Assembly (NCBI GenBank): GCA_944388405.1
Contig: CALXIQ010000004.1
Span: forward strand, 62,001-126,000
Origin: an uncultured Ruminococcus sp.
GTDB lineage: Bacteria; Bacillota; Clostridia; Oscillospirales; Ruminococcaceae
Direction: 5' to 3'
Length of the DNA stretch: 64,000 nucleotides
In this document: in pieces, positions 1 to 64,000 of the stretch
Layout: the number at the start of each line of letters is the position of its first letter
Numbering within the stretch: position 1 is the first letter of the stretch
Notes under the pieces: model-generated
Seen by the model: the letters and a program-made list of their open reading frames with translations, nothing else
The model's database searches: none
Told to the model about the DNA's origin: nothing
Made by a program: the position numbers and the translations under genes

Positions 1-747
1 TCCCAAGGCAGCGACGGATTTTACCACAGCCACCTGAGGTTTCAGGAATTTTTTCTTTATCCTCAGGTCGGCTTTTTTTGAGGTAAGAAATCTTAAAACC
101 CATGCGGCGCTGAAAGCCTGTGAGATAACAGTGGCGATAGCAGCACCCTTAACGTTTAAGCCAAAGACGAAAATAAAAATCGGGTCGAGAATAATATTCA
201 TCACCGCTCCGATAAGCACCGAAAGCATTGCGATATTTGAACGTCCCTGAGCGGTGATAAAGGTGTTTAGTCCTACGGTTATCTGAACAAAAACAGTGCC
301 CAGAAGATAGATGGAAAGATATTCGTCGGCATAGGGGAAGGTGGCGTCGCTTGCGCCGATGAGATACAAAAATGGCTTTTTGATTATAAAAAACACCACC
401 GACAAAACTATCGAAAGGCAAATGAGAACTGTAACGCCGTTTGAAAGTATCTTTTCTGCCTTTTCACGGTCGCCCTTTCCCAATGCAATTGCCGCAAGGG
501 GAGGACCTCCGCCGCCGATGAAACTTGAGAACGCCGAAATTATAACAATTATAGGCATAGTCAGTCCCACACCCGTTAAGGCGGTTGCTCCGATGCCCTC
601 GATGTGACCGATGTAAATTCTGTCCACAATGTTATACAGAACATTTATCACCTGCGCCACAAGGGTTGGTATACCCATTGAAAAAATCAGTCTCCATATA
701 TTCTCCGTACCAAGCTTTCGGTCGGATGCAGTATTGTCTGAATTCAA
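1..747 (-). CDS. MATE family efflux transporter, C-terminus beyond window edge
   Basis: Reverse-strand frame read from a TTG at 747, with an AGAAGG Shine-Dalgarno about 8 nt upstream. There is no in-frame ATG near it, so ATG-based calling misses this gene. The 249 visible codons begin MNSDNTASDRKLG and run into typical MATE segments: an N-terminal helix with VINVLYNIVDRIYIG, a conserved small-residue stretch around FIGGGGPPLAAIALGKG, and repeated hydrophobic helices. MATE proteins export cationic compounds in exchange for Na+ or H+ across the cytoplasmic membrane. About the first half of a usual 440-460-residue protein is present; the rest lies left of position 1. The substrate cannot be told from sequence. 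Confidence 0.9.
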   Translation of the reverse strand, partial: MNSDNTASDRKLGTENIWRLIFSMGIPTLVAQVINVLYNIVDRIYIGHIEGIGATALTGVGLTMPIIVIISAFSSFIGGGGPPLAAIALGKGDREKAEKILSNGVTVLICLSIVLSVVFFIIKKPFLYLIGASDATFPYADEYLSIYLLGTVFVQITVGLNTFITAQGRSNIAMLSVLIGAVMNIILDPIFIFVFGLNVKGAAIATVISQAFSAAWVLRFLTSKKADLRIKKKFLKPQVAVVKSVAALG

Positions 748-862
748 AAAAACACCTTCTCTTACTTCATAGCGCAGCAAAATATATTTCTTTAAAACTG
801 CTGCGGGTTATATTATATCATAAAAAGAGCCGCAAGGCGATTCCTTAAAACGATAAAATGTT

Positions 863-931
863 CTTAAAACAATTTGCGAAGCAAATTCGGAACCGGAGGT
901 TCCGTTAAGTGCAACAGCACTTTGTTTTAAG
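863..931. repeat. Cloverleaf-like cluster of three hairpins closed by a 10-bp stem
   Basis: CTTAAAACAA at 863-872 pairs with its exact reverse complement at 922-931. Inside are three consecutive hairpins: 872-886 (6 bp, GAA loop), 888-904 (7 bp, GGA loop) and 907-922 (6 bp, AACA loop). A further CTTAAAAC copy lies at 844-851. It is non-coding and sits between two divergent promoters. It resembles a short extragenic palindromic element or a processed RNA; I do not recognise a named family. Confidence 0.6.
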
Positions 932-988
932 GTTATTATATCACAAACCGTCGGATTTTTCAACCGCCCCATAAGCCGATGAAAACCC

Positions 989-1017
989 TTGTCAAACGGC
1001 TGAATCCATGGTATAAT
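989..1017 (+). promoter_or_regulatory. Predicted sigma-A promoter for rnhA
   Basis: TTGTCA at 989-994 and TATAAT at 1012-1017 with a 17-bp spacer, 38 bp before the rnhA start. Confidence 0.65.
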
Positions 1018-1054
1018 CAATAACAATCAATGCAGAATAAGAAAGGGTACGGAT

Positions 1055-1495
1055 ATGAAAAAGGTTGAGATTTTTACCGATGGAGCCTGTTCGGGAAACC
1101 CCGGGCCGGGAGGCTACGGCGTGATTCTGAAATACAAAGGCAGCGAAAAGGAACTGAGCGGCGGAGAGAGGGAAACCACCAACAACCGAATGGAGCTTAC
1201 CGCCGTTATAACCGGACTTTCGGCGTTGAAAGAGCCTTGTGAGGTGGAGCTTTACAGCGATTCAAAGTATATTATCGACGCGGTTACAAAAGGCTGGGCT
1301 AAAAAGTGGCAGGCTAACGGCTGGATAAAAGGCGATAAAAAGCCTGCCCTTAATTCCGACTTGTGGGAAAAACTGCTTTTGCTGCTTGAGGTGCACAAGG
1401 TGAATTTCATCTGGGTGAAGGGTCATGCTGGACATCCCGAAAACGAGCGCTGCGACAAGCTGGCGGTGGAGCAGTCCCAGCTGATGAAGCAGTAA
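1055..1495 (+). CDS. rnhA: Ribonuclease HI
   Basis: 146 aa, the usual bacterial RNase HI length. The enzyme cuts the RNA strand of RNA-DNA hybrids, removing primers and R-loops in the cytoplasm. The four metal-binding carboxylates are present: D9 in [13 protein letters not shown]47 in NNRMEL, D69 in YSDS and D134 in ERCDKLA. The catalytic-loop histidine is H124 in [10 protein letters not shown]. The [11 protein letters not shown] basic handle is also intact. ATG at 1055 follows GAAAGGG at a suitable distance. It is monocistronic, with its own promoter and independent of nifS downstream. Confidence 0.97.
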
Positions 1496-1607
1496 ATCAC
1501 ACCGGATTAATATGATTTATTTTCTGGAAAATTACGATGCTTGATACAATGTCTTTGAACATTTCATACTATTCAGATATGAAAAAGTAAATTTTTCTTT
1601 AAAGCTA

Positions 1608-1636
1608 TTGCAATCCCCACAAACAGGGTATATAAT
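1608..1636 (+). promoter_or_regulatory. Predicted promoter of the nifS-nifU-mnmA operon
   Basis: TTGCAA at 1608-1613, 17-bp spacer, TATAAT at 1631-1636. A start near 1643 leaves too little leader for the upstream GTG at 1652 and supports the TTG at 1682 as the nifS start. Confidence 0.6.
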
Positions 1637-1681
1637 TTCATATAAGCCGGGGTGGAAATCCGGCGGAAAGGACTGATAATC

Positions 1682-2875
1682 TTGGAGAAAAGATTTGTAT
1701 ATGCCGACAATGCGGCGACCACTAAGGTTTCAAAAAGAGCTCTTGAGGCGGCAATGCCGTACTTTACCGAGGAATACGGCAACGCCTCCAGCATATATAC
1801 AATGGGAATGAATGCGGCAAAAGCTATTCTTAAAGCAAGAGAGCAGACTGCAAAAGCTTTGGGTGCAGAGGTTAATGAAATATATTTTACCGCAGGCGGC
1901 TCGGAGTCGGACAACTGGGCAATAAGAGGGTGCGCCGAGCGGGGTGAGCGAAAGGGTAAAAAGCATATTGTGACAACTGCAATAGAGCATCATGCAGTGC
2001 TTCACACCTGCAATTACCTTGAAAAGCGAGGTTTTGAGGTAACCTATCTGCCGGTTGACGAAAACGGACTTGTTACAGCAAAGCAGGTGGAAAAGGCGAT
2101 TCGTGACGACACCTGCCTTGTGACGATAATGTTTGCAAACAACGAGATAGGAACTATCATGCCGATAGCGGAGATAGGCGAGGTGTGCCGTGAAAAGGGC
2201 GTGGTTTTTCATACCGATGCCGTTCAGGCTGTGGGAAATGTGGAGATTGATGTTAAGGAGATGAATATCGATATGCTTTCCCTTTCGGGTCATAAAATCC
2301 ATGCGCTTAAGGGCGTGGGTGCGCTTTATATAAGAAAAGGGCTTGTAATACCAAACCTTATCTACGGCGGCGCACAAGAGAGCAACAAGCGTGCTGGCAC
2401 CGAAAATGTCCCGGCAATAGTTTCTCTGGGGGAGGCGATTACCGAGGCGTGCCATGATATTCCCGCAAAAGTAGAAAAGCTTGAAAAAATGAGGGACAGG
2501 CTGATTGAAGGATTGCTGAAAATCCCCCAGACCCGGCTTAACGGCGACAGAAAAAGCAGACTTGAGGGGAATGTGAACATTTCCTTCAGGGGTGTTGAGG
2601 GAGAAAGCCTGCTGCTTATGCTTGATATGTACGGAATAGCGGCATCCTCCGGCTCAGCTTGCACCAGCGGTTCTCTTGACCCGTCCCATGTGCTGCTTGC
2701 CATAGGGCTTCCTCACGAAACCGCCCACGGCTCGCTGCGGCTGACCATAAACGAAGAAACTACTAATGAGGATATAGATTACATTCTTGAAACGGTGCCC
2801 AAAGCGGTAAAACGTCTGAGGGATATGTCCCCGCTGTGGGAGAGAATTTGCAAAACCGAAAATGTTGAGGCTTAA
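1682..2875 (+). CDS. nifS: Cysteine desulfurase, NifS/IscS type
   Basis: 397 aa from TTG at 1682, preceded by AAAGGA with 9-nt spacing; a GTG at 1652 is possible but lacks a good ribosome site. This PLP enzyme takes sulfur from cysteine and passes it to a scaffold or thiolase. Visible motifs are YADNAATT at the N-terminus, the HHAVLH PLP-stacking region (about 103-108), K205 in [10 protein letters not shown] (Schiff base) and C327 in SGSACTSG (persulfide loop). It is first in an operon with nifU and mnmA, 17 nt before nifU. This suggests it supplies sulfur for both Fe-S assembly and tRNA 2-thiolation. No iscR-type regulator is next to it. Confidence 0.96.
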
Positions 2876-2892
2876 AGAAAGGAAAGAGAAAA

Positions 2893-3324
2893 ATGATATA
2901 CAGCGAAAAGGTAATGGATCACTTTGCTAACCCAAGAAATATGGGCGAGCTTGAAAACGCCGACGGAATAGGCGAGGTTGGCAACGCAAAGTGCGGAGAT
3001 ATAATGAAAATGTACATCAAGGTGGACGGAGACGTTATTTCAGACGTTAAATTTAAAACCTTCGGCTGCGGCGCAGCAGTGGCGACTTCATCTATCGCAA
3101 CGGAAATGATAAAGGGAAAAACCATCGACGAAGCACTTAAGCTTACAAACAAAGCGGTGGTTGAAGCGCTGGACGGACTTCCTCCCGCAAAGATTCACTG
3201 CTCGGTGCTGGCGGAGCAGGCAATGAAAGCGGCTATTGCCGATTACTATCAGAGAAACGGCGTAAACCCTGAAACAATAGTGGGCTGCGTAAATTGTGAG
3301 GATTGTCACGGCTGCCATGACTGA
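2893..3324 (+). CDS. nifU: Fe-S cluster assembly scaffold NifU/IscU-like
   Basis: 143 aa. NifU N-domain scaffold that assembles [2Fe-2S] clusters from sulfur delivered by the adjacent NifS. The three cluster-ligand cysteines are C34 (AKCGD), C59 (FGCGAA) and C103 (IHCSVLAEQA). The protein ends in a Cys-rich tail with C132, C135, C138 and C141 (CVNCEDCHGC), a short extension found in clostridial members and absent from classic IscU. AAAGGAAAG lies upstream of the ATG. It sits between nifS and mnmA with short gaps, so it is almost certainly co-transcribed. Confidence 0.94.
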   Translation: MIYSEKVMDHFANPRNMGELENADGIGEVGNAKCGDIMKMYIKVDGDVISDVKFKTFGCGAAVATSSIATEMIKGKTIDEALKLTNKAVVEALDGLPPAKIHCSVLAEQAMKAAIADYYQRNGVNPETIVGCVNCEDCHGCHD

Positions 3325-3338
3325 GGGGAGAATTTAAA

Positions 3339-4391
3339 GTGACAAATAATATGGACAAAAAAGTGCTTGTGGCAATGAGCGGCGGCGTCGACAGCTCGGC
3401 TGCGGTAAAGCTGCTGTCAGACAGCGGCTACAGCTGCGCCGGGGCTATAATGAAGCTGGTTTCCTCTGAAGAAAGCGACGCCGTAAGGGACGCAAGATCG
3501 GCGGCTAATAAGCTGGGGATAAATTTTTACGCGTTTGATTTTTCCGCTGAGTTTAAGGAAAAAGTAATGGACAGCTTTGTGAACACCTACCTCAGCGGCG
3601 GAACGCCCAATCCCTGTATAGAGTGCAACAAGCATCTTAAATTCGGCAGATTTCTTGACAAGGCGAGAGAGCTGGGGTATCAATACATTGCCACCGGGCA
3701 TTACGTTACAAAGGAATACAATGACAAAACCGGCAGATGGTTGCTTAAAAGGGCGGCGGACAGGGGGAAGGATCAAAGCTATGTGCTCTATTCTCTCACA
3801 CAGGACCAGCTTGCCCATACGATTTTTCCTGCCGGAGAAAAAAGCAAGGATGAGATAAGGAGCATTGTAGCCGCAGGGGGGCTTGCCGACCCTTCTAAGC
3901 CGGAAAGTCAGGATATCTGCTTTATTCCCGACGGCAGGTATGCGGATTTTATAATCAGCCGCTGCGGAGAGCAGCAAAAGGGGGAAATCCGCCTGACTGA
4001 CGGCACATATCTGGGAGAGCACAAGGGGCTTATCAATTATACCATAGGACAGCGCAAAGGAATCGGTATTTCCTACAGCGAGCCTCTTTTTGTGATAGAA
4101 AAAAACACAGCCGAAAATACTTTAATTCTGGGGACTAAGGACAAGCTGGAGTGCAAATCCCTTATAGCGGAGGATGTAAATTATATTCCTTTCGATTCTC
4201 CCCACAAGCCTTTTGACTGCACCGCTCAGACAAGGTATCACCAAAGAGAAGCAGAATGTACAGTGTATCCCCTTGAAAACCGCCGTGCACGGGTGGAGTT
4301 TCATTCTCCTCATACTGCCGTTTCAAAGGGACAGGCAGTAGTTTTCTACGATGGCGATTATGTGATAGGCGGGGGAACTATCCTTGGCTGA
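3339..4391 (+). CDS. mnmA: tRNA-specific 2-thiouridylase MnmA
   Basis: 350 aa from GTG at 3339, preceded by GAGGGG; ATG at 3351 is an alternative. It adds sulfur to U34 of Lys, Glu and Gln tRNAs, using ATP and a persulfide from a cysteine desulfurase. Visible parts are the PP-loop SGGVDSSAAVKLL, the catalytic-cysteine region NPCIECNKHLKFG with its partner in SQDICFIPDG, and the K-D-Q-S-Y tRNA/ATP contact motif. The C-terminal beta-barrel is complete. Co-location with nifS fits the Bacillus arrangement in which a dedicated desulfurase feeds MnmA. Confidence 0.95.
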   Translation: MTNNMDKKVLVAMSGGVDSSAAVKLLSDSGYSCAGAIMKLVSSEESDAVRDARSAANKLGINFYAFDFSAEFKEKVMDSFVNTYLSGGTPNPCIECNKHLKFGRFLDKARELGYQYIATGHYVTKEYNDKTGRWLLKRAADRGKDQSYVLYSLTQDQLAHTIFPAGEKSKDEIRSIVAAGGLADPSKPESQDICFIPDGRYADFIISRCGEQQKGEIRLTDGTYLGEHKGLINYTIGQRKGIGISYSEPLFVIEKNTAENTLILGTKDKLECKSLIAEDVNYIPFDSPHKPFDCTAQTRYHQREAECTVYPLENRRARVEFHSPHTAVSKGQAVVFYDGDYVIGGGTILG

Positions 4392-4432
4392 TCTTACCGC
4401 CGTTTTTTGGTATCGGACTGATAAAAAATAAA

Positions 4433-4475
4433 AGCCGTTTGACGGACAATTTACACTCCGTCAGACGGCTTTTTT
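4433..4475 (+). terminator. Intrinsic terminator after mnmA
   Basis: AAGCCGTTTGACGGA pairs with TCCGTCAGACGGCTT across a 10-nt loop and is followed by a T run. A-rich sequence on the other side means it may also end the convergent gene at 4518-5060. Confidence 0.85.
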
Positions 4476-4517
4476 ATTAAGCAATATTTGCGTACCGCTA
4501 AAGAACGCTGTTTCATG

Positions 4518-5060
4518 TTATTTGCGGTACACAGCGACAATTTCGCCAATGTAGGCAGTGTGATAATCCTTGCCCGGGTACCACTGTTCATCGCAGGATT
4601 TGTCAATAAAGCATTCCGGCTTCATTTCCTGAGCGTAAAGCTTTTTGCAAACAATTATAGTTTTAGCCTGCTCAAAGGCGGTGGTATTATCGGCAAATAC
4701 CGGAACAAGACCCGTCTCGGCAGCTTTATCTTTGTCGCGGCCGCTGTATTTTCCGCAGAAGGAAAGGGCAGGGCGGAATTCTTCCTCAAAAAAGCTAAGA
4801 GTAAAGTACTCTGATTTGTCGATAAATTCTTTGGTGTACCGCTGAGGTCTTATGGTGGCAACGGCAACGTTCTTGCCCCACATAACTCCCATAAAGCCCC
4901 ATGAGGCGGTCATGGTGTTCCAGCCGGTTTCATCTCCGGCGGTGACAAGCATCCAATCCTTGCCTATCATTTTAAAGGGGTTTATATCGCCTGATTTGTC
5001 AAGTTCGCTGGGGGATATTTTGGCGTACCCCAGCATGTCAAAGGTTTTTTCAGTATTCAT
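4518..5060 (-). CDS. Flavin reductase-like FMN-binding split-barrel protein
   Basis: 180 aa, similar in length and pattern to clostridial flavin reductase family proteins. An N-terminal segment is followed by a split barrel containing WMLVTAGDETGWNTMTASWGFMG, shown here only in part: key elements are the T-A-G-D turn, the N-T-M-T-A-S-W phosphate/FMN-contact segment and a later R-P-Q-R-Y. Family members bind FMN and often reduce it with NAD(P)H; the partner is unknown here. ATG at 5060 follows GAAAGGA. It is a single-gene unit with its own promoter. Confidence 0.85.
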   Translation of the reverse strand: MNTEKTFDMLGYAKISPSELDKSGDINPFKMIGKDWMLVTAGDETGWNTMTASWGFMGVMWGKNVAVATIRPQRYTKEFIDKSEYFTLSFFEEEFRPALSFCGKYSGRDKDKAAETGLVPVFADNTTAFEQAKTIIVCKKLYAQEMKPECFIDKSCDEQWYPGKDYHTAYIGEIVAVYRK

Positions 5061-5097
5061 TGTATGCGCGTCCTTTCACTAAATTATTCACATGTTA

Positions 5098-5126
5098 ATT
5101 ATACCACCTATCAAGCAAAATTGCAA
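5098..5126 (-). promoter_or_regulatory. Predicted promoter of the flavin reductase-like gene
   Basis: On the reverse strand TTGCAA (5126-5121), 17-bp spacer, TATAAT (5103-5098), close upstream of the start at 5060. Confidence 0.6.
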
Positions 5127-5170
5127 CGTGGTATATTTTTAATTTTAGGTGTAAAATTATCGCTTCTCAC

Positions 5171-5199
5171 TTGATTTTGCGACAGGTGTATGATATAAT
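5171..5199 (+). promoter_or_regulatory. Distal predicted promoter upstream of argG
   Basis: TTGATT at 5171-5176, 17-bp spacer, TATAAT at 5194-5199. It lies about 275 bp before argG and directly before a terminator-like hairpin. Confidence 0.55.
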
Positions 5200-5207
5200 T
5201 TCTATGT

Positions 5208-5258
5208 AAAGCCTTGCACTTTTGACGTAACAATTATACGCAGTGCAAAAGGCTTTTA
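5208..5258 (+). terminator. Terminator- or attenuator-like hairpin in the argG leader
   Basis: AAAGCCTTGCACT pairs with AGTGCAAAAGGCTTT (2-nt bulge) across a loop of about 20 nt, followed by a short T-rich stretch. It begins about 10 nt after the distal promoter, so transcripts from that promoter would meet it at once. Confidence 0.45.
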
Positions 5259-5272
5259 TAACTCAAGATAAA

Positions 5273-5331
5273 TTATGCGCATAAAATCTGATGAATGCAT
5301 ATTATACAGTATAAATCTCTAAAATATGCAT
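5273..5331 (+). promoter_or_regulatory. Palindromic operator-like region upstream of argG
   Basis: Contains TTATGCGCATAA (5273-5284), a perfect 9-bp inverted repeat ATGCATATT/AATATGCAT (5295-5303 and 5323-5331) and, inside it, TTATACAGTATAA (5302-5314). TGAAT....ATT at 5292-5303 partly matches the known ARG-box pattern TGAATwwwwATTCA, so an ArgR/AhrC site is plausible. No argR gene lies in the window. Confidence 0.4.
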
Positions 5332-5380
5332 TTAAAGTGCTGAAAATATGTATAAAAATAAAACTTTTGAGCAAAACCTC

Positions 5381-5408
5381 TTGACAACGGGGCGCAATGG
5401 TGTATAAT
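5381..5408 (+). promoter_or_regulatory. Proximal predicted promoter of the arginine cluster
   Basis: Consensus TTGACA (5381-5386) and TATAAT (5403-5408) with a 16-bp spacer, about 60 bp before the argG ribosome site. Confidence 0.7.
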
Positions 5409-5474
5409 GGTGAGTGTAATACATATGGTTGCATGAACTGTTAGTATAAAAATATTATAACGGAGGAATTTATA

Positions 5475-6707
5475 ATGGCAAAGGAAATCAAAAAAGTTGT
5501 TCTGGCATATTCGGGCGGTCTTGACACTTCAATCATTATTCCATGGCTTAAGGAAAACTATAATAATTGCGAGGTTATCGCCGTTTCCGGAGACGTAGGA
5601 CAGGGAACCGAGCTTGACGGACTTGAAGAAAAGGCTATAAAAACAGGCGCTTCAAAGCTTTATATTGAGGATTTGAAGAAAGAGTTTATTGAGGATTATG
5701 TATTCCCAACGGTGCAGGCGGGAGCTGTTTATGAAAACAGATATCTGCTGGGAACATCCTTTGCACGTCCGATTATCGCAAAGAGAATTGCAGAGATTGC
5801 TATAAAGGAAGGCGCTGACGCAATCTGCCACGGTTGCACCGGAAAGGGCAACGACCAGGTAAGATTTGAGCTGGCTATCAAGGCGTTTGCACCAGATATG
5901 GAAATTATCGCTCCATGGAGAATCTGGGATCTCAAGTCAAGAGAGCAGGAGATTGAGTATGCAGAGGCGCATAACATTCCTCTTAAAATAAACAGAGAAA
6001 CCAACTATTCAAAGGATAAAAATCTGTGGCACCTTTCACACGAGGGTCTGGATCTTGAGGATCCGGCAAACGAGCCTCAGTATGAAAAGCCGGGCTTCCT
6101 TGAAATGGGCGTATCGCCTATCGACGCTCCCGATAAGCCTACATATGTGACAATTCACTTTGAAAAGGGCGTTCCTACCGCCGTTGACGACGTTGAAATG
6201 AACGGCGTTGATCTGGTTGCAAAGCTTAACGAACTGGGCGGAGCAAACGGAATCGGAATTGCCGATCTGGTTGAGAACCGTCTTGTGGGAATGAAGTCAA
6301 GAGGTGTTTATGAAACTCCCGGCGGAACGATTCTTTATCACGCTCACGATGTTCTTGAAACTATTACACTTGATAAGGAAACTGCAAGAGTTAAGCAGTA
6401 TTTAAGCATTAAGTTTGCCGATATTGTGTACAACGGTCAGTGGTTTACTCCTCTCAGAGAGGCTATGAGCGCATTTGTTACCGAAACTCAGAAAACCGTT
6501 ACCGGCGACGTAAGACTTAAGCTTTACAAGGGCAACATCATCAATGCAGGCGTTACATCTCCGTACACCCTTTATGATGAAGAGGTTGCAACCTTTGATG
6601 AGGACAATGTTTACAATCAGGCTGATTCTGCCGGATTTATTAATCTGTTCGGTCTGCCCATCAAGGTTCGCGCTAAGCTTGAGCAGAAGAGACGTTCAAA
6701 AGAATAA
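5475..6707 (+). CDS. argG: Argininosuccinate synthase
   Basis: 410 aa, full length. It joins citrulline and aspartate with ATP, the seventh step of arginine synthesis, in the cytoplasm. The N-terminal ATP-pyrophosphatase motif AYSGGLDTS is at residues 10-18, and the conserved [13 protein letters not shown] segment is intact. ATG at 5475 follows CGGAGGAA. It heads the arginine gene cluster, which continues with argH, argC, argJ, argB, argD and argF on the same strand. Confidence 0.98.
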
Positions 6708-6714
6708 TAAATTT

Positions 6715-6830
6715 TACAAGTTTTCAGAGAGGGTCTGAAAGGCGGCGGGAATTTTAAACCTCGCTGTGGGGCGTCCCTCAGAGGGAGAGTAAAACCCGGT
6801 GGGACGTTCACTTGAATTAAGGGAGAGAAG
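6715..6830 (+). other. Hairpin-rich spacer between argG and a membrane protein gene
   Basis: Contains TTTCAGAgagggTCTGAAA (6722-6740) and an outer CGTCCC/GGGACG pair (about 6772-6806) enclosing CCCTCagaGGG. There is no clear T run, so this looks more like a processing or stability structure than a terminator. Confidence 0.4.
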
Positions 6831-6833
6831 AAT

Positions 6834-7367
6834 ATGCTGAAAAATCCGGTAGTAGCCATAGTGTTCAGGGTTGTTGTGTTGTTGACGGCGGTTTTTGCGG
6901 TTATCTGCCTTGTCAGCGTAATCTCGCTGGGCGTTACCGAAACGGGCAACGACGAGGCAATGTACGAAGCGTTAAGCCTGGCGTCAGATGTTTATGTTTT
7001 TATGACGGTGGGAGTTGTGGCGTCGCTGGTGTTAAGCGTTTTGTCCCAGTCGTTTTGCAGTAAGGTAAGTCTTGTGGCGAGAACCTTCTTTATTCTGGTG
7101 TGTACAGTTATGGCTTTGGTGGCGTTCAAGGCAAATTCTATTGTTGCAATGGCGTGCGATATTATTAATGAGTATGATTCTCTTGATTTCGTAACGGCGG
7201 AGGATCTTAACATCACTGCCGAGGAATTTGACGCAATAAGTAATTTTTCCGACAATCAGGCTATGATTTATATGATTGCGATTATGGTTATCTCAGTGGT
7301 ATTCGTAGTGCTGGGAATAACGTCAATTCACTATCTTGTTAAAAAGAAGAATAAGGTTCAGGCGTAA
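6834..7367 (+). CDS. Small hypothetical membrane protein in the arginine cluster
   Basis: 177 aa, no family recognised. About four hydrophobic segments are visible: residues 6-32 ([19 protein letters not shown]), 52-70, 80-102 and 139-162. An acidic loop (around 108-135, with [12 protein letters not shown]) lies between the third and fourth. The C-terminus is basic (KKKNKVQA). GGGAGAGAAG lies before the ATG. Its position between argG and argH suggests co-transcription, but nothing in the sequence links it to arginine metabolism or transport. Confidence 0.7.
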
Positions 7368-7400
7368 CAATAGTTTTAGGATTTTGTTGCGCAGTATGCT

Positions 7401-7426
7401 TAAACCACCACTCAAGTGGTGGTTTA
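7401..7426. repeat. Perfect palindrome upstream of argH
   Basis: A 26-bp palindrome: TAAACCACCACT (7401-7412) and its exact complement (7415-7426). There is no T run, so it is not a canonical terminator. It may modulate argH translation or act as an mRNA boundary. Confidence 0.6.
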
Positions 7427-7483
7427 ATGCTTATTGCGAATATAGGCTGTGTGAAAAAGTATAATAAAAGGCAGGTTGAAAAT

Positions 7484-8869
7484 ATGTCAGTTAAAATGTG
7501 GGCAGGAAGATTTACAAAGGAAATTGATGAAAGGGTAAACGACTTTAATTCGTCCATTTCCTTTGACGCAAGAATGTATAAGCAGGACATTGAAGGCTCT
7601 ATCGCTCATGCCACAATGCTGGGCGAGTGCGGAATAATTCCTATGGAGGAAAGCCGCAAAATCATAGAGGGTTTAAAAGGAATTCTTGCGGACATACAAT
7701 CGGGAAAGCTTGAATTTGACCCCACTGCGGAGGATATTCATATGTTTAACGAGGCGGAGCTGACCTCAAGAATCGGCGACGCAGGAAAAAGACTTCACAC
7801 CGCCCGTTCAAGAAACGATCAGGTGGCTCTCGATCTGAGAATGTATCTGAAGGTTGAGATAAAGGAAATTGAAAAGCTGGTAAAAGAGCTTATTGAAACC
7901 CTTACCGCACTTGCCGAAAAGAATCTTACTACGGTAATGCCGGGCTACACTCACCTGCAGAGGGCTCAGCCTATAACATTTGCTCACCATCTTATGGCGT
8001 ACGCTCAGATGCTGCTGAGGGACTTGGGCAGGCTTGAGGATACCTATAAGAGAACCAATATAATGCCCCTTGGAAGCGGAGCGTTGGCATCAACTACCTA
8101 TCCTATCAACAGGCAGAGGGTTTGCGATTTACTGGGCTTTGATGAGATAACCCAAAATTCGCTGGACGGCGTTTCTGACAGGGATTTCTGCATAGAGCTG
8201 GCGTCTGCAATCTCAATTCTTATGATGCATCTTTCAAGGTTTTCCGAAGAAATTATTATGTGGTGTTCCTGGGAGTTTAAATTTATCGAGCTGGACGATG
8301 CCTATGCTACCGGCTCGTCTATTATGCCGCAGAAGAAAAACCCCGACATAACCGAGCTTATAAGAGGCAAGACCGGCAGAGTGTACGGCGACCTGACCAC
8401 CCTGCTTACAATGATGAAGGGACTTCCTCTCGCTTACAACAAGGATATGCAGGAGGATAAAGAGGCTATTTTTGACGCAATTGATACCGTCAAGCTTTGT
8501 CTTTCCACCTTTATTCCAATGATTGAAACTATGAAGGTGCTGCCTGAAAATATGAGAAACGCAGCGGCAAAAGGCTTTATAAACGCCACCGACTGCGCCG
8601 ATTATCTGGTTAAAAAAGGCCTACCCTTCAGAGACGCATATAAGATAACCGGCACCCTGGTTCACACCTGCATTGAAAAGGGTCTTACCCTTGAAACTCT
8701 GCCCCTTGAGGAATACAAGGCGCTGTGCGACACCTTTGAGGAGGACGTTTACGACGCCATCAGCCTTGAAACCTGCGTAATGCAGAGAAAGGCGGCAGGC
8801 GGACCTGCTCCAGAATCGGTAAAGGCGCAGATAGAATATGTAAAGGCAAAGCTTAATGAACAGGCTTAG
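7484..8869 (+). CDS. argH: Argininosuccinate lyase
   Basis: 461 aa from ATG at 7484, with AAAGGCAGG upstream; a longer frame from 7427 lacks a ribosome site. It splits argininosuccinate to arginine and fumarate. Fumarase/aspartase superfamily marks are present: the N-terminal MWAGRF, the TARSRNDQ segment, the HLQRAQP active-site region with its histidine, and the signature [12 protein letters not shown]. It overlaps the next small gene by 14 nt. Confidence 0.97.
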
Positions 8870-9284
8870 GTCTTTGTTTGAAAATGATGTTCCGTCGGCT
8901 GCGGCGTATCTTATCTTATGGACAGGTATTTCCCTGGGAATTTTCTACGGTACAACAGAAATGACAACGTCGCTTATGCCTTTTATAATCGGGTTTTTGT
9001 TTGTTTATCCTATCTTTACTTTTTGCGCAGCATTCAGGTATACCAAGTACCACGGATTTAAGTGGTATTTTTATCTGGCAGCCACGGCGATAACGGTGGC
9101 GGAGTATTTTTTGCTGGGCTTTAACATGGTAGAGCCTGATTATATTGTTATGACAGCGGTTGCAATGTTTTTCGGCGGTGGACTTGGCAAACAGTTCGGC
9201 GTTGCGATTTCAAAGCCGAAGAGCAAAAAGCGGTCTAAGAAAGAAAAGGCAGAAAGGGAATACAAGAACATTCTTGACGAGTAA
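8856..9284 (+). CDS. Small hypothetical membrane protein overlapping argH
   Basis: 142 aa, no family recognised. Three or four hydrophobic segments fill residues 15-110, followed by a soluble tail rich in Lys, Glu and Arg ([18 protein letters not shown]). The ATG at 8856 lies inside the last codons of argH in another frame, which implies translational coupling. Together with the 177-aa protein at 6834 it makes two unrelated-looking small membrane proteins embedded in the arginine cluster. Function unknown. Confidence 0.7.
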
Positions 9285-9342
9285 GGCACGCAACAGGCTG
9301 ACAGAGCCTTGATAAATTCATATGCTAAAGGACTTGGTAAAT

Positions 9343-10290
9343 TTGAAAACTAAGGTTTTTATAGACGGAAAAGAGGGTACTACCGGGCTTCAGATAGTAG
9401 AAAGACTTGAAAACCGCAGCGACCTTGAAATACTGACAATTGACGAGGAAAAGCGCAAGGATATAAACGAGCGCAAAAGGCTTATAAATCAGTCTGACAT
9501 AACCTTTCTTTGTCTGCCCGACGCTGCGGCGAGAGAGGCTGTTGCATTGGCGGAAAATGAAAATGTGCGGATAATCGACGCATCCACCGCCCACAGAACT
9601 GCTCCCGGCTGGGATTACGGCTTTCCGGAGCTTTCAAGCGAGCACAGGGCAAGGATAGCCAGATCAAAAAGAGTGGCTAATCCCGGATGCTATGCAAGCG
9701 GATTTATAAGTCTGGTGTATCCCCTGGTAAAGGCGGGAGTGCTGCCGGAGGAATATCCCCTTACCTGCCATGCCGTTTCAGGCTACAGCGGCGGCGGAAA
9801 GAAAATGATAGCCGCAATGGAAAGCGACGAGAAGAGCAGTGAGATGTATTCGCCCAGACAGTACGCTTTAGGTCAGACTCACAAGCATTTGCCTGAAATG
9901 CAGGCGGTTTGCGGACTGAAATATCCGCCTATGTTCAACCCCATCGTTGACGATTATTACAGCGGCATGGTGGTAACAGTTCCGCTGATTTCAAGGGCGT
10001 TGAGCAAGAGATACACCCCAAATGATATTCATGAAATTCTGTCGGCTCACTATGAGGGACAAAGGTTTGTTAAGGTAATGGAGCTTGGGGGCAGTGAAAC
10101 TCTCCCCGATGGATTTCTGGCGGCAAACACCCTTGCCGGCACTAACGATATGCAGCTTTTTGTCTGCGGAAATGATGAGCATATTCTCCTTTGCTCACGC
10201 CTTGACAATTTGGGCAAGGGTGCTTCCGGCGCGGCAGTTCAGAACATGAACATCATGCTGGGAATCGACGAGGATAACGGGTTGGTTTAA
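9343..10290 (+). CDS. argC: N-acetyl-gamma-glutamyl-phosphate reductase, short (type 2) form
   Basis: 315 aa from TTG at 9343 with AAAGGA 10 nt upstream; ATG at 9322 has no ribosome site. NADPH-dependent reduction of N-acetylglutamyl phosphate, the third arginine step. It starts with KVFIDGKEGTTG, and the catalytic cysteine lies in VANPGCYASG. The protein is about 30 residues shorter than the common type 1 ArgC, and its degenerate nucleotide-binding N-terminus matches the type 2 family. A polysaccharide deacetylase gene separates it from argJ. Confidence 0.94.
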   Translation: MKTKVFIDGKEGTTGLQIVERLENRSDLEILTIDEEKRKDINERKRLINQSDITFLCLPDAAAREAVALAENENVRIIDASTAHRTAPGWDYGFPELSSEHRARIARSKRVANPGCYASGFISLVYPLVKAGVLPEEYPLTCHAVSGYSGGGKKMIAAMESDEKSSEMYSPRQYALGQTHKHLPEMQAVCGLKYPPMFNPIVDDYYSGMVVTVPLISRALSKRYTPNDIHEILSAHYEGQRFVKVMELGGSETLPDGFLAANTLAGTNDMQLFVCGNDEHILLCSRLDNLGKGASGAAVQNMNIMLGIDEDNGLV

Positions 10291-10333
10291 AATGCGATAA
10301 CACCCACCATTGCGGCAGGCAGGAGGAAGAAAA

Positions 10334-10990
10334 GTGGAAAAATACAATATCGACTACACGAAATACGATAAGCTGGCGGCTCTCACCTTTGACGACGGAC
10401 CAAACACTACCATAACTCCGCTGGTTATAGATATGCTTAAAAAATATAAGGTTGTAGGCTCGTTTTTCCTGGTAGGCAATTGCATAACCGAGCAGTCGGC
10501 GCAGATGGTTCGGGACGCTCGGGCTATCGGCTGTGAAATAGGTAATCATTCTCTTGCTCATGCCGATATGGCGAAAATGTCCGCCGATGAAGTTAAAAGG
10601 GACATAGCTGAAACCTCCCGGAAAATCGCCGATATAACCGGCATTTCCCCTGCCTTTTTCAGACCGCCTTACATTTCGGTAAGCGATACGATGTTTGAAA
10701 ATATAGATATTCCCTTTATTGCCGGAATAGGCGCAAACGACTGGGATCCGGAGGTTTCTGCAGAGGAAAGGGTAAGGCTGATACTTGACCGGGTAAAAGA
10801 CGGAGATATTATACTGCTTCACGATATGGAGAATAACTACGCTACCGTTGAGGCGCTTGACAGCATAATTCCACAGATGCTTAAGCAGGGCTACGGCTTT
10901 GTCACCGTTTCGGAGCTGTTTAAGGCCAAGGGCGTAGAACCGAAGAGAGGCATTGTTTATTCAAACGCCTTGCAGACGTCGGTGTATTAG
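10334..10990 (+). CDS. Polysaccharide deacetylase (NodB homology) family protein
   Basis: 218 aa from GTG at 10334, 5 nt after AGGAGGAAG. NodB-fold CE4 motifs are complete: TFDDGP (18-23, catalytic Asp and metal Asp), HSLAH (H72 and H76, metal ligands), RPPY and a C-terminal LLHD. CE4 enzymes remove N-acetyl groups from peptidoglycan or similar glycans. No signal peptide or membrane anchor is visible, so the protein may be cytoplasmic or leave by another route. It sits between argC and argJ on the same strand with small gaps. A role in the acetylated arginine pathway cannot be claimed. Confidence 0.9.
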   Translation: MEKYNIDYTKYDKLAALTFDDGPNTTITPLVIDMLKKYKVVGSFFLVGNCITEQSAQMVRDARAIGCEIGNHSLAHADMAKMSADEVKRDIAETSRKIADITGISPAFFRPPYISVSDTMFENIDIPFIAGIGANDWDPEVSAEERVRLILDRVKDGDIILLHDMENNYATVEALDSIIPQMLKQGYGFVTVSELFKAKGVEPKRGIVYSNALQTSVY

Positions 10991-11011
10991 TATGGAAACG
11001 AGGTAATTTAA

Positions 11012-12274
11012 ATGAAGAATTTTGACGGATATAAATATATTGACGGCGGAGTTTGCGCAGCTAAGGGCTTTAAGGCAAACGGCCTCTACTGCGGAATCAG
11101 AAAATCCCACAGCAACGGGATTCCCGGGGCTAATGTAAAGCCTGACCTGGGAATGGTGGTTTCGGATGTAATGTGCAATGCTGCAGGAGTTTACACTCAG
11201 AACAAGGTTAAGGGCGCACCCGTAATTGTAACAAAGAAAAACCTTGCAGCCACCGGCGGAAAAGCACAGGCGATTATTGTCAATTCCAAAAACGCCAACA
11301 CCTGCAACGCCGACGGCGAGGAAAAGGCGGAAAAAATGTGCTGCCTTACAGCGGAAGCTGTAGGAATCAAGCCGGAGGAGGTAATTGTGGCTTCAACGGG
11401 AGTTATCGGAGAGATTCTTCCCATAGAGCCTATTGAAAACGCCATGAACGACCTTACTGCAGGCTTATCCTACGACGGCAACGAAAAAGCTGCGACGGCT
11501 ATAATGACAACCGACACCTTTAAGAAAGAGGTTGCGGTGGAGTTTGAACTGGACGGCAAAACCTGCCGCCTTGGAGGAATGGGCAAGGGAAGCGGTATGA
11601 TACATCCGAATATGGCGACAACGCTGAATTTTATTACAACCGACTGCGCTGTTTCTGCCGAAATGCTTCAGAAGGCACTTTCCGAGGTCGTAAAGGTAAC
11701 ATACAACTGCCTTTCCATAGACGGAGATCAGTCTACCAACGATATGTGCATGGTCATGGCAAACGGTCTTGCGGGAAACGCTCAGATCGTTACCGAGGGG
11801 AAGGATTTTGATACCTTCAAGCAGGCTCTTTACATAGTGATGATGAATATTACAAGGCTGCTTGCCAAGGACGGCGAAGGCGCGACAAAGCTTATTGAAT
11901 GCACTGTTTCGGGAGCAAAGGATACTGACGCAGCGATAAAGGTCGCAAAAAGCGTTATCTGCTCAGCTCTTTTCAAGTCGATGATTTTCGGAGAGGACGC
12001 AAACTGCGGACGTATTTTCTGCGCTCTGGGTTATGCAGACGCTGAATTTGATGTAAGCGAAGTTGATGTTTATATGAGTTCTTCGGCAGGCAGGATAAAA
12101 GTGGGAGAAAAAGGTCTGGTGATCGGATATTCTGAGGAAGCCGCCGCAAAAATTCTTGCGCAGGATGAGATAGCAGTCGATATTTCTATCGGAGGCGGCA
12201 ACGGCAAAGCGACGGCATGGGGCTGCGATCTTACTTATGATTATGTAAGGATAAACGGAGATTACAGATCATAA
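11012..12274 (+). CDS. argJ: Bifunctional ornithine acetyltransferase / N-acetylglutamate synthase
   Basis: 420 aa. It transfers acetyl from N-acetylornithine to glutamate, recycling the acetyl group; bifunctional forms also use acetyl-CoA. The self-cleavage site is recognisable in GSGMIHPNMATTLNF, with Thr203 as the expected nucleophile after Ala202. Segments MGKGSG and DMCMVMANG are typical of the family. With ArgJ present and no argA or argE in the cluster, the pathway is of the cyclic type. ATG at 11012 follows a weak ACGAGG. Confidence 0.96.
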   Translation: MKNFDGYKYIDGGVCAAKGFKANGLYCGIRKSHSNGIPGANVKPDLGMVVSDVMCNAAGVYTQNKVKGAPVIVTKKNLAATGGKAQAIIVNSKNANTCNADGEEKAEKMCCLTAEAVGIKPEEVIVASTGVIGEILPIEPIENAMNDLTAGLSYDGNEKAATAIMTTDTFKKEVAVEFELDGKTCRLGGMGKGSGMIHPNMATTLNFITTDCAVSAEMLQKALSEVVKVTYNCLSIDGDQSTNDMCMVMANGLAGNAQIVTEGKDFDTFKQALYIVMMNITRLLAKDGEGATKLIECTVSGAKDTDAAIKVAKSVICSALFKSMIFGEDANCGRIFCALGYADAEFDVSEVDVYMSSSAGRIKVGEKGLVIGYSEEAAAKILAQDEIAVDISIGGGNGKATAWGCDLTYDYVRINGDYRS

Positions 12275-12324
12275 CCGCATGAGCAAGAAAGCTGCAAATA
12301 AATCACAAAAGGGAAGATGTTTAA

Positions 12325-13182
12325 ATGGAAATTTCTAATAGCATCAGAAGTCAGATACTTATCGATGCTTTGCCGTATATACAGAAATATCACGACAAGG
12401 TAGTTGTTATAAAATACGGCGGAAACGCAATGACCAACGACGCTTTGAAAGAAGCGGTTATGAGCGATATTGTTCTGCTTACCGAGGTAGGCATTAAGGT
12501 AGTGCTTGTTCACGGCGGCGGACCTGAAATTAACGCAATGCTCAAGCGTGTGGGAATTGAAAGCAGGTTTATAGGCGGACTGAGATACACCGACAGGGAA
12601 ACCATCGACATTGTAAAAATGGTTCTGTGCGGAAAGGTGAACAAGGAGCTTGTATCGGCGCTTCAGCTTTACGGCGGAAAGGCGCTTGGGTTGTGCGGCT
12701 GCGACGGTCAGATGATTCTTTCGGAAAAGCTTCAGGGAGACGTTGATCTGGGATATGTGGGCGAGATAAAAAAGGTAAACACAAAGCCTATTATCGATGC
12801 GCTTAACAACGGCTATGTTCCCATAATCGCCACAGTGGGTACTTCCGAGGACGGACAGGCTTATAATATAAACGCCGATACCGCCGCCGCAAGAATAGCC
12901 TCCTGCCTGAGGGCGGAAAAGCTTATTCTTATGACGGATATTGCCGGGCTTTTGCAGAATAAGGACGACGATTCAACGCTTATTCCTTTCGTTCAGGTAA
13001 GCGACGTTCCCTATCTGAAAAAGACGGGAATAATAAGCGGAGGAATGATACCAAAGATAGATTGCTGCGTTGAGGCGGTAAGGAGAGGGGTAAAAAGGAC
13101 GTCTATTATCGACGGCAGAGTACCTCATTCAATTCTTATCGAGCTGCTTACAAACGAGGGCATAGGAACTCAGTTTACTTGA
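12325..13182 (+). CDS. argB: Acetylglutamate kinase
   Basis: 285 aa, usual length. It phosphorylates N-acetylglutamate, the committed and often arginine-inhibited step. Amino-acid kinase motifs: KYGGNAM near the N-terminus, VHGGGPEIN for substrate binding, NINADTAAARIA and a late GGMIPK. ATG at 12325 is preceded by GGGAAG. Confidence 0.97.
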   Translation: MEISNSIRSQILIDALPYIQKYHDKVVVIKYGGNAMTNDALKEAVMSDIVLLTEVGIKVVLVHGGGPEINAMLKRVGIESRFIGGLRYTDRETIDIVKMVLCGKVNKELVSALQLYGGKALGLCGCDGQMILSEKLQGDVDLGYVGEIKKVNTKPIIDALNNGYVPIIATVGTSEDGQAYNINADTAAARIASCLRAEKLILMTDIAGLLQNKDDDSTLIPFVQVSDVPYLKKTGIISGGMIPKIDCCVEAVRRGVKRTSIIDGRVPHSILIELLTNEGIGTQFT

Positions 13183-13243
13183 TATATAAATTCAGCCCAC
13201 TGAGTGATATTTAGTTTGCGCAGTGGAGCGGAAAGGAATGATA

Positions 13244-14428
13244 TTGAAAATGAATACTATAGAGCAATTTAACGAGCATGTTATGTCAACCTACGGACGT
13301 TACGATGTGGTGCTTGAAAAAGGTGAAAGCAGAGTTGCGGTAGACGAAAACGGAAAAGAGTATATCGACTTCGGCTCGGGAATAGGCACAAACAGTCTGG
13401 GCTTTTGCGACGAGGACTGGGTTAAGGCAGTTTGCGACCAGGCGCATAAAATCCAGCATACATCAAATTACTACTACACAAAGGTTCAGGCTGATTTTGC
13501 ACAGAAGCTTTGCAGCCTTACCGGGTACAGCAAGATGTTTTTCGGTAATTCGGGTGCCGAGGCTAACGAGTGCGCAATAAAGCTTGCAAGAAAATACAGC
13601 TTTGATAAATACGGCAAAGACGCTGAGAGAAATATTATCATTACCCTTGTAAACAGCTTTCACGGTCGAACCATAGCCACCCTTTCCGCTACGGGACAGG
13701 AGGTTTTTCACAACTATTTCTTCCCCTTTGTGGGGGGCTTTGTAAACGTCAAAGCTAACGACATTGACGACTTGAAGGCAAAGCTTGAGGAAAACGACGG
13801 AAAAGTATGCGCTGTTATGTTTGAATATGTTCAGGGCGAGGGCGGAGTAATTCCTCTTGAGCAGAGTTTTGTGGACGCAATTTTTGAGGAGTGCGAAAAG
13901 CGGGATATTCTCACCATCAGCGATGAGGTTCAGACGGGAGTAGGCAGAACAGGCAAGCTGCTTGCGGGAGAAAATTTCGGCAGACACGCAAATATCTGCA
14001 CCCTTGCCAAGGGTCTTGCAGGCGGTATCCCCATAGGTGTTTGTCTTGCGGACGAAAAGTGCTGCGATGTGCTTACGCCCGGAACTCACGGCTCAACTTT
14101 CGGAGGAAATCCTATAGCCTGCGCAGGAGGAAACGCAGTGCTTGACAAGGTTTCAAGTGAGGGCTTCCTTGACGAGGTAAACAAAAAAGCGGAGTATTTC
14201 AGAGCAAAGCTTTCGGAAATCCCCGAAGTGGAAGGCGTTGACGGTCTTGGGCTTATGATAGGCGTAAGACTTAAAACCAAAAAAGCGGGTGAGGTTTGCA
14301 AGGAATGTCTTGAAAACGGACTGCTTATTCTCACTGCAAAGGACAAGCTGAGATTCCTGCCGCCCCTTACAATTTCATATGAAGATATTGACAAGGGCAT
14401 TGAAATTCTTAAAAAGGTGCTGAGCTGA
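13244..14428 (+). CDS. argD: Acetylornithine aminotransferase
   Basis: 394 aa from TTG at 13244, 6 nt after AAAGGA; ATG at 13250 (12-nt spacing) is the main alternative. PLP enzyme that converts N-acetylglutamate semialdehyde to N-acetylornithine with glutamate as donor. Class III aminotransferase marks: FFGNSGAEANE, SFHGRT, DEVQTGVGRTGK and the PLP lysine in TLAKGLAGGIPIG. Placed between argB and argF, so the arginine role is much more likely than another omega-aminotransferase function. Confidence 0.95.
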   Translation: MKMNTIEQFNEHVMSTYGRYDVVLEKGESRVAVDENGKEYIDFGSGIGTNSLGFCDEDWVKAVCDQAHKIQHTSNYYYTKVQADFAQKLCSLTGYSKMFFGNSGAEANECAIKLARKYSFDKYGKDAERNIIITLVNSFHGRTIATLSATGQEVFHNYFFPFVGGFVNVKANDIDDLKAKLEENDGKVCAVMFEYVQGEGGVIPLEQSFVDAIFEECEKRDILTISDEVQTGVGRTGKLLAGENFGRHANICTLAKGLAGGIPIGVCLADEKCCDVLTPGTHGSTFGGNPIACAGGNAVLDKVSSEGFLDEVNKKAEYFRAKLSEIPEVEGVDGLGLMIGVRLKTKKAGEVCKECLENGLLILTAKDKLRFLPPLTISYEDIDKGIEILKKVLS

Positions 14429-14501
14429 CTAAGCATACAGCCATAAAAAGCGGAAGGGCTGCAAGGCAGCGATACAAATTAATTTAATGGAGGTAATTGA
14501 T

Positions 14502-15419
14502 ATGAAGCACTTGCTGAAAATGCTTGATTTGTCCAAGGAGGAGATTATCGACATTCTCAATCTGGCGGATCAGCTTAAATACGAAAACAAAAACGGAATA
14601 CAGCACCACCTGCTTAAGGGAAAGACTCTGGGAATGATATTCCAGAAATCTTCCACACGTACTCGTGTTTCCTTTGAAACGGGAATGTATCAGCTGGGAG
14701 GACAGGCGCTGTTTCTTTCAAACCGCGACCTGCAGATAGGACGTGGCGAGCCTGTTCAGGACACAGCTCGTGTGCTTTCACGCTACATCGACGGAATCAT
14801 GATACGCACCTTTGAGCAGAAGGAGGTTGAGGACCTGGCGAAATACGGCTCTATCCCCGTAATCAACGGTCTTACTGATTTCTGCCACCCCTGTCAGGTG
14901 CTTGCCGACCTTATGACAATTCGTGAGTTTAAGGGTCGCTTTGACGGACTTAAAATGTGCTACATCGGCGACGGAAACAATATGGCAAATTCGCTTATTG
15001 TAGGCGGACTTAAAGTGGGCATGGAAGTAGCGATTGCCTGTCCCATGGATTATCAGCCTGACTCTCAGGTGCTTGAATTTGCAAAAGAGTACGGCGACAA
15101 ATTCTCAATGACCGACATTCCGCTTAAGGCGGCTGAAAACGCCGACGTGCTGTTTACCGACGTGTGGACCTCAATGGGAGAGGAAGCCGAGACCGAGAAA
15201 CGTAAAATCGCCTTTAAGGGCTATCAGATAAATGATGAGATAATGGCTGTGGCAAAGCCTGACGCAATGGTTCAGCACTGCCTGCCCGCTCACCGTGAGG
15301 AGGAGATTACCGCAAAGGTATTCGAGGCTCACGCCGATGAGATATTTGAAGAGGCTGAAAACCGCCTCCACGCTCAGAAAGCGGTTATGGTAAAGGTAAT
15401 GGGCTCAGAAAAGGAATAA
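14502..15419 (+). CDS. argF: Ornithine carbamoyltransferase
   Basis: 305 aa from ATG at 14502, just after GGAGG; the ATG at 14487 overlaps that ribosome site. It makes citrulline from ornithine and carbamoyl phosphate. Signature residues: SSTRTRVSFE for carbamoyl phosphate, HPCQVLADL, DGNNMANSL and the C-terminal HCLPAHRE with the active-site cysteine. Last gene of the arginine cluster, with a strong terminator behind it. No carA or carB is in the window. Confidence 0.97.
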   Translation: MKHLLKMLDLSKEEIIDILNLADQLKYENKNGIQHHLLKGKTLGMIFQKSSTRTRVSFETGMYQLGGQALFLSNRDLQIGRGEPVQDTARVLSRYIDGIMIRTFEQKEVEDLAKYGSIPVINGLTDFCHPCQVLADLMTIREFKGRFDGLKMCYIGDGNNMANSLIVGGLKVGMEVAIACPMDYQPDSQVLEFAKEYGDKFSMTDIPLKAAENADVLFTDVWTSMGEEAETEKRKIAFKGYQINDEIMAVAKPDAMVQHCLPAHREEEITAKVFEAHADEIFEEAENRLHAQKAVMVKVMGSEKE

Positions 15420-15443
15420 TTTTTTAGCTTTGATATGACATAA

Positions 15444-15478
15444 AAAATGAGGACGGTTCGCAAAGCCGCCCTCATTTT
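15444..15478 (+). terminator. Bidirectional terminator between argF and asparaginase
   Basis: AAAATGAGG pairs with CCTCATTTT around an inner CGG/CCG stem. A-rich on the left and T-rich on the right, so it can serve both convergent genes. Confidence 0.85.
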
Positions 15479-15481
15479 GTG

Positions 15482-16450
15482 CTATTTTACAATTTCAAAG
15501 TAAATGTCGGTGTTCATAAATTCGTCCAAAGTATATTCCGTCTGGTTTATTCCTATAAGCAGCTTTATATAAGCCGAAACGTCGGAGATTGCGCCCAGCG
15601 TCTTTATCCCCTCTTTCAGCATTGCATCAAGAGAAGCGTAAACGCTGCCGCCTTCCTTCACGCCGCAGATGTAAAGGGGAATATTACTTTTGCGGCATTT
15701 TTCAACCAGCATAGTTATGTTCTTGCCCGGATTGTCCCCTGAGGTGCAGGCTGTTCCGCTGTGGTAGGGCACATAAAGCACCGCTCCTGCATTTTCGGGG
15801 ACATTGAAGGCTGAAAAATCAATGTCTGGATAGCCGTGTATTTTAAGCACGCTTTTTGTAAGCTTCAAAGGCTTTTTCAGCAGCGGCTCAAAAGAGGCTT
15901 GAAGCATCTGCTGGCTTACCTTGTAAAACTCATCGCCGCCGTAGGATGAAAACCTGTCAAGACAGGTATCGGCAGGCAGCATACGGGTGGCAAGATATAG
16001 CTTATCGTAAAAGGCAAAAACGCCGTGGTATTTTCCCTCGCAGATAAGCTTTACGGCGTTGGCAAAATTATAAAGCCCGTTGGTGCCTGCACGGTTAAGC
16101 GGGAGGTTTGCAGCCACAAGAATTATGGGAACCTGCGAATGTCGAAACAGCATTCCTACAAACGCCGCCGTGTAGGCGAGGGTGTCGCTGCCGTGAGTTA
16201 TAATAATGCCTGAGTAAGATTCAAAATCGACCTTGTAAAGCTCCTCAGCCAGCTGCTGCCAGTTGGCTGAGGTTATATTTTCGCTGAGAATGTTCATAAT
16301 GCGGCAGCAGTGAAATTCAACATTTCCCCCGTAGACCTGTTCATACTGGCTTGTAAGAAGAAACTTGCCGCTTCGGTCAACGTCGGTGACGCCGTTTTCA
16401 CAAACGCTGCCTATGGTACCTCCGGTAAAAAGCACTAATATTTTTTTCAT
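15482..16450 (-). CDS. Type I L-asparaginase family protein
   Basis: 322 aa from ATG at 16450; an ATG 9 nt upstream (16459) is possible. It hydrolyses asparagine to aspartate and ammonia, or is a related amidohydrolase. First catalytic Thr in LFTGGTIGS, second Thr/Asp motif THGSDTLAYTAAF (the usual HGTDTM with Ser for Thr in the middle), and LPLNRAGTNG downstream. No signal peptide, so cytoplasmic. It is shorter in the C-terminal domain than E. coli AnsA (338 aa). Aspartate from this enzyme could feed argG, but that link is inference. Confidence 0.85.
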   Translation of the reverse strand: MKKILVLFTGGTIGSVCENGVTDVDRSGKFLLTSQYEQVYGGNVEFHCCRIMNILSENITSANWQQLAEELYKVDFESYSGIIITHGSDTLAYTAAFVGMLFRHSQVPIILVAANLPLNRAGTNGLYNFANAVKLICEGKYHGVFAFYDKLYLATRMLPADTCLDRFSSYGGDEFYKVSQQMLQASFEPLLKKPLKLTKSVLKIHGYPDIDFSAFNVPENAGAVLYVPYHSGTACTSGDNPGKNITMLVEKCRKSNIPLYICGVKEGGSVYASLDAMLKEGIKTLGAISDVSAYIKLLIGINQTEYTLDEFMNTDIYFEIVK

Positions 16451-16594
16451 ATTTATCATATCCCTTGTATGGCGATATGCCGCTCCTTTCGGTGTTTTAT
16501 TTAAACGAAATACAGAAATAATAAAAAAGCGTTAAGCTGAATTTCTGCATTTTTATCCAGAATGCGATACTTTGTTTACACTTTTTCACGTTTT

Positions 16595-16623
16595 ATAATA
16601 TCATGTTGGCTTTGAAAAGTCAA
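16595..16623 (-). promoter_or_regulatory. Predicted promoter of the asparaginase gene
   Basis: On the reverse strand TTGACT (16623-16618), 17-bp spacer, TATTAT (16600-16595). Confidence 0.55.
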
Positions 16624-16674
16624 TGTTTATGCAATATGCACAAATTTCTTAAAAATTTTGTTGAAAAATCAGTA

Positions 16675-16703
16675 TTGTATTAACATAAGATATCTGTTAT
16701 AAT
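16675..16703 (+). promoter_or_regulatory. Predicted promoter of the GH13 gene
   Basis: TTGTAT (16675-16680), 17-bp spacer, TATAAT (16698-16703). Back to back with the asparaginase promoter; the AT-rich space 16451-16799 holds nothing else I can support. Confidence 0.55.
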
Positions 16704-16799
16704 TATTATTATCCGAGTACGGGAAAATAATTATTGATGTATTATACTTTTCGGTGTGGGGAGAGAGTATTCCCGATACCGAAGCATGAAAGGAATGTT

Positions 16800-18116
16800 G
16801 TGAAAATGTGGGCATATGAAAGCGTGTTTTATCAGATTTACCCTCTGGGGTTCTGCGGCGCACCATTTGAAAACGACGGAGTTGAAAAAAACAGGATAAG
16901 CAAGGTAAGTGAATGGATACCTCATATAAAAGAGCTGGGCTGCAATGCCATTTACTTTTCGCCGGTGTTTGAGTCGGACACTCACGGCTACAATACCAGG
17001 GATTATCGCAAGATAGACTGCCGCCTTGGTACAAACGAGGATTTTGCAAAGGTTTGTGATGAGCTGCATGAAAACGGAATCAGGGTAGTGCTGGACGGCG
17101 TGTTCAATCATGTGGGCAGAGGCTTCTGGGCTTTTCAGGACGTGCTTAAAAAACGGGAAGCGTCACCTTATAAGGATTGGTTCAAAATTGATTTCGGCGG
17201 CAACTCAAATTACAACGACGGTTTGTGGTATGAGGGCTGGGAGGGTCATTATGACCTTGTGAAGCTGAATCTCCGCAATCCTCAGGTGGTGGAGCACATC
17301 TTTGAGTGCATAAAAGGCTGGGTTGAGGAATTTGATATAGATGGTCTGCGGCTGGACGTGGCTTACTGCCTTGATTTTGATTTCCTCAAACAGCTGCATA
17401 ATTACTGCAAGTCCCTCAAGGAGGATTTCTTCCTGCTGGGAGAGCTTCTCCACGGCGACTATGCCCGCTGGGTAAACCCCGAAATGCTTGACAGCGCCAC
17501 AAACTATGAATGTTACAAAGGACTGCACTCCAGCTTTAACAGCATGAATATGTTTGAGATTTGTCATTCACTTAAAAACCAGTTCGGCCCTGAAAACTGG
17601 TGCCGCTACAGGGGAATGCACCTGCTGTCCTTTGTGGACAATCACGACGTTTCGAGAATCGCCAGCGTGCTGAATAACGAAAAGCACCTGCCGCTTATTT
17701 ACGCCCTTATGTTTGCAATGCCGGGAATACCCTGCATCTACTACGGCTCTGAGTGGGGAGAGAAAGCGGAAAAAAGTCAGGGCGACCCGGCTTTAAGAGT
17801 GTCCTTTGATAAGCCCCAAAGCAATGAGCTTACAGAATGGATAGCCGCCCTTGCCAAGGCTCACAAGGAAAGCAAGGCGCTTTGCTATGGCTCGCTTTCC
17901 GTGCCGGTGCTTACAAATAAGCAGTGCATAATCGAGCGTGAGTTTGAAGGAGAAAGAGTGCTTGCCGCAATAAACGCAGACAGCGAAAGCTATACCGCTC
18001 ACTTTAACGCCCGCTGCGGCAGAGCGGTGGACCTTATCACGGGTAAGGAGCACGACTTCGGCGGAGGAAGCGAACTGCCGCCATATTCGGCATACTTGTG
18101 GGAGTGCGAAAGATAA
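16800..18116 (+). CDS. Alpha-amylase family glycosyl hydrolase (GH13), intracellular
   Basis: 438 aa from GTG at 16800, 5 nt after AAAGGA; ATG at 16806 is an alternative. The (beta/alpha)8 barrel carries the four GH13 regions: I DGVFNHVG, II GLRLDVAY (nucleophile Asp), III LLGELLHGD (acid/base Glu) and IV FVDNHDVSR. No signal peptide or carbohydrate-binding module is seen, which suits breakdown of imported maltodextrins, as in neopullulanase or alpha-glucosidase subfamilies. Exact specificity is not readable. The M15 peptidase gene follows 21 nt downstream. Confidence 0.92.
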   Translation: MKMWAYESVFYQIYPLGFCGAPFENDGVEKNRISKVSEWIPHIKELGCNAIYFSPVFESDTHGYNTRDYRKIDCRLGTNEDFAKVCDELHENGIRVVLDGVFNHVGRGFWAFQDVLKKREASPYKDWFKIDFGGNSNYNDGLWYEGWEGHYDLVKLNLRNPQVVEHIFECIKGWVEEFDIDGLRLDVAYCLDFDFLKQLHNYCKSLKEDFFLLGELLHGDYARWVNPEMLDSATNYECYKGLHSSFNSMNMFEICHSLKNQFGPENWCRYRGMHLLSFVDNHDVSRIASVLNNEKHLPLIYALMFAMPGIPCIYYGSEWGEKAEKSQGDPALRVSFDKPQSNELTEWIAALAKAHKESKALCYGSLSVPVLTNKQCIIEREFEGERVLAAINADSESYTAHFNARCGRAVDLITGKEHDFGGGSELPPYSAYLWECER

Positions 18117-18137
18117 TAGCGCAAACAGGAGGGGACA

Positions 18138-18755
18138 ATGACTCAGGTATTTACATCACAGCCGCTGCCGGAAAGCATAATCAGGAGAATCTATGGCGTG
18201 ACCTACCGTGAAAATCCTCATATAAAGCTTTCCGGACTGTCTTACTTGAAGGTCAGCTATATTGATTTTGAAGGAAACGCTCAGATAGGAGAGCTGATAT
18301 GCAATAAGAAGCTTTCAAAGGATATTCTCTCGATTTTCAAGGAACTTTTTGAAGCAGGCTACAGGATTGAAAAGATTCGCCTTGCCGACGAATACGGCGG
18401 CGATGACGACCTGATAATGGCTGACAACAACACCTCCTGCTTTAACTACCGCACCGTTGCGGGAACTGATATTATATCCCTCCACGCTCTGGGCAGGGCG
18501 GTGGATATAAATCCTCTGTATAATCCCTATATTGTGGGCGGCAGGATAATGCCGGAAAACGCTCAGCCCTACGCCGACAGGACAAAAAACTTTGAGCACA
18601 AGATAGATAAGAATGATATCTGCTACAAAATTTTCACCGCTCACGGCTGGAAATGGGGCGGCGAGTGGAAGGATTCAAAGGATTATCAGCACTTTTACAA
18701 GCCTGAGTGCAAAGCGGCAAGGCTTGTGAAAAGGATTTTCAGAAAGCGCATATAA
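18138..18755 (+). CDS. M15-family (VanY/L,D-endopeptidase-like) peptidase domain protein
   Basis: 205 aa, with no signal peptide or transmembrane segment. The zinc-site pattern of family M15 is clear: H116 and D123 in SLHALGRAVDINP, then the catalytic Asp and third zinc ligand in KDYQHF (D181, H184). M15 enzymes cut cell-wall peptides, removing D-Ala or cutting L-Ala-D-Glu. Lack of an export signal resembles phage-type endolysins or proteins released by lysis, but no phage genes adjoin it. GGAGGGG precedes the ATG. Co-directional with the GH13 gene. Confidence 0.85.
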   Translation: MTQVFTSQPLPESIIRRIYGVTYRENPHIKLSGLSYLKVSYIDFEGNAQIGELICNKKLSKDILSIFKELFEAGYRIEKIRLADEYGGDDDLIMADNNTSCFNYRTVAGTDIISLHALGRAVDINPLYNPYIVGGRIMPENAQPYADRTKNFEHKIDKNDICYKIFTAHGWKWGGEWKDSKDYQHFYKPECKAARLVKRIFRKRI

Positions 18756-18826
18756 CCTTGTCGCTGATGTCCCGGCTGCCGCTTGTCGTCAGGTATGCCT
18801 CCTAAAGCGGCGCGGTCCATTCAGTC

Positions 18827-18901
18827 TTTCAGTGGGGGATTTTAATCCCCCACTGAAACCCTGAGGAGCAAAGCTCCTCAGCGACGGTTGCAATCGTCGC
18901 A
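18827..18901. repeat. Row of three strong hairpins (extragenic palindromes)
   Basis: A 15-bp perfect stem at 18827-18841/18844-18858, then CTGAGGAGC-AAA-GCTCCTCAG (18861-18881), then GCGACGGTT/AATCGTCGC (18881-18900). No coding frame fits. The layout of consecutive tight hairpins repeats that seen at 863-931, with different sequences. Confidence 0.6.
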
Positions 18902-18966
18902 ACGTGATTAAGCCACAGCTCTGAAAGAGATGTTATTATCAACGTTTTGCTCCGATTTAAAATGTG

Positions 18967-19004
18967 AAAACCGACCTGTTCAGAAGCAAAGCAGGTCGGT
19001 TTTT
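18967..19004 (+). terminator. Intrinsic terminator after the M15 gene
   Basis: AAAACCGACCTG pairs with CAGGTCGGTTTTT across a 13-nt loop. It probably also ends the convergent EamA gene. Confidence 0.85.
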
Positions 19005-19025
19005 GAATATTTGTGAATGTGTCAA

Positions 19026-19916
19026 TCAGGTTTTATTTTCCTGAGGCTTGTGCCATACATTGTTGTAGAGGAACACCAGCACAGCCATAAGAATTATCAC
19101 TCCGTATCCAAAGAAGCTCCAGTGGTCGGGAATGTCGCCAAAGAGGAAAAATCCCAGAGTTGTGGAGAAAATCAGCTGCGAGTAGTCGTAGACGGAAATT
19201 TCCCTGGCGGGGGCGTAGGTGTAGGCGGCGGTGATGGAAAACTGTCCTCCTGCGGCGGCAGCGCCTGCTCCCAGCAAGCAGAGCAGCTGAGAAATTGTCA
19301 TGGGGTGAAAGTCTATAATCATAAAGGGCAGACACAGTATGCAAGAAAAAGTGGAAAAATAGGCGACTATGTAAGCCCCTTTTTCGCCGTGGCTGCCTAA
19401 ATATCTGACGCAGGTGTATGCAAGTCCGGCGCCCAGTCCTCCCAGAAAGCCAATAAGGGCAGGGAAGAACTCAACGTTTGAAAAGTTGGGTTTTATAATA
19501 AACAGACTGCCTATAAATGCGAACACCACTGTTATAGCCTGAAAGGGGGTAAGCCGCTCTTTTAGAAAAATAAAAGAGAATATTATCACAAAAAAGGGCG
19601 ACATTTTATTGAGCATTGAAGCGTCGGAAAGCACCATGTGGTCGATGGCGTAAAAATTAAACAGCATACCTATAGTGCCGGCAAACGCTCTTAGGAAGAT
19701 TATGGGACGGTTGCTTTTGTGGGCAGTCCTGAAGGGGATGTGATTCTTTTTCAGAATAAACAACGCAAAAAACAAAGCTACAAAATTTCTGAAAAAGGTT
19801 TTCTGAATTGTGGGCAGGTCGCCGGACAACCTTACGAAAGCCGCCATAAGGGCAAAACAGAAGGCGGAGAGAATTATGCAGATTATGCCCATATATTTTT
19901 TCTTTGACTGATTCAA
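19026..19916 (-). CDS. EamA/DMT-superfamily transporter
   Basis: 296 aa from TTG at 19916, 9 nt after GGAGG. The start overlaps the stop of the upstream DUF3783 gene (TTGA), so the two are translationally coupled. About ten transmembrane helices in two EamA repeats are visible, the first starting CIILSAFCFALMAAFVRL, the second around GFLGGLGAGLAYTCVRYLG. DMT proteins export metabolites or amino acids. The longer ATG-initiated frame reaches into the neighbouring gene and is rejected. The substrate is unknown. Confidence 0.88.
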   Translation of the reverse strand: MNQSKKKYMGIICIILSAFCFALMAAFVRLSGDLPTIQKTFFRNFVALFFALFILKKNHIPFRTAHKSNRPIIFLRAFAGTIGMLFNFYAIDHMVLSDASMLNKMSPFFVIIFSFIFLKERLTPFQAITVVFAFIGSLFIIKPNFSNVEFFPALIGFLGGLGAGLAYTCVRYLGSHGEKGAYIVAYFSTFSCILCLPFMIIDFHPMTISQLLCLLGAGAAAAGGQFSITAAYTYAPAREISVYDYSQLIFSTTLGFFLFGDIPDHWSFFGYGVIILMAVLVFLYNNVWHKPQENKT

Positions 19917-20311
19917 TTTGCGGCGCCTCCGTTCAGGGCTTTGTGCTCCTTTGAAAGCTCGCCTATCAGAGTGTAGAGAGTCCACGCCTGATTTGTGGGG
20001 GTGCAAACCGCTTTAAGGCTGACGCTTACCGAGGCGGTTTTCATTGCTCTTATAAAGCTGTCAAGCCGGCGGCGATCCATTCCGCTGAAAACAAGACATT
20101 CCTCAGCGGGAGGGTTTTCGCAAGGGGAGTTTTGCTCCTTAAATCCGTTAAATCCGCACAGAAAACCAATCTGCTCATTTGCCTGTGAAGGTGAAACTAT
20201 ACGGTATTTCACATTTTCAGTTGCACACAACGCCTCAAGAGCGGAATGCTTTTCGTCAGCAAGATTATAGCTTAATACCAGCGGTTTTGCGGTGACAATT
20301 CTTGATTTCAT
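19913..20311 (-). CDS. DUF3783 domain protein
   Basis: 132 aa. The C-terminal half matches the DUF3783 pattern: ECLVFSGMDRRRLDSFIRAMK, a conserved LKAVCTPTNQAW and a closing EL.KEH. The function of this small cytoplasmic family, common in clostridia, is unknown. Several cysteines (LCATEN, FLCGF, SPCEN, EECLV, KAVCT) are spread along the chain. It is first in a two-gene operon with the EamA transporter. Confidence 0.8.
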   Translation of the reverse strand: MKSRIVTAKPLVLSYNLADEKHSALEALCATENVKYRIVSPSQANEQIGFLCGFNGFKEQNSPCENPPAEECLVFSGMDRRRLDSFIRAMKTASVSVSLKAVCTPTNQAWTLYTLIGELSKEHKALNGGAAN

Positions 20312-20349
20312 TTAATCATTCCTTTTATTATGTGTTTTATGCCTTTAGT

Positions 20350-20378
20350 ATTATACTACTTTTGATTGATTTATGCAA
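20350..20378 (-). promoter_or_regulatory. Predicted promoter of the DUF3783-EamA operon
   Basis: On the reverse strand TTGCAT (20378-20373), 17-bp spacer, TATAAT (20355-20350). Confidence 0.6.
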
Positions 20379-20450
20379 CCGTGCATCAGGCTGTAATCAT
20401 GAATGTTTTGAAAATCTGTTTGGAATTTTGCGAAATAAAGGGTGGCAAGC

Positions 20451-20479
20451 TTGACTTTTGGCGAAAAAGATGATATACT
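20451..20479 (+). promoter_or_regulatory. Predicted promoter of the thiamine operon
   Basis: TTGACT (20451-20456), 17-bp spacer, TATACT (20474-20479), placing the start about 20 nt before the TPP aptamer. Confidence 0.65.
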
Positions 20480-20499
20480 GTATTCAAAGTGAATATTCG

Positions 20500-20604
20500 G
20501 ATTTGCAGGGGGACTGGCGTCTGTTAAGGCGGCTGAGTTGAGAAGGTAGAACCTGACCCTTTGAACCTGTTGGTTAATACCATTGTAGGGAAGCAGTAGG
20601 CGTT
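20500..20604 (+). promoter_or_regulatory. TPP riboswitch (THI element)
   Basis: The aptamer is recognised by its 5' half with GGCGGCTGAG and its 3' half CCCTTTGAACCTG, TTGGTTAATACCA and GTAGGGAAGC, the conserved pyrophosphate and pyrimidine sensor segments. One difference from consensus is CTGAGT for CTGAGA. It lies before thiD-thiC and should switch them off when thiamine pyrophosphate is abundant. Confidence 0.93.
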
Positions 20605-20618
20605 AATAGCGCGTTTTA

Positions 20619-20649
20619 TTAGGACTTTCAGCTGATGGGAGTTCTTTTT
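20619..20649 (+). terminator. Expression-platform terminator of the TPP riboswitch
   Basis: AGGACT pairs with AGTTCT (one G-U) across a 16-nt loop and is followed by seven T residues, directly after the aptamer. It supports transcriptional attenuation. Confidence 0.7.
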
Positions 20650-20695
20650 TTGTGGCATTTTTATTTAACATCGGTAAATAGAAAGGAGCGTTTGT

Positions 20696-21493
20696 ATGAA
20701 AAATTGTCTTTCAATTGCAGGCTCTGACTGCTCAGGTGGAGCAGGAATACAGGCCGACCTTAAAGCGTTTTCTGCAATGGGCGTCTATGGAATGAGCGTG
20801 GTTACCTCAGTGGTGGCCGAAAACCCCTCAAGGGTAATTTCAATACAGGATATAGACTGTCAGATTATAGCAGATCAGATTGACGCCATTTTTCAGGATA
20901 TACAAGTTCACGGCGTAAAGGTGGGAATGCTTTCAAATTCTCTTATTATGAAAACCGTGGCGGAAAAGCTAAGGGAGTATAAGCCCAAGTTTGCCGTGAT
21001 AGATCCGGTTATGGTGGCAACCAGCGGGGGAGTGCTGTTAAAAAGTGATTCGCTTGACGCTTTGGTGGAAGAGATTATACCTTTAAGCTATCTGCTTACC
21101 CCCAACATTGCCGAAGCCAAGGTGCTTTCAGGGGTGGAAATATCAAACGTGGAGGACATGAAAAAAGCGGCGGAGAAAATTTACAAGCTGGGTGCAAAAA
21201 ATGTGCTGGTTAAGGGAGGTCACCTTACCCAGGAGGCTACCGATATTCTCTACGACGGCAAGGAATTTTACAGCTTTTCTCATGAGCGAATAAAATCTAA
21301 AAACACCCATGGAACAGGCTGTACGCTTTCGTCGGCAATTACCGCCAGACTGGCTTTGGGGGACGATATTATCACCGCAGTGCACAACGCGAAAATCTAT
21401 CTTACCCAAGCCATTAGAAATTCGTTTTCCATCTGCAAGGACGGTGGACCGGTAAATCATTTTTATGACTATTATAATATGAAAGGATTTTAA
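20696..21493 (+). CDS. thiD: Hydroxymethylpyrimidine/phosphomethylpyrimidine kinase
   Basis: 265 aa ribokinase-fold enzyme that phosphorylates HMP and HMP-P to HMP-PP for thiamine synthesis. N-terminal [19 protein letters not shown] binds HMP, and the late anion-hole motif [14 protein letters not shown] is intact. GAAAGGAGCG precedes the ATG. First gene after the TPP riboswitch, 2 nt before thiC. Confidence 0.96.
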
Positions 21494-21495
21494 TT

Positions 21496-22809
21496 ATGAG
21501 AAACTATGCAACTCAGATGGAAGCGGCAAAAAAAGGTATTGTTACTCCGGAAATGGAGACCGTCGCTAAAAAAGAATATATGGATACAAGCAGGCTTATG
21601 GAGCTGGTGGCTAAGGGCGAGGTTTGTATTCCGGCAAACATCAATCACAAGTCCCTGTCGGCTGAGGGAATCGGAACGGGCATGAAAACCAAGATAAACG
21701 TTAATCTGGGTATTTCCGGCGACGCCAATGACTACGACCTTGAAATGAAAAAGGTTGATATGGCTATAAAATTCGGCGCGGAAGCTATCATGGACCTTTC
21801 AAACTACGGAAAGACTAACAAGTTCAGAACTGAGCTTATAGCTAAATCTCCCGCAATGATTGGCACTGTTCCTATGTACGACGCTATAGGCTATCTGGAC
21901 AAGGATTTGCTTGAGATAACGGCGGAGGATTTTCTCAAGGTAGTGCGCGCTCACGCTGAGGAGGGTGTTGACTTTATGACTATCCATGCGGGCATAAACC
22001 GCCGTGCAGTGGAGGCTTTCCGACGTGAGGGTAGAAAGATGAACATCGTTTCAAGAGGCGGCTCGTTGCTGTTTGCCTGGATGATGATGACGGGAAATGA
22101 AAATCCCTTCTTTGAGTATTACGACCAGGTGCTTGACATTCTCAGAGAGTATGACGTTACAATTTCACTGGGCGACGCACTTCGTCCCGGCTGTCTTGCA
22201 GACGCCACCGACGCCGGACAGATATCCGAGCTTATAGAGCTTGGTAATCTGACTACCAGAGCGTGGGAAAAGGACGTTCAGGTAATGGTTGAAGGCCCCG
22301 GTCATATGGCTATGGACCAGATTGCCGCCAATATGAAGCTGCAAAAGAGGCTTTGCCACAATGCACCTTTCTACGTGCTGGGACCGCTTGTTACCGACAT
22401 TGCCCCCGGATACGACCACATCACTTCGGCAATCGGGGGAGCTATAGCGGCGGCAAATGGAGCAGATTTTCTGTGCTATGTAACCCCTGCGGAGCATTTA
22501 AGGCTTCCCGACGCCGACGACGTTAAGGAAGGCATAATGGCAAGCAAAATTGCCGCTCACGCCGCAGACATTGCAAAGGGTATTCCCCACGCTATGGACA
22601 GGGATAATGCAATGGCTGAGGCAAGACACAAGGTTGACTGGGACGAAATGTTCAAGCTTGCCATCGACCCCGAAAAGGCTCAGAGGTTTTTTGAGCAGAC
22701 ACCACCTTCCGACAGACACACCTGTTCAATGTGCGGAAAAATGTGTGCTGTTCGCACCACAAATATGATTCTTGAGGGCAAGGAAGTTAAGTTCTGTTCG
22801 GAAAAATAA
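21496..22809 (+). CDS. thiC: Phosphomethylpyrimidine synthase (HMP-P synthase)
   Basis: 437 aa, the shorter ThiC form of many anaerobes without the N-terminal extra domain. This radical SAM enzyme turns aminoimidazole ribotide into HMP phosphate. The C-terminal [4Fe-4S] motif is CSMCGKMC (CX2CX4C), and the core shows [17 protein letters not shown] and VEGPGH. Co-transcribed with thiD, so the cell makes the pyrimidine half of thiamine. Confidence 0.97.
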
Positions 22810-22828
22810 GCCGTACTGTTATAAAGCC

Positions 22829-22857
22829 TATTCTCTCCCGTTTAACGGGGGAATAGA
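22829..22857 (+). terminator. Hairpin downstream of thiC
   Basis: CTATTC pairs with GAATAG around CCCGT-TTA-ACGGG, followed after a few bases by ATAGTTTTTCTC. It probably terminates or attenuates transcription between thiC and the thiW leader. Confidence 0.55.
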
Positions 22858-22862
22858 TATAG

Positions 22863-23104
22863 TTTTTCTCTGCATGAGGAGCGTTTTGCGGAGTTTTTGC
22901 GGATAACTCCAATCCGTACAAAAGGGCTTAGCCCATGAGTATTCAGCGAGGGAACCCGTGTTTCGGGGTGAGAGGGCGCAATTGAGCGTCGACCGAAAAT
23001 ATTTTATATTTTCATGCTATTGCTGTACATTTTTTTTGTACAGTAATGTGCTGCCGCCGGATATTCAGCTTGTACCCTGCGGTATGCCGCATGAGTACAG
23101 GAGG
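22863..23104 (+). promoter_or_regulatory. Long structured leader of thiW, TPP-like 5' half, unassigned
   Basis: The region contains CCCGtgttTCGGGGTGAGAGG followed by a GGCGC/GCGTC hairpin and GACC, which resembles the P2-P3 half of a TPP aptamer. The usual GAACCTGAT 3' half does not follow. Instead come GAAAATAT/ATATTTTC (22995-23013), an 11-bp stem with a T7 loop (23019-23047) and a hairpin CTTGTAC/GTACAGG (23069-23101) that covers half of the thiW Shine-Dalgarno AGGAGG (23099-23104). CATGAGTA plus CAG..GAGG occurs twice (about 22934 and 23090). Regulation of thiW translation is likely; the ligand is unproven. Confidence 0.45.
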
Positions 23105-23113
23105 TTTTCTATC

Positions 23114-23644
23114 ATGAAAAAAACAAACATTCACAAGCTTACGTTCGCAGCGGTGCTTACCGCGCTGGCAGTTGTGGGATCGCTTATTTCCTTCCCCATC
23201 GGTGCATCTAAATGCGCCCCGGTTCAGCATCTTGTAAACATAATCGGAGCGGTATTTTTAGGTCCCGCGTGGAGCGTTGGCATAGCATTTGCAGCTTCTC
23301 TGCTGAGAAATCTGCTTGGTCTGGGAACTCTTATGGCATTCCCAGGCTCTATGGTGGGAGCGCTGCTGGCAGGTCTGCTTTATAAGTACATAAAAGTACT
23401 GCCGGTGGCTTATATCGGCGAGCTTTTCGGCACCTCGGTTCTGGGAGGACTTTTGGCATTCCCAATTGCAAAATATATTATGGGCTCAAACGAGGCGGCG
23501 CTTTTCGGTTATATCATGCCGTTCTTTGTAAGTTGTGCAGGCGGAACGATCCTTGCTATATTTATTGTTACCGCTCTTAAAAAGGCTAAGGTATTCGACG
23601 GCTTCCTGGGAATAGCAAAACCCGCAGGGGAGAGCAAGGCATGA
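23114..23644 (+). CDS. thiW: ThiW, substrate-binding (S) component of a thiamine-precursor ECF transporter
   Basis: 176 aa from ATG at 23114 after AGGAGG. About five hydrophobic helices; the N-terminal helix FAAVLTALAVVGSLISFPIG is followed by KCAPVQHLVNIIGAVFLGP, characteristic of ThiW. Family knowledge assigns thiazole uptake through a shared energy-coupling module (EcfA/EcfT), which is not in this window. It overlaps thiM by 4 nt (ATGA), consistent with import followed at once by phosphorylation. Confidence 0.9.
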   Translation: MKKTNIHKLTFAAVLTALAVVGSLISFPIGASKCAPVQHLVNIIGAVFLGPAWSVGIAFAASLLRNLLGLGTLMAFPGSMVGALLAGLLYKYIKVLPVAYIGELFGTSVLGGLLAFPIAKYIMGSNEAALFGYIMPFFVSCAGGTILAIFIVTALKKAKVFDGFLGIAKPAGESKA

Positions 23645-24453
23645 TTGCTGAAGAAATTTCCGAGCAGTTTGATTCGGTAAGAGAAAAGTGTCCTCTGGTT
23701 CACTGCATAACAAATTACGTTACCGTCAATGATGTTGCCAATGCAGTTCTTGCCATAGGCGCATCTCCTATCATGGCGGACGATATTAAAGAGGCGGCGG
23801 ATATTACTTCTATCTCTTCGGCTCTTGTAATCAACATGGGAACCCTTAATCAGCGTACCGTGGCGTCTATGATAGCTGCGGGAAAGACAGCAAACCAAAA
23901 GGGAATACCCGTTGTTTTCGACCCGGTAGGCGCAGGAGCGTCGGAGTTCAGAAACGAAACCGCAAGGACGGTAATGGAAAATGTCCACGTTGATATTCTC
24001 AGAGGAAATCTTTCGGAGATGTCCTTTATGGCAGGGCTGGAGGTTTCCACAAAGGGAGTAGATTCGGCGGCTGAGGACGAGAAAAATGACGCTGTTTCGG
24101 TGGCAAAGACTGTGGCTGAAAAATTCGGCTGCGTTGCCGCAATAACTGGAGCAGTTGACACCATATGCGACGGTAGTCGTGTTATACGCATTTCAAACGG
24201 ACATTCCATGCTTTCAAAGGTAACAGGCACAGGCTGTATGACCTCCGGTATCGTAGGAGGCTTTGCAGGTGCGTCTGATGATATGCTGTTGGCAGCTGCG
24301 GCAGGAATCTGTGCTATGGGAATAGCTGGAGAGCTTGCCTATGAAAAAGCCGGAGAGCTTGGTACAGGAAGCTTTCACATTGCGATAATAGATGCGCTTA
24401 GCAAGCTTGACGGAGCGCTTGCCGCAGAAAGGATAAAGGCAGATGAAAAATAA
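23641..24453 (+). CDS. thiM: Hydroxyethylthiazole kinase
   Basis: 270 aa. It phosphorylates imported or salvaged hydroxyethylthiazole. Motifs: PLVHCITNYVTVND for thiazole binding, VFDPVGAGAS and the late VTGTGCMTSG anion hole with the catalytic Cys/Gly loop. Starts in the thiW stop and overlaps thiE by 11 nt, so thiW-thiM-thiE form a coupled unit. No thiG, thiH, thiS or thiF is present in the cluster. Confidence 0.96.
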   Translation: MIAEEISEQFDSVREKCPLVHCITNYVTVNDVANAVLAIGASPIMADDIKEAADITSISSALVINMGTLNQRTVASMIAAGKTANQKGIPVVFDPVGAGASEFRNETARTVMENVHVDILRGNLSEMSFMAGLEVSTKGVDSAAEDEKNDAVSVAKTVAEKFGCVAAITGAVDTICDGSRVIRISNGHSMLSKVTGTGCMTSGIVGGFAGASDDMLLAAAAGICAMGIAGELAYEKAGELGTGSFHIAIIDALSKLDGALAAERIKADEK

Positions 24454-25066
24454 AATTGACTATACCCTTTATGTCTGCACGGACAGGGGGCTTATGTCCT
24501 GTGAAACGATAGAGCAATCGGTAGAAGAGGCTGTCAAGGGCGGAGCTACTGTGGTTCAGCTAAGGGAAAAGGACTGCTCAAGCCGTGAGTTTTACCAGCT
24601 TGCGTTGAGGGTAAAGAAGATAACCGACAGCTATAACGTTCCGCTGATAATCAACGACCGTGCGGACATTGCTCTTGCAGCAGACTGCGCCGGAGTTCAT
24701 GTTGGTCAAAGCGACCTGCCTTGCAAGGAGCTTAGAAAGTTTATGGGTGATAAACTTATAGGCGTTTCGGCTGCCACCAAGGAGGAAGCCATTCAGGCGG
24801 AAAAGGACGGAGCCGATTACCTCGGAGTGGGTGCAATGTTTCCTACCGGCACAAAAACCGACACCAGACATGTTACAAAAGAGCAGCTGGCTGAAATAAG
24901 GGCAGCCGTTGATATACCGATAGTTATAATCGGCGGAATAAATAAAAATACTTTGGGCGGATTTAAAAATATGGGCATTGATGGAATAGCAGTTATTTCG
25001 GCGATTGTTGCCCAGCCCGATATAAAGGCGGCGGCAGAGGAAATAAAAAAGCTTTGGACTGAATAA
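24443..25066 (+). CDS. thiE: Thiamine-phosphate synthase
   Basis: 207 aa TIM-barrel enzyme joining HMP-PP and thiazole phosphate to thiamine phosphate. Motifs VQLREKDCSSREF, INDRADIALAADCAGVHVGQ (in two parts) and VGAMFPTGTK with the GG phosphate site in VIIGGIN are all present. Its start lies inside the end of thiM. It completes the pathway that combines ThiC/ThiD pyrimidine with salvaged thiazole. Confidence 0.97.
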   Translation: MKNKIDYTLYVCTDRGLMSCETIEQSVEEAVKGGATVVQLREKDCSSREFYQLALRVKKITDSYNVPLIINDRADIALAADCAGVHVGQSDLPCKELRKFMGDKLIGVSAATKEEAIQAEKDGADYLGVGAMFPTGTKTDTRHVTKEQLAEIRAAVDIPIVIIGGINKNTLGGFKNMGIDGIAVISAIVAQPDIKAAAEEIKKLWTE

Positions 25067-25082
25067 TAGCTTCACAGAGATT

Positions 25083-25111
25083 GACGGGCGGTCTTTGACC
25101 GTCCGTTTTTT
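25083..25111 (+). terminator. Terminator of the thiamine operon
   Basis: ACGGGCGGTC-TTT-GACCGTCCGT hairpin followed by six T residues. Confidence 0.9.
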
Positions 25112-25183
25112 GCTGCGGGCAAGGTTGGGAGGACAGCGGATTCCACACCGATAGTTGAAATTTCAGGTATTTTGTCGGAGCAC

Positions 25184-25212
25184 TTGACAAGCCGGGCTTT
25201 TGGGTATATAAT
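25184..25212 (+). promoter_or_regulatory. Predicted promoter of the NlpC/P60 gene
   Basis: Consensus TTGACA (25184-25189) and TATAAT (25207-25212), 17-bp spacer. Confidence 0.75.
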
Positions 25213-25255
25213 ATATTACAAAAGAGTAACAACCCAAAGAATTCGGAGTAGAATT

Positions 25256-26662
25256 ATGTATATATTACCCAGAATTAAGAGATTTGCGGCGGCTTGTATG
25301 GCAGTTTTGATTACAGTCGCAATAATTGGCGTATCAAATGGTGAAAATTTGGTTACAACCTCTGCAGCTCCCGAAAGCTCGGAGTATGAACAGCGGCTTA
25401 AAGAGCTGGAAGAGGAGCAGCAGGAGCTTGATGAGAAAATCGCCGCTGCGGACCAATCGTTAAACGGTGAAAGACAGAAGCTTGAAGCGGTTAATCAAAA
25501 AATTGAGAACATCAAAGAGAAGATAGCGGCAGTTGAGGAATATACCAAGGAAATCGAGGACAAAATGGTAACCCTGGACGAGCAGATGCGTGAAACTCAG
25601 TATGCACTCACCGCTCAGGAGGAGGACATAAAGTCGGGGGTAAACGATTTTATGGAACGCATAAGAGTAATGTATATCGCAGGGACAGATACATATACCG
25701 ACGTTTTGGTTAATTCATCCGATTTTTATGATATTCTGATGCGTCTTGAGCTTGTAAAGCGTGTGGCAGGTCATGACAATGAGGTTATAACGGGACTTAT
25801 CGCTCAGAAGGACGAGATTGAAAAAACAAAATCCGCTCTTGAGGAGCAGAGCGCAGAGCTTAAAGCCACAAGCGGCGAGTATTCACAGCAGTTAAAGTCC
25901 CTTGCCGAGGAGCAGGCGGAGCTTTTGAAGCTTCAGCTTGAATACGACGAAAAAATAGCTCAGCTTGAAAGCGATAAATCCGATTACGAGAATGAAGCGG
26001 ACAAGCTTTCCGACGAGTACGATAAGGTTTCACAGGAGGCGGAAACTACCACCACAACTACCACTACCACCACAAAGCCTGAAACCTATCCGCCGGCACA
26101 AACCACCACTGATGATGAAGATAACCACAGTCAGCAGGCAACCACCACAACTACAGTAACCACAACTCCCGAAGCTGACGACGAGCCGGAGGATAATACC
26201 CAGACTACCACCACTACAACTACACAGCAAACGCCGGATTCGGATAACGATATGGATTCGTCCGGCGGCGGTTCATCATCCTCCGATCAGACTAAAATAG
26301 ATATAGTGGTAAACTATGCAAAGAGCATGGTAGGGGGAGATTACGTCTGGGGCGGTTCAAGCTTCGGAGCTACAGACTGTTCGGGACTTGTAATGCTGTC
26401 CTACGCTCAGATTGGCATATCGCTTCCTCATAAAGCGTCCTATCAGGCGGAATACGGCAGTTCGGTGTCTTATGACAATATGCAGCCGGGCGACCTTATC
26501 TTCTTTGGCGGAAGCTCATATTCGTCCATTTATCACGTTGCAATGTATATAGGCGACGGCAGAATGGTTCATGCGGAAAACAGTTATACGGGTATAGTTA
26601 TTTCAAACGTAGCGTCATTTTCAAAATACAACAACATAACCTGTATAAAGCGACTGATATAG
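25256..26662 (+). CDS. Secreted coiled-coil NlpC/P60 peptidoglycan hydrolase
   Basis: 468 aa from ATG at 25256 with GGAG 7 nt upstream. Order of parts: basic N-terminus plus signal/anchor helix (residues about 10-32), a long coiled coil of the PcsB/CwlO type (about 40-262, rich in EQ and EEL repeats), a low-complexity Thr-rich linker (about 263-335), a Ser/Gly stretch, and a C-terminal NlpC/P60 domain. The catalytic Cys is C375 in ATDCSGLVML and the His is H427 in YHVAMYIGDG. Such enzymes cut the wall at division or elongation, usually activated by FtsEX through the coiled coil. Confidence 0.92.
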   Translation: MYILPRIKRFAAACMAVLITVAIIGVSNGENLVTTSAAPESSEYEQRLKELEEEQQELDEKIAAADQSLNGERQKLEAVNQKIENIKEKIAAVEEYTKEIEDKMVTLDEQMRETQYALTAQEEDIKSGVNDFMERIRVMYIAGTDTYTDVLVNSSDFYDILMRLELVKRVAGHDNEVITGLIAQKDEIEKTKSALEEQSAELKATSGEYSQQLKSLAEEQAELLKLQLEYDEKIAQLESDKSDYENEADKLSDEYDKVSQEAETTTTTTTTTTKPETYPPAQTTTDDEDNHSQQATTTTTVTTTPEADDEPEDNTQTTTTTTTQQTPDSDNDMDSSGGGSSSSDQTKIDIVVNYAKSMVGGDYVWGGSSFGATDCSGLVMLSYAQIGISLPHKASYQAEYGSSVSYDNMQPGDLIFFGGSSYSSIYHVAMYIGDGRMVHAENSYTGIVISNVASFSKYNNITCIKRLI

Positions 26663-26688
26663 GCGGTTTAAAGCAATAAATACATATA

Positions 26689-26719
26689 AAGCGGCAGTGA
26701 AGGTTCCTGCCGCTTTTTT
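26689..26719 (+). terminator. Terminator between NlpC/P60 and Clp genes
   Basis: AAGCGGCAG pairs with CTGCCGCTT, loop about 9 nt, followed by a T run. Confidence 0.85.
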
Positions 26720-26745
26720 GTGTTCATTAAATTCAGCAGGCTTTG

Positions 26746-29124
26746 TTAAACCGTCCCGTTGAGGGCATGTTCCTTTATTGCAAATTTGCCGTCGCTGATA
26801 ACTGCGCAGAAACAGCAGGGCTTGCAGCCGCCGACTATAAGATCGCTTATAAGATTTTCAATTTCGGAGCGTACAATTTTCCTTACCTCTCTCGCTCCCG
26901 AGGATTTGCCCATGCTTCGCTGTGCGATTTCATCGGGTATATCCTTTGAATATTCAAAGCTGAACCCAAGCTTTTCAAGTCGGTTTTTCAGACTGTCAAG
27001 CTCCGACCAGGCAATTTGGCAAAGCTGAGTTTTTCCCAGACGGTTGAACACGATAACTTCGTCAATTCTCCCCAGAAGCTCGGGGGAGAGAAATTTTTTC
27101 AGCTCTTTAGTCAGCTCGTTTTTCATGTTTTCATAATCGTCCGAATCGGAAATTTCGTCTGAAAAGCCCAGATGCTTTTTCTCTTTAAGGTTTTTTACCC
27201 CTATATTTGAGGTCATGATTATTATTACGTTTGAAAAGGATACTCTTCTGCCGGAGGAATCGGTTAAAAAGCCGTCCTCTGTAATTTGCAGCAGCAGGTT
27301 GAAAACTTCGGGATGAGCCTTTTCTATTTCGTCCAGAAGCAGAACCGAGTAAGGTCTTTTTCTCACCGCTTCGGTAAGCTGTCCTCCGTTGTCAAAGCCC
27401 ACATATCCTGGCGGCGCGCCGATAAGCTTTGAAACGTTGTGCCGCTCCATATATTCCGACATATCTATTCTTATAAGGGCGTCGTCACGGTGAAAAAGAG
27501 CTTTTGCCAGGGCTTTTGCCAAAGCGCTTTTTCCAACTCCGCTCGTTCCCATAAAAATAAAACTGCCCATTGGTCTGCCGTCCTCCTTCAAGCCTGAGCG
27601 GCAGCGTTTTATTGCGGCGCAAAGTCGTTCTATGGCGTTGTCCTGTCCGGTGACCTCGCTTTTCAACCGTTGTTCAAGCTCTTGCAGCAGCTTGGATTCC
27701 TCCCCGGTAAGGGCGGAGCAGGGAATACCTGTTTGCATGGAAACGACCTTTTCCACGTCGTCTTTCGTAAGAGGAATTTTTTCTTGCTTGCCTTTTTTTG
27801 TGATTGCACTTAGGTAGTCCTCTCTTGTAATCCTGCCAGTTACATAGTCGTTGAAAATATCGGATACGCTGCGTTTGCCGTAAGCCTTTGCCGAAGCGTT
27901 TATTCCTGCGCAGGCGCAGGCTTCGTCAAGAATGTCAATGGCTTTGTCAGGGAAAAACCGGTCGGGGATATAGCGTTTGGCAAGACTTACTATATGCTGC
28001 AGAATATCGTCCGAAACCGAAACCTTGTGATGCTCCTCATACTTTTTGCATATTCCCCGCAATATTTCAACTGTTTTTTCGGGAGAGGGCTCATCTATTT
28101 TCACCGTCTGAAAACGTCGGTCCATTGCGCTGTCATTTCTGATGTTCTTGCGGTATTCCTCAAAGGTGGTGGCTCCTATTATCTGAAGCTTTCCCCTTGC
28201 AAGCTGAGGTTTCAGAATATTTGCGGCGTCGATTGCCCCCTCAGCCGCTCCTGCGCCCATTATATTGTGTATTTCGTCAATAAACAGTATAACGTTCCCG
28301 GAAGCCTCAGCCTCGTCCATACAGTGTTTAAGCCGTTCCTCAAAGTCCCCGCGATACTTTGCCCCCGCAAGCAGCGTTGTCAGATCAAGAGCAAAAATTC
28401 TTTTTTGTGATAACGCCTCGGGAACCTCTCCCAGCATTATTCTTGCGGCAAGCCCTTCCACTACGGCGGTTTTGCCCACTCCCGCTTCGCCTATAAGGCA
28501 AGGATTGTTTTTTGTTCGACGGCAAAGTATCTCCATTATACGTCGTGTTTCCTTTTCTCTGGCTATTACCGGGTCAAACTGTTCGCAGGCAGCCTTACCG
28601 GTAAGCTCACGGGCGTATCTTTCAAGGTTTTTGAGCTTAACGCAGTTTTGCTCAATAAAAACGGTTTTGTCCTTTTCGGTACAGGCACAGTCGGCATACA
28701 TACGGGTAAGATTACAATCAAGCTCCCGCAGTATTTCGGCGGCGCAGGAATCTGACTGCCTGAGCATAAGCGCCAGAATGTATTCCGAACCTGTCTGTTT
28801 TGCGCCCATGCTTTCACTGAGAGCGCAGGCTCCTTTTAATATAGTCATGGCGGTGGGAGTAAAATCGTTCTGAGTAAGGCGGCAGGGCGAACCTCTGCCG
28901 ATTATTCTCAGCATCTGCTTTGCAACCGCTTCGGTGGTAACAGCATGTTTGGTAAGCACCGCGCAGGCGGTGGATGCACCCTCCTCCATTATTGCAAGCA
29001 GAAGATGTTCCGAACCGATATATGTGTGTCCCCACTTTCCTGCACACACCGCAGCGCCCCGTATGATTTCCCGTCCCTTTTTTGTAAATCTGTCGATTTC
29101 AAAGCTGTAATTGCCTGCAGCCAA
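26746..29124 (-). CDS. ClpA/ClpC-type AAA+ ATPase
   Basis: 792 aa from TTG at 29124, 8 nt after AAAGGG; the GTG at 29133 abuts the ribosome site. Domain order: Clp_N double repeat (about 1-140), AAA1 with Walker A GEAGVGKTAVVEG and Walker B FIDEIHNIMGAG, short linker, AAA2 with GTSGVGKSALAKA and LLLDEIEKAHPEVF plus the pore loop GAPPGYVGF, and a ClpP-docking type tripeptide LGF in KKHLGFSDE. The linker has no long M-domain, and I see no UVR motif, so it is leaner than classic ClpC. No mcsA, mcsB or ctsR is beside it. It probably unfolds substrates for ClpP. Confidence 0.9.
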   Translation of the reverse strand: MAAGNYSFEIDRFTKKGREIIRGAAVCAGKWGHTYIGSEHLLLAIMEEGASTACAVLTKHAVTTEAVAKQMLRIIGRGSPCRLTQNDFTPTAMTILKGACALSESMGAKQTGSEYILALMLRQSDSCAAEILRELDCNLTRMYADCACTEKDKTVFIEQNCVKLKNLERYARELTGKAACEQFDPVIAREKETRRIMEILCRRTKNNPCLIGEAGVGKTAVVEGLAARIMLGEVPEALSQKRIFALDLTTLLAGAKYRGDFEERLKHCMDEAEASGNVILFIDEIHNIMGAGAAEGAIDAANILKPQLARGKLQIIGATTFEEYRKNIRNDSAMDRRFQTVKIDEPSPEKTVEILRGICKKYEEHHKVSVSDDILQHIVSLAKRYIPDRFFPDKAIDILDEACACAGINASAKAYGKRSVSDIFNDYVTGRITREDYLSAITKKGKQEKIPLTKDDVEKVVSMQTGIPCSALTGEESKLLQELEQRLKSEVTGQDNAIERLCAAIKRCRSGLKEDGRPMGSFIFMGTSGVGKSALAKALAKALFHRDDALIRIDMSEYMERHNVSKLIGAPPGYVGFDNGGQLTEAVRKRPYSVLLLDEIEKAHPEVFNLLLQITEDGFLTDSSGRRVSFSNVIIIMTSNIGVKNLKEKKHLGFSDEISDSDDYENMKNELTKELKKFLSPELLGRIDEVIVFNRLGKTQLCQIAWSELDSLKNRLEKLGFSFEYSKDIPDEIAQRSMGKSSGAREVRKIVRSEIENLISDLIVGGCKPCCFCAVISDGKFAIKEHALNGTV

Positions 29125-29428
29125 AAAAATCACCCTTTCATTACAGACCCTGTCGGGACTGTCATTATAATAAGCATTGACGCTTTTCGGATTTTTAGAC
29201 AGGGCGTCGGTTAATTTAAGGAGGCAGTGTTACCTTTTAAAGCCCGGTCTGTTTTCATCCGAGTATCCGAATGCCGCTGATATTATATTATGCGCAGGAC
29301 AAATTCAGCTTTCACGAAATTTTTGTAACACAATTTTTCCGTCTTCATAAACTGTAGTATAAAGCAAAGGCAAAGGGCGAAACGCCTTGCGCCGCTTTAT
29401 AAAATACACACAAAAAGGAGAATGTTTT

Positions 29429-29569
29429 ATGAACGGTTGTGGATTTGGCGGATGCTGGTGGATTATTATCCTTATCCTCATAATCTCTTGCTGCTGCGGC
29501 AACGGCTGCGGTAACACCTTCAGCGACAACGGCTGCGGATGCAACAACTGCGGAGGCTGCGGCTGCTGA
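29429..29569 (+). CDS. 46-residue Gly/Cys-rich single-span micropeptide (YjcZ-like in style)
   Basis: Starts at ATG 29429, 8 nt after AAGGAG; upstream extensions lack a ribosome site. The sequence is a short MNGCGFGG head, one strongly hydrophobic helix (WWIIILILIIS) and a tail with about ten cysteines in CGC, CG and CNN repeats. The layout resembles the tiny YjcZ/sporulation-associated membrane peptides of Bacilli, but those lack so many cysteines. A good terminator follows, so it is an independent gene. Metal binding or disulfide cross-linking in the spore or envelope is only a guess. Confidence 0.7.
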   Translation: MNGCGFGGCWWIIILILIISCCCGNGCGNTFSDNGCGCNNCGGCGC

Positions 29570-29586
29570 TTAAAAGGCATAAAGCA

Positions 29587-29617
29587 AAAAAGAGGTCGCC
29601 CAAAGGCGGCCTCTTTT
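29587..29617 (+). terminator. Terminator after the Cys-rich micropeptide
   Basis: AAAAGAGGTCGCC-CAAA-GGCGGCCTCTTTT. Symmetric, so it can also serve the convergent permease gene. Confidence 0.85.
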
Positions 29618-29651
29618 GTTGTGGTCAAATTTATTTTTCGGTCGTTTAAGG

Positions 29652-32624
29652 TTAATCCTCGCCTAGCTTCAGAGCCTGAGAAATCTTTATCTTTGAAATA
29701 AGCCGTCCCAGAACTATAAAGCCTACCAAAAGCATTGCGGCGATAACGATATAAAGCTTTATGTAATCGCTCCTCAGCGGTATAACCGCAAAGCCGGGAA
29801 CACGCTCCGCTGCATCGTAAAGGGTCTGGAACAGGGGAACAAACAAATCGCTGGCTATTCCACCGATAAATATTGCAGCAAAAATCGAAACTCCCGAAAC
29901 AAGTATCTGCTCGTAGATAATCATTGCAATTACTCCGCCGTAGCTCATACCCATAGCTCTCAGTATTCCAAACTGGAGGGTGCGGCTCTTTATGGAGAGT
30001 ATCCAGTAGATAAGGAAGCCGATAATGCACATTATCATTATTATTATAAATCCAAGGGTAAGTGCGCCGTTCATGCCTTGAAGCATGGGGTCGTTTTTCT
30101 CGGTGATTATATTCTGACTTGCCACGTTGAGCATGGTGGGAGCAATGTCGCTTTCCTCGATGGAGTTGTAGAACTCCTCGGTGGTGGTATCATCATCCAG
30201 GTCAATCCAAACCTGATACGGCTCAACTGTGGTCTGAACCCGAACATAGTCAAAATTCATCACGGCAAAATCCTTGTAGTTGCCATCCTCGTCGGTTTCG
30301 TATGGATTCATTGAGGGCCAGTAATCTACAAACGCAAGTATGGTGGCTTCAAATGCCTGATTAGAACCCCAGGAGCAGTTTACGGTATCTCCCAGCTCAA
30401 GTCCGTAATCATCTCTGAAAGAAGTTGAAAGGATAACGCCCGAGTTGTATTCGGCAAGAGCGTTGAGATACTCGTTGATGTGAACGGGAAGAAGTCTGTC
30501 CGCAAACCAGCATACCTGAGAAAACTCGCCGGGAATAACCGTCATCAGCTTGACGTTATCGGTATGGTCGCTGGCACGGCTTGCATCCTGATAATCCTGC
30601 ATATAGTCCTCGGGCTCTCTTTCCTCGTCCTCAGCAGAATCGTCCACAACATTCATTTTGCTGCTTTGGATTGTAACCTCGTCCTTGATAAACACCTTGG
30701 TGGCAGCGTTTACGCCTGCAAGATTTTCAAACCGCTCGAACACAGGCTCCTCGTACTGAATAACCTCTTCGCTGTCGGAGGTATCCTCCTGAGTTTCCTC
30801 TGTTTCCGTGGTGGGAATAACCGCTCCCGAAGGTGAAACCGTCTGAGTAGAAACGGTAACCTCGCTGCTTTCCCATTCCTCAGCCATTGTAACGTCTGCG
30901 CCGATAGCGTATGAAACCCGCTCTTCGGCGTTTCGGTTCAGCGCTCTTGCGGTGTTGGCAAAGAAAATGCCCAGCGCAACGGTAAGTATGAGGAATATCA
31001 TAAGAAAGCGCTCTCTGCCGTTGGCGCAGGTGCCTATATTATTAAGGGAAACATACGCTGATGGCGACCAGAAGCGTTTGCCTATTCTTGATACAAGCCT
31101 TATCAGCGCAGGGTAAATTCTTATAAAAAACATACCCAGACCTAAAATAAAGGCAGTTGAGGCAATAAACATAAGCGGATTTACGGTAGCGGTGGTATCG
31201 GTAAGTCCCTCGTCTATCAGAGCCTGCTGCTGGTTGTTGTAAAAATACAGCCATGCCACCGAACCTCCCACAAGGATAAAGTCAAGGCAAAGTTTTTCCC
31301 AGAGAGGGAATCTGCGCTTTTTGGCTTTGGACTGCTTGTGCTCAACTATAGAGGTTTTGGTTGCAGGAACAATAGGAACCATCGTAGTGATAAAGAACAC
31401 TATCACCGCAATGCCTGCATAGAGGAATGCGTCCCTGGTCATTGAAATGGGAAGGGAAGTTCTGTTTACAAACTCAAGGAATCCGTTTGAAGCACCCAGC
31501 ACTCTGCAAAGCCCCATTCCCGCAAAAGGACCTACAATCGCCGTTATGATGCCAAGAAACAGCGATTCCATGGCATATATAAGCATAATCTGCAGCCTAC
31601 TTGCGCCACGGCTTTTGAATACTGCAATCTCGTTCTTTTCCTGCTCAACGTTAAGCTGCGAAACCATAAACAGATACACCAGAATCATCATTATAACAGG
31701 TATCTGAATCAGCCAGAGAATAAGCCTGAGCCTTGAAGCTCTTTCGCCGTAATCCTCAAGAATGGAAGCCGCAGGCAGGTTGAAGGTAATTCCGTTGTCG
31801 CTGTATACAAGGGACTGAGCGTCGGTTTTTTCAAGCATGGAGGAGATATTGTTCATATCCATGTTCTGATAATCCATCGTATACCGCTGGTTAAAGCAGC
31901 TGATGTTTACTGCACCGGTATCAAGTACGTTGCTGTAAAGCAGGTCGTAGTCCATAAACATGGTGTTGATGTATTCGCTGTCAATCCCCTCAGACCAGTA
32001 GGAGTCATTTTCATCGGCAACGTTGAAAGTTCCGACAATTTCAATTTTTATGGACACAACAGGGTCGAAAAGATTTGCGATTTCATAGACCGTTCCGGTA
32101 ACAAGTCCCGTTACCTGAAGGGCGCGCTCGGTGGTAATAACCTCGTAAACTCCGTCGTCGCGCTGACCTCTTTCGTACATTCTGCCGGAGGTAATTGTAA
32201 TGTGATCCTCGATACCCGTCATTCCCCCCAGAGTTATCTGAGCTGCCGATTCGCCGGTTCCAACGTCAATTGAGGTAACATAAAGATATTCGTCGGATAT
32301 GTATTTTTTCTCAGTAAGGGCAGGGCAGTCAAGGTCGTTGTAGGATTCGGTGACAAGTGCTGAAACCCTGTCTATCTCCTGTCGCTGACCTTCACCCGAC
32401 AAACTCAGGTCAAGATAATAAGAGGTGTTATAAATGCCGGGATAAATATCGTTTTCAAGCTGAAACTCCTCCAGATCCTTCACAAGCATACGCTGGAGCG
32501 AGGCGTTCATGTATATCGGGATAGTGCTCATCATAGCGCTTGCCATTATAAAGCCAATCAGCAGGCACAGCACCATCCATTTAGTGTTACGCATTTTGCG
32601 AAAAAGCAAAGTAAACATCTGCAA
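29652..32624 (-). CDS. Large FtsX-like ABC transporter permease
   Basis: 990 aa with two FtsX/MacB-type permease modules. A TM helix at about 18-40 is followed by a large extracellular domain, three TMs around 300-425 (first FtsX domain), TMs near 455-505, a second long extracellular part (with an acidic Glu/Asp/Thr stretch near 605-635), and a C-terminal FtsX domain (about 870-985). Such permeases work in export of lipoproteins or peptides, or in envelope signalling, with an ABC ATPase. The adaptor gene lies immediately upstream, but no ATPase gene is next to either. Confidence 0.88.
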   Translation of the reverse strand: MQMFTLLFRKMRNTKWMVLCLLIGFIMASAMMSTIPIYMNASLQRMLVKDLEEFQLENDIYPGIYNTSYYLDLSLSGEGQRQEIDRVSALVTESYNDLDCPALTEKKYISDEYLYVTSIDVGTGESAAQITLGGMTGIEDHITITSGRMYERGQRDDGVYEVITTERALQVTGLVTGTVYEIANLFDPVVSIKIEIVGTFNVADENDSYWSEGIDSEYINTMFMDYDLLYSNVLDTGAVNISCFNQRYTMDYQNMDMNNISSMLEKTDAQSLVYSDNGITFNLPAASILEDYGERASRLRLILWLIQIPVIMMILVYLFMVSQLNVEQEKNEIAVFKSRGASRLQIMLIYAMESLFLGIITAIVGPFAGMGLCRVLGASNGFLEFVNRTSLPISMTRDAFLYAGIAVIVFFITTMVPIVPATKTSIVEHKQSKAKKRRFPLWEKLCLDFILVGGSVAWLYFYNNQQQALIDEGLTDTTATVNPLMFIASTAFILGLGMFFIRIYPALIRLVSRIGKRFWSPSAYVSLNNIGTCANGRERFLMIFLILTVALGIFFANTARALNRNAEERVSYAIGADVTMAEEWESSEVTVSTQTVSPSGAVIPTTETEETQEDTSDSEEVIQYEEPVFERFENLAGVNAATKVFIKDEVTIQSSKMNVVDDSAEDEEREPEDYMQDYQDASRASDHTDNVKLMTVIPGEFSQVCWFADRLLPVHINEYLNALAEYNSGVILSTSFRDDYGLELGDTVNCSWGSNQAFEATILAFVDYWPSMNPYETDEDGNYKDFAVMNFDYVRVQTTVEPYQVWIDLDDDTTTEEFYNSIEESDIAPTMLNVASQNIITEKNDPMLQGMNGALTLGFIIIMIMCIIGFLIYWILSIKSRTLQFGILRAMGMSYGGVIAMIIYEQILVSGVSIFAAIFIGGIASDLFVPLFQTLYDAAERVPGFAVIPLRSDYIKLYIVIAAMLLVGFIVLGRLISKIKISQALKLGED

Positions 32625-32655
32625 TAAATCCTTTCAATAAACTGCTTTTGAGAGC

Positions 32656-33708
32656 CTATCTCAGAATAAGCTGGTCGCCCTCGTTGATTCCCGAAATTAT
32701 TTCGGTCTGAGAACCTGTTTCCAGTCCCGTTTCAACATTTACAGCGACCCTTTCGCCGTCCTGAAGAATATAGACAACTTGTTCTCCGTTGACAGTTTTG
32801 ATAAGGTTGTTTGATATTACAATTGCATCCTCAACGCGTTCCTGAACAAGAATACAGTCGGCAAGCTGACCGACGCAGTCGGTGGGAATTTCGCCGATAA
32901 ATCTGACGTAAACGGTGTCAGGCTCAAATGTTATGCCTGTGTCGTCAACCTCGTCGTGGCTTTCCTCCTGCTGGGCCTGATATTCAATAAGCTCGTCGGG
33001 GTTCATAAATACCTCGCCTGTATAATAGCTTTCGTCTATGCGTATCTGAACTTCCGTGCCCATTTCAAAGGGACTGTAGCTTGACGGCTGAATAGCTATG
33101 TAAAGCTCTGAGGTATCAATAATCGTAGCAATGGTCTGACCGGTGCTTACATTGTCGCCCACTCTTACATCAGCCAGTGAGTAAACCGTTCCGTCCACGG
33201 GTGAGGTAAGGGTAGCGGCTTCCTTTTGCTCGTAAAGCTGTTCAAGCTCGTGATTGATAAGCTCAACTTCAACATAGGCTCTGTCCACTTCCGCCTGAGT
33301 TCCACCACCTTCGGCGATAACCTCCACATCAAGCTCAGCCCGTCTGAGATAAAGCTCTTGCAGTTCAATCTGATAATCAAGCTCCTGAGTGTTAAGGGCG
33401 CAGATGGGATCGCCGCTTTCTACCGTGTCGCCGGCATGAACATAAAAGGCGCTTATTGTTCCGCCTTGCTTTTCGTATACAAGGTTATACTGATTTGCGG
33501 CGGCAATTGTGCCTGTGGCTACAATTCGCTTTTCAAGGTCTTTCCTCTCGGCGGTAACGGTTGTATACTCAACCTCGCTTGCCATAACGGTGGGAGCAGG
33601 TAATACCTCTTCCTCGTCGGGAAGCAGATAGCACCCGGCAGAAATACAGGATATTGCCGCAGCCATAGTCAGACAGGCAGCCGTTTTATATATTTTTACA
33701 ATGTTCAT
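32656..33708 (-). CDS. HlyD/MacA-like efflux adaptor lipoprotein
   Basis: 350 aa from ATG at 33708, after AAGGAG; an ATG-like start further upstream lacks support. The N-terminus is a lipoprotein signal ending AISCISAGC. It has a biotinyl-lipoyl half (ISAFYVHAGDTVESGDPI), a coiled-coil hairpin (about 125-175) with a GGGTQAEVDRAYVEV turn, the second lipoyl half (LTSPVDGTVYSLADVRVG) and a beta-barrel/MP domain. Adaptor proteins link permeases to substrates or to the wall. It is cotranscribed with the FtsX-like permease 31 nt downstream. Confidence 0.88.
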   Translation of the reverse strand: MNIVKIYKTAACLTMAAAISCISAGCYLLPDEEEVLPAPTVMASEVEYTTVTAERKDLEKRIVATGTIAAANQYNLVYEKQGGTISAFYVHAGDTVESGDPICALNTQELDYQIELQELYLRRAELDVEVIAEGGGTQAEVDRAYVEVELINHELEQLYEQKEAATLTSPVDGTVYSLADVRVGDNVSTGQTIATIIDTSELYIAIQPSSYSPFEMGTEVQIRIDESYYTGEVFMNPDELIEYQAQQEESHDEVDDTGITFEPDTVYVRFIGEIPTDCVGQLADCILVQERVEDAIVISNNLIKTVNGEQVVYILQDGERVAVNVETGLETGSQTEIISGINEGDQLILR

Positions 33709-33913
33709 AACTACGCTCCTTAAAATCAGACATATTGAAATCAAACATTCATACTTCTATTATAACAGAATACGTTTTCTTTTTCTATATATGATTATAC
33801 AAATTTTCAGCAGTTTTTCTGTTACTATTGACTATATTTCAATTACATTTTAAAGCTAAGTTTGTAACATCTGTAATTACAATAGGCTGAAACAACGAAA
33901 AATAACGAAAATC

Positions 33914-33953
33914 GGATACCTGTGGTTTTCGTTCTAATAAGACCACAGATACC
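33914..33953 (-). terminator. Hairpin downstream of the beta-helix lipoprotein gene
   Basis: GGATACCTGTGGT pairs with ACCACAGATACC across a 15-nt loop. On the reverse strand it follows the 33970 stop; the T-rich tail is modest. Confidence 0.6.
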
Positions 33954-33969
33954 CGCTGCTTAATTTTCA

Positions 33970-35862
33970 TCAGAATCTGCTGCCCCGATTGCCGCCGAAC
34001 CCCCATGAAGAAGAACCGTTGGAGGTGCAGATTCCGTCTGTTGTGATATTTTCCGAAAGACTGCCTGCCATTATCGTGTAGGTTTCGCCGTCTTTGATGT
34101 CGGGGGTGCTGAAAACCACCGACTGCCAGTCTTTTTCGGGAGTGTAGGAAAGTATTACGTTTCCGCTGCTGTCGGTTATCATAACCTCTGTACCGCCCGA
34201 AACGGTTGAACTGAGATTGCAGAGGACGGAATACTGAGTGGAATTGTTTTCGCCGAAGGTTTCCGCCATTCCGACGCTGCCGAAAGCGGCAATAGTTCCT
34301 CCTGTAATCCATGCCGAGCCGTTGTCGCCATAGTCGATTGCGCCGTTTCCGCCGTTGGTGGGACCGCTTACATAGATTTCTCCGCCCTCTACAACAAGAT
34401 TTCCGTTGGAGTCAAGTCCGTCGCCGGAGGCGTTGACTGTGAGAGTGCCGCCGCTTATTGTCAGAAGATATACACTGCCCGAATCGTTGCTGAAGCCGTT
34501 CATTCCGGGACGATTGCTGTTTCCCGTGTCGCTTCCGCCGCCTGCGTTAAGACCGTCATCGCTGGCGGTAACGGAAATATCTCCGCCCGAAATTGTTACC
34601 ACAGCCCCTTCAAGTCCCTCGTAGCTTTTCTCGATGTTGATTGTTCCGCCGCTGATAACAAGATTGCTGTCGGCGTGAACTCCGTCGTCGCCGGATTTTG
34701 CGTTTACAGTGCCGCCGGAGATGTTGATGTTTCCGTTGCAGTGAACAGAGTCGTCGGAGGAATCAAGGATTATTTCTCCGCCCTGTATATTAAGCTCCGA
34801 GCCTGCTTTAAGCGCTTTTGCCGACGAGCTTTCATCTGATGTTTCGGCAGAAGCTGTAGTAAGATATGTCTCCGACTGATTGGAGACGCCTGTTATCTGA
34901 GCATTTCCGTTACCGGGAGGTGTCATATTATTGTTCCTTCCGCCCCACAAGCCCCAGTCGCTGTTGGGCTGACCTTCTGAGGTCATGCTGGCGTTGTCGC
35001 TTCCACCGCCTGTGACAATATTAAAACTGCCGTTGTCTATTGATAGAACGCTTTCAGCTTCGATTCCGTCGGTGCCTGCGGATATATCAAATGTTCCGCC
35101 GTTTATATAGATATAGCCTTTGTCCGCCTCTTCGCTGTTGTCCGATTTGAATCCGTTGGTGCCGCAGTTTACCGTAAAGCTTCCGTCGTTGATTTTAATG
35201 CTGTCTTTGCCGTAGATTCCCCCGGAAGCAGAGTTTACGGTGTAACTTCCCCCTGCGATAACAAGGTCGTCCTTACAGACTATGCCGTGCTTGTAATTTG
35301 CCGTTATATCAAGCGAACCCGAACCGTTGAGAGTAAGGTCCGCACGGGAGAATATTGCACCGTCCACATTGGAGGTTTCCTCCTCAAGATTATATTGCTC
35401 ACCGTCGGAAAGATAGTTTTCGCTGCCGCTTTCCAGTGTGATGGTTACCTTGTCTGCGTCGTCTATAAAAATGGCGGCGTTGTCGGAGCAGGATATATTT
35501 ACTCCGTTAAAAACCAGTTTGATTTCACTTTCCTTATCGGCGTCAATTATTATCTGACCGTCGGGGATTGCCCCAGAAAGCAGATATGTTCCGGCGGCTG
35601 AGATAATAAGGCTTCCATCAGAAAATTCCGCTCCCGTGCCTGATATTTCTGCGCTGTCGCCGTTAAGAGTCACAACGCAAGCGGAGCTTTCGTCGTATCC
35701 TACGTCAAGGTCGTCTGGGTCAAAACTTGTGTCTATCATGGCTTCGGTAGTGGAAGCGTTGTTGTCACTTTCCGATTGAGAGTTTTCCGAGCATCCGCCT
35801 ACCGCCGACAAAACAGTTACTAACGCTGACAGCATAGCGAGACGTTTTTTGATTTTTTTCAT
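33970..35862 (-). CDS. Cthe_2159-like beta-helix carbohydrate-binding lipoprotein
   Basis: 630 aa. Lipoprotein signal with lipobox VGGC near residue 24, followed by an acidic Ser/Asn linker and many repeats of the type GGTVNAKSGDDGVHA, INISGG and LTINGSGSL, which form a right-handed parallel beta-helix. The family member Cthe_2159 of Clostridium thermocellum binds acidic and cellulosic polysaccharides with calcium. The C-terminus is Gly/Ser-rich (GFGGNRGSRF). It is last in a three-gene unit with DUF4956 and a VTC-domain protein, a pairing seen in several gut Firmicutes. Confidence 0.85.
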   Translation of the reverse strand: MKKIKKRLAMLSALVTVLSAVGGCSENSQSESDNNASTTEAMIDTSFDPDDLDVGYDESSACVVTLNGDSAEISGTGAEFSDGSLIISAAGTYLLSGAIPDGQIIIDADKESEIKLVFNGVNISCSDNAAIFIDDADKVTITLESGSENYLSDGEQYNLEEETSNVDGAIFSRADLTLNGSGSLDITANYKHGIVCKDDLVIAGGSYTVNSASGGIYGKDSIKINDGSFTVNCGTNGFKSDNSEEADKGYIYINGGTFDISAGTDGIEAESVLSIDNGSFNIVTGGGSDNASMTSEGQPNSDWGLWGGRNNNMTPPGNGNAQITGVSNQSETYLTTASAETSDESSSAKALKAGSELNIQGGEIILDSSDDSVHCNGNINISGGTVNAKSGDDGVHADSNLVISGGTINIEKSYEGLEGAVVTISGGDISVTASDDGLNAGGGSDTGNSNRPGMNGFSNDSGSVYLLTISGGTLTVNASGDGLDSNGNLVVEGGEIYVSGPTNGGNGAIDYGDNGSAWITGGTIAAFGSVGMAETFGENNSTQYSVLCNLSSTVSGGTEVMITDSSGNVILSYTPEKDWQSVVFSTPDIKDGETYTIMAGSLSENITTDGICTSNGSSSWGFGGNRGSRF

Positions 35863-35895
35863 TTATATAGTATTGCCTCCTTTTGTCTTTGCAGC

Positions 35896-36582
35896 CTAAA
35901 GCTGCTCATAGGGCTGACTTACCGGCTGACCGCATGAAATTTCCAGATTGCCGTTGCGGCATCTTAGTTCGTCTATCATAGCCTTTTCACCGGCTCCTTT
36001 TTTCAGGACTATCTTATATGTCAGTTTGAAAAGACTGCCCATGTTTGTCGTCTTAACGTTTACAAGTTCGCAGCTTGAGGTGTATTTTTCAAACAGGTCG
36101 CTGAACACATCTGTATAGTCAAGGGATTCGGGAATTGTGATGATAAGCTGTTTTTCACCGATTTTTTCGCCTATGGGAATTAACGAGTATATAATATTCA
36201 CTACGCACAGTATTGCGGTAAAAACAACTGCAATAATCGCATAGCCTGTGCCCATTGCAAGACCTACCGCCATTGCAAGAAAGATGCTGCATATATCTCT
36301 GGCGCTTCCCGGCACGGAGCGGAATCTCACCAGATTGAAAGCGCCCATCACCGCAACTCCTGTGCCTATGTTTCCGTTGACAAGCATTATCACCACCTGA
36401 ACAATTGCGGGAAGCATTGCAAGAGTTACGGAAAAGCCCTTTGAGACCTTGTTTTTGTAGCTGAAAACCACAGCGATAACCGCCCCCAGAGCCAGGGATA
36501 TGAGAGTATACAGAATAAATTCGTTTGTGGACACTCCATCGGCTGTAGTCAGCGAAGCCGAGGCTGAAATTAAATTATGCAC
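35896..36582 (-). CDS. DUF4956 membrane protein
   Basis: 228 aa. Four hydrophobic helices in the first 140 residues, with the loop sequence MGAFNLVRFRSVPGSARDICSIF typical of the family in the middle (given here for its R-F-R-S-V-P-G core). A soluble C-terminal domain follows (about 145-228). The function is unknown, but the gene regularly follows a VTC-type polyphosphate polymerase domain gene. It overlaps that gene by 8 nt here. A role as membrane partner of the VTC protein is inference. Confidence 0.85.
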   Translation of the reverse strand: MHNLISASASLTTADGVSTNEFILYTLISLALGAVIAVVFSYKNKVSKGFSVTLAMLPAIVQVVIMLVNGNIGTGVAVMGAFNLVRFRSVPGSARDICSIFLAMAVGLAMGTGYAIIAVVFTAILCVVNIIYSLIPIGEKIGEKQLIITIPESLDYTDVFSDLFEKYTSSCELVNVKTTNMGSLFKLTYKIVLKKGAGEKAMIDELRCRNGNLEISCGQPVSQPYEQL

Positions 36583-37303
36583 AGCAGTTCACCTTGCCTT
36601 TCTCATCCTTGTGTTTAAGTTCATTCTGATAAGCCGTTCCGTATTTGGAGAAAGAGCAGGGATAAAGCTTCAGCTCGTCCAGAATCTCAGTCAGCCACAG
36701 CGGAATTGCTTCCGGGATTTTTATCTCCATAATGCGTTGTCCTTCTTTAAGCAGGCTTTTGCCCCATACCCCCTTGTCAAGCTCTAACGCTTCCTCACGG
36801 TAGAGGATGTTGCAGTCAAAGGTGATGCGCAGGTCGGGGTTAGCCTTTACGCAAAGGGCGGTTCTGTCATAGGAAATATACATAGCAGGCTCAAGGCATT
36901 GATAAAACTTCATCGCCCATTCAAGCTCCATCTCAATCTGCTTATTTTTACCTGTGCCGCCCTGACCTTTCATAAATGCTTTGGCAGTTTGCAGAGGCAT
37001 ATCGGTGCGCCGCTTGTACACAACCCCTTTGTACTTCTTTTTCAGTTCCACAAAAACGGTATCGTCGGCTTTGGGAACGCCGTAGCTTCTCAGTCTGATT
37101 TTTTCTTTATACACCGGCTTTTCCAGAGACGTCCTGATAATCCTGCGGTCGGGGGTGTCAAAATAAATATTGCAGATGGTGCTTTCAGCGTACTTGTCGG
37201 GAATGGTAAATTCCTCAGCTTTCTGCCTGAAAAGCCGGTACTGTTTTTCGTCCAGCAGATATTTCTTTTCTATCCTTTTGAAAACTTCCTGAAATTCATT
37301 CAT
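36575..37303 (-). CDS. VTC-domain (polyphosphate polymerase-type) protein
   Basis: 242 aa forming one VTC/TTM tunnel domain. Conserved features: the ExKY start (FKRIEKKYLLDEKQY), basic tunnel residues in KEKIRLRSYG, ELKKKYKGVVYKRR, a late YDRTALC and the acidic metal site in MEIKIPEAIPLW. In yeast Vtc4 this domain makes polyphosphate from ATP; the bacterial single-domain versions are less well studied. ATG at 37303 follows AAAGGAGGAG. First gene of the unit with DUF4956 and the beta-helix lipoprotein. Confidence 0.85.
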   Translation of the reverse strand: MNEFQEVFKRIEKKYLLDEKQYRLFRQKAEEFTIPDKYAESTICNIYFDTPDRRIIRTSLEKPVYKEKIRLRSYGVPKADDTVFVELKKKYKGVVYKRRTDMPLQTAKAFMKGQGGTGKNKQIEMELEWAMKFYQCLEPAMYISYDRTALCVKANPDLRITFDCNILYREEALELDKGVWGKSLLKEGQRIMEIKIPEAIPLWLTEILDELKLYPCSFSKYGTAYQNELKHKDEKGKVNCCA

Positions 37304-37364
37304 ATAAGGCTCCTCCTTTGACGTTGAGATATTGTTAGCTTTACTGTAAGTATAACTTGCTTAC

Positions 37365-37400
37365 TTAAATTTTACTTTAGCGTGTAATTAAATTTTACTT
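37365..37400 (-). promoter_or_regulatory. Direct-repeat operator before the VTC operon
   Basis: TTAAATTTTACTT occurs at 37365-37377 and again at 37388-37400, 23 bp apart. On the reverse strand a TATACT -10 lies just downstream (about 37350), but the -35 is poor. Direct repeats two helical turns apart next to a weak -35 suggest an activator such as an OmpR-type response regulator. Confidence 0.5.
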
Positions 37401-37460
37401 AAAATTGCCGCAAAAAAATAAAGAAATGCCGTCTTTACCACCGCATTTCTCAAAAAACAA

Positions 37461-37488
37461 ACCGACAGGCAAATTGCTGCCCGTCGGT
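37461..37488 (-). terminator. Terminator of the asp23-fakA operon
   Basis: ACCGAC(A)GGC pairs with GCC..GTCGGT. On the reverse strand a T-rich stretch (TTTGTTTTTT) follows. Confidence 0.8.
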
Positions 37489-37520
37489 CTGACTTTATGC
37501 TGTATGAGTTTAAATAACAA

Positions 37521-39152
37521 TTACTCTACGGAGATTATATAATAATACACAGGCTGTCCGCCGTTTATAAGATTTACGTCGATGTTCTGATATTTTGAGG
37601 AAAGCTGACTGCAAAGGGCTTCCGCCGCTTCGTCGGAAACGTCTGCGCCGTAGAGAATTGTGATATATGAACTGTCGCCCTTCACAAGCCGCTTTGTAAG
37701 CTTGTACGCCGCCTTTGCAACGTCCTTGTCCACAAAAGCCAGCTTGCCGTTGTCAAGACAAAGTATCTCGCCCTGCTTAATCTGATGTCCCTCGTAATCG
37801 GAATCCCTTGCGGCAAAGGTTACCTGACCGGTTGAAACCTGCTCCAGCGCCCTGGTCATCTCGAGGCGGTTGGTGTTGAAATCATTGTCGGGGTCGAAGG
37901 CGAGCATTGCACTCATTCCCTGGGGAATTGTTCTGGTCTGGAGTACGCACACCCTTCGGTCGGCAAGCTTTACAGCCTGCTCCGCCGCCATAATGATATT
38001 TTTGTTGTTGGGCAGCACGAAAACCGTTTCGGCAGGACAGGACATTATCGCCGCAAGAATATCCTCGGTGGAGGGATTCATCGTCTGACCGCCTCTCACA
38101 ATGCAGTCAACGCCGCTGTCCTTGAACATAGCCTCGATTCCGCTGCCTGCGGCCACCGCCACAAAGCCGTATTTCTTTTCCGGCTTTGCAGGGGTGAATT
38201 CCTGCGCCGATTCCTTCTGCTTTTGCTCATGCTGCATTTTCATGTTCTCAACCTTGGGCAGATTGATATATCCAAACTCCAGACCCTTCTGAATTGCAAG
38301 ACCCGGGTCGTTAGTGTGAACGTGAACCTTTATTATCTCATCGTCGTCAACCACCACAACGCAGTCGCCTATGGTTTCAAGGTATGCCCTCAGTTTTGAA
38401 GGGTCGTCGCAGTCTTTGGCTTTGGTTATAAGCATTTCGGTGCAGTAGGTGAAGTGAATTTCCTCGTCAAACTGTCCCACAGTGTCTGCGAAGGTGTCTA
38501 TTGTGACCTTCTTTGAAGAGGGCTTTTCGGCCTTGACTATTTCGCTGCCGTGAAAAACATCTTTCATCGCTTCAAAAATTATCAGCAGACCCATTCCACC
38601 TGCGTCCACAACCCCTGCCTTTGCCAGTGCGGGAAGCAGTTTGGGTGTTTCGTCAAGGGAAAGCTTAGCCTGACGGCACACCTCGTCCCATATCATCAGC
38701 GGGTCGTTGGAGGAAAGGGAAAGGGCCCTTGCCTTTTCCGCCGCTTCTCTCGCAACAGTAAGTATTGTGCCTTCGGTGGGCTTCATAACCGACTTGTATG
38801 CGCCGTCAACACCCGTTTCCAGAGCTCTTACCATATGCTCGCTGTCCATTGCCTCCTGACCGTCAAGAGCCTTTGAAAAGCCTCGGAAAATAAGGGACAG
38901 AATAACGCCCGAATTTCCTCTTGCGCCTCTAAGCATGGCGGCTGCGGCGTTTTTTGCAACGTCGCACACCCTTACGTCGTCCTTCATATTTTTAAGCTCC
39001 GCCAGAGCGTTGCCCATAGTCATTGACATATTTGTACCCGTATCACCGTCGGGAACGGGAAAAACATTCAGCTCGTCAACCGACTTTTTCTTGTTTGCAA
39101 TGCTGTTGGCGGCGCTGATAAGAGCGTCCCTAAGTGTTTTTCCACTTATCAC
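37521..39152 (-). CDS. fakA: Fatty acid kinase A-like DAK2/DegV-fused protein (YloV family)
   Basis: 543 aa. N-terminal DhaL/DAK2 nucleotide domain with the Mg-ATP motif VFPVPDGDTGTNM (about 30-42) and RGARGNSGVILS, then a middle domain and a C-terminal DegV-like part (FVLPNNKNI). FakA phosphorylates fatty acids held by a FakB partner, feeding them into phospholipid synthesis. The Asp23 gene lies 19 nt upstream, the conserved Firmicute pairing. Confidence 0.93.
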   Translation of the reverse strand: MISGKTLRDALISAANSIANKKKSVDELNVFPVPDGDTGTNMSMTMGNALAELKNMKDDVRVCDVAKNAAAAMLRGARGNSGVILSLIFRGFSKALDGQEAMDSEHMVRALETGVDGAYKSVMKPTEGTILTVAREAAEKARALSLSSNDPLMIWDEVCRQAKLSLDETPKLLPALAKAGVVDAGGMGLLIIFEAMKDVFHGSEIVKAEKPSSKKVTIDTFADTVGQFDEEIHFTYCTEMLITKAKDCDDPSKLRAYLETIGDCVVVVDDDEIIKVHVHTNDPGLAIQKGLEFGYINLPKVENMKMQHEQKQKESAQEFTPAKPEKKYGFVAVAAGSGIEAMFKDSGVDCIVRGGQTMNPSTEDILAAIMSCPAETVFVLPNNKNIIMAAEQAVKLADRRVCVLQTRTIPQGMSAMLAFDPDNDFNTNRLEMTRALEQVSTGQVTFAARDSDYEGHQIKQGEILCLDNGKLAFVDKDVAKAAYKLTKRLVKGDSSYITILYGADVSDEAAEALCSQLSSKYQNIDVNLINGGQPVYYYIISVE

Positions 39153-39171
39153 CGGAAAATCCCCCTATTAA

Positions 39172-39522
39172 TTAGTTTACAATTTCGTCAACATAAACGT
39201 TGACCGATTCAACGTCCACGCCTGCCTGCTCGGTGAGAACGTAGCCGACCTTATGGGAAATGCTGTCGGTAATGGCTTTTACGTTGACGCCGTAGGTCAC
39301 GGTAATATGCAGGTCGATAATCAGCCTGTTATTATTCTGCCTGATAATAACTCCTTTATTTGCAGAGCTTTGCTTTTTTATCATAGAATCAACCTCTTGC
39401 AGCGCACCGTAAGAGTTCATTCCCGCCACACCGAAGCAGCTTTGCACCGTGGCGGATATCAGCGTTCGCAGATACTTTCCCGAAACGCCGATTGTTCCCA
39501 GATGATTGCAAACTTTTATCAT
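39172..39522 (-). CDS. Asp23/Gls24 family protein
   Basis: 116 aa from ATG at 39522, about 11 nt after AAAGGA. Asp23-type small protein: hydrophobic strand GTIGVSGKYLRTLISATVQS at the start and a C-terminal GVDVESVNVYVDEIV. Family members are involved in envelope stress or sit next to fatty acid kinase; YloU in Bacillus is the matching neighbour. No membrane segment. It has its own promoter at 39636-39664 and drives fakA. Confidence 0.88.
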   Translation of the reverse strand: MIKVCNHLGTIGVSGKYLRTLISATVQSCFGVAGMNSYGALQEVDSMIKKQSSANKGVIIRQNNNRLIIDLHITVTYGVNVKAITDSISHKVGYVLTEQAGVDVESVNVYVDEIVN

Positions 39523-39635
39523 TAAAAACCGCTTCCTTTCAGACTGAGCTTTTCGCACCGGATAAAAATGTTCAGATTCACCGTATCCGATAGGAAAAAC
39601 CGCCGTGTTATTATTATAAAAATAATATTTAACAT

Positions 39636-39664
39636 ATTATATCATATTACAAATGTCTTTGCAA
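39636..39664 (-). promoter_or_regulatory. Predicted promoter of asp23-fakA
   Basis: On the reverse strand TTGCAA (39664-39659), 17-bp spacer, TATAAT (39641-39636). Confidence 0.65.
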
Positions 39665-39746
39665 TAGCTTTGGTAAAATAATTGCTCACCTTTTTATTAC
39701 GTATTGTTTACAAAGAACAAATATATATTACATCACACCGCCACGG

Positions 39747-39775
39747 TTGATTTTTTTCGCCGTTTGTGTTATCAT
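39747..39775 (+). promoter_or_regulatory. Predicted promoter of the micropeptide-ung operon
   Basis: TTGATT (39747-39752), 17-bp spacer, TATCAT (39770-39775). Confidence 0.5.
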
Positions 39776-39825
39776 AAATTCAAACGATTATATAGGCTGA
39801 TGACAAAAGAAAGGAACGGATAAAA

Positions 39826-39927
39826 ATGAATGACAAAAAACCGCTTATTATGCGTATTGTAGTGCTGGCGATTGCGGCTGTAATTGTGCTGGGAATTGTA
39901 ATCGGAACTGTTGTGGGAGTATATTGA
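39826..39927 (+). CDS. 33-residue single-span membrane micropeptide before ung
   Basis: ATG at 39826 after AAAGGAACGG. It reads MNDKKPLIMR followed by one hydrophobic helix of about 20 residues (VVLAIAAVIVLGIVIGT) and stops TGA at 39925. The ung start lies 2 nt after this stop, and the ung ribosome site GGGAG is inside this frame, so the two are probably coupled. The fitted ribosome site and promoter support a real gene. No family recognised. Confidence 0.6.
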   Translation: MNDKKPLIMRIVVLAIAAVIVLGIVIGTVVGVY

Positions 39928-39928
39928 T

Positions 39929-40594
39929 ATGGTGCATATAGGAAACAGCTGGGATGAAATCTTAAAGGATGAATTTAAAAGCGAATACTATCTCCGCCTG
40001 AGAGAGTTTCTTAAGAGAGAGTATGCGTCCTATAAAGTATATCCCAATATGTACGACATTTTTAATTCCCTTAAATACACCGATTACCACAGCGTCAAGG
40101 CGGTTATTATCGGACAGGACCCCTATCACGGCGCAGGGCAGGCTCATGGGCTTTGCTTTTCGGTAAAGGAAGGAGTTCCCCCTCCGCCGTCTCTCCAGAA
40201 TATTTTCAAGGAGCTTCAGGCGGACCTTGGATATCAGCCCCCGAAAAGCGGAGAGCTTACAAAATGGGCTGAAAACGGGGTGCTTATGTTAAACAGCGTG
40301 CTTACGGTAAGAGAGGGTCAGCCAAACAGTCACAAGGGAAAGGGCTGGGAGCAGCTGACCGACGCCATTATTTCAAAGCTTAACCAACGGGACAAGCCGA
40401 TTGCTTTTATTCTCTGGGGCGCAAACGCCAAAGCAAAAGAGCGGCTTATAACAAATCCCATTCACGGAATTTTCAAGGCGGCTCACCCCTCGCCTCTTTC
40501 TGCGTACAATGGATTTTTCGGGTGCCGTCATTTTTCGGCGGTGAATAATTTCCTTACAAGCCGGGGAATAGAGCCGATTGACTGGCGGCTGTAA
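39929..40594 (+). CDS. ung: Uracil-DNA glycosylase, family 1
   Basis: 221 aa from ATG at 39929, 9 nt after GGGAG. It removes uracil from DNA to start base-excision repair. Water-activating motif VIIGQDPYHGAGQAHG with the catalytic Asp, and the minor-groove loop HPSPLSAYNGFFGC with the catalytic His. Standard bacterial length. Confidence 0.97.
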   Translation: MVHIGNSWDEILKDEFKSEYYLRLREFLKREYASYKVYPNMYDIFNSLKYTDYHSVKAVIIGQDPYHGAGQAHGLCFSVKEGVPPPPSLQNIFKELQADLGYQPPKSGELTKWAENGVLMLNSVLTVREGQPNSHKGKGWEQLTDAIISKLNQRDKPIAFILWGANAKAKERLITNPIHGIFKAAHPSPLSAYNGFFGCRHFSAVNNFLTSRGIEPIDWRL

Positions 40595-40632
40595 AGGCTT
40601 TTTGCAAAATTACATACTGGTACATACACAAG

Positions 40633-40669
40633 TCCGACGGGCACGGTTAATGGGGTCCGTCGGTTTTTT
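40633..40669 (+). terminator. Terminator after ung
   Basis: CCGACGG pairs with CCGTCGG across a 17-nt loop, with T6 behind. Confidence 0.85.
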
Positions 40670-40787
40670 GTGTTTGTCCATTGTGACGTTTTGCAAAGCT
40701 TATTCACCAGCCGAAGTGTCAGCGCATATAGTAATAGTGTCCGCAGCATTACCGCTACGGACAAATTATATAAAGGTGGAAATCAAG

Positions 40788-41006
40788 ATGGGGAAGTATC
40801 TTATAGCGATGACTTCAATCACCTACGCTATGAAAGCCAAAGCCTTGCTTAACGACAGAAGGCTTTACTGTGAAATACAGCGAACGCCCCAGAACATCGG
40901 CTCAGGGTGCGGATACTCGCTGAGGGTCCGTGACGACCCTGCAAAGATAACCTCGCTGCTTGAGGACTTCAACATTCCTCACAATGGCGTTTATGATTAT
41001 GAATAA
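40788..41006 (+). CDS. DUF3343 domain protein (putative Se/S carrier-like)
   Basis: 72 aa. It matches DUF3343 in size and pattern: start YLIAMTSITYAMKAKALL, centre IQRTPQNIGSGCGYSLRV with the single conserved Cys, and a C-terminal helix. Published genome-context work links DUF3343 and an IscS-like class V protein to selenium-dependent hydroxylase systems. That same partner lies directly downstream here, but no selD, yedF or molybdenum enzyme is in this window. The Cys-Gly centre suits sulfur or selenium transfer. Confidence 0.85.
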   Translation: MGKYLIAMTSITYAMKAKALLNDRRLYCEIQRTPQNIGSGCGYSLRVRDDPAKITSLLEDFNIPHNGVYDYE

Positions 41007-41041
41007 ACAGGCGCAAAACCGCCTGAACACCGAAAGGAGGT

Positions 41042-41061
41042 ATGCTCCCTTTAAGGAGCAT
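41042..41061 (+). promoter_or_regulatory. Hairpin across the start region of the class V gene
   Basis: ATGCTCC-CTTTAA-GGAGCAT is a perfect 7-bp stem directly after AAAGGAGG (41033-41040). It contains one ATG in each arm and a second SD-like AAGGAG. It may set which ATG is used or restrict translation. Confidence 0.5.
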
Positions 41062-42199
41062 GGCGAAAAATGTGAATCAGATAATAAATTTCGATAATTC
41101 AGCCACCAGCTACCCAAAGCCGCCGGGAGTAAGGCTTGCAGTATCGGAGGCGGTGGCAAAATACGGCGGAAACCCCGGAAGAAGCGGCCACAAGCTGTCG
41201 ATGCTTGTATCACGTAAGATTTTCAGCGTAAGAAGCAAAGCGGCGGAAATGTTTTCGGCTCAGCCTGAAAACGTAGCGTTCACTCCCAACTGTACCTTCG
41301 CTGTAAATATGGCAGTAAAGGGGATAATGCAGTACGGCGGTCATATGATTATATCAGACTATGAGCACAACGCCGTTTCACGCCCCGTATATGCGCTTTC
41401 CCAGACAAGGGGAGTGGAATATTCCATTGCCCATGTAACCGACAGCGACGAGGAAACCGTAAGGAATTTTGAGAGGCTTATAAGAGCCGACACAAAGTGC
41501 ATATGCTGTACTGCGGCGTCAAACGTTACGGGAAGAATCCTGCCTTACCGTCAGCTGGCGGAGCTTTGCAGAAGCAGGGGGATATGTTTTATTGTAGACT
41601 GCGCCCAGGCTTGCGGTTTGCTTGATATATCCCTTGACGACGGTATGAATTTTATATGCACCTCCGGTCACAAATCCCTTTACGGACCTACCGGAACGGG
41701 ACTTCTTATCACAGATGGCGAGTATGCCCTTTCAACTATTATCGAGGGAGGAACGGGAGCCACCTCGTCGGAACTTTCCCAGACCCCATTTCTTCCGGAA
41801 AGGCTTGAAAGCGGAACAATCAATACGGTGGGAATTATAGGTCTGGGCGAGGGACTGAATTTTGTCAAGACAAAAACGGTAGACAGAATATTCTCTTATG
41901 AAACCGAACTGTGCAATCAATTTATAGACGGCATAAAAAATGTGCGGGATATAAAGATATACCGCTCCCGGTGCAGACACGTTCCCATTGTTTCATTCAA
42001 TATCGGCGATGAAAATTCTCAGCAGGTTGCAACAAGGCTTTCCGACAGAGGCTTCGCTCTAAGAGGCGGACTTCATTGCGCAGCGCTTGCTCACAATACC
42101 TTAGGAACGATTTCTCAGGGAACGGTAAGATTTTCACCGTCTGCCTTCAACACCCCGCGGCAGGTCAGGGCTCTCATCGACGCCGTAAGGGCTTATTGA
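41060..42199 (+). CDS. Class V aminotransferase-fold, cysteine desulfurase-like protein (EF2568 type)
   Basis: 379 aa taken from ATG at 41060; ATG 41042 and GTG 41072 cannot be excluded because a hairpin covers the start. PLP lysine in TSGHKSLYGPTGTG, N-terminal NFDNSATSYPKPP and the late GLHCAALAHNTLGT that holds the catalytic-loop Cys of this subfamily. Such proteins release sulfur or selenium from cysteine or selenocysteine. Neighbour DUF3343 is the usual companion. Distinct from the nifS at 1682, which has the longer SGSACTSG loop. Confidence 0.88.
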   Translation: MAKNVNQIINFDNSATSYPKPPGVRLAVSEAVAKYGGNPGRSGHKLSMLVSRKIFSVRSKAAEMFSAQPENVAFTPNCTFAVNMAVKGIMQYGGHMIISDYEHNAVSRPVYALSQTRGVEYSIAHVTDSDEETVRNFERLIRADTKCICCTAASNVTGRILPYRQLAELCRSRGICFIVDCAQACGLLDISLDDGMNFICTSGHKSLYGPTGTGLLITDGEYALSTIIEGGTGATSSELSQTPFLPERLESGTINTVGIIGLGEGLNFVKTKTVDRIFSYETELCNQFIDGIKNVRDIKIYRSRCRHVPIVSFNIGDENSQQVATRLSDRGFALRGGLHCAALAHNTLGTISQGTVRFSPSAFNTPRQVRALIDAVRAY

Positions 42200-42222
42200 A
42201 ACAGCGGCTTCAAAACGTTTAC

Positions 42223-42257
42223 AAAAATCCGCAGACATTGTTTGTCTGTGGATTTTT
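42223..42257 (+). terminator. Terminator after the class V gene
   Basis: AAAAATCCGCAGAC pairs with GTCTGTGGATTTTT (one G-U) with a short loop and T run. Confidence 0.85.
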
Positions 42258-42349
42258 GTATTTTGAAAGGGGAAATTTTTTTGAATTTGGTATTGTACTT
42301 TTGTGTTTTGTATGGTAAAATAAAATATAGAAATGTAACCATTGCGTCA

Positions 42350-42530
42350 GTTTTGAAACTGATTTGTAATATATAGCAGCATAACCGATTTACTTTGGAA
42401 TATATCGGTTTACAATATTTATTGTATCGTGTTTCTGCGTGGAGGACGCGGATATATTACGTGAGGAAAAATTCTGCTGCGGTCGTTAAATATTTCTGCG
42501 TTGCGTTCGGAAGTATTTAAGTATCGCAGC
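42350..42530 (+). promoter_or_regulatory. Structured leader of cdaA
   Basis: Hairpins TCAGTTT-TG-AAACTGA (42348-42363), AACCGAT/ATCGGTT (about 42383-42411) and a long stem at 42476-42530 in which GCTGCG/CGCAGC encloses TTAAATATTTC/GGAAGTATTTAA with a 12-nt loop. There is no T run after it, so it may act on translation or RNA stability. No known riboswitch class was recognised. Confidence 0.45.
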
Positions 42531-42552
42531 TAATGTGTAAAGGGTGTGACAT

Positions 42553-43434
42553 ATGCTGACAGCAATTACCGATGGGCTTCTGGCAATATGGAGCGTATTC
42601 AGATCTATTCAGATAAGCGATATTATAGATATGGCAATTCTTTCATATCTTATATTTCACGGAATAAAGCTGATAAGGGAAACAAGAGCTCAGCAGCTTG
42701 TAAAGGGTATTATCGTGCTTATAGCATTCTATCTGCTGGCTGTTCTCTTTAATTTACAGACGATGCGTTTTCTGCTGCGAACCTGTTTTCAGTGGGGAAT
42801 ACTTGCTATCGTTATCGTATTTCAGCCCGAGCTTCGACGGATACTGGAGAAGATCGGTCGGACAAAGCTTACCGAGCTCAGCTTTTTGCCCAGCAACGAC
42901 GCAAACGACAGCACCGATCAATGGAAGCATTGCATCGACGCTATTTGCGAGGCGTCGCAGAATCTGTCCGCCACCTGTACGGGAGCGCTTATTGTGTGCG
43001 AGCGCAAAACCAAGCTGGGTGAGCAGATTGATACGGGAACAATTCTTAACTGCACTCCATCGGTGGCGATATTCGGAAATATCTTTTTCCCCAACACCCC
43101 CCTTCACGACGGAGCGGTTATTATACGAGACGGAATGATTCTTGCCGCAGGCTGTTTCCTTCCCAAACCGCAGAAGGAGGAGCTTATTGCAAAGCAGCTT
43201 GGCTCAAGACATCGTGCTGCAATAGGAATGAGTGAAAATTCAGACGCTGTAATAGTTGTTGTTTCCGAAGAAACGGGCACAATTTCGGTTGCCGAGAACG
43301 GCGAGCTGACAAGAGGCTTTACAAAAGAAAGCCTTAAAAAGCTGCTGACCTTAAGGCTTGTACCTGTAGATGAGGAAAATTCGGGTAAGGAAAATACACT
43401 TGCCGGAAGGGTGATTTCTAAATGGAAAAAGTAA
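42553..43434 (+). CDS. cdaA: Diadenylate cyclase CdaA
   Basis: 293 aa. Three N-terminal TM helices (about 22-95), a short linker and a DAC domain with the catalytic DGA (186-188) in PLHDGAVIIRDG and RHR (219-221) in GSRHRAAIG. It makes c-di-AMP from two ATP, the essential messenger controlling potassium and osmolyte uptake. It overlaps cdaR by 13 nt. The KtrAB system further along this window is a known c-di-AMP target class. GGGTGTGAC precedes the start, a weak ribosome site. Confidence 0.95.
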   Translation: MLTAITDGLLAIWSVFRSIQISDIIDMAILSYLIFHGIKLIRETRAQQLVKGIIVLIAFYLLAVLFNLQTMRFLLRTCFQWGILAIVIVFQPELRRILEKIGRTKLTELSFLPSNDANDSTDQWKHCIDAICEASQNLSATCTGALIVCERKTKLGEQIDTGTILNCTPSVAIFGNIFFPNTPLHDGAVIIRDGMILAAGCFLPKPQKEELIAKQLGSRHRAAIGMSENSDAVIVVVSEETGTISVAENGELTRGFTKESLKKLLTLRLVPVDEENSGKENTLAGRVISKWKK

Positions 43435-44726
43435 AGGCAAAAAAAGAGCCGAAAAAGCATGAAGCCGATTTCGTCCTGCGTATTCTCGCCGTTGTGATTG
43501 CGGTTATCGTATGGTTTGTGCTTTCTATAACTCAGTATCCCACAAGGAACAAAACCATAACAAACGTGCCGGTTACATTTTCAACCGATGGAACGGTGGC
43601 AGAAGAAAGAGGGCTTTCGGTTTTAAATTACAACGATATAACGGTTGACGTTGAAATAAGAGGAATGAACTATGAGATAGGCAACTATTCCGCCAACGAC
43701 CTTATAGCTACGGTAAATCTTGACCAGGTTACAAGAGAGGGCACATATCATCTTGATATAGATGTAAGTTCCACCCATTCCTCCGACCAGGTAACGATAG
43801 TGTCGGTCTATCCCGAAACGGTTGAGGTTACCTTTGATCGAATAAGCACATCTATGTTTACAATGGGTGTTGAAGCTCCTCTAATCACTGCCGATGAGGG
43901 ACTTACTTTAAGAGACATCAACGTTACTCCGTCGGAGGTGGAAATAGAGGGTGCAGAAAACGAACTTGAGAAAATTGCAAGAGTTGTGGCAAGCGTGCCT
44001 GAATCAATGACCCTGTCAGAGGATACGACAATCTCAACAGACGACGTTATATTCTATGACGAGGACGACAACGTGCTTGACTCTTCGCGGTATACCATTA
44101 ACGACGTAAGCACATTTGAAGTTAATTTTGTGGTATATAAAAAGAAAACCGCCAATCTGACGGTAGAGTTTACAGGCTGTCCGCCCGGCTTTAACGTTTC
44201 GTCGCTGCCTTATTCCCTTTCGGAGGAGAGTATTCAGGTTATCTCACCGCATCTTGACGACGCCGATACCGAGGAGTTAAGTCTTGGAACGATTCCTCTG
44301 AGCAGCGTTAATCTGCGCAGAAGCTTTTCCTTTGACGTTGACAGCGCGCTTAATCCCGGTGAAATAAATCAGACCGGAATAGCAACGGTGGATGTATCTT
44401 TCGATGCCACGGGATATACTTCAAGGGAATTTACAATTCCCCAGGATCAGATTACTACCATTAACGTTCCGGAAGGAAAAGAGGTAACCATAGAAACCAG
44501 ACAGCTTGCCAACGTTACGATTTATGGACCGGAAGATGTTGTGAATGATCTTTCCGCAGATGATTTTACCGTTGTGCTGAATCTTTCCGACGTAGTTAAT
44601 TCAGGCTCGATAAATCACACCGTTACAGTTTATGCACCCAGGTACAATCAGGTATGGTGCTACGGAAACAATCAGGTTCAGCTTGAGATTTCAGACGCAA
44701 GCGATTCGTCGGAAGCGGAGTCTTAA
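43422..44726 (+). CDS. cdaR: YbbR-domain regulator of CdaA
   Basis: 434 aa. One TM helix (about 18-36: FVLRILAVVIAVIVWFVL) and several extracellular YbbR repeats of about 80 residues, rich in VTVDVEIRG and VSVYPETVEV type strands. CdaR binds CdaA at the membrane and modulates it. glmM, the usual third gene, does not follow here; an FAD dehydrogenase gene does. The start lies inside cdaA, which indicates translational coupling. Confidence 0.92.
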   Translation: MEKVKAKKEPKKHEADFVLRILAVVIAVIVWFVLSITQYPTRNKTITNVPVTFSTDGTVAEERGLSVLNYNDITVDVEIRGMNYEIGNYSANDLIATVNLDQVTREGTYHLDIDVSSTHSSDQVTIVSVYPETVEVTFDRISTSMFTMGVEAPLITADEGLTLRDINVTPSEVEIEGAENELEKIARVVASVPESMTLSEDTTISTDDVIFYDEDDNVLDSSRYTINDVSTFEVNFVVYKKKTANLTVEFTGCPPGFNVSSLPYSLSEESIQVISPHLDDADTEELSLGTIPLSSVNLRRSFSFDVDSALNPGEINQTGIATVDVSFDATGYTSREFTIPQDQITTINVPEGKEVTIETRQLANVTIYGPEDVVNDLSADDFTVVLNLSDVVNSGSINHTVTVYAPRYNQVWCYGNNQVQLEISDASDSSEAES

Positions 44727-44766
44727 AATCGGGAAGCAGGTAAAAATACGGGTTAATACAATATAG

Positions 44767-44787
44767 GTGGGCGACTTAAGGTCGCCC
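44767..44787 (+). terminator. Hairpin after cdaR
   Basis: GGGCGACTT/AAGGTCGCCC inverted repeat; only a weak T-rich tail, so termination is uncertain. Confidence 0.45.
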
Positions 44788-44835
44788 GCTGTTGTTATTG
44801 AAGCATAAGCGCTTGAATTGGCAGGAGGTTTGCAG

Positions 44836-46425
44836 ATGCCTATAATTATAAATCAGATTAAAAGCTCCCTTAACGCAACAGAGGGGGAGGTAATTGAAAA
44901 GGCGATAAGGCTTTCGGGGCTGAGCAGGGGCGACATAGCTGCCGCTCACATACATAAAACCTCCCTTGACGCCAGAAATCAAAATAATATATGCTTTGTT
45001 CATTCCGTTTACATAAGCCTTGTCAATCCACAGCGTGAGCAAGAGCTTTGCGACGGCAGCAGTCGGTTTTCATATGCGGCACAAAGCGAATTGAAGCCTG
45101 AAATCTCCTCTGTGAAAAAAAGCGGCAGAGTGTGCATAGCAGGCTTTGGTCCCGCAGGGATATTCTGCGGTCTTGTGCTGGCGCAGAACGGTTACAGACC
45201 GCTTATTCTTGAAAAGGGAGAGGATATAGACCGCAGAACGGCAAGCGTTGAAACCTACTGGCGGGGAGGTCCTCTCAACACTGTTTCAAACGTTCAGTTT
45301 GGCGAGGGAGGAGCAGGGACATTCTCCGACGGCAAACTTACCACCAGAATAAAAGACCCTCTGTGCAGATTTGTGCTGGAGCAATTTGTAAAGTTCGGCG
45401 CACCTGAGGAGATACTCACCAAAGCAAAACCCCACATCGGCACAGACAAGCTGAGGAATGTCATCAAAAATATCCGCAGGTATATTATCTCTCTTGGCGG
45501 CGAGGTGAGGTTTTCAAAAGAGGTCAACGGCTTTTCTACCGACGGCGGCAGGATAGTTTCGGTAAGCTTTGGCGGTGAAAGTACCGAATGTTCGGTGCTG
45601 GTGCTGGCTACGGGACATTCCGCAAGGGATACTTTTGAAATGCTTGCAAGGAAACAGATTTTTATGGAGCCGAAGCCCTTCTCCGTCGGGGTGAGAATAG
45701 AGCATTTGCAAAGCGATGTGGAAAAAAGCCTCTACGGAAAAAACGCAGGCAATCCTCTTTTGCCAAAAGGGGGATATCAGCTTTCCTACAGGCGTAAGGA
45801 CGGACGGGCAGCCTATACCTTTTGTATGTGTCCGGGCGGGGTTGTAGTACCCTCAGCTTCGGAGGAGGGCACTGTTGTGACAAACGGAATGAGCGAGTAT
45901 GCAAGAGATGGGAAGAATGCAAATGCAGCGGTGGCAGTATCGGTCACACCCGCCGATTTTGGAAGCTCTCCCCTTGACGGAATGTATTTCGCCAGACGAA
46001 TAGAGCAGAACGCTTTTAACGTAAGCGGAGGGGTTGAAGCCCCTGCGACTACCGTAAGAGGCTTTTTAAACGGCGCACCCGACCTTGATACCACTATAGA
46101 GCCAAGCTACGCCAGGGGAGTAGTTCCACGGGAATTTCGCAGCATATTTCCTGAGTTTGTCACTGATATGCTGGAGGAGGGGCTCGGGGACTTTGCAAGA
46201 AAAATGAAATGCTTCGGCGACGGAAATGCTATCCTTACCGCACCCGAAACCCGAACCAGCTCGCCGGTGCGCATAACAAGAACCGAAAGGCTTAATTCTT
46301 TGTCCCTTGAAAATCTGTTTCCCTGCGGAGAGGGGGCAGGATATGCGGGAGGGATTATGTCCGCCGCCGTAGACGGAATAAAAACAGCTCTTGAAATAAT
46401 GAAGCGGCAGGCGCCTCTTGGTTGA
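44836..46425 (+). CDS. FAD-dependent dehydrogenase (COG2509-like)
   Basis: 529 aa from ATG at 44836 after AGGAGG. A small N-terminal domain (about 1-95) precedes a Rossmann FAD domain with GFGPAG (103-108), then VQFGEGGAGTFSDGKL, which binds the flavin, VLATGHSARD, and a closing FPCGEGAGYAGGIMSAAVDG. This is the pattern of COG2509, uncharacterised flavoproteins common in clostridia. Substrate unknown. Not HI0933/BaiN, which lacks the N-terminal domain. Confidence 0.88.
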   Translation: MPIIINQIKSSLNATEGEVIEKAIRLSGLSRGDIAAAHIHKTSLDARNQNNICFVHSVYISLVNPQREQELCDGSSRFSYAAQSELKPEISSVKKSGRVCIAGFGPAGIFCGLVLAQNGYRPLILEKGEDIDRRTASVETYWRGGPLNTVSNVQFGEGGAGTFSDGKLTTRIKDPLCRFVLEQFVKFGAPEEILTKAKPHIGTDKLRNVIKNIRRYIISLGGEVRFSKEVNGFSTDGGRIVSVSFGGESTECSVLVLATGHSARDTFEMLARKQIFMEPKPFSVGVRIEHLQSDVEKSLYGKNAGNPLLPKGGYQLSYRRKDGRAAYTFCMCPGGVVVPSASEEGTVVTNGMSEYARDGKNANAAVAVSVTPADFGSSPLDGMYFARRIEQNAFNVSGGVEAPATTVRGFLNGAPDLDTTIEPSYARGVVPREFRSIFPEFVTDMLEEGLGDFARKMKCFGDGNAILTAPETRTSSPVRITRTERLNSLSLENLFPCGEGAGYAGGIMSAAVDGIKTALEIMKRQAPLG

Positions 46426-46499
46426 CGGGCAGTAATATTTGTCGCAGGCAGCCGAGAAAAATTTATCTCCACATTTAAAACCCATAACGGCAGTTTATT

Positions 46500-46757
46500 C
46501 GGCAAAGCAAGCTGATATCAAGGAGATTGAGAAAACCAGTGCAGGCGGCGGCTGCGCACTAAAGTAGCACAAAGCCCCACGTCGCATAAAATGTAATTAA
46601 CAGCGGATAGAGAAGCCTGAGTGTGCGGTTGAAGTGACACAGAGGAGAGTACGAAATGCTTTTGTGTCCGCAGGGGAGCTTTGACCGAGGGACTTACTGT
46701 CGCTGTAAAATAGATAAAACGCCGGGAGCGGAGGTTTTTCCGCTTTCGGCGTTTTGT
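46500..46757 (+). ncRNA. Candidate structured RNA with a pseudoknot, family unassigned
   Basis: Non-coding space between convergent genes. Paired segments: AGTGC/GCACT (46538-46542/46556-46560); AAAGCCCC (46571-46578) with GGGG-A-GCTTT (46673-46682); ACAGCG (46600-46605) with CGCTGT (46701-46706); and a bulged hairpin TGCGG..ACACA/TGTGTCCGCA (46624-46672) whose loop holds AGTA/TGCT. The second and third pairings cross, which defines a pseudoknot. A hairpin terminator with TTTT follows at 46716-46755. Strand is set by terminator position and is not certain. I do not recognise the family. Confidence 0.5.
46716..46755 (+). terminator. Terminator downstream of the candidate RNA and of the Spo0A-like gene
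   Basis: AAAACGCCG..AGCGG pairs with CCGCT..CGGCGTTTT. Symmetric, so it serves both strands. Confidence 0.75.
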
Positions 46758-46843
46758 TATGATAACTGTTTGCAGATGTCTTTCAGCGGATTTGCCGCAA
46801 GCGTCCGTTCACCTGCCTTGACGTCGTTTGTTCATAATTTGTT

Positions 46844-47608
46844 TCAGTTGGCTATTTTGTCGAGAACATTCATATCTCGGTTTACCTTGTCTGCAATAAT
46901 AAGAATAAATTCGCTGTTGGTGGGACGCCAATCGGAGTATGCGGCACAGGCTCCGAAAATATTTGCTTTGTCTGCCAAGGGAGCCCTCTGCCAGCCTTTT
47001 TGTATAACGGTTCTTATGTTTCTTTCGATGCTTGCCGTACCGGTTTGGAATTTCCGTGACAGGCGAGGATAAACGCATTTTGAAAAGCTTCGGCTGTTAA
47101 GCGGTTCCAATACCGCCATTTTTATTGCTTCTCTCAGATATATGAAGCCGTTGTAATTTGGCGTAACGCATAAACGGGATAAAATTTCCGACACATAGTT
47201 GTGAAGCTGCCTAAGGTATTCCGCTTCGTTTTTTACGTCGATTTCTCTTCTTGTCAGATTACCGATAACGGAGCAGGCGACATTTTCTGTGTTTATCGGT
47301 TCTCTGAGCACTGTGACTTCGTTGTTGGTTTTTATACTGCTTTCAAAAAAGCTGTCCTTTTGGATTATGTAGCTAATCAGCGGCTTAGGCTTAATTTGCA
47401 GCAGTTTTTCAATCAGCCTTTCGGGCTTAGCGGTTTGGGATGTGAAAATCACTGCTGCCGGTCGGTGTTCCATTGCTTCAAATAAGATTTCCAATGGGCT
47501 TGAGGCCGTTTCGATTACTTGCATACCCTCGTCTGCCAGCAGCTGCGCAAGCTGCTTTGTCGAGCGGTTTTCTTTTCCTCCGATTAATATCTTTTGATTG
47601 ACTTCCAT
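46844..47608 (-). CDS. Spo0A-like regulator with degenerate receiver domain
   Basis: 254 aa from ATG at 47608, after GGGAGG. The C-terminal half (about 140-254) is clearly the Spo0A DNA-binding domain: GFIYLREAIKMAV, LYP-type VYPRLSRKFQT, ASIERNIRTVIQKGW recognition helix and RPTNSEFILIIADK. The N-terminal half has a receiver-like beta/alpha pattern, but the acidic pocket is replaced (KILIGGKEN) and the phospho-acceptor Asp position reads AVIFTSQTA. So it cannot be phosphorylated in the normal way. It may be a constitutive or ligand-gated regulator, or a partner of a true Spo0A elsewhere. Confidence 0.85.
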   Translation of the reverse strand: MEVNQKILIGGKENRSTKQLAQLLADEGMQVIETASSPLEILFEAMEHRPAAVIFTSQTAKPERLIEKLLQIKPKPLISYIIQKDSFFESSIKTNNEVTVLREPINTENVACSVIGNLTRREIDVKNEAEYLRQLHNYVSEILSRLCVTPNYNGFIYLREAIKMAVLEPLNSRSFSKCVYPRLSRKFQTGTASIERNIRTVIQKGWQRAPLADKANIFGACAAYSDWRPTNSEFILIIADKVNRDMNVLDKIAN

Positions 47609-48098
47609 ATATCCTCCCAAATAATTAAAATTGACGATATAAATTGTAGCGCATTTATAGAATTATTTCAACGGATTTGTTCATATTTAATTATTTTGGC
47701 GATATATGTTGTCAATGAGTTTACGACAGGTTTATAACAGATTTATAAATGTCGGAAAATGTCATTTTACCAAAGTAAACAAAAGTAATTTAAGGTAATA
47801 TACCAATAAAATGTTTTGTTAAAACTAAATAATAATTGATATAAGAAAAATGGGCAAACGTTAAAAAGAGCGATAACAAGCTATTGTCAAGATTTGGAGT
47901 AATATGCATGGCTTAAATCGAGAACAATATAAATTTTCTATGGATATTTCATTTCTTTCGTGCAAACGAATGAATTGGGAGCAGTGCGTGATTTCAAAAA
48001 AACTGTAATCATTGGACAAAATCGCAGTACCGAGGCAAAAGACGCATGAGGTTTGCAGGATTGTGGGGATAATTATTCAAAAAAATTGTCCAAGCTAC
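47609..48098. other. AT-rich intergenic region with possible 0A-box-like sites
   Basis: No frame with a ribosome site was found. TTGTCAAT (47709), CGACAG (47724, reverse of CTGTCG) and TGTCGGAAAATGTCATT (47750-47766) are near matches to the Spo0A box TGTCGAA, upstream of the Spo0A-like gene. The rest shows nothing I can support. Confidence 0.3.
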
Positions 48099-48127
48099 TT
48101 GAAAATTATATTGAGGTGTATTATAAT
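48099..48127 (+). promoter_or_regulatory. Predicted promoter of ilvE
   Basis: TTGAAA (48099-48104), 17-bp spacer, TATAAT (48122-48127). No T-box or CodY site recognised. Confidence 0.65.
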
Positions 48128-48162
48128 AAAAAAGGATAAAAATTATGAAAGAAGGATTTTGT

Positions 48163-49233
48163 ATGTTGGATATTAAAATCGAGCGTACCGCAACTCCAAA
48201 GGAAAAGCCTGCCGATGAAACCAAGCTGGGTTTTGGTCATATTTTTACTGACCATATGTTTATAATGAATTATGATACCGGCATGGGCTGGCATGACGCA
48301 AGAATAGTTCCTTACGGAGACATTTCTCTTTCCCCTGCCGCAATGTGCCTCCACTACGGTCAGGAGATTTTTGAGGGTCTTAAGGCGTACCGCACCGCCG
48401 ATGGAAGCGTTCAGCTTTTCAGACCCGATGAAAACTTCAAGAGAATGAATGTGTCTGCCGAAAGAATGGTTATTCCGAAATTAAACGAGCAAGACTGCCT
48501 TGACGCGCTTATGGCACTTTTGAACGTTGAGAAGGACTGGGTGCCCCATACCGAAGGCGCATCACTTTACATCAGACCCTTTATTATTTCAACCGACCCG
48601 TATGTAGGTGTAAGACCTGCCGACCACTATCTGTTTATGATTATTCTTTCGCCATCGGGAGCTTACTATTCTACAGGACTTAACCCGGTTAAGATTTATG
48701 TTGAAAACAAATACGTAAGAGCGGTAAGAGGCGGAACAGGCTTTGCAAAGACAGCCGCTAACTATGCTATCTCCCTTGCAGGACAGGACGAGGCTCACAA
48801 GCAGGATTACGAGCAGGTGCTGTGGCTTGACGGCGTTGAAAGAAAGTATGTTGAAGAAGTAGGTTCAATGAACATCTTCTTTGTAATCGACGGCGAGGTT
48901 ATCACTCCCGAGCTTACCGGTTCGGTTCTGCCGGGAATTACAAGAAAGTCTGCTATCGAGGTATGCAGAGACAAGGGATACAAGGTTACCGAAAGAAGAA
49001 TTTCAATTCAGGAGGTTGCCGATGCTTATGACAACGGCAAGCTGGACGAGGTTTTCGGCACAGGCACCGCCGCAGTTATTTCACCCGTAGGTCATCTCAA
49101 ATGGGGCGACAAGATTATGGAGATTAACGACAATAAGATTGGTCCTATTTCACAGATGCTTTACGATACCATGACCGGAATCCAGTGGGGAAAGATCGAG
49201 GACAAATACGGCTGGATTGTTCCCGTTAAATAA
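48163..49233 (+). CDS. ilvE: Branched-chain amino acid aminotransferase
   Basis: 356 aa from ATG at 48163, 6 nt after GAAGGA; ATG at 48145 overlaps the leader and has no ribosome site. Fold-type IV PLP enzyme of the longer BCAT2/eukaryote-like form: IFEGLKAYRTADG at the front, PLP lysine in the segment KYVEEVGSMNIFFV and LPGITRKSAIEV for phosphate binding. It interconverts Leu, Ile and Val with their keto acids. Confidence 0.95.
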   Translation: MLDIKIERTATPKEKPADETKLGFGHIFTDHMFIMNYDTGMGWHDARIVPYGDISLSPAAMCLHYGQEIFEGLKAYRTADGSVQLFRPDENFKRMNVSAERMVIPKLNEQDCLDALMALLNVEKDWVPHTEGASLYIRPFIISTDPYVGVRPADHYLFMIILSPSGAYYSTGLNPVKIYVENKYVRAVRGGTGFAKTAANYAISLAGQDEAHKQDYEQVLWLDGVERKYVEEVGSMNIFFVIDGEVITPELTGSVLPGITRKSAIEVCRDKGYKVTERRISIQEVADAYDNGKLDEVFGTGTAAVISPVGHLKWGDKIMEINDNKIGPISQMLYDTMTGIQWGKIEDKYGWIVPVK

Positions 49234-49256
49234 TCAGACTTAATATTTGAGATATA

Positions 49257-49293
49257 AAAAATCTGTCGTGTCTAATGTGCGGCAGATTTTTTT
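49257..49293 (+). terminator. Terminator of ilvE
   Basis: AAAAATCTGTCG pairs with CGGCAGATTTTT (one G-U), followed by T run. Confidence 0.85.
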
Positions 49294-49302
49294 GCACAAA
49301 AA

Positions 49303-49328
49303 AACGGCTCCCCCAAAGGGAAGCCGTC
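49303..49328 (-). terminator. Terminator of the small membrane protein gene
   Basis: On the reverse strand ACGGCTTCCC-TTT-GGGGGAGCCGT with a run of seven T behind, 7 nt after the stop at 49335. It supports transcription of that gene. Confidence 0.8.
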
Positions 49329-49334
49329 TTGATT

Positions 49335-49514
49335 TCAGCTTTTCTTTCTGCAAAAGCCCAGGACGTAAAACAACCACAGCATTGTTACCGAAACTGCGCA
49401 GATTGTGCTTGCAAAATCGCTGTCAAAAGCGAAAGCGCACAAGCAGACCAGCCCTGCGTTGACCACTAAGGCAACAAACAATGCAAGGGACGCCTTTTTC
49501 AGTTTAAAGTTCAA
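49335..49514 (-). CDS. 59-residue two-helix membrane protein
   Basis: Read from TTG at 49514; AAAGGA lies 12 nt upstream, slightly far. Sequence begins MNFKLKKASLALFVALVV, has two hydrophobic helices and a basic end (FCRKKS). The terminator right after its stop and the absence of a competing frame support it. It lies just downstream of the lipid kinase gene on the same strand? No: that kinase ends at 49578, 64 nt upstream in transcription order, so the two can share a transcript. Function unknown. Confidence 0.55.
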   Translation of the reverse strand: MNFKLKKASLALFVALVVNAGLVCLCAFAFDSDFASTICAVSVTMLWLFYVLGFCRKKS

Positions 49515-49577
49515 GCGTTTATCATTTCCTTTCTTAAATCACATAACGGTTGGCTTTCTTTCTGTATATAAAACACC

Positions 49578-50546
49578 TTAGCCCTCGTCGGGTTTGGTAT
49601 CCATCAGCTGAGAGGCTGTGTCTATTGCGTTTATAAGCTGCTGCTCGGCGGTTTTGTCGTCGGGCTTCACAACGAATCTTACAGCCTGCTTGTGATTTAC
49701 AATCTCGACACGACGGTGAGAGCCGCCCGCTTCTCCGTCAAGAGTCCACGACACGTTGCAGTCGGAAGTAAATGTTACTCTTGAGGTTTTGAACTGCACA
49801 AAGTTTTTTTCCGTCAGCTTATTAAGAGCGGCGTCGGCAAGCAGACTCTGAAGCATAAGGGGATTTGCAGGGGTTTTTACCAGAATAACTTCAAAAAGCC
49901 CATCGTCAAAGCATACCCCTTCGGATATGAGCTTTTTCATGCCGCCGATTGAAACGGTATTTGAAACCAGACCCAATATGAAATTTCCTTTTATAACCTC
50001 GCCGTCGTGCTCCACCGTCATTTCATAACCTGTATAGGTAGGCAGACGCTTTATCGCCTCGGCGATGTAAGCCGCATGGCCGAAAATGTTTTTTGCATTC
50101 TGGGGAGTTTCATAGGATACGTCGGTAAAAGCTCCGAAGCCTGCCACGTAAACGTAATACTGCCCGTTAAATTCACCTACGTCGTAATCAAAATAAACGC
50201 CGTCTACAATGTCCTGCGCAGCCACAGACATTTTAGTTGAAATACCCATGCTTGACGCAAAATCGTTTGTAGAGCCTGCGGGAATATAGCCGAGGGGTAT
50301 TTTTTCAGGCTGCATCATGATTCCCTTTACCGCCTCGCTGAGGGTTCCGTCGCCGCCGGAGGTCACCACCAGATCGTAATTGCCAGCGTTATTTTTTATT
50401 TCGTTAAACCCGTCCATAGGTGCCTGGGTAGGATGAGCCGTAACCGTATATCCGCCTTTTGTGAATATGTCGATAATATCCGAAAGATTGGAGCGGACCG
50501 TCCCCTTGCCCGCTTGCGGATTGTAGACAAACAGTAGCTTTTTCAT
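49578..50546 (-). CDS. YegS/DgkB-like lipid kinase
   Basis: 322 aa from ATG at 50546 after AAGGAAGG. Diacylglycerol kinase catalytic domain: LFVYNPQAGKG at the N-terminus, SGGDGTLSEAVKGI as nucleotide-binding glycine motif and IPLGYIPAGSTNDFA behind it. DgkB-type enzymes recycle diacylglycerol released by lipoteichoic acid synthesis; undecaprenol or sphingoid substrates are alternatives. No membrane helix. Confidence 0.9.
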   Translation of the reverse strand: MKKLLFVYNPQAGKGTVRSNLSDIIDIFTKGGYTVTAHPTQAPMDGFNEIKNNAGNYDLVVTSGGDGTLSEAVKGIMMQPEKIPLGYIPAGSTNDFASSMGISTKMSVAAQDIVDGVYFDYDVGEFNGQYYVYVAGFGAFTDVSYETPQNAKNIFGHAAYIAEAIKRLPTYTGYEMTVEHDGEVIKGNFILGLVSNTVSIGGMKKLISEGVCFDDGLFEVILVKTPANPLMLQSLLADAALNKLTEKNFVQFKTSRVTFTSDCNVSWTLDGEAGGSHRRVEIVNHKQAVRFVVKPDDKTAEQQLINAIDTASQLMDTKPDEG

Positions 50547-50623
50547 CAATATATTTCCTTCCTTTTATCTTTATCTTAATAAGACATATAATTGATAAAA
50601 ATTCATTTTGCTTTATTTATTTT

Positions 50624-50651
50624 ATTATAGCATAATATACTTAGATGTCAA
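50624..50651 (-). promoter_or_regulatory. Predicted promoter of the lipid kinase gene
   Basis: On the reverse strand TTGACA (50651-50646), 16-bp spacer, TATAAT (50629-50624). Confidence 0.65.
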
Positions 50652-50742
50652 GGACGCATTAAGCTTTTTTGCAGAGAAATTGCTATAGCTTCTCTATTTA
50701 CTTTTTTCGGGATATGTGATATTATAAAACCGAGGTGACGCC

Positions 50743-51567
50743 ATGAAAAACTTAAAGATCGTTATTGCAGCTGTTGTGCTCATAGTCGGGTATTCTCTTG
50801 TGCTGGGGCTTCTGGCTGTGTGCGGAGCGTGGCTTATCAGCGGAACCAGACTTGATATATACGATCTGTCGGTCGTTTTTCGGCTTTCGGTGTTTGTATG
50901 TATTTTGGGCTTGTGTATTCTCTGGCTGGCGCACGGGGTAAGAAAGGGCATTGTTAATTATAGAGTTTCTCATATAATGGAAACTGATGGTGCAACGATG
51001 GAAATATACGCCCTGCTGACAAATCGTGTGGACAAGGCAAGGGGCGCAAAAGCCAGGGCGATGGCGCAGTTATCGCTGGCTTCATATCTTACCGAGGGAG
51101 GTCATTACAAAGAATGTTACCAGGTGCTTAGTCAGATTGACGTTGAGGATTTAAGTCCGTTTTATCAGGACGAGTATTACAACGTACAGCTTTACGCAAG
51201 ATTATTGGACGGGGATATTGACGGCGCAGATGAGATACTTTCAAATGCGAGCTTCAATTTTGAGCGGGCAAGTCAGCGGGAACATAATATGCCTGTTCTG
51301 CATACGCTTGGGGTGTACCAATACGCCAAAGGGAATTTTTCTCAGGCGGAAGAGCTGCTGACCAAGGCGGCGCTGAACGCTCCCACAAAGCAGGCTAAGG
51401 CAGACTGTTTTTTATATCTGGGGCTTTGTTATCTGAAAACCGGCAGGAAGGAATACGCAAAAGCGGCGGCGATAGAAGCCTCGTGGCAGGTAAGGACGAT
51501 ATATCAAAAAGAGAATTTAAAGAAGCTTATGAAGCTGGTGGAGAAAGCCTACGGCTATGGGGTCTGA
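50743..51567 (+). CDS. Membrane-anchored TPR protein
   Basis: 274 aa. Two N-terminal TM helices (about 4-30 and 45-66), then a soluble alpha-helical region with TPR-like repeats: ARAMAQLSLASYLTEGGHY, then LGVYQYAKGNFSQAEELLTKA and CFLYLGLCYLKTGRKEYA. A basic C-terminus follows. A scaffold role is likely, but partners are unknown. GAGGTGACG precedes the ATG; an upstream TTTACT/TATTAT pair (about 50697 and 50720) could be its promoter. Confidence 0.75.
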   Translation: MKNLKIVIAAVVLIVGYSLVLGLLAVCGAWLISGTRLDIYDLSVVFRLSVFVCILGLCILWLAHGVRKGIVNYRVSHIMETDGATMEIYALLTNRVDKARGAKARAMAQLSLASYLTEGGHYKECYQVLSQIDVEDLSPFYQDEYYNVQLYARLLDGDIDGADEILSNASFNFERASQREHNMPVLHTLGVYQYAKGNFSQAEELLTKAALNAPTKQAKADCFLYLGLCYLKTGRKEYAKAAAIEASWQVRTIYQKENLKKLMKLVEKAYGYGV

Positions 51568-51681
51568 CTTTGATTCACTTCCCGGTGGAGGCTGCCGGAA
51601 GGACGATTTCGTCTTATTTGCGCAAATCATGCCGACAATCGTTATAGTGTGTAAAACGGCGTATTTTATTCCTCACGGTGC

Positions 51682-51710
51682 TTGACTTAGCGGCAAATTG
51701 GTGATATAAT
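51682..51710 (+). promoter_or_regulatory. Predicted promoter of smpB
   Basis: TTGACT (51682-51687), 17-bp spacer, TATAAT (51705-51710). Confidence 0.7.
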
Positions 51711-51739
51711 AAGGTTTACTGCAAAGGAGGTGCCGTAAG

Positions 51740-52210
51740 GTGGCTATAAACAAAAGCGGAACAAAGCAGATAGCCGACAATCGCAAGGCGAGGCATGATT
51801 ATTTTGTGCTGGAGCAGATTGAATGCGGCATCGAGCTTGTGGGAACAGAGGTCAAGTCTATAAGAAACGGCGGAGTAAATTTAAAGGACAGCTGGTGCTC
51901 CATTGACGATGGAGAAGTGTGGGTCAAGGGTATGCACATATCTCCCTACGAACAGGGCAACATATTCAATAAGGACCCTCTGAGGGTAAGAAAGCTGCTT
52001 TTGCACAAGCGTGAGATTATGCGTCTTTTGGGTAAGGTGAAGCAGGAAGGTTTAACGCTCATACCGCTTTCTCTTTACTTCAAGGGAAGCAGGGTGAAGC
52101 TTGCGCTGGGACTGTGCAAAGGTAAAAAGCTGCACGACAAGCGTGATGATATGGCTAAAAAAGCAGCTCAGCGGGACATTGAAAGAGCGCTTAAGGACCG
52201 TGACAGGTAA
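51740..52210 (+). CDS. smpB: SsrA-binding protein SmpB
   Basis: 156 aa from GTG at 51740, with AAAGGAGG upstream. It binds the tRNA-like part of tmRNA and brings it to stalled ribosomes. Motifs: [26 protein letters not shown] in outline, with the H-D-Y-F and G-T-E-V-K-S cores, and the basic tail [20 protein letters not shown] that reads the empty mRNA channel. It is directly followed by ssrA, a common arrangement. Confidence 0.97.
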
Positions 52211-52229
52211 AGCGAGCCATAAGCTATAT

Positions 52230-52587
52230 GGGGGCGTAAAGGTTTCGACGGGGATTCTGAAGCACGATAAGCGAGTAGAGGAGCGCACTCTCTTTAAACG
52301 GCGTACGTTTTAAAATTAAACGACAACGATAATTTTGAATTAGCAGCTGCTTAATGCTGCTCGTCTTACCTTTGAGTACCACGGCTTAGGTTAAGGCGTC
52401 GATTAGTGGTGAACGTCACTGAGCAAAGGCTGTAGCTCTTTGATGTATTACAGTCTACCGATAATTTCCGCCTGCTTGTTTGCGGATTTTAAAGGGAAGC
52501 GGAGCAATCCACAATAACAAGCTACACTCGTAGAAATTCGTGGGGATGGGTTTTCGGACAGGAGTTCGATTCTCCTCGCCTCCACCA
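52230..52587 (+). ncRNA. ssrA: Transfer-messenger RNA (tmRNA)
   Basis: 5' end GGGGGCGTAAAGGTTTCGACGG pattern, shown by its G5-C-G start and GGTTTCGACGG, and 3' end TTCGATTCTCC and CGCCTCCACCA with encoded CCA; the 7-bp acceptor stem (52230-52236 with 52577-52583) pairs fully with one G-U. The tag frame most likely runs 52301-52354 and ends NDNDNFELAAA before TAA TAA-type context. It rescues stalled ribosomes with SmpB. The 3' terminal CTCCACCA is the insertion target of the element that follows. Confidence 0.96.
52580..52587 (+). repeat. Left attachment-site repeat (attL core) at the ssrA 3' end
   Basis: CTCCACCA, the last 8 nt of tmRNA, identical to 60099-60106 at the far end of the element. 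Confidence 0.7.
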
Positions 52588-52667
52588 AACAGGTATAAAG
52601 TGAACACCTACTACTTGAAAAATGCCTTTGTAGTAACGGTTTGGCTTTAATACCTACATAAAAAATC

Positions 52668-52702
52668 AGCGGTTAAGGTGTAAATCCTCAACCGCTTTTT
52701 TT
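52668..52702. terminator. Bidirectional terminator at the left end of the element
   Basis: AGCGGTTAAGG pairs with CCTCAACCGCT, T7 on the plus side and A-rich on the other. It ends the leftward operon and may insulate ssrA. Confidence 0.75.
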
Positions 52703-52707
52703 GTTGC

Positions 52708-52947
52708 TTATCGGTTAGTTTCGATAAAGTATTTTACAAGGTCAGGCAAAATGCCCTGCCGTGATACATCACCGATAAATGATACATCGGTTATCTTTGG
52801 CGGTGTCTTGCCGTTGGTGTAAAAGTTCAAAACATCAATAATCTTTAACCGTTCTTTTCTTCCGTCATTGTATGTAATATCAGCCCACACATCACGGAAA
52901 AACTCTTTTTCAAGGTCTGTAAGTCTTTTAATTATCGGCTTGTTCAT
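52708..52947 (-). CDS. Small element-encoded protein, RLxxLE head
   Basis: 79 aa, MNKPIIKRLTDLEKEFFRD at the start, then a compact beta-rich looking region with an ERLKIIDVLNFY segment. No family recognised. Its first residues repeat the pattern I/V-I/L-x-R-L-x-x-L-E also found in the two genes upstream (52928 and 53118). Overlaps the upstream gene by 20 nt. Confidence 0.6.
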   Translation of the reverse strand: MNKPIIKRLTDLEKEFFRDVWADITYNDGRKERLKIIDVLNFYTNGKTPPKITDVSFIGDVSRQGILPDLVKYFIETNR

Positions 52948-53155
52948 AAGCTATCCTCTCAATTCTGTTCAAAATTCTTTGCACATCGTCAAGGCTGTTC
53001 CCACTTATTACACGGATAAAGCTTGCGTTTGGATTTGCTGCAAGCTCGTCAACAGAACATTCCTTTTCCACACCGTCAAAGTTTGCGAGAATGACAAGCC
53101 TATCAGGTGAAATTTCTTCAAGCCTTTTCAGCCTTTGAATTATGCTGTTCGTCAT
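52928..53155 (-). CDS. Small element-encoded protein, RLxxLE head
   Basis: 75 aa, MTNSIIQRLKRLEEISPDRL at the start followed by VILANFDGVEKECSVDELAANP and a helical end (QRILNRIERIAYEQ). The middle looks like a small alpha/beta fold with one Cys. Second of three consecutive small proteins sharing the same N-terminal helix. It overlaps both neighbours, so translation is coupled. Function unknown. Confidence 0.6.
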   Translation of the reverse strand: MTNSIIQRLKRLEEISPDRLVILANFDGVEKECSVDELAANPNASFIRVISGNSLDDVQRILNRIERIAYEQADN

Positions 53156-53267
53156 CTGCTATTGTTTCCTCTCCGAAAATTTCTCTTTCATACATTGAAA
53201 TATCTTCAATTTCGATTGTCTCGTCATTTTCCAACATTTCAAGGCGTTTCAATACATCTTTTTTCAT
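53118..53267 (-). CDS. 49-residue acidic element-encoded protein, RLxxLE head
   Basis: ATG at 53267, read MKKDVLKRLEMLENDETIE and on through a very acidic stretch (DISMYEREIFGEE) to TGA at 53118. The ATG is part of TAATG with the stop of the 218-aa gene upstream. First in translation order of three small proteins with the same N-terminal motif. No family recognised. Confidence 0.55.
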   Translation of the reverse strand: MKKDVLKRLEMLENDETIEIEDISMYEREIFGEETIADDEQHNSKAEKA

Positions 53268-53923
53268 TAGTCGCTCACCGTGATATAGATGTTTTCTGCT
53301 TCGGAAAAAATCCTGTCTGCCTGTTCATCATATACCTTTGCTATACCGTCCGAAAGTCCTCTATCCTCACGCATAGCCTTTTGCCCCCACATAATAAGAG
53401 TGTCAAGATGTTCATTGTACGGTATGCGATAATCTTTATATTGTGTACCGATAGCAAACAGCTCATTGTCCTTTTCTTCCTTGCCTCTTTTATAGGCATA
53501 ATCTCCGATAATACGGAGCATTGCGGAATTGCCGTTAAAATCGTTTATAAGTGCCTTAATTTCGTCAGGTCGCAAAATACCACTCTTTAACAATTCAACT
53601 GTTGCAAGGTCAACCTTTTTTCCTGTTGCTCGGTCATATTCACCGAAAACCGCCTCACATTCAGCCTTGATTTTTTCATATTCAGCATTGGTATTATTGA
53701 TGAGTTCAGAAAGTTGCTTTTTGATTTCTGCTTTGTTTTTCTGATATGTTTCGGTGTCCTCTTTCTGAAATTGAGGATTTGCCCACCCTCTTTCAATATC
53801 ACGCTTTCTCAATGCCTCAATTTTATCAAGTCTATCATTCAAGAGGGTATATTCTTCTCTTGCTTTGTTGTATGTATCTCTGATTTTAGTCAAAAATTCT
53901 GTTACATTTCTATATTGTGCCAT
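53267..53923 (-). CDS. Element-encoded coiled-coil protein of unknown function
   Basis: 218 aa. The N-terminal 115 residues are strongly helical with heptad-like spacing (FLTKIRDTYNKAREEYTLLNDRL and EIKKQLSELINNTNAEYEKIKAE). A second helical part follows, with an NSAMLRIIGDYAYKRG segment. No motif of known function. The gene lies directly downstream of the small-terminase-like HTH gene. A scaffolding or packaging role is possible but not shown. Confidence 0.65.
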   Translation of the reverse strand: MAQYRNVTEFLTKIRDTYNKAREEYTLLNDRLDKIEALRKRDIERGWANPQFQKEDTETYQKNKAEIKKQLSELINNTNAEYEKIKAECEAVFGEYDRATGKKVDLATVELLKSGILRPDEIKALINDFNGNSAMLRIIGDYAYKRGKEEKDNELFAIGTQYKDYRIPYNEHLDTLIMWGQKAMREDRGLSDGIAKVYDEQADRIFSEAENIYITVSD

Positions 53924-53944
53924 AATTCAAAATCTCCTTATAAT

Positions 53945-54307
53945 TTAATTATTCATACTTTTTTCCAGTTCTTCAATTCTTGAAATTATATCTGCCTGTT
54001 CGGTGTACTTCAAGCAATTTTGCAATATCAGGGCAGAGGCATTTAATCGCACCTGAGGAGCGGTGTCCGTATCTTCCATAATGCCCCTGATTGTGTCAAC
54101 CGCCTTTGTCAATGTAGCCTGTAATGAATTACAAGCCTCATTCAATACAAGTGAACGCCTGCGGTCATATTCTGCCTTGAATGTTTCATCTGCAAGCCTG
54201 TTGTAAATTGTGGTACGGCTAACGCCTGAAATTTTCTCTGCCTCTGCTATGCTCCCACAGGATAACAGAGCGGTCAAGATGTGTTCGTCTTTTGGTTTCA
54301 ATTCCAT
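53945..54307 (-). CDS. HTH protein of small-terminase/phBC6A51 type
   Basis: 120 aa. The N-terminal helix-turn-helix is clear: HILTALLSCGSIAEAEKISGVSRTTIYNRL in outline, with core GSIAEAEKISGVSRTTIYN, followed by EFKAEYDRRR-like basic residues and a long helical C-terminus (LKYTEQADIISRIEELEKS) suited to oligomerisation. Similar HTH proteins are annotated as phage terminase small subunits or mobile-element regulators. In satellites, a TerS of its own redirects packaging. AAGGGGTGA precedes the ATG. Confidence 0.65.
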   Translation of the reverse strand: MELKPKDEHILTALLSCGSIAEAEKISGVSRTTIYNRLADETFKAEYDRRRSLVLNEACNSLQATLTKAVDTIRGIMEDTDTAPQVRLNASALILQNCLKYTEQADIISRIEELEKSMNN

Positions 54308-54311
54308 TCAA

Positions 54312-54644
54312 TCACCCCTTATTGTGTAAACTTTTTCGCTGATATGTAAAAATCTTGTTTGCCGTCTTGTCATATACTCGCAAGCCTGACGGAATAATCT
54401 CGATTTTTATTGTTTCGGTGTCAACCGTTGTATAAGGCTCGGAAACGCTTTCAGAACACTTTACATGGACGGAGCGGAAAGAGTATTCCTTATCTGCTAC
54501 AAGGTCAGAAACAAGCATTATATTGCCCTCTCGTGTGATTGTAACGCTATCACTCTGATATAGTGTTTTCGGCTCGTTGTTGCACCCTGCAAACAACATC
54601 AAACACACAGAAACAAGCAACGCAAAAGCAACTTTATTCTTCAA
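54312..54644 (-). CDS. Small element-encoded lipoprotein
   Basis: 110 aa. Lipoprotein signal with lipobox LFAGC (Cys about 20), then a small beta-rich domain (LYQSDSVTITREGNIMLV). No family recognised. Surface lipoproteins on mobile elements sometimes act in superinfection or phage exclusion; that is only a possibility here. It overlaps the 49-aa coiled-coil gene upstream by 11 nt. Confidence 0.65.
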   Translation of the reverse strand: MKNKVAFALLVSVCLMLFAGCNNEPKTLYQSDSVTITREGNIMLVSDLVADKEYSFRSVHVKCSESVSEPYTTVDTETIKIEIIPSGLRVYDKTANKIFTYQRKSLHNKG

Positions 54645-54783
54645 CTGTATTCACTCCCTTTTTGAGTTCTCGTATTTCGGCTTTTAGTAGATTGATTTCT
54701 TTTCTTTGCTCATTCCATTTATGCTCCCATTGTTTGATTTTATCATTCAAAAGGTCTATGAGCATTTTGTCATAGTCTGTCAT
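54634..54783 (-). CDS. 49-residue coiled-coil micropeptide
   Basis: ATG at 54783 with GAGGTG upstream, stop at 54634. The chain is almost all charged helix: KMLIDLLNDKIKQWEHKW then EINLLKAEIRELKKG, typical of a short coiled coil. It overlaps the lipoprotein gene by 11 nt. No family recognised. Confidence 0.55.
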   Translation of the reverse strand: MTDYDKMLIDLLNDKIKQWEHKWNEQRKEINLLKAEIRELKKGVNTVEE

Positions 54784-54788
54784 CTTTT

Positions 54789-55001
54789 TCACCTCGCTAA
54801 CATTTGGATTTGTTTATTATTCAAAAATTTTCGTTTGCGTATATAGTCAACGGCTTCATCATATTCAGGAAAATAATGTCCGTTCCCTGCAAACTGTACG
54901 CACCATTCAGCATAATCAGGCGGTGAATAGTCTTGTATTCTTTGCAACCACACTATACAACCCTTATGCGTGCATATTTTCTCTTGTGATAGAATAACCA
55001 T
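54789..55001 (-). CDS. 70-residue element-encoded protein
   Basis: ATG at 55001 after GAGAGGTG; a start at 55061 would run through the iterons and is rejected. Sequence MVILSQEKICTHKGCIVWLQ, with Cys at CTHKGC and a later WCVQFAGNGHYFP. No family recognised. First gene downstream of the candidate origin. Confidence 0.55.
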   Translation of the reverse strand: MVILSQEKICTHKGCIVWLQRIQDYSPPDYAEWCVQFAGNGHYFPEYDEAVDYIRKRKFLNNKQIQMLAR

Positions 55002-55019
55002 TGTTTCACCTCTCTGTCG

Positions 55020-55133
55020 GTTACAGAGGTTACAAGAGTTACGCATTTTTCCATAGAACATATAAACATAAATATATTATTTTATTTTTTTAGATACTCC
55101 ATAGAAATTACTGTAACCCGTGTAACCTGTAAC
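55020..55133. other. Candidate replication origin: inverted iteron clusters around an AT-rich core
   Basis: GTTAC at 55020, 55029 and 55038 (9-bp period), and its reverse complement GTAAC at 55113, 55122 and 55129. Between them lies an almost pure A/T stretch (about 55043-55107). It lies 7 nt after the primase/helicase stop. SaPI origins have the same plan: short-repeat clusters flanking an AT-rich region next to the rep gene. Confidence 0.6.
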
Positions 55134-55139
55134 CGTATA

Positions 55140-57206
55140 TTAAATATGATGGACAAAATTATAATTGCGTTTCGGTAGCACTCTCAATCTTTGAGTTTTG
55201 CCGTCAAACTTTCGGATTTCTGCGTTATATCCCATTTTATCAAGCACTTTTCCGATTTGTGCAGAGGAATAGGCTCGGAGTTCATCGGAGTATAACTGCT
55301 TAAAATCTGTAACGGTCATATATAACCACTCGATTTTATACCTTGCATTATCGGATTGATTGAGAATGTCCTCAATTTCGTTTTCGCCTTTGAGTTTCTT
55401 TTCGTGATTGGCGTTTCTCTCTGCAAGTTGCTTTTGTTCAGCCTGTGTCAATCTAAATCCTTGAATATCATTCAATGCCATTTGCTCGATTTGTTTCCAC
55501 AACTGCACGGCATTAAAATCACGCAAGCGGTCAAGGTCAATTTTATCAATTCTAACCGTCATAAATCTTCTATTTCCAGTTCGGTCGAGAAGAAATTCAT
55601 CACTATTACAAGTACCGCAAAGGCTTGTCCTGCGTATCGCTCTGATACTGTCCCTGCCGTATGGACGGCGGTACTCGTCAACGGAATTTGTGATAAACGC
55701 TTTCAGGCGTTCAATATCGCTTCTGAATGTGCTTTCGATTTCGCCCATTTCAGCTATCCAACAGGACAGAGCTTTTATATAACTGTCCTTATCTCTAAAA
55801 TCAATGCAAACGCCCTCTTTGAAAAACTGCGGTTTTAGTGCTAACTTTCGGAAAAGAGAGGTTTTGCCAATTCCTTGTTTACCTGTGATTACAAGAACGC
55901 CATCTGCTCCGAATGGCTCTGTTTCATCGTTATGTAACAGGGATATGCTTTGCCATAACCATTTTTTAATGAGTGTACGGCTCAATTCGTCATCATCGGC
56001 AATATGTAGAATGGAATACAATTCCGAAAGATAGTCCCTGCCGTCATATTCGTATGAGTTCAGCAATTCAATCACAGGATTGTATCTGTTACGGCTTGCC
56101 ACTATGTCAAGGTATGCGGATATAATTTGCATATTGCACCGCTTGTAATTGTCCTGTAACTCACTATACAGAATGGCTGATATATTGGAATGCAAACGCT
56201 CTTGACTTTCGCCCTGCATACCCTCGATGTCAACAAGCTGTGTAACATCGTTTAACCGTACTGTAACGCCGTTTTCGGTCAGGTAGTCGGATAATACTTC
56301 GGGTGTAAATAAATCGCTTGTATCGTCTTTTTGAGGCTCTTTTCTTGGTCTGCCTCTGCCTTTGTAATACTCGCCCCCACATAGAGCAACCGCCTTTGAT
56401 ATTGTTGCTTCTCGATAGTCTGCACGCTCCCATTTTTGACGGTATAAAGCACTACCTCGAAAAGCTGTGTCAATGGCGTTTGTATCGCCTTGTAGATAGA
56501 ATGCAAGTATATTACAAAGGGCTATGTCTGCGGAGCTTTCATCGTTGTTATACGCCGATATATCGCCCCTGTCATATAAAGCAATAAACTTTGCACCGGT
56601 CTTTGATTTCCTTGCTATATCAAGTATATTTTTACTCAATCGTTCACCGCCTTTATACATATACTTTTCTATGAAATATAGGATTTCTTCGGTCTTGTCC
56701 TTTATTGTTTCGGTGTCGGATACTCTATCACCTGTAAATGTAAAATATCTGTTTGTTAATCCGCTGAAATAACATTCAAGCCCATTTTTCGGATTTTTTT
56801 GATAATACTTTGTATCAAGTTTTTTCGCTCCGTTCTTGTTTGTGGTCTGGGGTATTCTTGACATATCGCACTTGAACAGAATATGAAAACCGTTTCCGCT
56901 TGGGCTTCTTTCGATATATGTACCCTCAAACAGTTTCAGTATTTCATCTTGGAGCGGATTTGCCTGTGTGTGTCCGTCTGTTCCGTCAATATCAATTCCG
57001 CAAATACCATTTGCAAACACAAAACCAATACCGCTATACTTGGGCTTGGATTTTTCTGATACAGAATAATCACTCCAGGTTGACGGTAAATCGGTCTTTG
57101 CTTTACCGCCTGTTTTTGCGTTATATGGTATCTTTGTCGGTCTGCCGTCTTTGTCGGTTTCATAACGCCAACATAACCACACACTTTGAGATTTCAAGTC
57201 AGTCAA
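55140..57206 (-). CDS. Primase-polymerase / VirE-type helicase replication protein
   Basis: 688 aa. The N-terminal prim-pol-like domain starts SVWLCWRYETDKDGRPTKIPYN and holds the acidic catalytic pattern GIDIDGTDG and RSPSGNGFHILF. A linker follows, then a VirE/SF3-like ATPase with Walker A ITGKQGIGKTSLF (about 439-448) and the VirE segment DEFLLDRTGNRRFMTV. It probably primes and unwinds the element during its own replication. It overlaps the 46-aa gene upstream by 8 nt. Confidence 0.88.
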   Translation of the reverse strand: MTDLKSQSVWLCWRYETDKDGRPTKIPYNAKTGGKAKTDLPSTWSDYSVSEKSKPKYSGIGFVFANGICGIDIDGTDGHTQANPLQDEILKLFEGTYIERSPSGNGFHILFKCDMSRIPQTTNKNGAKKLDTKYYQKNPKNGLECYFSGLTNRYFTFTGDRVSDTETIKDKTEEILYFIEKYMYKGGERLSKNILDIARKSKTGAKFIALYDRGDISAYNNDESSADIALCNILAFYLQGDTNAIDTAFRGSALYRQKWERADYREATISKAVALCGGEYYKGRGRPRKEPQKDDTSDLFTPEVLSDYLTENGVTVRLNDVTQLVDIEGMQGESQERLHSNISAILYSELQDNYKRCNMQIISAYLDIVASRNRYNPVIELLNSYEYDGRDYLSELYSILHIADDDELSRTLIKKWLWQSISLLHNDETEPFGADGVLVITGKQGIGKTSLFRKLALKPQFFKEGVCIDFRDKDSYIKALSCWIAEMGEIESTFRSDIERLKAFITNSVDEYRRPYGRDSIRAIRRTSLCGTCNSDEFLLDRTGNRRFMTVRIDKIDLDRLRDFNAVQLWKQIEQMALNDIQGFRLTQAEQKQLAERNANHEKKLKGENEIEDILNQSDNARYKIEWLYMTVTDFKQLYSDELRAYSSAQIGKVLDKMGYNAEIRKFDGKTQRLRVLPKRNYNFVHHI

Positions 57207-57339
57207 TAACTATCACCGCCCTTTTTTCTTCCTCTAAAAATGCTAAATATTCCTCTTGATGATTTGCTATGTATTCAGCAATATCGGAATAGATAGAGAG
57301 AGCAATTTCTCTTGCTTGCTTCTTTGATATTTCAATCAT
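57199..57339 (-). CDS. 46-residue helical protein between XRE and primase genes
   Basis: ATG at 57339, MIEISKKQAREIALSIYSDI, one long amphipathic helix region and an acidic/basic end. Overlaps both neighbours by 8 nt (XRE upstream, primase downstream), so the three are one translational unit. A longer frame from 57483 is an artefact across the XRE gene. Function unknown. Confidence 0.55.
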   Translation of the reverse strand: MIEISKKQAREIALSIYSDIAEYIANHQEEYLAFLEEEKRAVIVID

Positions 57340-57532
57340 TTTCGCCCTCTCCCTCTGCGAATAGCACCGCCTCATCAATCTGCAAAAACTCCGATATTTT
57401 TCTTTTGTATTTCGGATAGAATGGCTTTGTACCATTAAACGCACAATACAAGTCGCTCGGTGTAATTCCTGCGTTGAGAGCAAGCTGTAATTTTGATATG
57501 TTCCTTTCCTTTAACACATCTAAAAGTTTCAT
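57332..57532 (-). CDS. XRE-type helix-turn-helix regulator
   Basis: 66 aa: MKLLDVLKERNISKLQLALNAG start, HTH core LQLALNAGITPSDLYCAFNG, acidic end. It resembles the small cro/excisionase-like regulators at the head of satellite replication operons. It is divergent from the recombinase operon across a 160-bp control region with two palindromes. Confidence 0.75.
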   Translation of the reverse strand: MKLLDVLKERNISKLQLALNAGITPSDLYCAFNGTKPFYPKYKRKISEFLQIDEAVLFAEGEGEND

Positions 57533-57548
57533 TGTTATTCACTTTCCA

Positions 57549-57568
57549 AAAGTAGCTACTCTTTTGTA
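57549..57568. promoter_or_regulatory. Palindrome near the XRE start
   Basis: AGTAGCTACT (57551-57560) inside a larger CAAAAG..CTTTTG context (57547-57566). Likely operator for the XRE protein or another element regulator. Confidence 0.45.
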
Positions 57569-57621
57569 TAGATTTAGATAAGCCTCATCTATGATTTAAT
57601 TATACAATAGTCAACAGCCTA

Positions 57622-57650
57622 TTGACATTGTAAGTTGGTTATGGTATAAT
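57622..57650 (+). promoter_or_regulatory. Predicted promoter of the DUF6076-recombinase operon
   Basis: TTGACA (57622-57627), 17-bp spacer, TATAAT (57645-57650). Confidence 0.75.
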
Positions 57651-57669
57651 TATTTATAGAGTAACCAAC
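57634..57669 (+). promoter_or_regulatory. Operator-like inverted repeat over the recombinase promoter
   Basis: GTTGGTTA (57634-57641) and TAACCAAC (57662-57669), a perfect 8-bp inverted repeat that brackets the -10 box. A repressor here would block recombinase transcription. Confidence 0.6.
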
Positions 57670-57692
57670 ATTTGAGAATGGAGCAATACAAT

Positions 57693-58619
57693 ATGGCGAT
57701 GTTTCAAACAGAAAAGAATTATTATTTGACTGTGATACAGCAACACCCAAAAAGAAAATCAAAAAAAGAGTATTCAATTTCTGTCGGTGAGATTGGAAAA
57801 GATGTTAGTTTTGATATAAAAGATAATTTGTTTGGTAATGGGTTTTTGAATGCAGATTTTTCATCTTATGATGAATTTAAAAAATCCTCGTTATATAATG
57901 CGTTCTATCCTTTTAGTGAAGAGGATTTTAATTCTGCACAAACTATGCTTGCAAATTTAGGCGACGATTTATCCCTTGATTATTTGGAATGGTTTTTTGA
58001 ATTTGAAAACATCAGTTTTGTTTCAAGCGTGGGATATGCACGGATAGACCAAAACAGAGATGACGGAAATATCTATTACAACTATAATTTAGGCATAATA
58101 GAGGATTTAATAAAATCAGGTGAGGACGAAAATGTATCTCTAAAATCAATATATGATGAGGTAGCTTCAACAAAATTCACTTTAAAATCTTATCAGTTTA
58201 AATGTCATAATCTGAACGAATTACTGTGTGCAGAGCTGTATTTTTATCTATCGGAAGGCTTTAAGTTCAAAGTATGTAAACATTGTGGAAGATTGTTTCC
58301 TACAAAAAACGGTAATATAGATTATTGCGATAGAAACAGCCCACTTGAAAGATATTCACACCTAAAATGCGTTGAGGCTCAACAACGATTGAGAAAAAAT
58401 AGCGGTGTCAATCACCCATTAAAAAAGAGATTTAATGTATTATCCTCTACGCTTGATAGGCTCATAGACCAAAAAGGCTTGCCGATTGAAGAAAAGCGAA
58501 TTTTTCTTGAAACAGCAAAGATAATCAGAAAAACAAAAACAGATGAAGAATATAGTCAATGGCTATTTGAACAGGAATTAAAATATAAACCAAGTGCAAA
58601 AAAGGCGGTGTCAAAATGA
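57693..58619 (+). CDS. DUF6076-like protein with CxxC zinc-knuckle motif
   Basis: 308 aa from ATG at 57693, 9 nt after GGAG; ATG at 57678 is possible. The C-terminal half has a conserved metal-knuckle pattern: VCKHCGRLFPTKNG then DYCDRNSP and a later LKC. The N-terminal half is unremarkable. Such proteins are often found beside recombinases of clostridial elements. It overlaps the recombinase start by 4 nt (ATGA), so both are made together. It could be a regulator or recombination helper. Confidence 0.6.
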   Translation: MAMFQTEKNYYLTVIQQHPKRKSKKEYSISVGEIGKDVSFDIKDNLFGNGFLNADFSSYDEFKKSSLYNAFYPFSEEDFNSAQTMLANLGDDLSLDYLEWFFEFENISFVSSVGYARIDQNRDDGNIYYNYNLGIIEDLIKSGEDENVSLKSIYDEVASTKFTLKSYQFKCHNLNELLCAELYFYLSEGFKFKVCKHCGRLFPTKNGNIDYCDRNSPLERYSHLKCVEAQQRLRKNSGVNHPLKKRFNVLSSTLDRLIDQKGLPIEEKRIFLETAKIIRKTKTDEEYSQWLFEQELKYKPSAKKAVSK

Positions 58620-60181
58620 ATGTAGTTATATATGCTCGTTTTTCCTCACACTCACAGAATGAACAAAGTATTGAGGGACAACTTAAAACTTGTTATGAGT
58701 TCGCAAACAAACAAGGATATACTGTCATTGCCGAATACATAGACAGAGCTTTATCAGGTACAACGGATAACCGCCCTCAATTCCTTAAAATGATTGAGGA
58801 TAGCAATAAAAAGCATTTTGACGGCGTTCTCGTTTATCAGTTAGATAGATTTGCTCGTAACCGTTATGATAGTGCAACCTACAAGGCAAAACTAAAAAAG
58901 AATGGTGTCAGAGTGTATTCCGCTCGTGAGAATATCACAGATGACGCAAGCGGTATTCTCGTTGAGGGCTTGCTTGAAAGTATGGCTGAATACTATTCCG
59001 CTGAATTATCACAAAAAATAAGGCGTGGTATGGATATAAACGCCGAAAAGTGTCTTTGCACAGGCGGTTATCCTGCACTTGGATATAAAATCATTGATAA
59101 GCAGTTTTATATTGATGAGGCAACCGCTCCGATAGTTCAACAGATATTTGAGTTATACGCAAGCGGTAAAACCGTTGTTGAAATATGCGATATTCTCAAC
59201 GCACAGGGTTATAAAACCTCTCGTGGCGTGGCGTTCAATAAAAATTCATTACGGACGATTTTACAAAATAAAAGATATATCGGTATCTACACATATAAGG
59301 ATAAAGAAATACCTGACGGAATACCTCGTATTATTGATGATGATTTGTTTTATAAGGTCGCTCGAATAATGGAAACAAATAAAAAAGCCCCTGCAAAAGC
59401 AAAGGCAAAAGAGGAATATTTACTGACTACAAAATTATTCTGCGGTCATTGTAAAGAAATGATGAGAGGGTACGGCGGTACAGGTAAACTCGGCAAACAT
59501 TATCATTATTACGCTTGCAACGGCAAAATCAAAAAGGTATGTGATAAAAAGTTAGTCGATAAAGATTATATCGAAAACCTTGTTATTTCTGAATGTCGCA
59601 AGCTTTTAACAGATGAGAACATACAAAGGATTGCTCGTGAAGTTGTGGCTCTTTGCGAAAAAGAACAGGATAACTCAAATTATAAACGCTTGCAAAAGCT
59701 TTTAAAAGAGAACACACGCAAACAGGGGAATGTCGCAAGTGCTATTGCTGAATGCGGTGAGGAAAGTGTCCGCAAGTTGATGTATGAGCAAGTTGTAAAA
59801 TTACAGAATGAGAGAGCGGAAATAGAAAAGCAGTTCGCCATTGAAAAAGCAAGTCAAGTGCATTTGACGGTAACTGATATTAAGTTTTTCCTCAAACAAT
59901 TACAAAAAGGAAAAGCGGACGATATAAGATACAGGAAAACTCTCATCAATGTATTTGTGAATGCTATATACTTGTATGATGATAAAATATCCTTTATTTT
60001 CAATAGCGGAGATACGCCGATAACTATTGATGATAAGCTGTTATCGGATATTGAGGCAGACAATAAAGAGTTTGAGTGTTCATTTTTAGAACAGTCCGCT
60101 CCACCAGTCCTGAGCGCGGACGGCGCAATATCAATCCGCTCGCGGTGCTCGCTTCGTTTTGTATGGGCTATCGGTTCGTAA
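58616..60181 (+). CDS. Large serine recombinase (site-specific integrase)
   Basis: 521 aa. Resolvase N-domain with catalytic Ser10 in YARFSSHSQ, arginines in DRFARNRYD and SARENITDD, then the Recombinase domain (PALGYKI start), a zinc ribbon (LFCGHCKEMM and later ACNGKIKKVC) and a coiled coil (about 355-420). It catalyses integration at ssrA and, with a helper, excision. The frame runs through attR: residues up to SAPP are element DNA, and the last about 25 come from the host flank. Confidence 0.93.
   Translation: MNVVIYARFSSHSQNEQSIEGQLKTCYEFANKQGYTVIAEYIDRALSGTTDNRPQFLKMIEDSNKKHFDGVLVYQLDRFARNRYDSATYKAKLKKNGVRVYSARENITDDASGILVEGLLESMAEYYSAELSQKIRRGMDINAEKCLCTGGYPALGYKIIDKQFYIDEATAPIVQQIFELYASGKTVVEICDILNAQGYKTSRGVAFNKNSLRTILQNKRYIGIYTYKDKEIPDGIPRIIDDDLFYKVARIMETNKKAPAKAKAKEEYLLTTKLFCGHCKEMMRGYGGTGKLGKHYHYYACNGKIKKVCDKKLVDKDYIENLVISECRKLLTDENIQRIAREVVALCEKEQDNSNYKRLQKLLKENTRKQGNVASAIAECGEESVRKLMYEQVVKLQNERAEIEKQFAIEKASQVHLTVTDIKFFLKQLQKGKADDIRYRKTLINVFVNAIYLYDDKISFIFNSGDTPITIDDKLLSDIEADNKEFECSFLEQSAPPVLSADGAISIRSRCSLRFVWAIGS
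60099..60106 (+). repeat. Right attachment-site repeat (attR core)
   Basis: CTCCACCA, identical to the ssrA 3' end at 52580-52587, inside the recombinase frame. Confidence 0.7.
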
Positions 60182-60403
60182 CCGTCAAGGGGAGTTTGAC
60201 GGGAGCATATGTATGCACAAGGTTTGCCTCGACGGTCAGAAATCGTCGAGGAAAGCGAATATATGGGACTAATCCGTTATCACTTTGTGGTAGCGGATTC
60301 TTAATTTGCATATTCATTCCGGTTGGGGCAACAAACTTACTGTATTATCAAACCAAGTGAGCGTTAGCAAACGGCTCGCATATTGCGCCGTCCGCGCCAG
60401 GAC
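60107..60403. repeat. About 300-bp non-coding element with 24-bp terminal inverted repeats
   Basis: Left arm 60107-60131 and right arm 60380-60403 are inverted copies with one inserted A. Inside are CCTCGACG/CGTCGAGG, CCGTCAA/TTGACGG and AATCCGTTATCAC/GTGGTAGCGGATT hairpins. The last resembles the terminator just outside (60404-60441). MITE-like, with no transposase or clear target duplication. Its left arm begins exactly at attR, so it is probably the original flank of ssrA. Confidence 0.55.
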
Positions 60404-60441
60404 AAAAAATCCGCTGTCACACAATGTGATAGCGGATTTTT
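60404..60441 (-). terminator. Terminator downstream of ktrA
   Basis: AAAAATCCGCT..TCAC pairs with GTGA..AGCGGATTTTT; symmetric and 47 nt after the ktrA stop on the reverse strand. Confidence 0.8.
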
Positions 60442-60487
60442 CTTTCATAAGTATTATGTTTTGGTGTTTTTAGTTTACACTTTGCGA

Positions 60488-61132
60488 CTACCTTTTCAAC
60501 CATTTAAGGCTTTCCTTGTTTCCCAGCACCAGAATGGTTTCATCCTCCACAAACCTGTGATCAGGACCGGGAAGGGTGTCAAAGGCTTCACCGTTTTTTA
60601 TGGCAAGTACGTTCAGACCGTATTTCTGACGCACGTTTTTCTCAAGCAGGGTCTTGCCTACCCAGCTTTCGGGAACCGCTACCTCGTAAATTGCGTATTC
60701 GTCGTTCAGCTTGAAATAGTCGAAAATTCCTTCAGAGCTGAATTTAACCGCAAAACGCTCTGCCGTTTCCCTTTCGGCATAAACAACCTCGTCCGCTCCG
60801 TTGTGAAGCAGGAACTTTTTGTGAATATCCCTGTTGGCTCTGGCAAAAACGTACTTCGCACCCATCTCTTTAAGCAAAGCCGTTGTTTCCAGAGAACTCT
60901 GGAAGTTATCGCCTATTGCAACAACGCATATGTCAAAGTTTCTTACGCCAAGCTCCTCCATAAATCTGGGGTCGGTGGCGTCGCCTATCTGAGCGTTTGT
61001 TACGTATTTCAGTGCGGCGTCTACCCTGTCCTCTCTGATGTCTACGGCAAGAACCTCGTTTTTGTGTTTTGTCAGCGTTTTAGCCATATGCTTTCCAAAA
61101 CGTCCTAAACCAATAATCAAAAATGACCTCAT
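60488..61132 (-). CDS. ktrA: Potassium uptake regulatory subunit KtrA/TrkA type (RCK)
   Basis: 214 aa from ATG at 61132 with GAGG 6 nt upstream. Rossmann RCK_N domain with SFLIIGLGRFGKHMA, acidic end of beta-2 in LAVDIRED and NFDICVVAIGDNFQSS. RCK_C domain (about 135-214) starts YAIYEVAVPESWVGKTL. It gates the KtrB pore, binding ATP/ADP and, in Firmicutes, c-di-AMP at RCK_C. CdaA, the c-di-AMP maker, is also in this window. It follows ktrB by 38 nt. Confidence 0.93.
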   Translation of the reverse strand: MRSFLIIGLGRFGKHMAKTLTKHKNEVLAVDIREDRVDAALKYVTNAQIGDATDPRFMEELGVRNFDICVVAIGDNFQSSLETTALLKEMGAKYVFARANRDIHKKFLLHNGADEVVYAERETAERFAVKFSSEGIFDYFKLNDEYAIYEVAVPESWVGKTLLEKNVRQKYGLNVLAIKNGEAFDTLPGPDHRFVEDETILVLGNKESLKWLKR

Positions 61133-61170
61133 ATTAATCCTCATTCCTCCGCATCTGCGGAAAATATTAA

Positions 61171-62526
61171 TCAGCCCACCGTGATTTTTTCGGTCGGCAG
61201 CTGCGACTTTGAACTCTGTGGCGCATTGCTAAGCGCCATAAGCACCGTAAGTCCGCCGGTTCTGCCTACAAACATCAGCACAACCAGCAGTATGTGAGAT
61301 ACCGTACTCAGCTGCGGCGTCAATCCCAGAGACATTCCCACCGTTCCGATTGCAGAAGAAGTTTCAAAAACTGCCGAAAGCATAGGAATATCTTCAAAAG
61401 CACAGATAAACACCGAAACAGCTGCGGTAAGCATAATATACATCATAAATACGCACACGGCGTTGTGAACAATACTGTCTGAAATGCGTCTTTTAAAACA
61501 CTCAAGGGATTTTCGCTTTTTGAAAACACAGACGATACTCAGAATCAGTACGGCAAAGGTGGTGGTTTTAATACCTCCCGCTGTTGAACCGGGCGAATCG
61601 CCTATGAGCATAAGCATACTTATAACCGAAAGTCCCGCTTCGCTGTAAAGGTTAAGATCCACTGCGGAAAATCCCGAGGTTCTTGCCGATGCGGATTGAA
61701 ACAGCGAGCAAAGCATTTTCTCACCGACACTCAAGCCTTCATAGGCAGCCGAATTGTGCTCAAGAAGCATAATTGCCACTGCGCCGCCAAGACTAAGGAT
61801 AAGCGATGTGGAAAGCACTATCTTTGTCTGAAGCCTGTAGTGGCGGAAGGAAAGCTTATGCTCCCTTATATCCTCCCACACGAAAAATCCCAGACCTCCC
61901 GCAATCATCAGCGCCATAACCGTAACGTTAAACATTATGTCAACGTCTGCGGTTGAAAGCCATGAAATGTTGCCAAAGCTTCCCATAAGGTCTATTCCCG
62001 CATTGCAAAAAGACGAAACCGAATGAAAAACGGCAAAGTATATACCCGTTGCTATCCCCAATTGGGGTATAAACCTGACTGATAACAAAACCGCTCCCGC
62101 CAGTTCAAAAAACAGCGAGCCGAACAGAATAAATCTTGTCATCTTTACAATTCCGCTCAACTTGGTGGCGTTGACCGATTCAACCATGGTAAACCGCTGC
62201 TTCAGACCTATTTTCTGCTTGGTAAGTGTCAGGGCGAATATAGCCAGCGACATAAATCCCACGCCGCCTATCTGTATAAGAATCAGAATTACAATCTGTC
62301 CGAACAGCGACCAGTAAGCGTAGGTGTCGTGAATGACAAGCCCCGTAACGCAGGACGCGCTTGCCGCCGTAAAGAGCGCATCTCCAAAAGGAGTAAACAC
62401 TCTGTCACGGGCGCTTATGGGAAGGGAAAGCAGAAATGTTCCTATCAGAATAATAAATCCATACCCCAAAAACAGAAATTTCGTAAGCGGAACGCTGTGA
62501 ATAAAGTTTTGTATTTTTGATAACAT
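61171..62526 (-). CDS. ktrB: Potassium channel-forming subunit KtrB/TrkH type
   Basis: 451 aa, short KtrB-like form. Four M1-P-M2 repeats with filter motifs SASCVTGLVI, SFCNAGIDLMG, SARTSGFSAVD and SAIGTVGMSLG, each carrying the key glycine. With KtrA it forms a Na+- or H+-coupled K+ uptake system in the cell membrane. Start ATG at 62526 is preceded by AGGATGA. Confidence 0.94.
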   Translation of the reverse strand: MLSKIQNFIHSVPLTKFLFLGYGFIILIGTFLLSLPISARDRVFTPFGDALFTAASASCVTGLVIHDTYAYWSLFGQIVILILIQIGGVGFMSLAIFALTLTKQKIGLKQRFTMVESVNATKLSGIVKMTRFILFGSLFFELAGAVLLSVRFIPQLGIATGIYFAVFHSVSSFCNAGIDLMGSFGNISWLSTADVDIMFNVTVMALMIAGGLGFFVWEDIREHKLSFRHYRLQTKIVLSTSLILSLGGAVAIMLLEHNSAAYEGLSVGEKMLCSLFQSASARTSGFSAVDLNLYSEAGLSVISMLMLIGDSPGSTAGGIKTTTFAVLILSIVCVFKKRKSLECFKRRISDSIVHNAVCVFMMYIMLTAAVSVFICAFEDIPMLSAVFETSSAIGTVGMSLGLTPQLSTVSHILLVVLMFVGRTGGLTVLMALSNAPQSSKSQLPTEKITVG

Positions 62527-62909
62527 AATTTCATCCTTTAACAGGAAAAATATTTCACTGCCGTCTATGCTATAGTATTATAGCACCGTTGAATTGAAAA
62601 GTCAATTGTCTGTTTATATCAAAAAACGACGATTTTTATTGGTTAAAACAACGGATTTTTTATTGTTGCCACAAATATCAACCGCCATAGCCTGTTTTAT
62701 TGTGTTATATGCATAAAACGTTGCTGTAAAACCGATAAATCGTTGACAAAGGTTTTATAATGTAATATCATAGTACATACAAGGAAAAATTAAGGTAAAT
62801 AAAATGTGTGCTTATAAACTGTCACGCAGCTTGAGAATATATCTGCCGCAGGCGGGGCGGTAGCGTACGCATATAAAAATTGATTTTACAGAGTATTAAC
62901 CGCTTCAAA
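62527..62909. other. AT-rich intergenic region between ktrB and the glycosyltransferase
   Basis: Divergent control region. A TTGACA at about 62753 with TATCAT 17 bp later is a second possible promoter. No coding frame with a ribosome site and no recognised riboswitch; in particular no c-di-AMP (ydaO) aptamer was recognised before ktrB. Confidence 0.35.
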
Positions 62910-62938
62910 TTGACAAAATTATTATAGGATGATATAAT
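62910..62938 (+). promoter_or_regulatory. Predicted promoter of the glycosyltransferase gene
   Basis: TTGACA (62910-62915), 17-bp spacer, TATAAT (62933-62938), 75 bp before the start. Confidence 0.7.
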
Positions 62939-63013
62939 TTAAAGGTTAAATATTTTTTATGTCGACGCCTGCGGCGCAATCAGATACAGTCAAAAAGAAA
63001 AGGTGGATAGCCG

Positions 63014-63853
63014 ATGAATCCGAAACCAACGCCCGATATACCGTTATACAGCGTGCTTATGTCCGTTTATTCGGGAGAAAAGCCGGAGTATTTAAAGGAA
63101 TGTCTTGAAAGCATGTACGCTCAGACTGTGCCGCCCGACGATTTTGTGCTGGTGTGCGACGGATGCCTTAACGAAGGGCTTGATATGGTGATAAGCGAGT
63201 TTGAAAAAAGGTATCCGGAATCCTTTCATGCGGTCAGGCTTGAAAAAAAGTCGGGGGTGGGAGCTTGCGCCAACATTGGTATCGATGCCTGCCGCAACGA
63301 GTATATAGTAAAGATGGACTCAGACGACATCGCCTTGCCCGAGAGGTGCGCAAAACAGCTTTCGCTTATGAAAGACAAGCCAAACCTTGATATGTGCGGA
63401 GCGTATATAAGGGAATTTGATACCGATACGGGCGAGATGATAACGGTAAAGAAAACTCCCGTTACAAACGAGGAGATACGCAAGTATGCAAAGCGGAGAA
63501 ATCCCTTTAATAACCCGACGCTGGTGTTTAAAAAATCATTCGCCAAAAAAATAGGCGGCTACGACACGGTGAATCGCTGCGAGGATTACGACTTTGTGGT
63601 AAGAATGCTGCAAAACGGCGCAGTGGGTGAAAATATTCCCGAGGTGCTGGTAAACTATCGGGTTTCAAAGAGCAATTACCGACGCCGACGCAACTGGAAC
63701 AATACCAAGTCGTTTATCGGCGTAAGGTGGAGGATTTTCCGCTCGGGATATTCGGGACTGATTGACTTTATCCTGCCCTGCGCAATGCAGCTTATAATAT
63801 TTATTCTCCCCGAAAGCCTTACGGGGAAAATATACAAGAAGTTTCTGAGGTAG
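63014..63853 (+). CDS. Family 2 glycosyltransferase
   Basis: 279 aa GT-A fold. N-terminal PLYSVLMSVYSGEKPEYLKECLESM is typical of family 2, with the nucleotide/metal motif KMDSDDIALPERCAKQ and a later RCEDYDFVVRM acceptor-side motif. One hydrophobic segment near the C-terminus (LIDFILPCAMQLIIFILP) may dock on the membrane. It probably adds a sugar to a capsule or wall-linked glycan. AAAAGGTGG precedes the ATG. The next gene starts 3 nt after its stop. Confidence 0.92.
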   Translation: MNPKPTPDIPLYSVLMSVYSGEKPEYLKECLESMYAQTVPPDDFVLVCDGCLNEGLDMVISEFEKRYPESFHAVRLEKKSGVGACANIGIDACRNEYIVKMDSDDIALPERCAKQLSLMKDKPNLDMCGAYIREFDTDTGEMITVKKTPVTNEEIRKYAKRRNPFNNPTLVFKKSFAKKIGGYDTVNRCEDYDFVVRMLQNGAVGENIPEVLVNYRVSKSNYRRRRNWNNTKSFIGVRWRIFRSGYSGLIDFILPCAMQLIIFILPESLTGKIYKKFLR

Positions 63854-63856
63854 CCA

Positions 63857-64000
63857 ATGGAAAGCACAAAACAAATTTTAAGACAGTATATAAAAACCCT
63901 GCTGCAAAATACATTGCTGCCCCTTTGCTATCTGTGGGGCAAGCGCAGACCGGTAGACAAAAAGCTTGTGCTGCTTGCCGACAGCAATACTTTTGATATA
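63857..64000 (+). CDS. Start of a protein in the surface-glycan locus, truncated by the window
   Basis: 48 codons visible from ATG at 63857: MESTKQILRQYIKTLLQNTL, then LPLCYLWGKRRPVDKKLVLLAD and on. A helical lead followed by a KLVLLADSN strand is the style of CDP-glycerol:glycerophosphotransferase (TagF-like) N-termini, but too little is present to decide. It is co-directional and nearly contiguous with the glycosyltransferase. Confidence 0.55.
   Translation, partial: MESTKQILRQYIKTLLQNTLLPLCYLWGKRRPVDKKLVLLADSNTFDI

Follow-up and report, generated by a model that had tools for sequence, protein, structure and literature searches.

Gene content and boundaries of the element

In the window (the whole 64,000-nucleotide stretch analysed here, from contig CALXIQ010000004.1 of an uncultured Ruminococcus sp.), we found an integrated element of 7,519 bp at positions 52588–60106, directly downstream of an intact ssrA gene. 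The tmRNA is full length (Rfam RF00023, 159.8 bits, model positions 1–374), and an 8-bp direct repeat, CTCCACCA, bounds the element at 52580–52587 (the ssrA 3' end) and at 60099–60106; the element starts right after the terminal CCA of ssrA and ends at 60106. These are exactly the coordinates given in a preliminary description of this DNA, and the AT-richness that it claimed holds as well (G+C ~0.32–0.43 inside the element versus 0.43–0.47 in most flanking windows). The features of the locus are:

52230..52587, + strand: ssrA (tmRNA), the integration target, whose 3' end is regenerated by the element
52580..52587, + strand: attL core CTCCACCA, the ssrA 3' end, placed from the sequence and the empty sites L059, L063 and L123
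52588..52650, + strand: attP right arm, 20 codons and a stop that continue the frame of the large serine recombinase (LSR) in the circular form (NRYKVNTYYLKNAFVVTVWL, then stop)
52708..52947, – strand: 79-aa protein, kept in all close relatives
52928..53155, – strand: 75-aa protein, kept in all close relatives
53267..53923, – strand: 218-aa all-helical protein, downstream of terS; L050–L052 have a 25%-identical 229-aa form instead
53945..54307, – strand: TerS-like 120-aa protein (phrog_2538, 6.2e-8; satellite-phage matches)
54312..54644, – strand: 110-aa putative lipoprotein or membrane protein, upstream of terS
54789..55061, – strand: 90-aa protein
55018..55135, no strand: candidate replication origin, with three GTTAC iterons per orientation around an A+T-rich stretch
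55140..57206, – strand: 688-aa primase-helicase (prim-pol-like N-terminus, NrS-1 HBD, VapE-like helicase)
57332..57532, – strand: 66-aa XRE/HTH regulator, with weak HTH matches
57672..58619, + strand: DUF6076 protein (Pfam 3.7e-9), a proposed regulator, with a 4-bp overlap with the recombinase gene start
58616..60181, + strand: LSR in its integrated-state reading; the chromosome encodes what follows residue 497 (from 60107 on)
60099..60106, + strand: attR core CTCCACCA, within the recombinase frame; L054 departs from the window exactly after 60106

The LSR matches Resolvase (6.6e-31), Recombinase (5.4e-22) and Zn-ribbon (1.1e-8) in Pfam and phrog_95 (3e-115) in PHROGs, and the primase-helicase has VapE-like (3.7e-50) and NrS-1 HBD (5.1e-18) matches in Pfam and PHROGs. 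The gene layout is as previously described, with the LSR and DUF6076 genes on one strand and the XRE regulator, primase, iterons and small genes on the other. When we scanned ten element proteins against Pfam and PHROGs, we found no convincing capsid, portal, lysis, relaxase or secretion protein, which bears out the gene absences claimed earlier; the capsid-forming genes of a cf-PICI are likewise missing from these ten proteins, and no capsid-redirecting gene was recognised among the element proteins. For the 218-aa protein, a PADLOC match to PD-Lambda-1 was weak (1.3e-4, 19 bits) and is not credited, and its predicted fold has no informative PDB match. The 110-aa protein is found at the same place upstream of terS in L107, L110 and L111.

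Following the primase gene, three direct and three inverted GTTAC repeats lie within 130 bp. None of 500 first-order simulations reached six GTTAC repeats in any 130-bp stretch, so the iteron region noted earlier is real, and five relatives keep the array, L051 with four copies and the others with six each. The VapE-type primase-helicase would replicate the circular form of the element from these adjacent iterons.

In two sister species of the same genus (L059 and L063), we found the empty site, where ssrA is followed directly by the right-flank sequence of the element and alignments span the junction by 21–23 bases. The LSR end of L054 is 98.6% identical to window positions 57079–60106, and the L054 MAG has both junctions: one contig carries the right junction of a filled site and another carries ssrA joined to the same right flank, an empty site. 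The left element end is absent from that assembly, and several of our comparisons are bounded by MAG contigs. These sites in L059, L063 and the L054 MAG are the empty ssrA sites in relatives that the preliminary description had proposed looking for. In G008, the trkA flank lies away from ssrA and gave no empty site. The recombinase of the full-length element is present as a single copy in its genome. The element was mobile in the recent past and, like a PICI, is a discrete island with att repeats and with empty sites in relatives; the LSR would excise it and integrate it at the ssrA 3' end.

To the right of the element, at window positions 60107–60397, lies a dispersed repeat, GTCCTGAGCGCGGACGGCGCAATAT..., that also occurs in L003, L006, L007, L059 and L063. 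Its ends, at 60114 and 60380, are perfect inverted repeats of 18 bp. Other copies in this genome sit immediately next to tRNA gene 3' ends, and in sister species the repeat lies directly after ssrA.

Exchange of the integrase cassette among related elements

We found close relatives of the primase-helicase at six loci, and the same core, from the primase to the 79-aa gene, recurs at 80–97% DNA identity in elements that use a tyrosine integrase and sit at the 3' end of rpsI. In L049, L050 and L051, a 379-aa tyrosine integrase replaces the LSR, and these elements end in rpsI with att repeats of 13–17 bp at its 3' end. In L052 and L053, the same core lies beside rpsI and the sequence ends before the integrase. 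DNA identity with the tyrosine-integrase relatives runs from 52656–52658 to ~57220–57235 and then stops, so the exchange takes in all that lies beyond the primase start towards the integrase, together with the first 70 bases after ssrA; judged from these limits, the exchanged part is the integrase, the regulators and attP. Since the same core occurs with a tyrosine integrase at rpsI, integrase and attachment site form an exchangeable cassette. Such satellites change their chromosomal address by keeping a nearly identical replication-packaging core and swapping the integrase-attP cassette between recombinase superfamilies. In the IMG/VR sequence L055, the TerS protein is identical and the terS region is 92.8% identical but the replication gene is different, so that module is exchangeable too. 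The L055 satellite (468–13739), a tyrosine-integrase element, shares its contig with TerL and portal genes of a prophage a few kb away; it is not beside rpsI and adjoins DUF262-like and type II restriction genes.

Related LSRs are carried by satellites of two other genera, L103 and L110 (70% and 66% identical). L103 follows ssrA directly. The recombinase gene of L110 contains the same core, and in its genome 175 bp separate the end of ssrA from a contig edge. Further LSRs of the clade (in G019, G200, G170, G356 and G178) lie ~11–58 kb downstream of ssrA on the same strand, so ssrA targeting is a property of the recombinase clade and not of satellites alone. The preliminary description had proposed a satellite family that uses a serine integrase and the tmRNA 3' end. 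Its satellite reading and the ssrA site stand, but a serine integrase does not define the family, as near-identical cores use a tyrosine integrase at rpsI, and ssrA targeting, which holds for this element, belongs to an LSR clade that larger elements also carry.

DUF6076 adjoins the integrase in the window and in L050, L051, L054, L106, L109 and L110, and it is present in L176. In L055, L103, L105, L112, L114, L115 and two Streptococcus satellites, an XRE-type or other DNA-binding regulator is found there instead, and in none of these elements do DUF6076 and such a regulator both lie beside the integrase. The position of DUF6076 is equivalent to that of the XRE repressors of other satellites, which suggests a role in satellite master regulation; the DUF6076 and XRE genes would control the switch in place of an Stl-type repressor.

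TerS and the satellite interpretation

The 120-aa protein matches the terminase small subunit family phrog_2538 (6.2e-8 in PHROGs), and its 38 matching records in the phage collection are 35 Streptococcus satellite phages, 2 human-fecal scaffolds and 1 Clostridioides phage, the last a weak match. The HTH protein that the preliminary description had called small-terminase-like thus groups with satellite-phage proteins and small terminases, and not only with regulators. Between the window and L049, terS has 10 nucleotide differences and no amino-acid changes; by this comparison, TerS is under strong purifying selection. The predicted TerS model is confident (pLDDT 84.9) and rests on six near-identical sequences, because scans with three TerS homologues gave no relatives. 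Its PDB matches are weak (best E 0.18), with the phage protein 2ao9 and the NV1 small terminase 7joq appearing at E >0.1; against viral structures, small terminases recur among the named matches.

Across 13 further genomes of the family, no TerS homologue shares its contig with a strong TerL match (the TerS contig of G230 has a TerL match of 23 bits only), and all 13 genomes have a strong TerL match elsewhere. The islands around these homologues have an integrase, a regulator, a rep gene and TerS in most cases, across genera. In the genome of the window (G000), a candidate helper prophage on contig 18 (78000–96339; L172) has TerL, portal, major head and tape-measure genes, and the other prophage contigs of the host encode no close relative of TerS. 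The element TerS would divert the TerL and heads of such a helper phage for its own packaging. The contig 18 prophage sits at a contig end, and a second TerL match, interrupted by a stop, lies on contig 7 (150176–151612).

L176 (MT837714) is a 6.3-kb human fecal phage record from Mexico with DUF6076, rep-like genes, TerS and a homologue of the 229-aa protein; it is probably another satellite of the same family, and virus-like particles are a possible source of it. Its description fits a study in which such particles from Mexican children were sequenced (PMC8361208), although tracing the accession did not lead to that study. L174 (7664–14188), L175 (7349–13895) and L095 (MT837364) have TerS of the same family and no TerL nearby, together with genes for a sigma factor-like protein and for a tail tape measure (phrog_1068, 5e-219 in L174; phrog_1535, 3e-34 in L095); these elements resemble satellites equipped with a tape measure of their own.

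Taken together, these data support the interpretation of the element as a satellite. We consider it very probable that it is an integrative PICI-like phage satellite with an LSR at ssrA, VapE-type replication from iterons, a TerS that diverts helper packaging, a DUF6076/XRE switch, an exchangeable integrase-attP cassette and a split LSR tail; its induction and packaging would depend on a helper phage. Judged by its anatomy, the element works like a PICI, and it documents PICI-like satellites in uncultured gut Clostridia. It has an integrase, a divergent regulator and a primase/rep gene with an iteron origin, and it has terS without terL, portal or capsid genes; the integrase is a serine recombinase and not the usual tyrosine enzyme, and the candidates for an Stl-like master repressor are the DUF6076 gene and the weak 66-aa HTH gene only.

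A prophage remnant in decay, in which integrase, replication and terS genes happen to survive, would also be small and lack structural genes, and remnants are common. However, many elements and genera share this compact gene order, there are no frameshifts, selection on TerS is strong, the site is polymorphic with empty copies, and the matches are to satellite phages rather than ordinary phages; a remnant is very improbable. We regard as scarcely more probable an integrative mobilizable element that moves by conjugation and whose HTH protein is a regulator and not TerS. Conjugative elements of Clostridia often carry LSRs and DUF-type cargo, and TerS-like HTH folds overlap with those of regulators, but no relaxase was found among the proteins scanned, the 120-aa protein matches TerS families, and VapE-type replication with iterons is as in PICIs. 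The preliminary description had named conjugation or structural genes in fuller copies as evidence against a satellite, and none is recognisable in L049–L054, L103 and L110.

Among known satellites, SaPIs have an iteron-type origin. The element shares with PICIs and SaPIs the integrase, divergent regulators, primase-helicase, iteron-type origin, terS and places of the accessory genes, but has a serine integrase at ssrA, DUF6076 in place of an Stl-type repressor and no recognised capsid-size gene. In the Gram-positive PICI/SaPI layout, including S. thermophilus StCI, accessory genes lie beside int and after terS (PMC13376191). The closest named TerS relatives are in Streptococcus satellite phages of the Javan series (30–36% identity, 35 records), which have the same int-regulator-rep-terS order; the two that we examined, Javan147 and Javan343, differ in having tyrosine-type integrases and other replication genes. 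The PLE of Vibrio cholerae is a satellite that uses a large serine recombinase (PMC6002521). Our element resembles PLE in recombinase class; PLE differs in being a satellite of the lytic phage ICP1 with a helper-encoded directionality factor and another target site.

A split C-terminal tail in the large serine recombinase

In the integrated element, attP lies within the LSR gene and the frame passes through the core into the chromosome; circularisation would therefore restore a conserved C-terminal tail and integration would remove it. The predicted attP junction of the circle is CAGTCCGCTCCACCA joined to AACAGGTATAAA. When we rejoined the element ends, a conserved 20-residue LSR C-terminus was restored in five or six elements, for which integration swaps in chromosome-encoded residues. 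The restored tails, each followed by a stop, are NRYKVNTYYLKNAFVVTVWL in the window, IRVINKPYFFKNGFAITVWL in G029, NGVLDKPYYLKDGFVITVWL on two contigs of G186, NGHYMNTYFFKGGFAVRVWL in G019 and EQYWMNTFFFCGGFAAKVMI in G356. In G170, the sequence after ssrA reads NRYWTNTYFFSGGFAVKCSL, and the LSR there has an internal stop that leaves its frame uncheckable. At the core, G029 and G186 are read in another frame; their right arms are shorter by one base, and this brings the tail back into frame. Differences between tails total 53, 81 and 108 at codon positions 1, 2 and 3, the third being the most variable. No restored tail was found in G200, G178, G070 and some other clade members, nor on the IMG/VR contigs L126–L128, which carry related LSRs. 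From these sequences, a coding reading of the restored tail is likely.

We tentatively suggest that a serine integrase is switched at its C-terminus by integration. The tailed recombinase of the circle may suit one direction or lifetime, and integration would strip the tail and alter activity or stability, so that the element's own insertion sets the state of its recombinase, making it a bacterial serine-family counterpart of archaeal suicidal integrases. Placing attP inside the integrase gene makes the cassette self-contained, as discussed for those archaeal integrases (PMC8371274), and such a compact int-attP cassette may spread between satellites and other elements, changing target site. 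Such a switch, dependent on integration, would be open to testing, and serine recombinases are in use for genome engineering. Equally, the element may be a satellite whose split tail is a mere by-product, the sequence after attP being kept as recombinase-binding DNA and the tail having no function, a reading to which we give somewhat less than an even chance. The arms of LSR attP sites are conserved DNA near the core, the third-position excess is modest, and G200, G178 and G070 lack the tail. However, the conserved stretch reaches ~60 bp from the core, compared to a usual half-site of ~25 bp, the stop codon is kept although it varies between TAA and TGA, and the two other-frame elements keep the frame through their shorter right arms.

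The Mx8 integrase is a tyrosine recombinase, as are the archaeal enzymes, and the comparable BPs protein is a repressor, whereas here a serine recombinase on a satellite is concerned and only ~20 terminal residues are exchanged. In Mx8 IntP, archaeal suicidal integrases and the mycobacteriophage BPs repressor, attP lies in a coding gene and integration alters the C-terminus (PMC6070905, PMC8371274, PMC4557955). Our literature search, in a limited collection, returned no paper on satellites with LSRs or serine integrases with attP inside int, which does not prove novelty. Two LSRs of the same clade, in L128 (9072–10610) and L140 (1501–3000), end in LVEAGGVEPPSENVS... and LVEATGLEPAASTSRT, which look like antisense readings of tmRNA or tRNA 3' ends and suggest oppositely oriented integration, in which the gene extends into the target.
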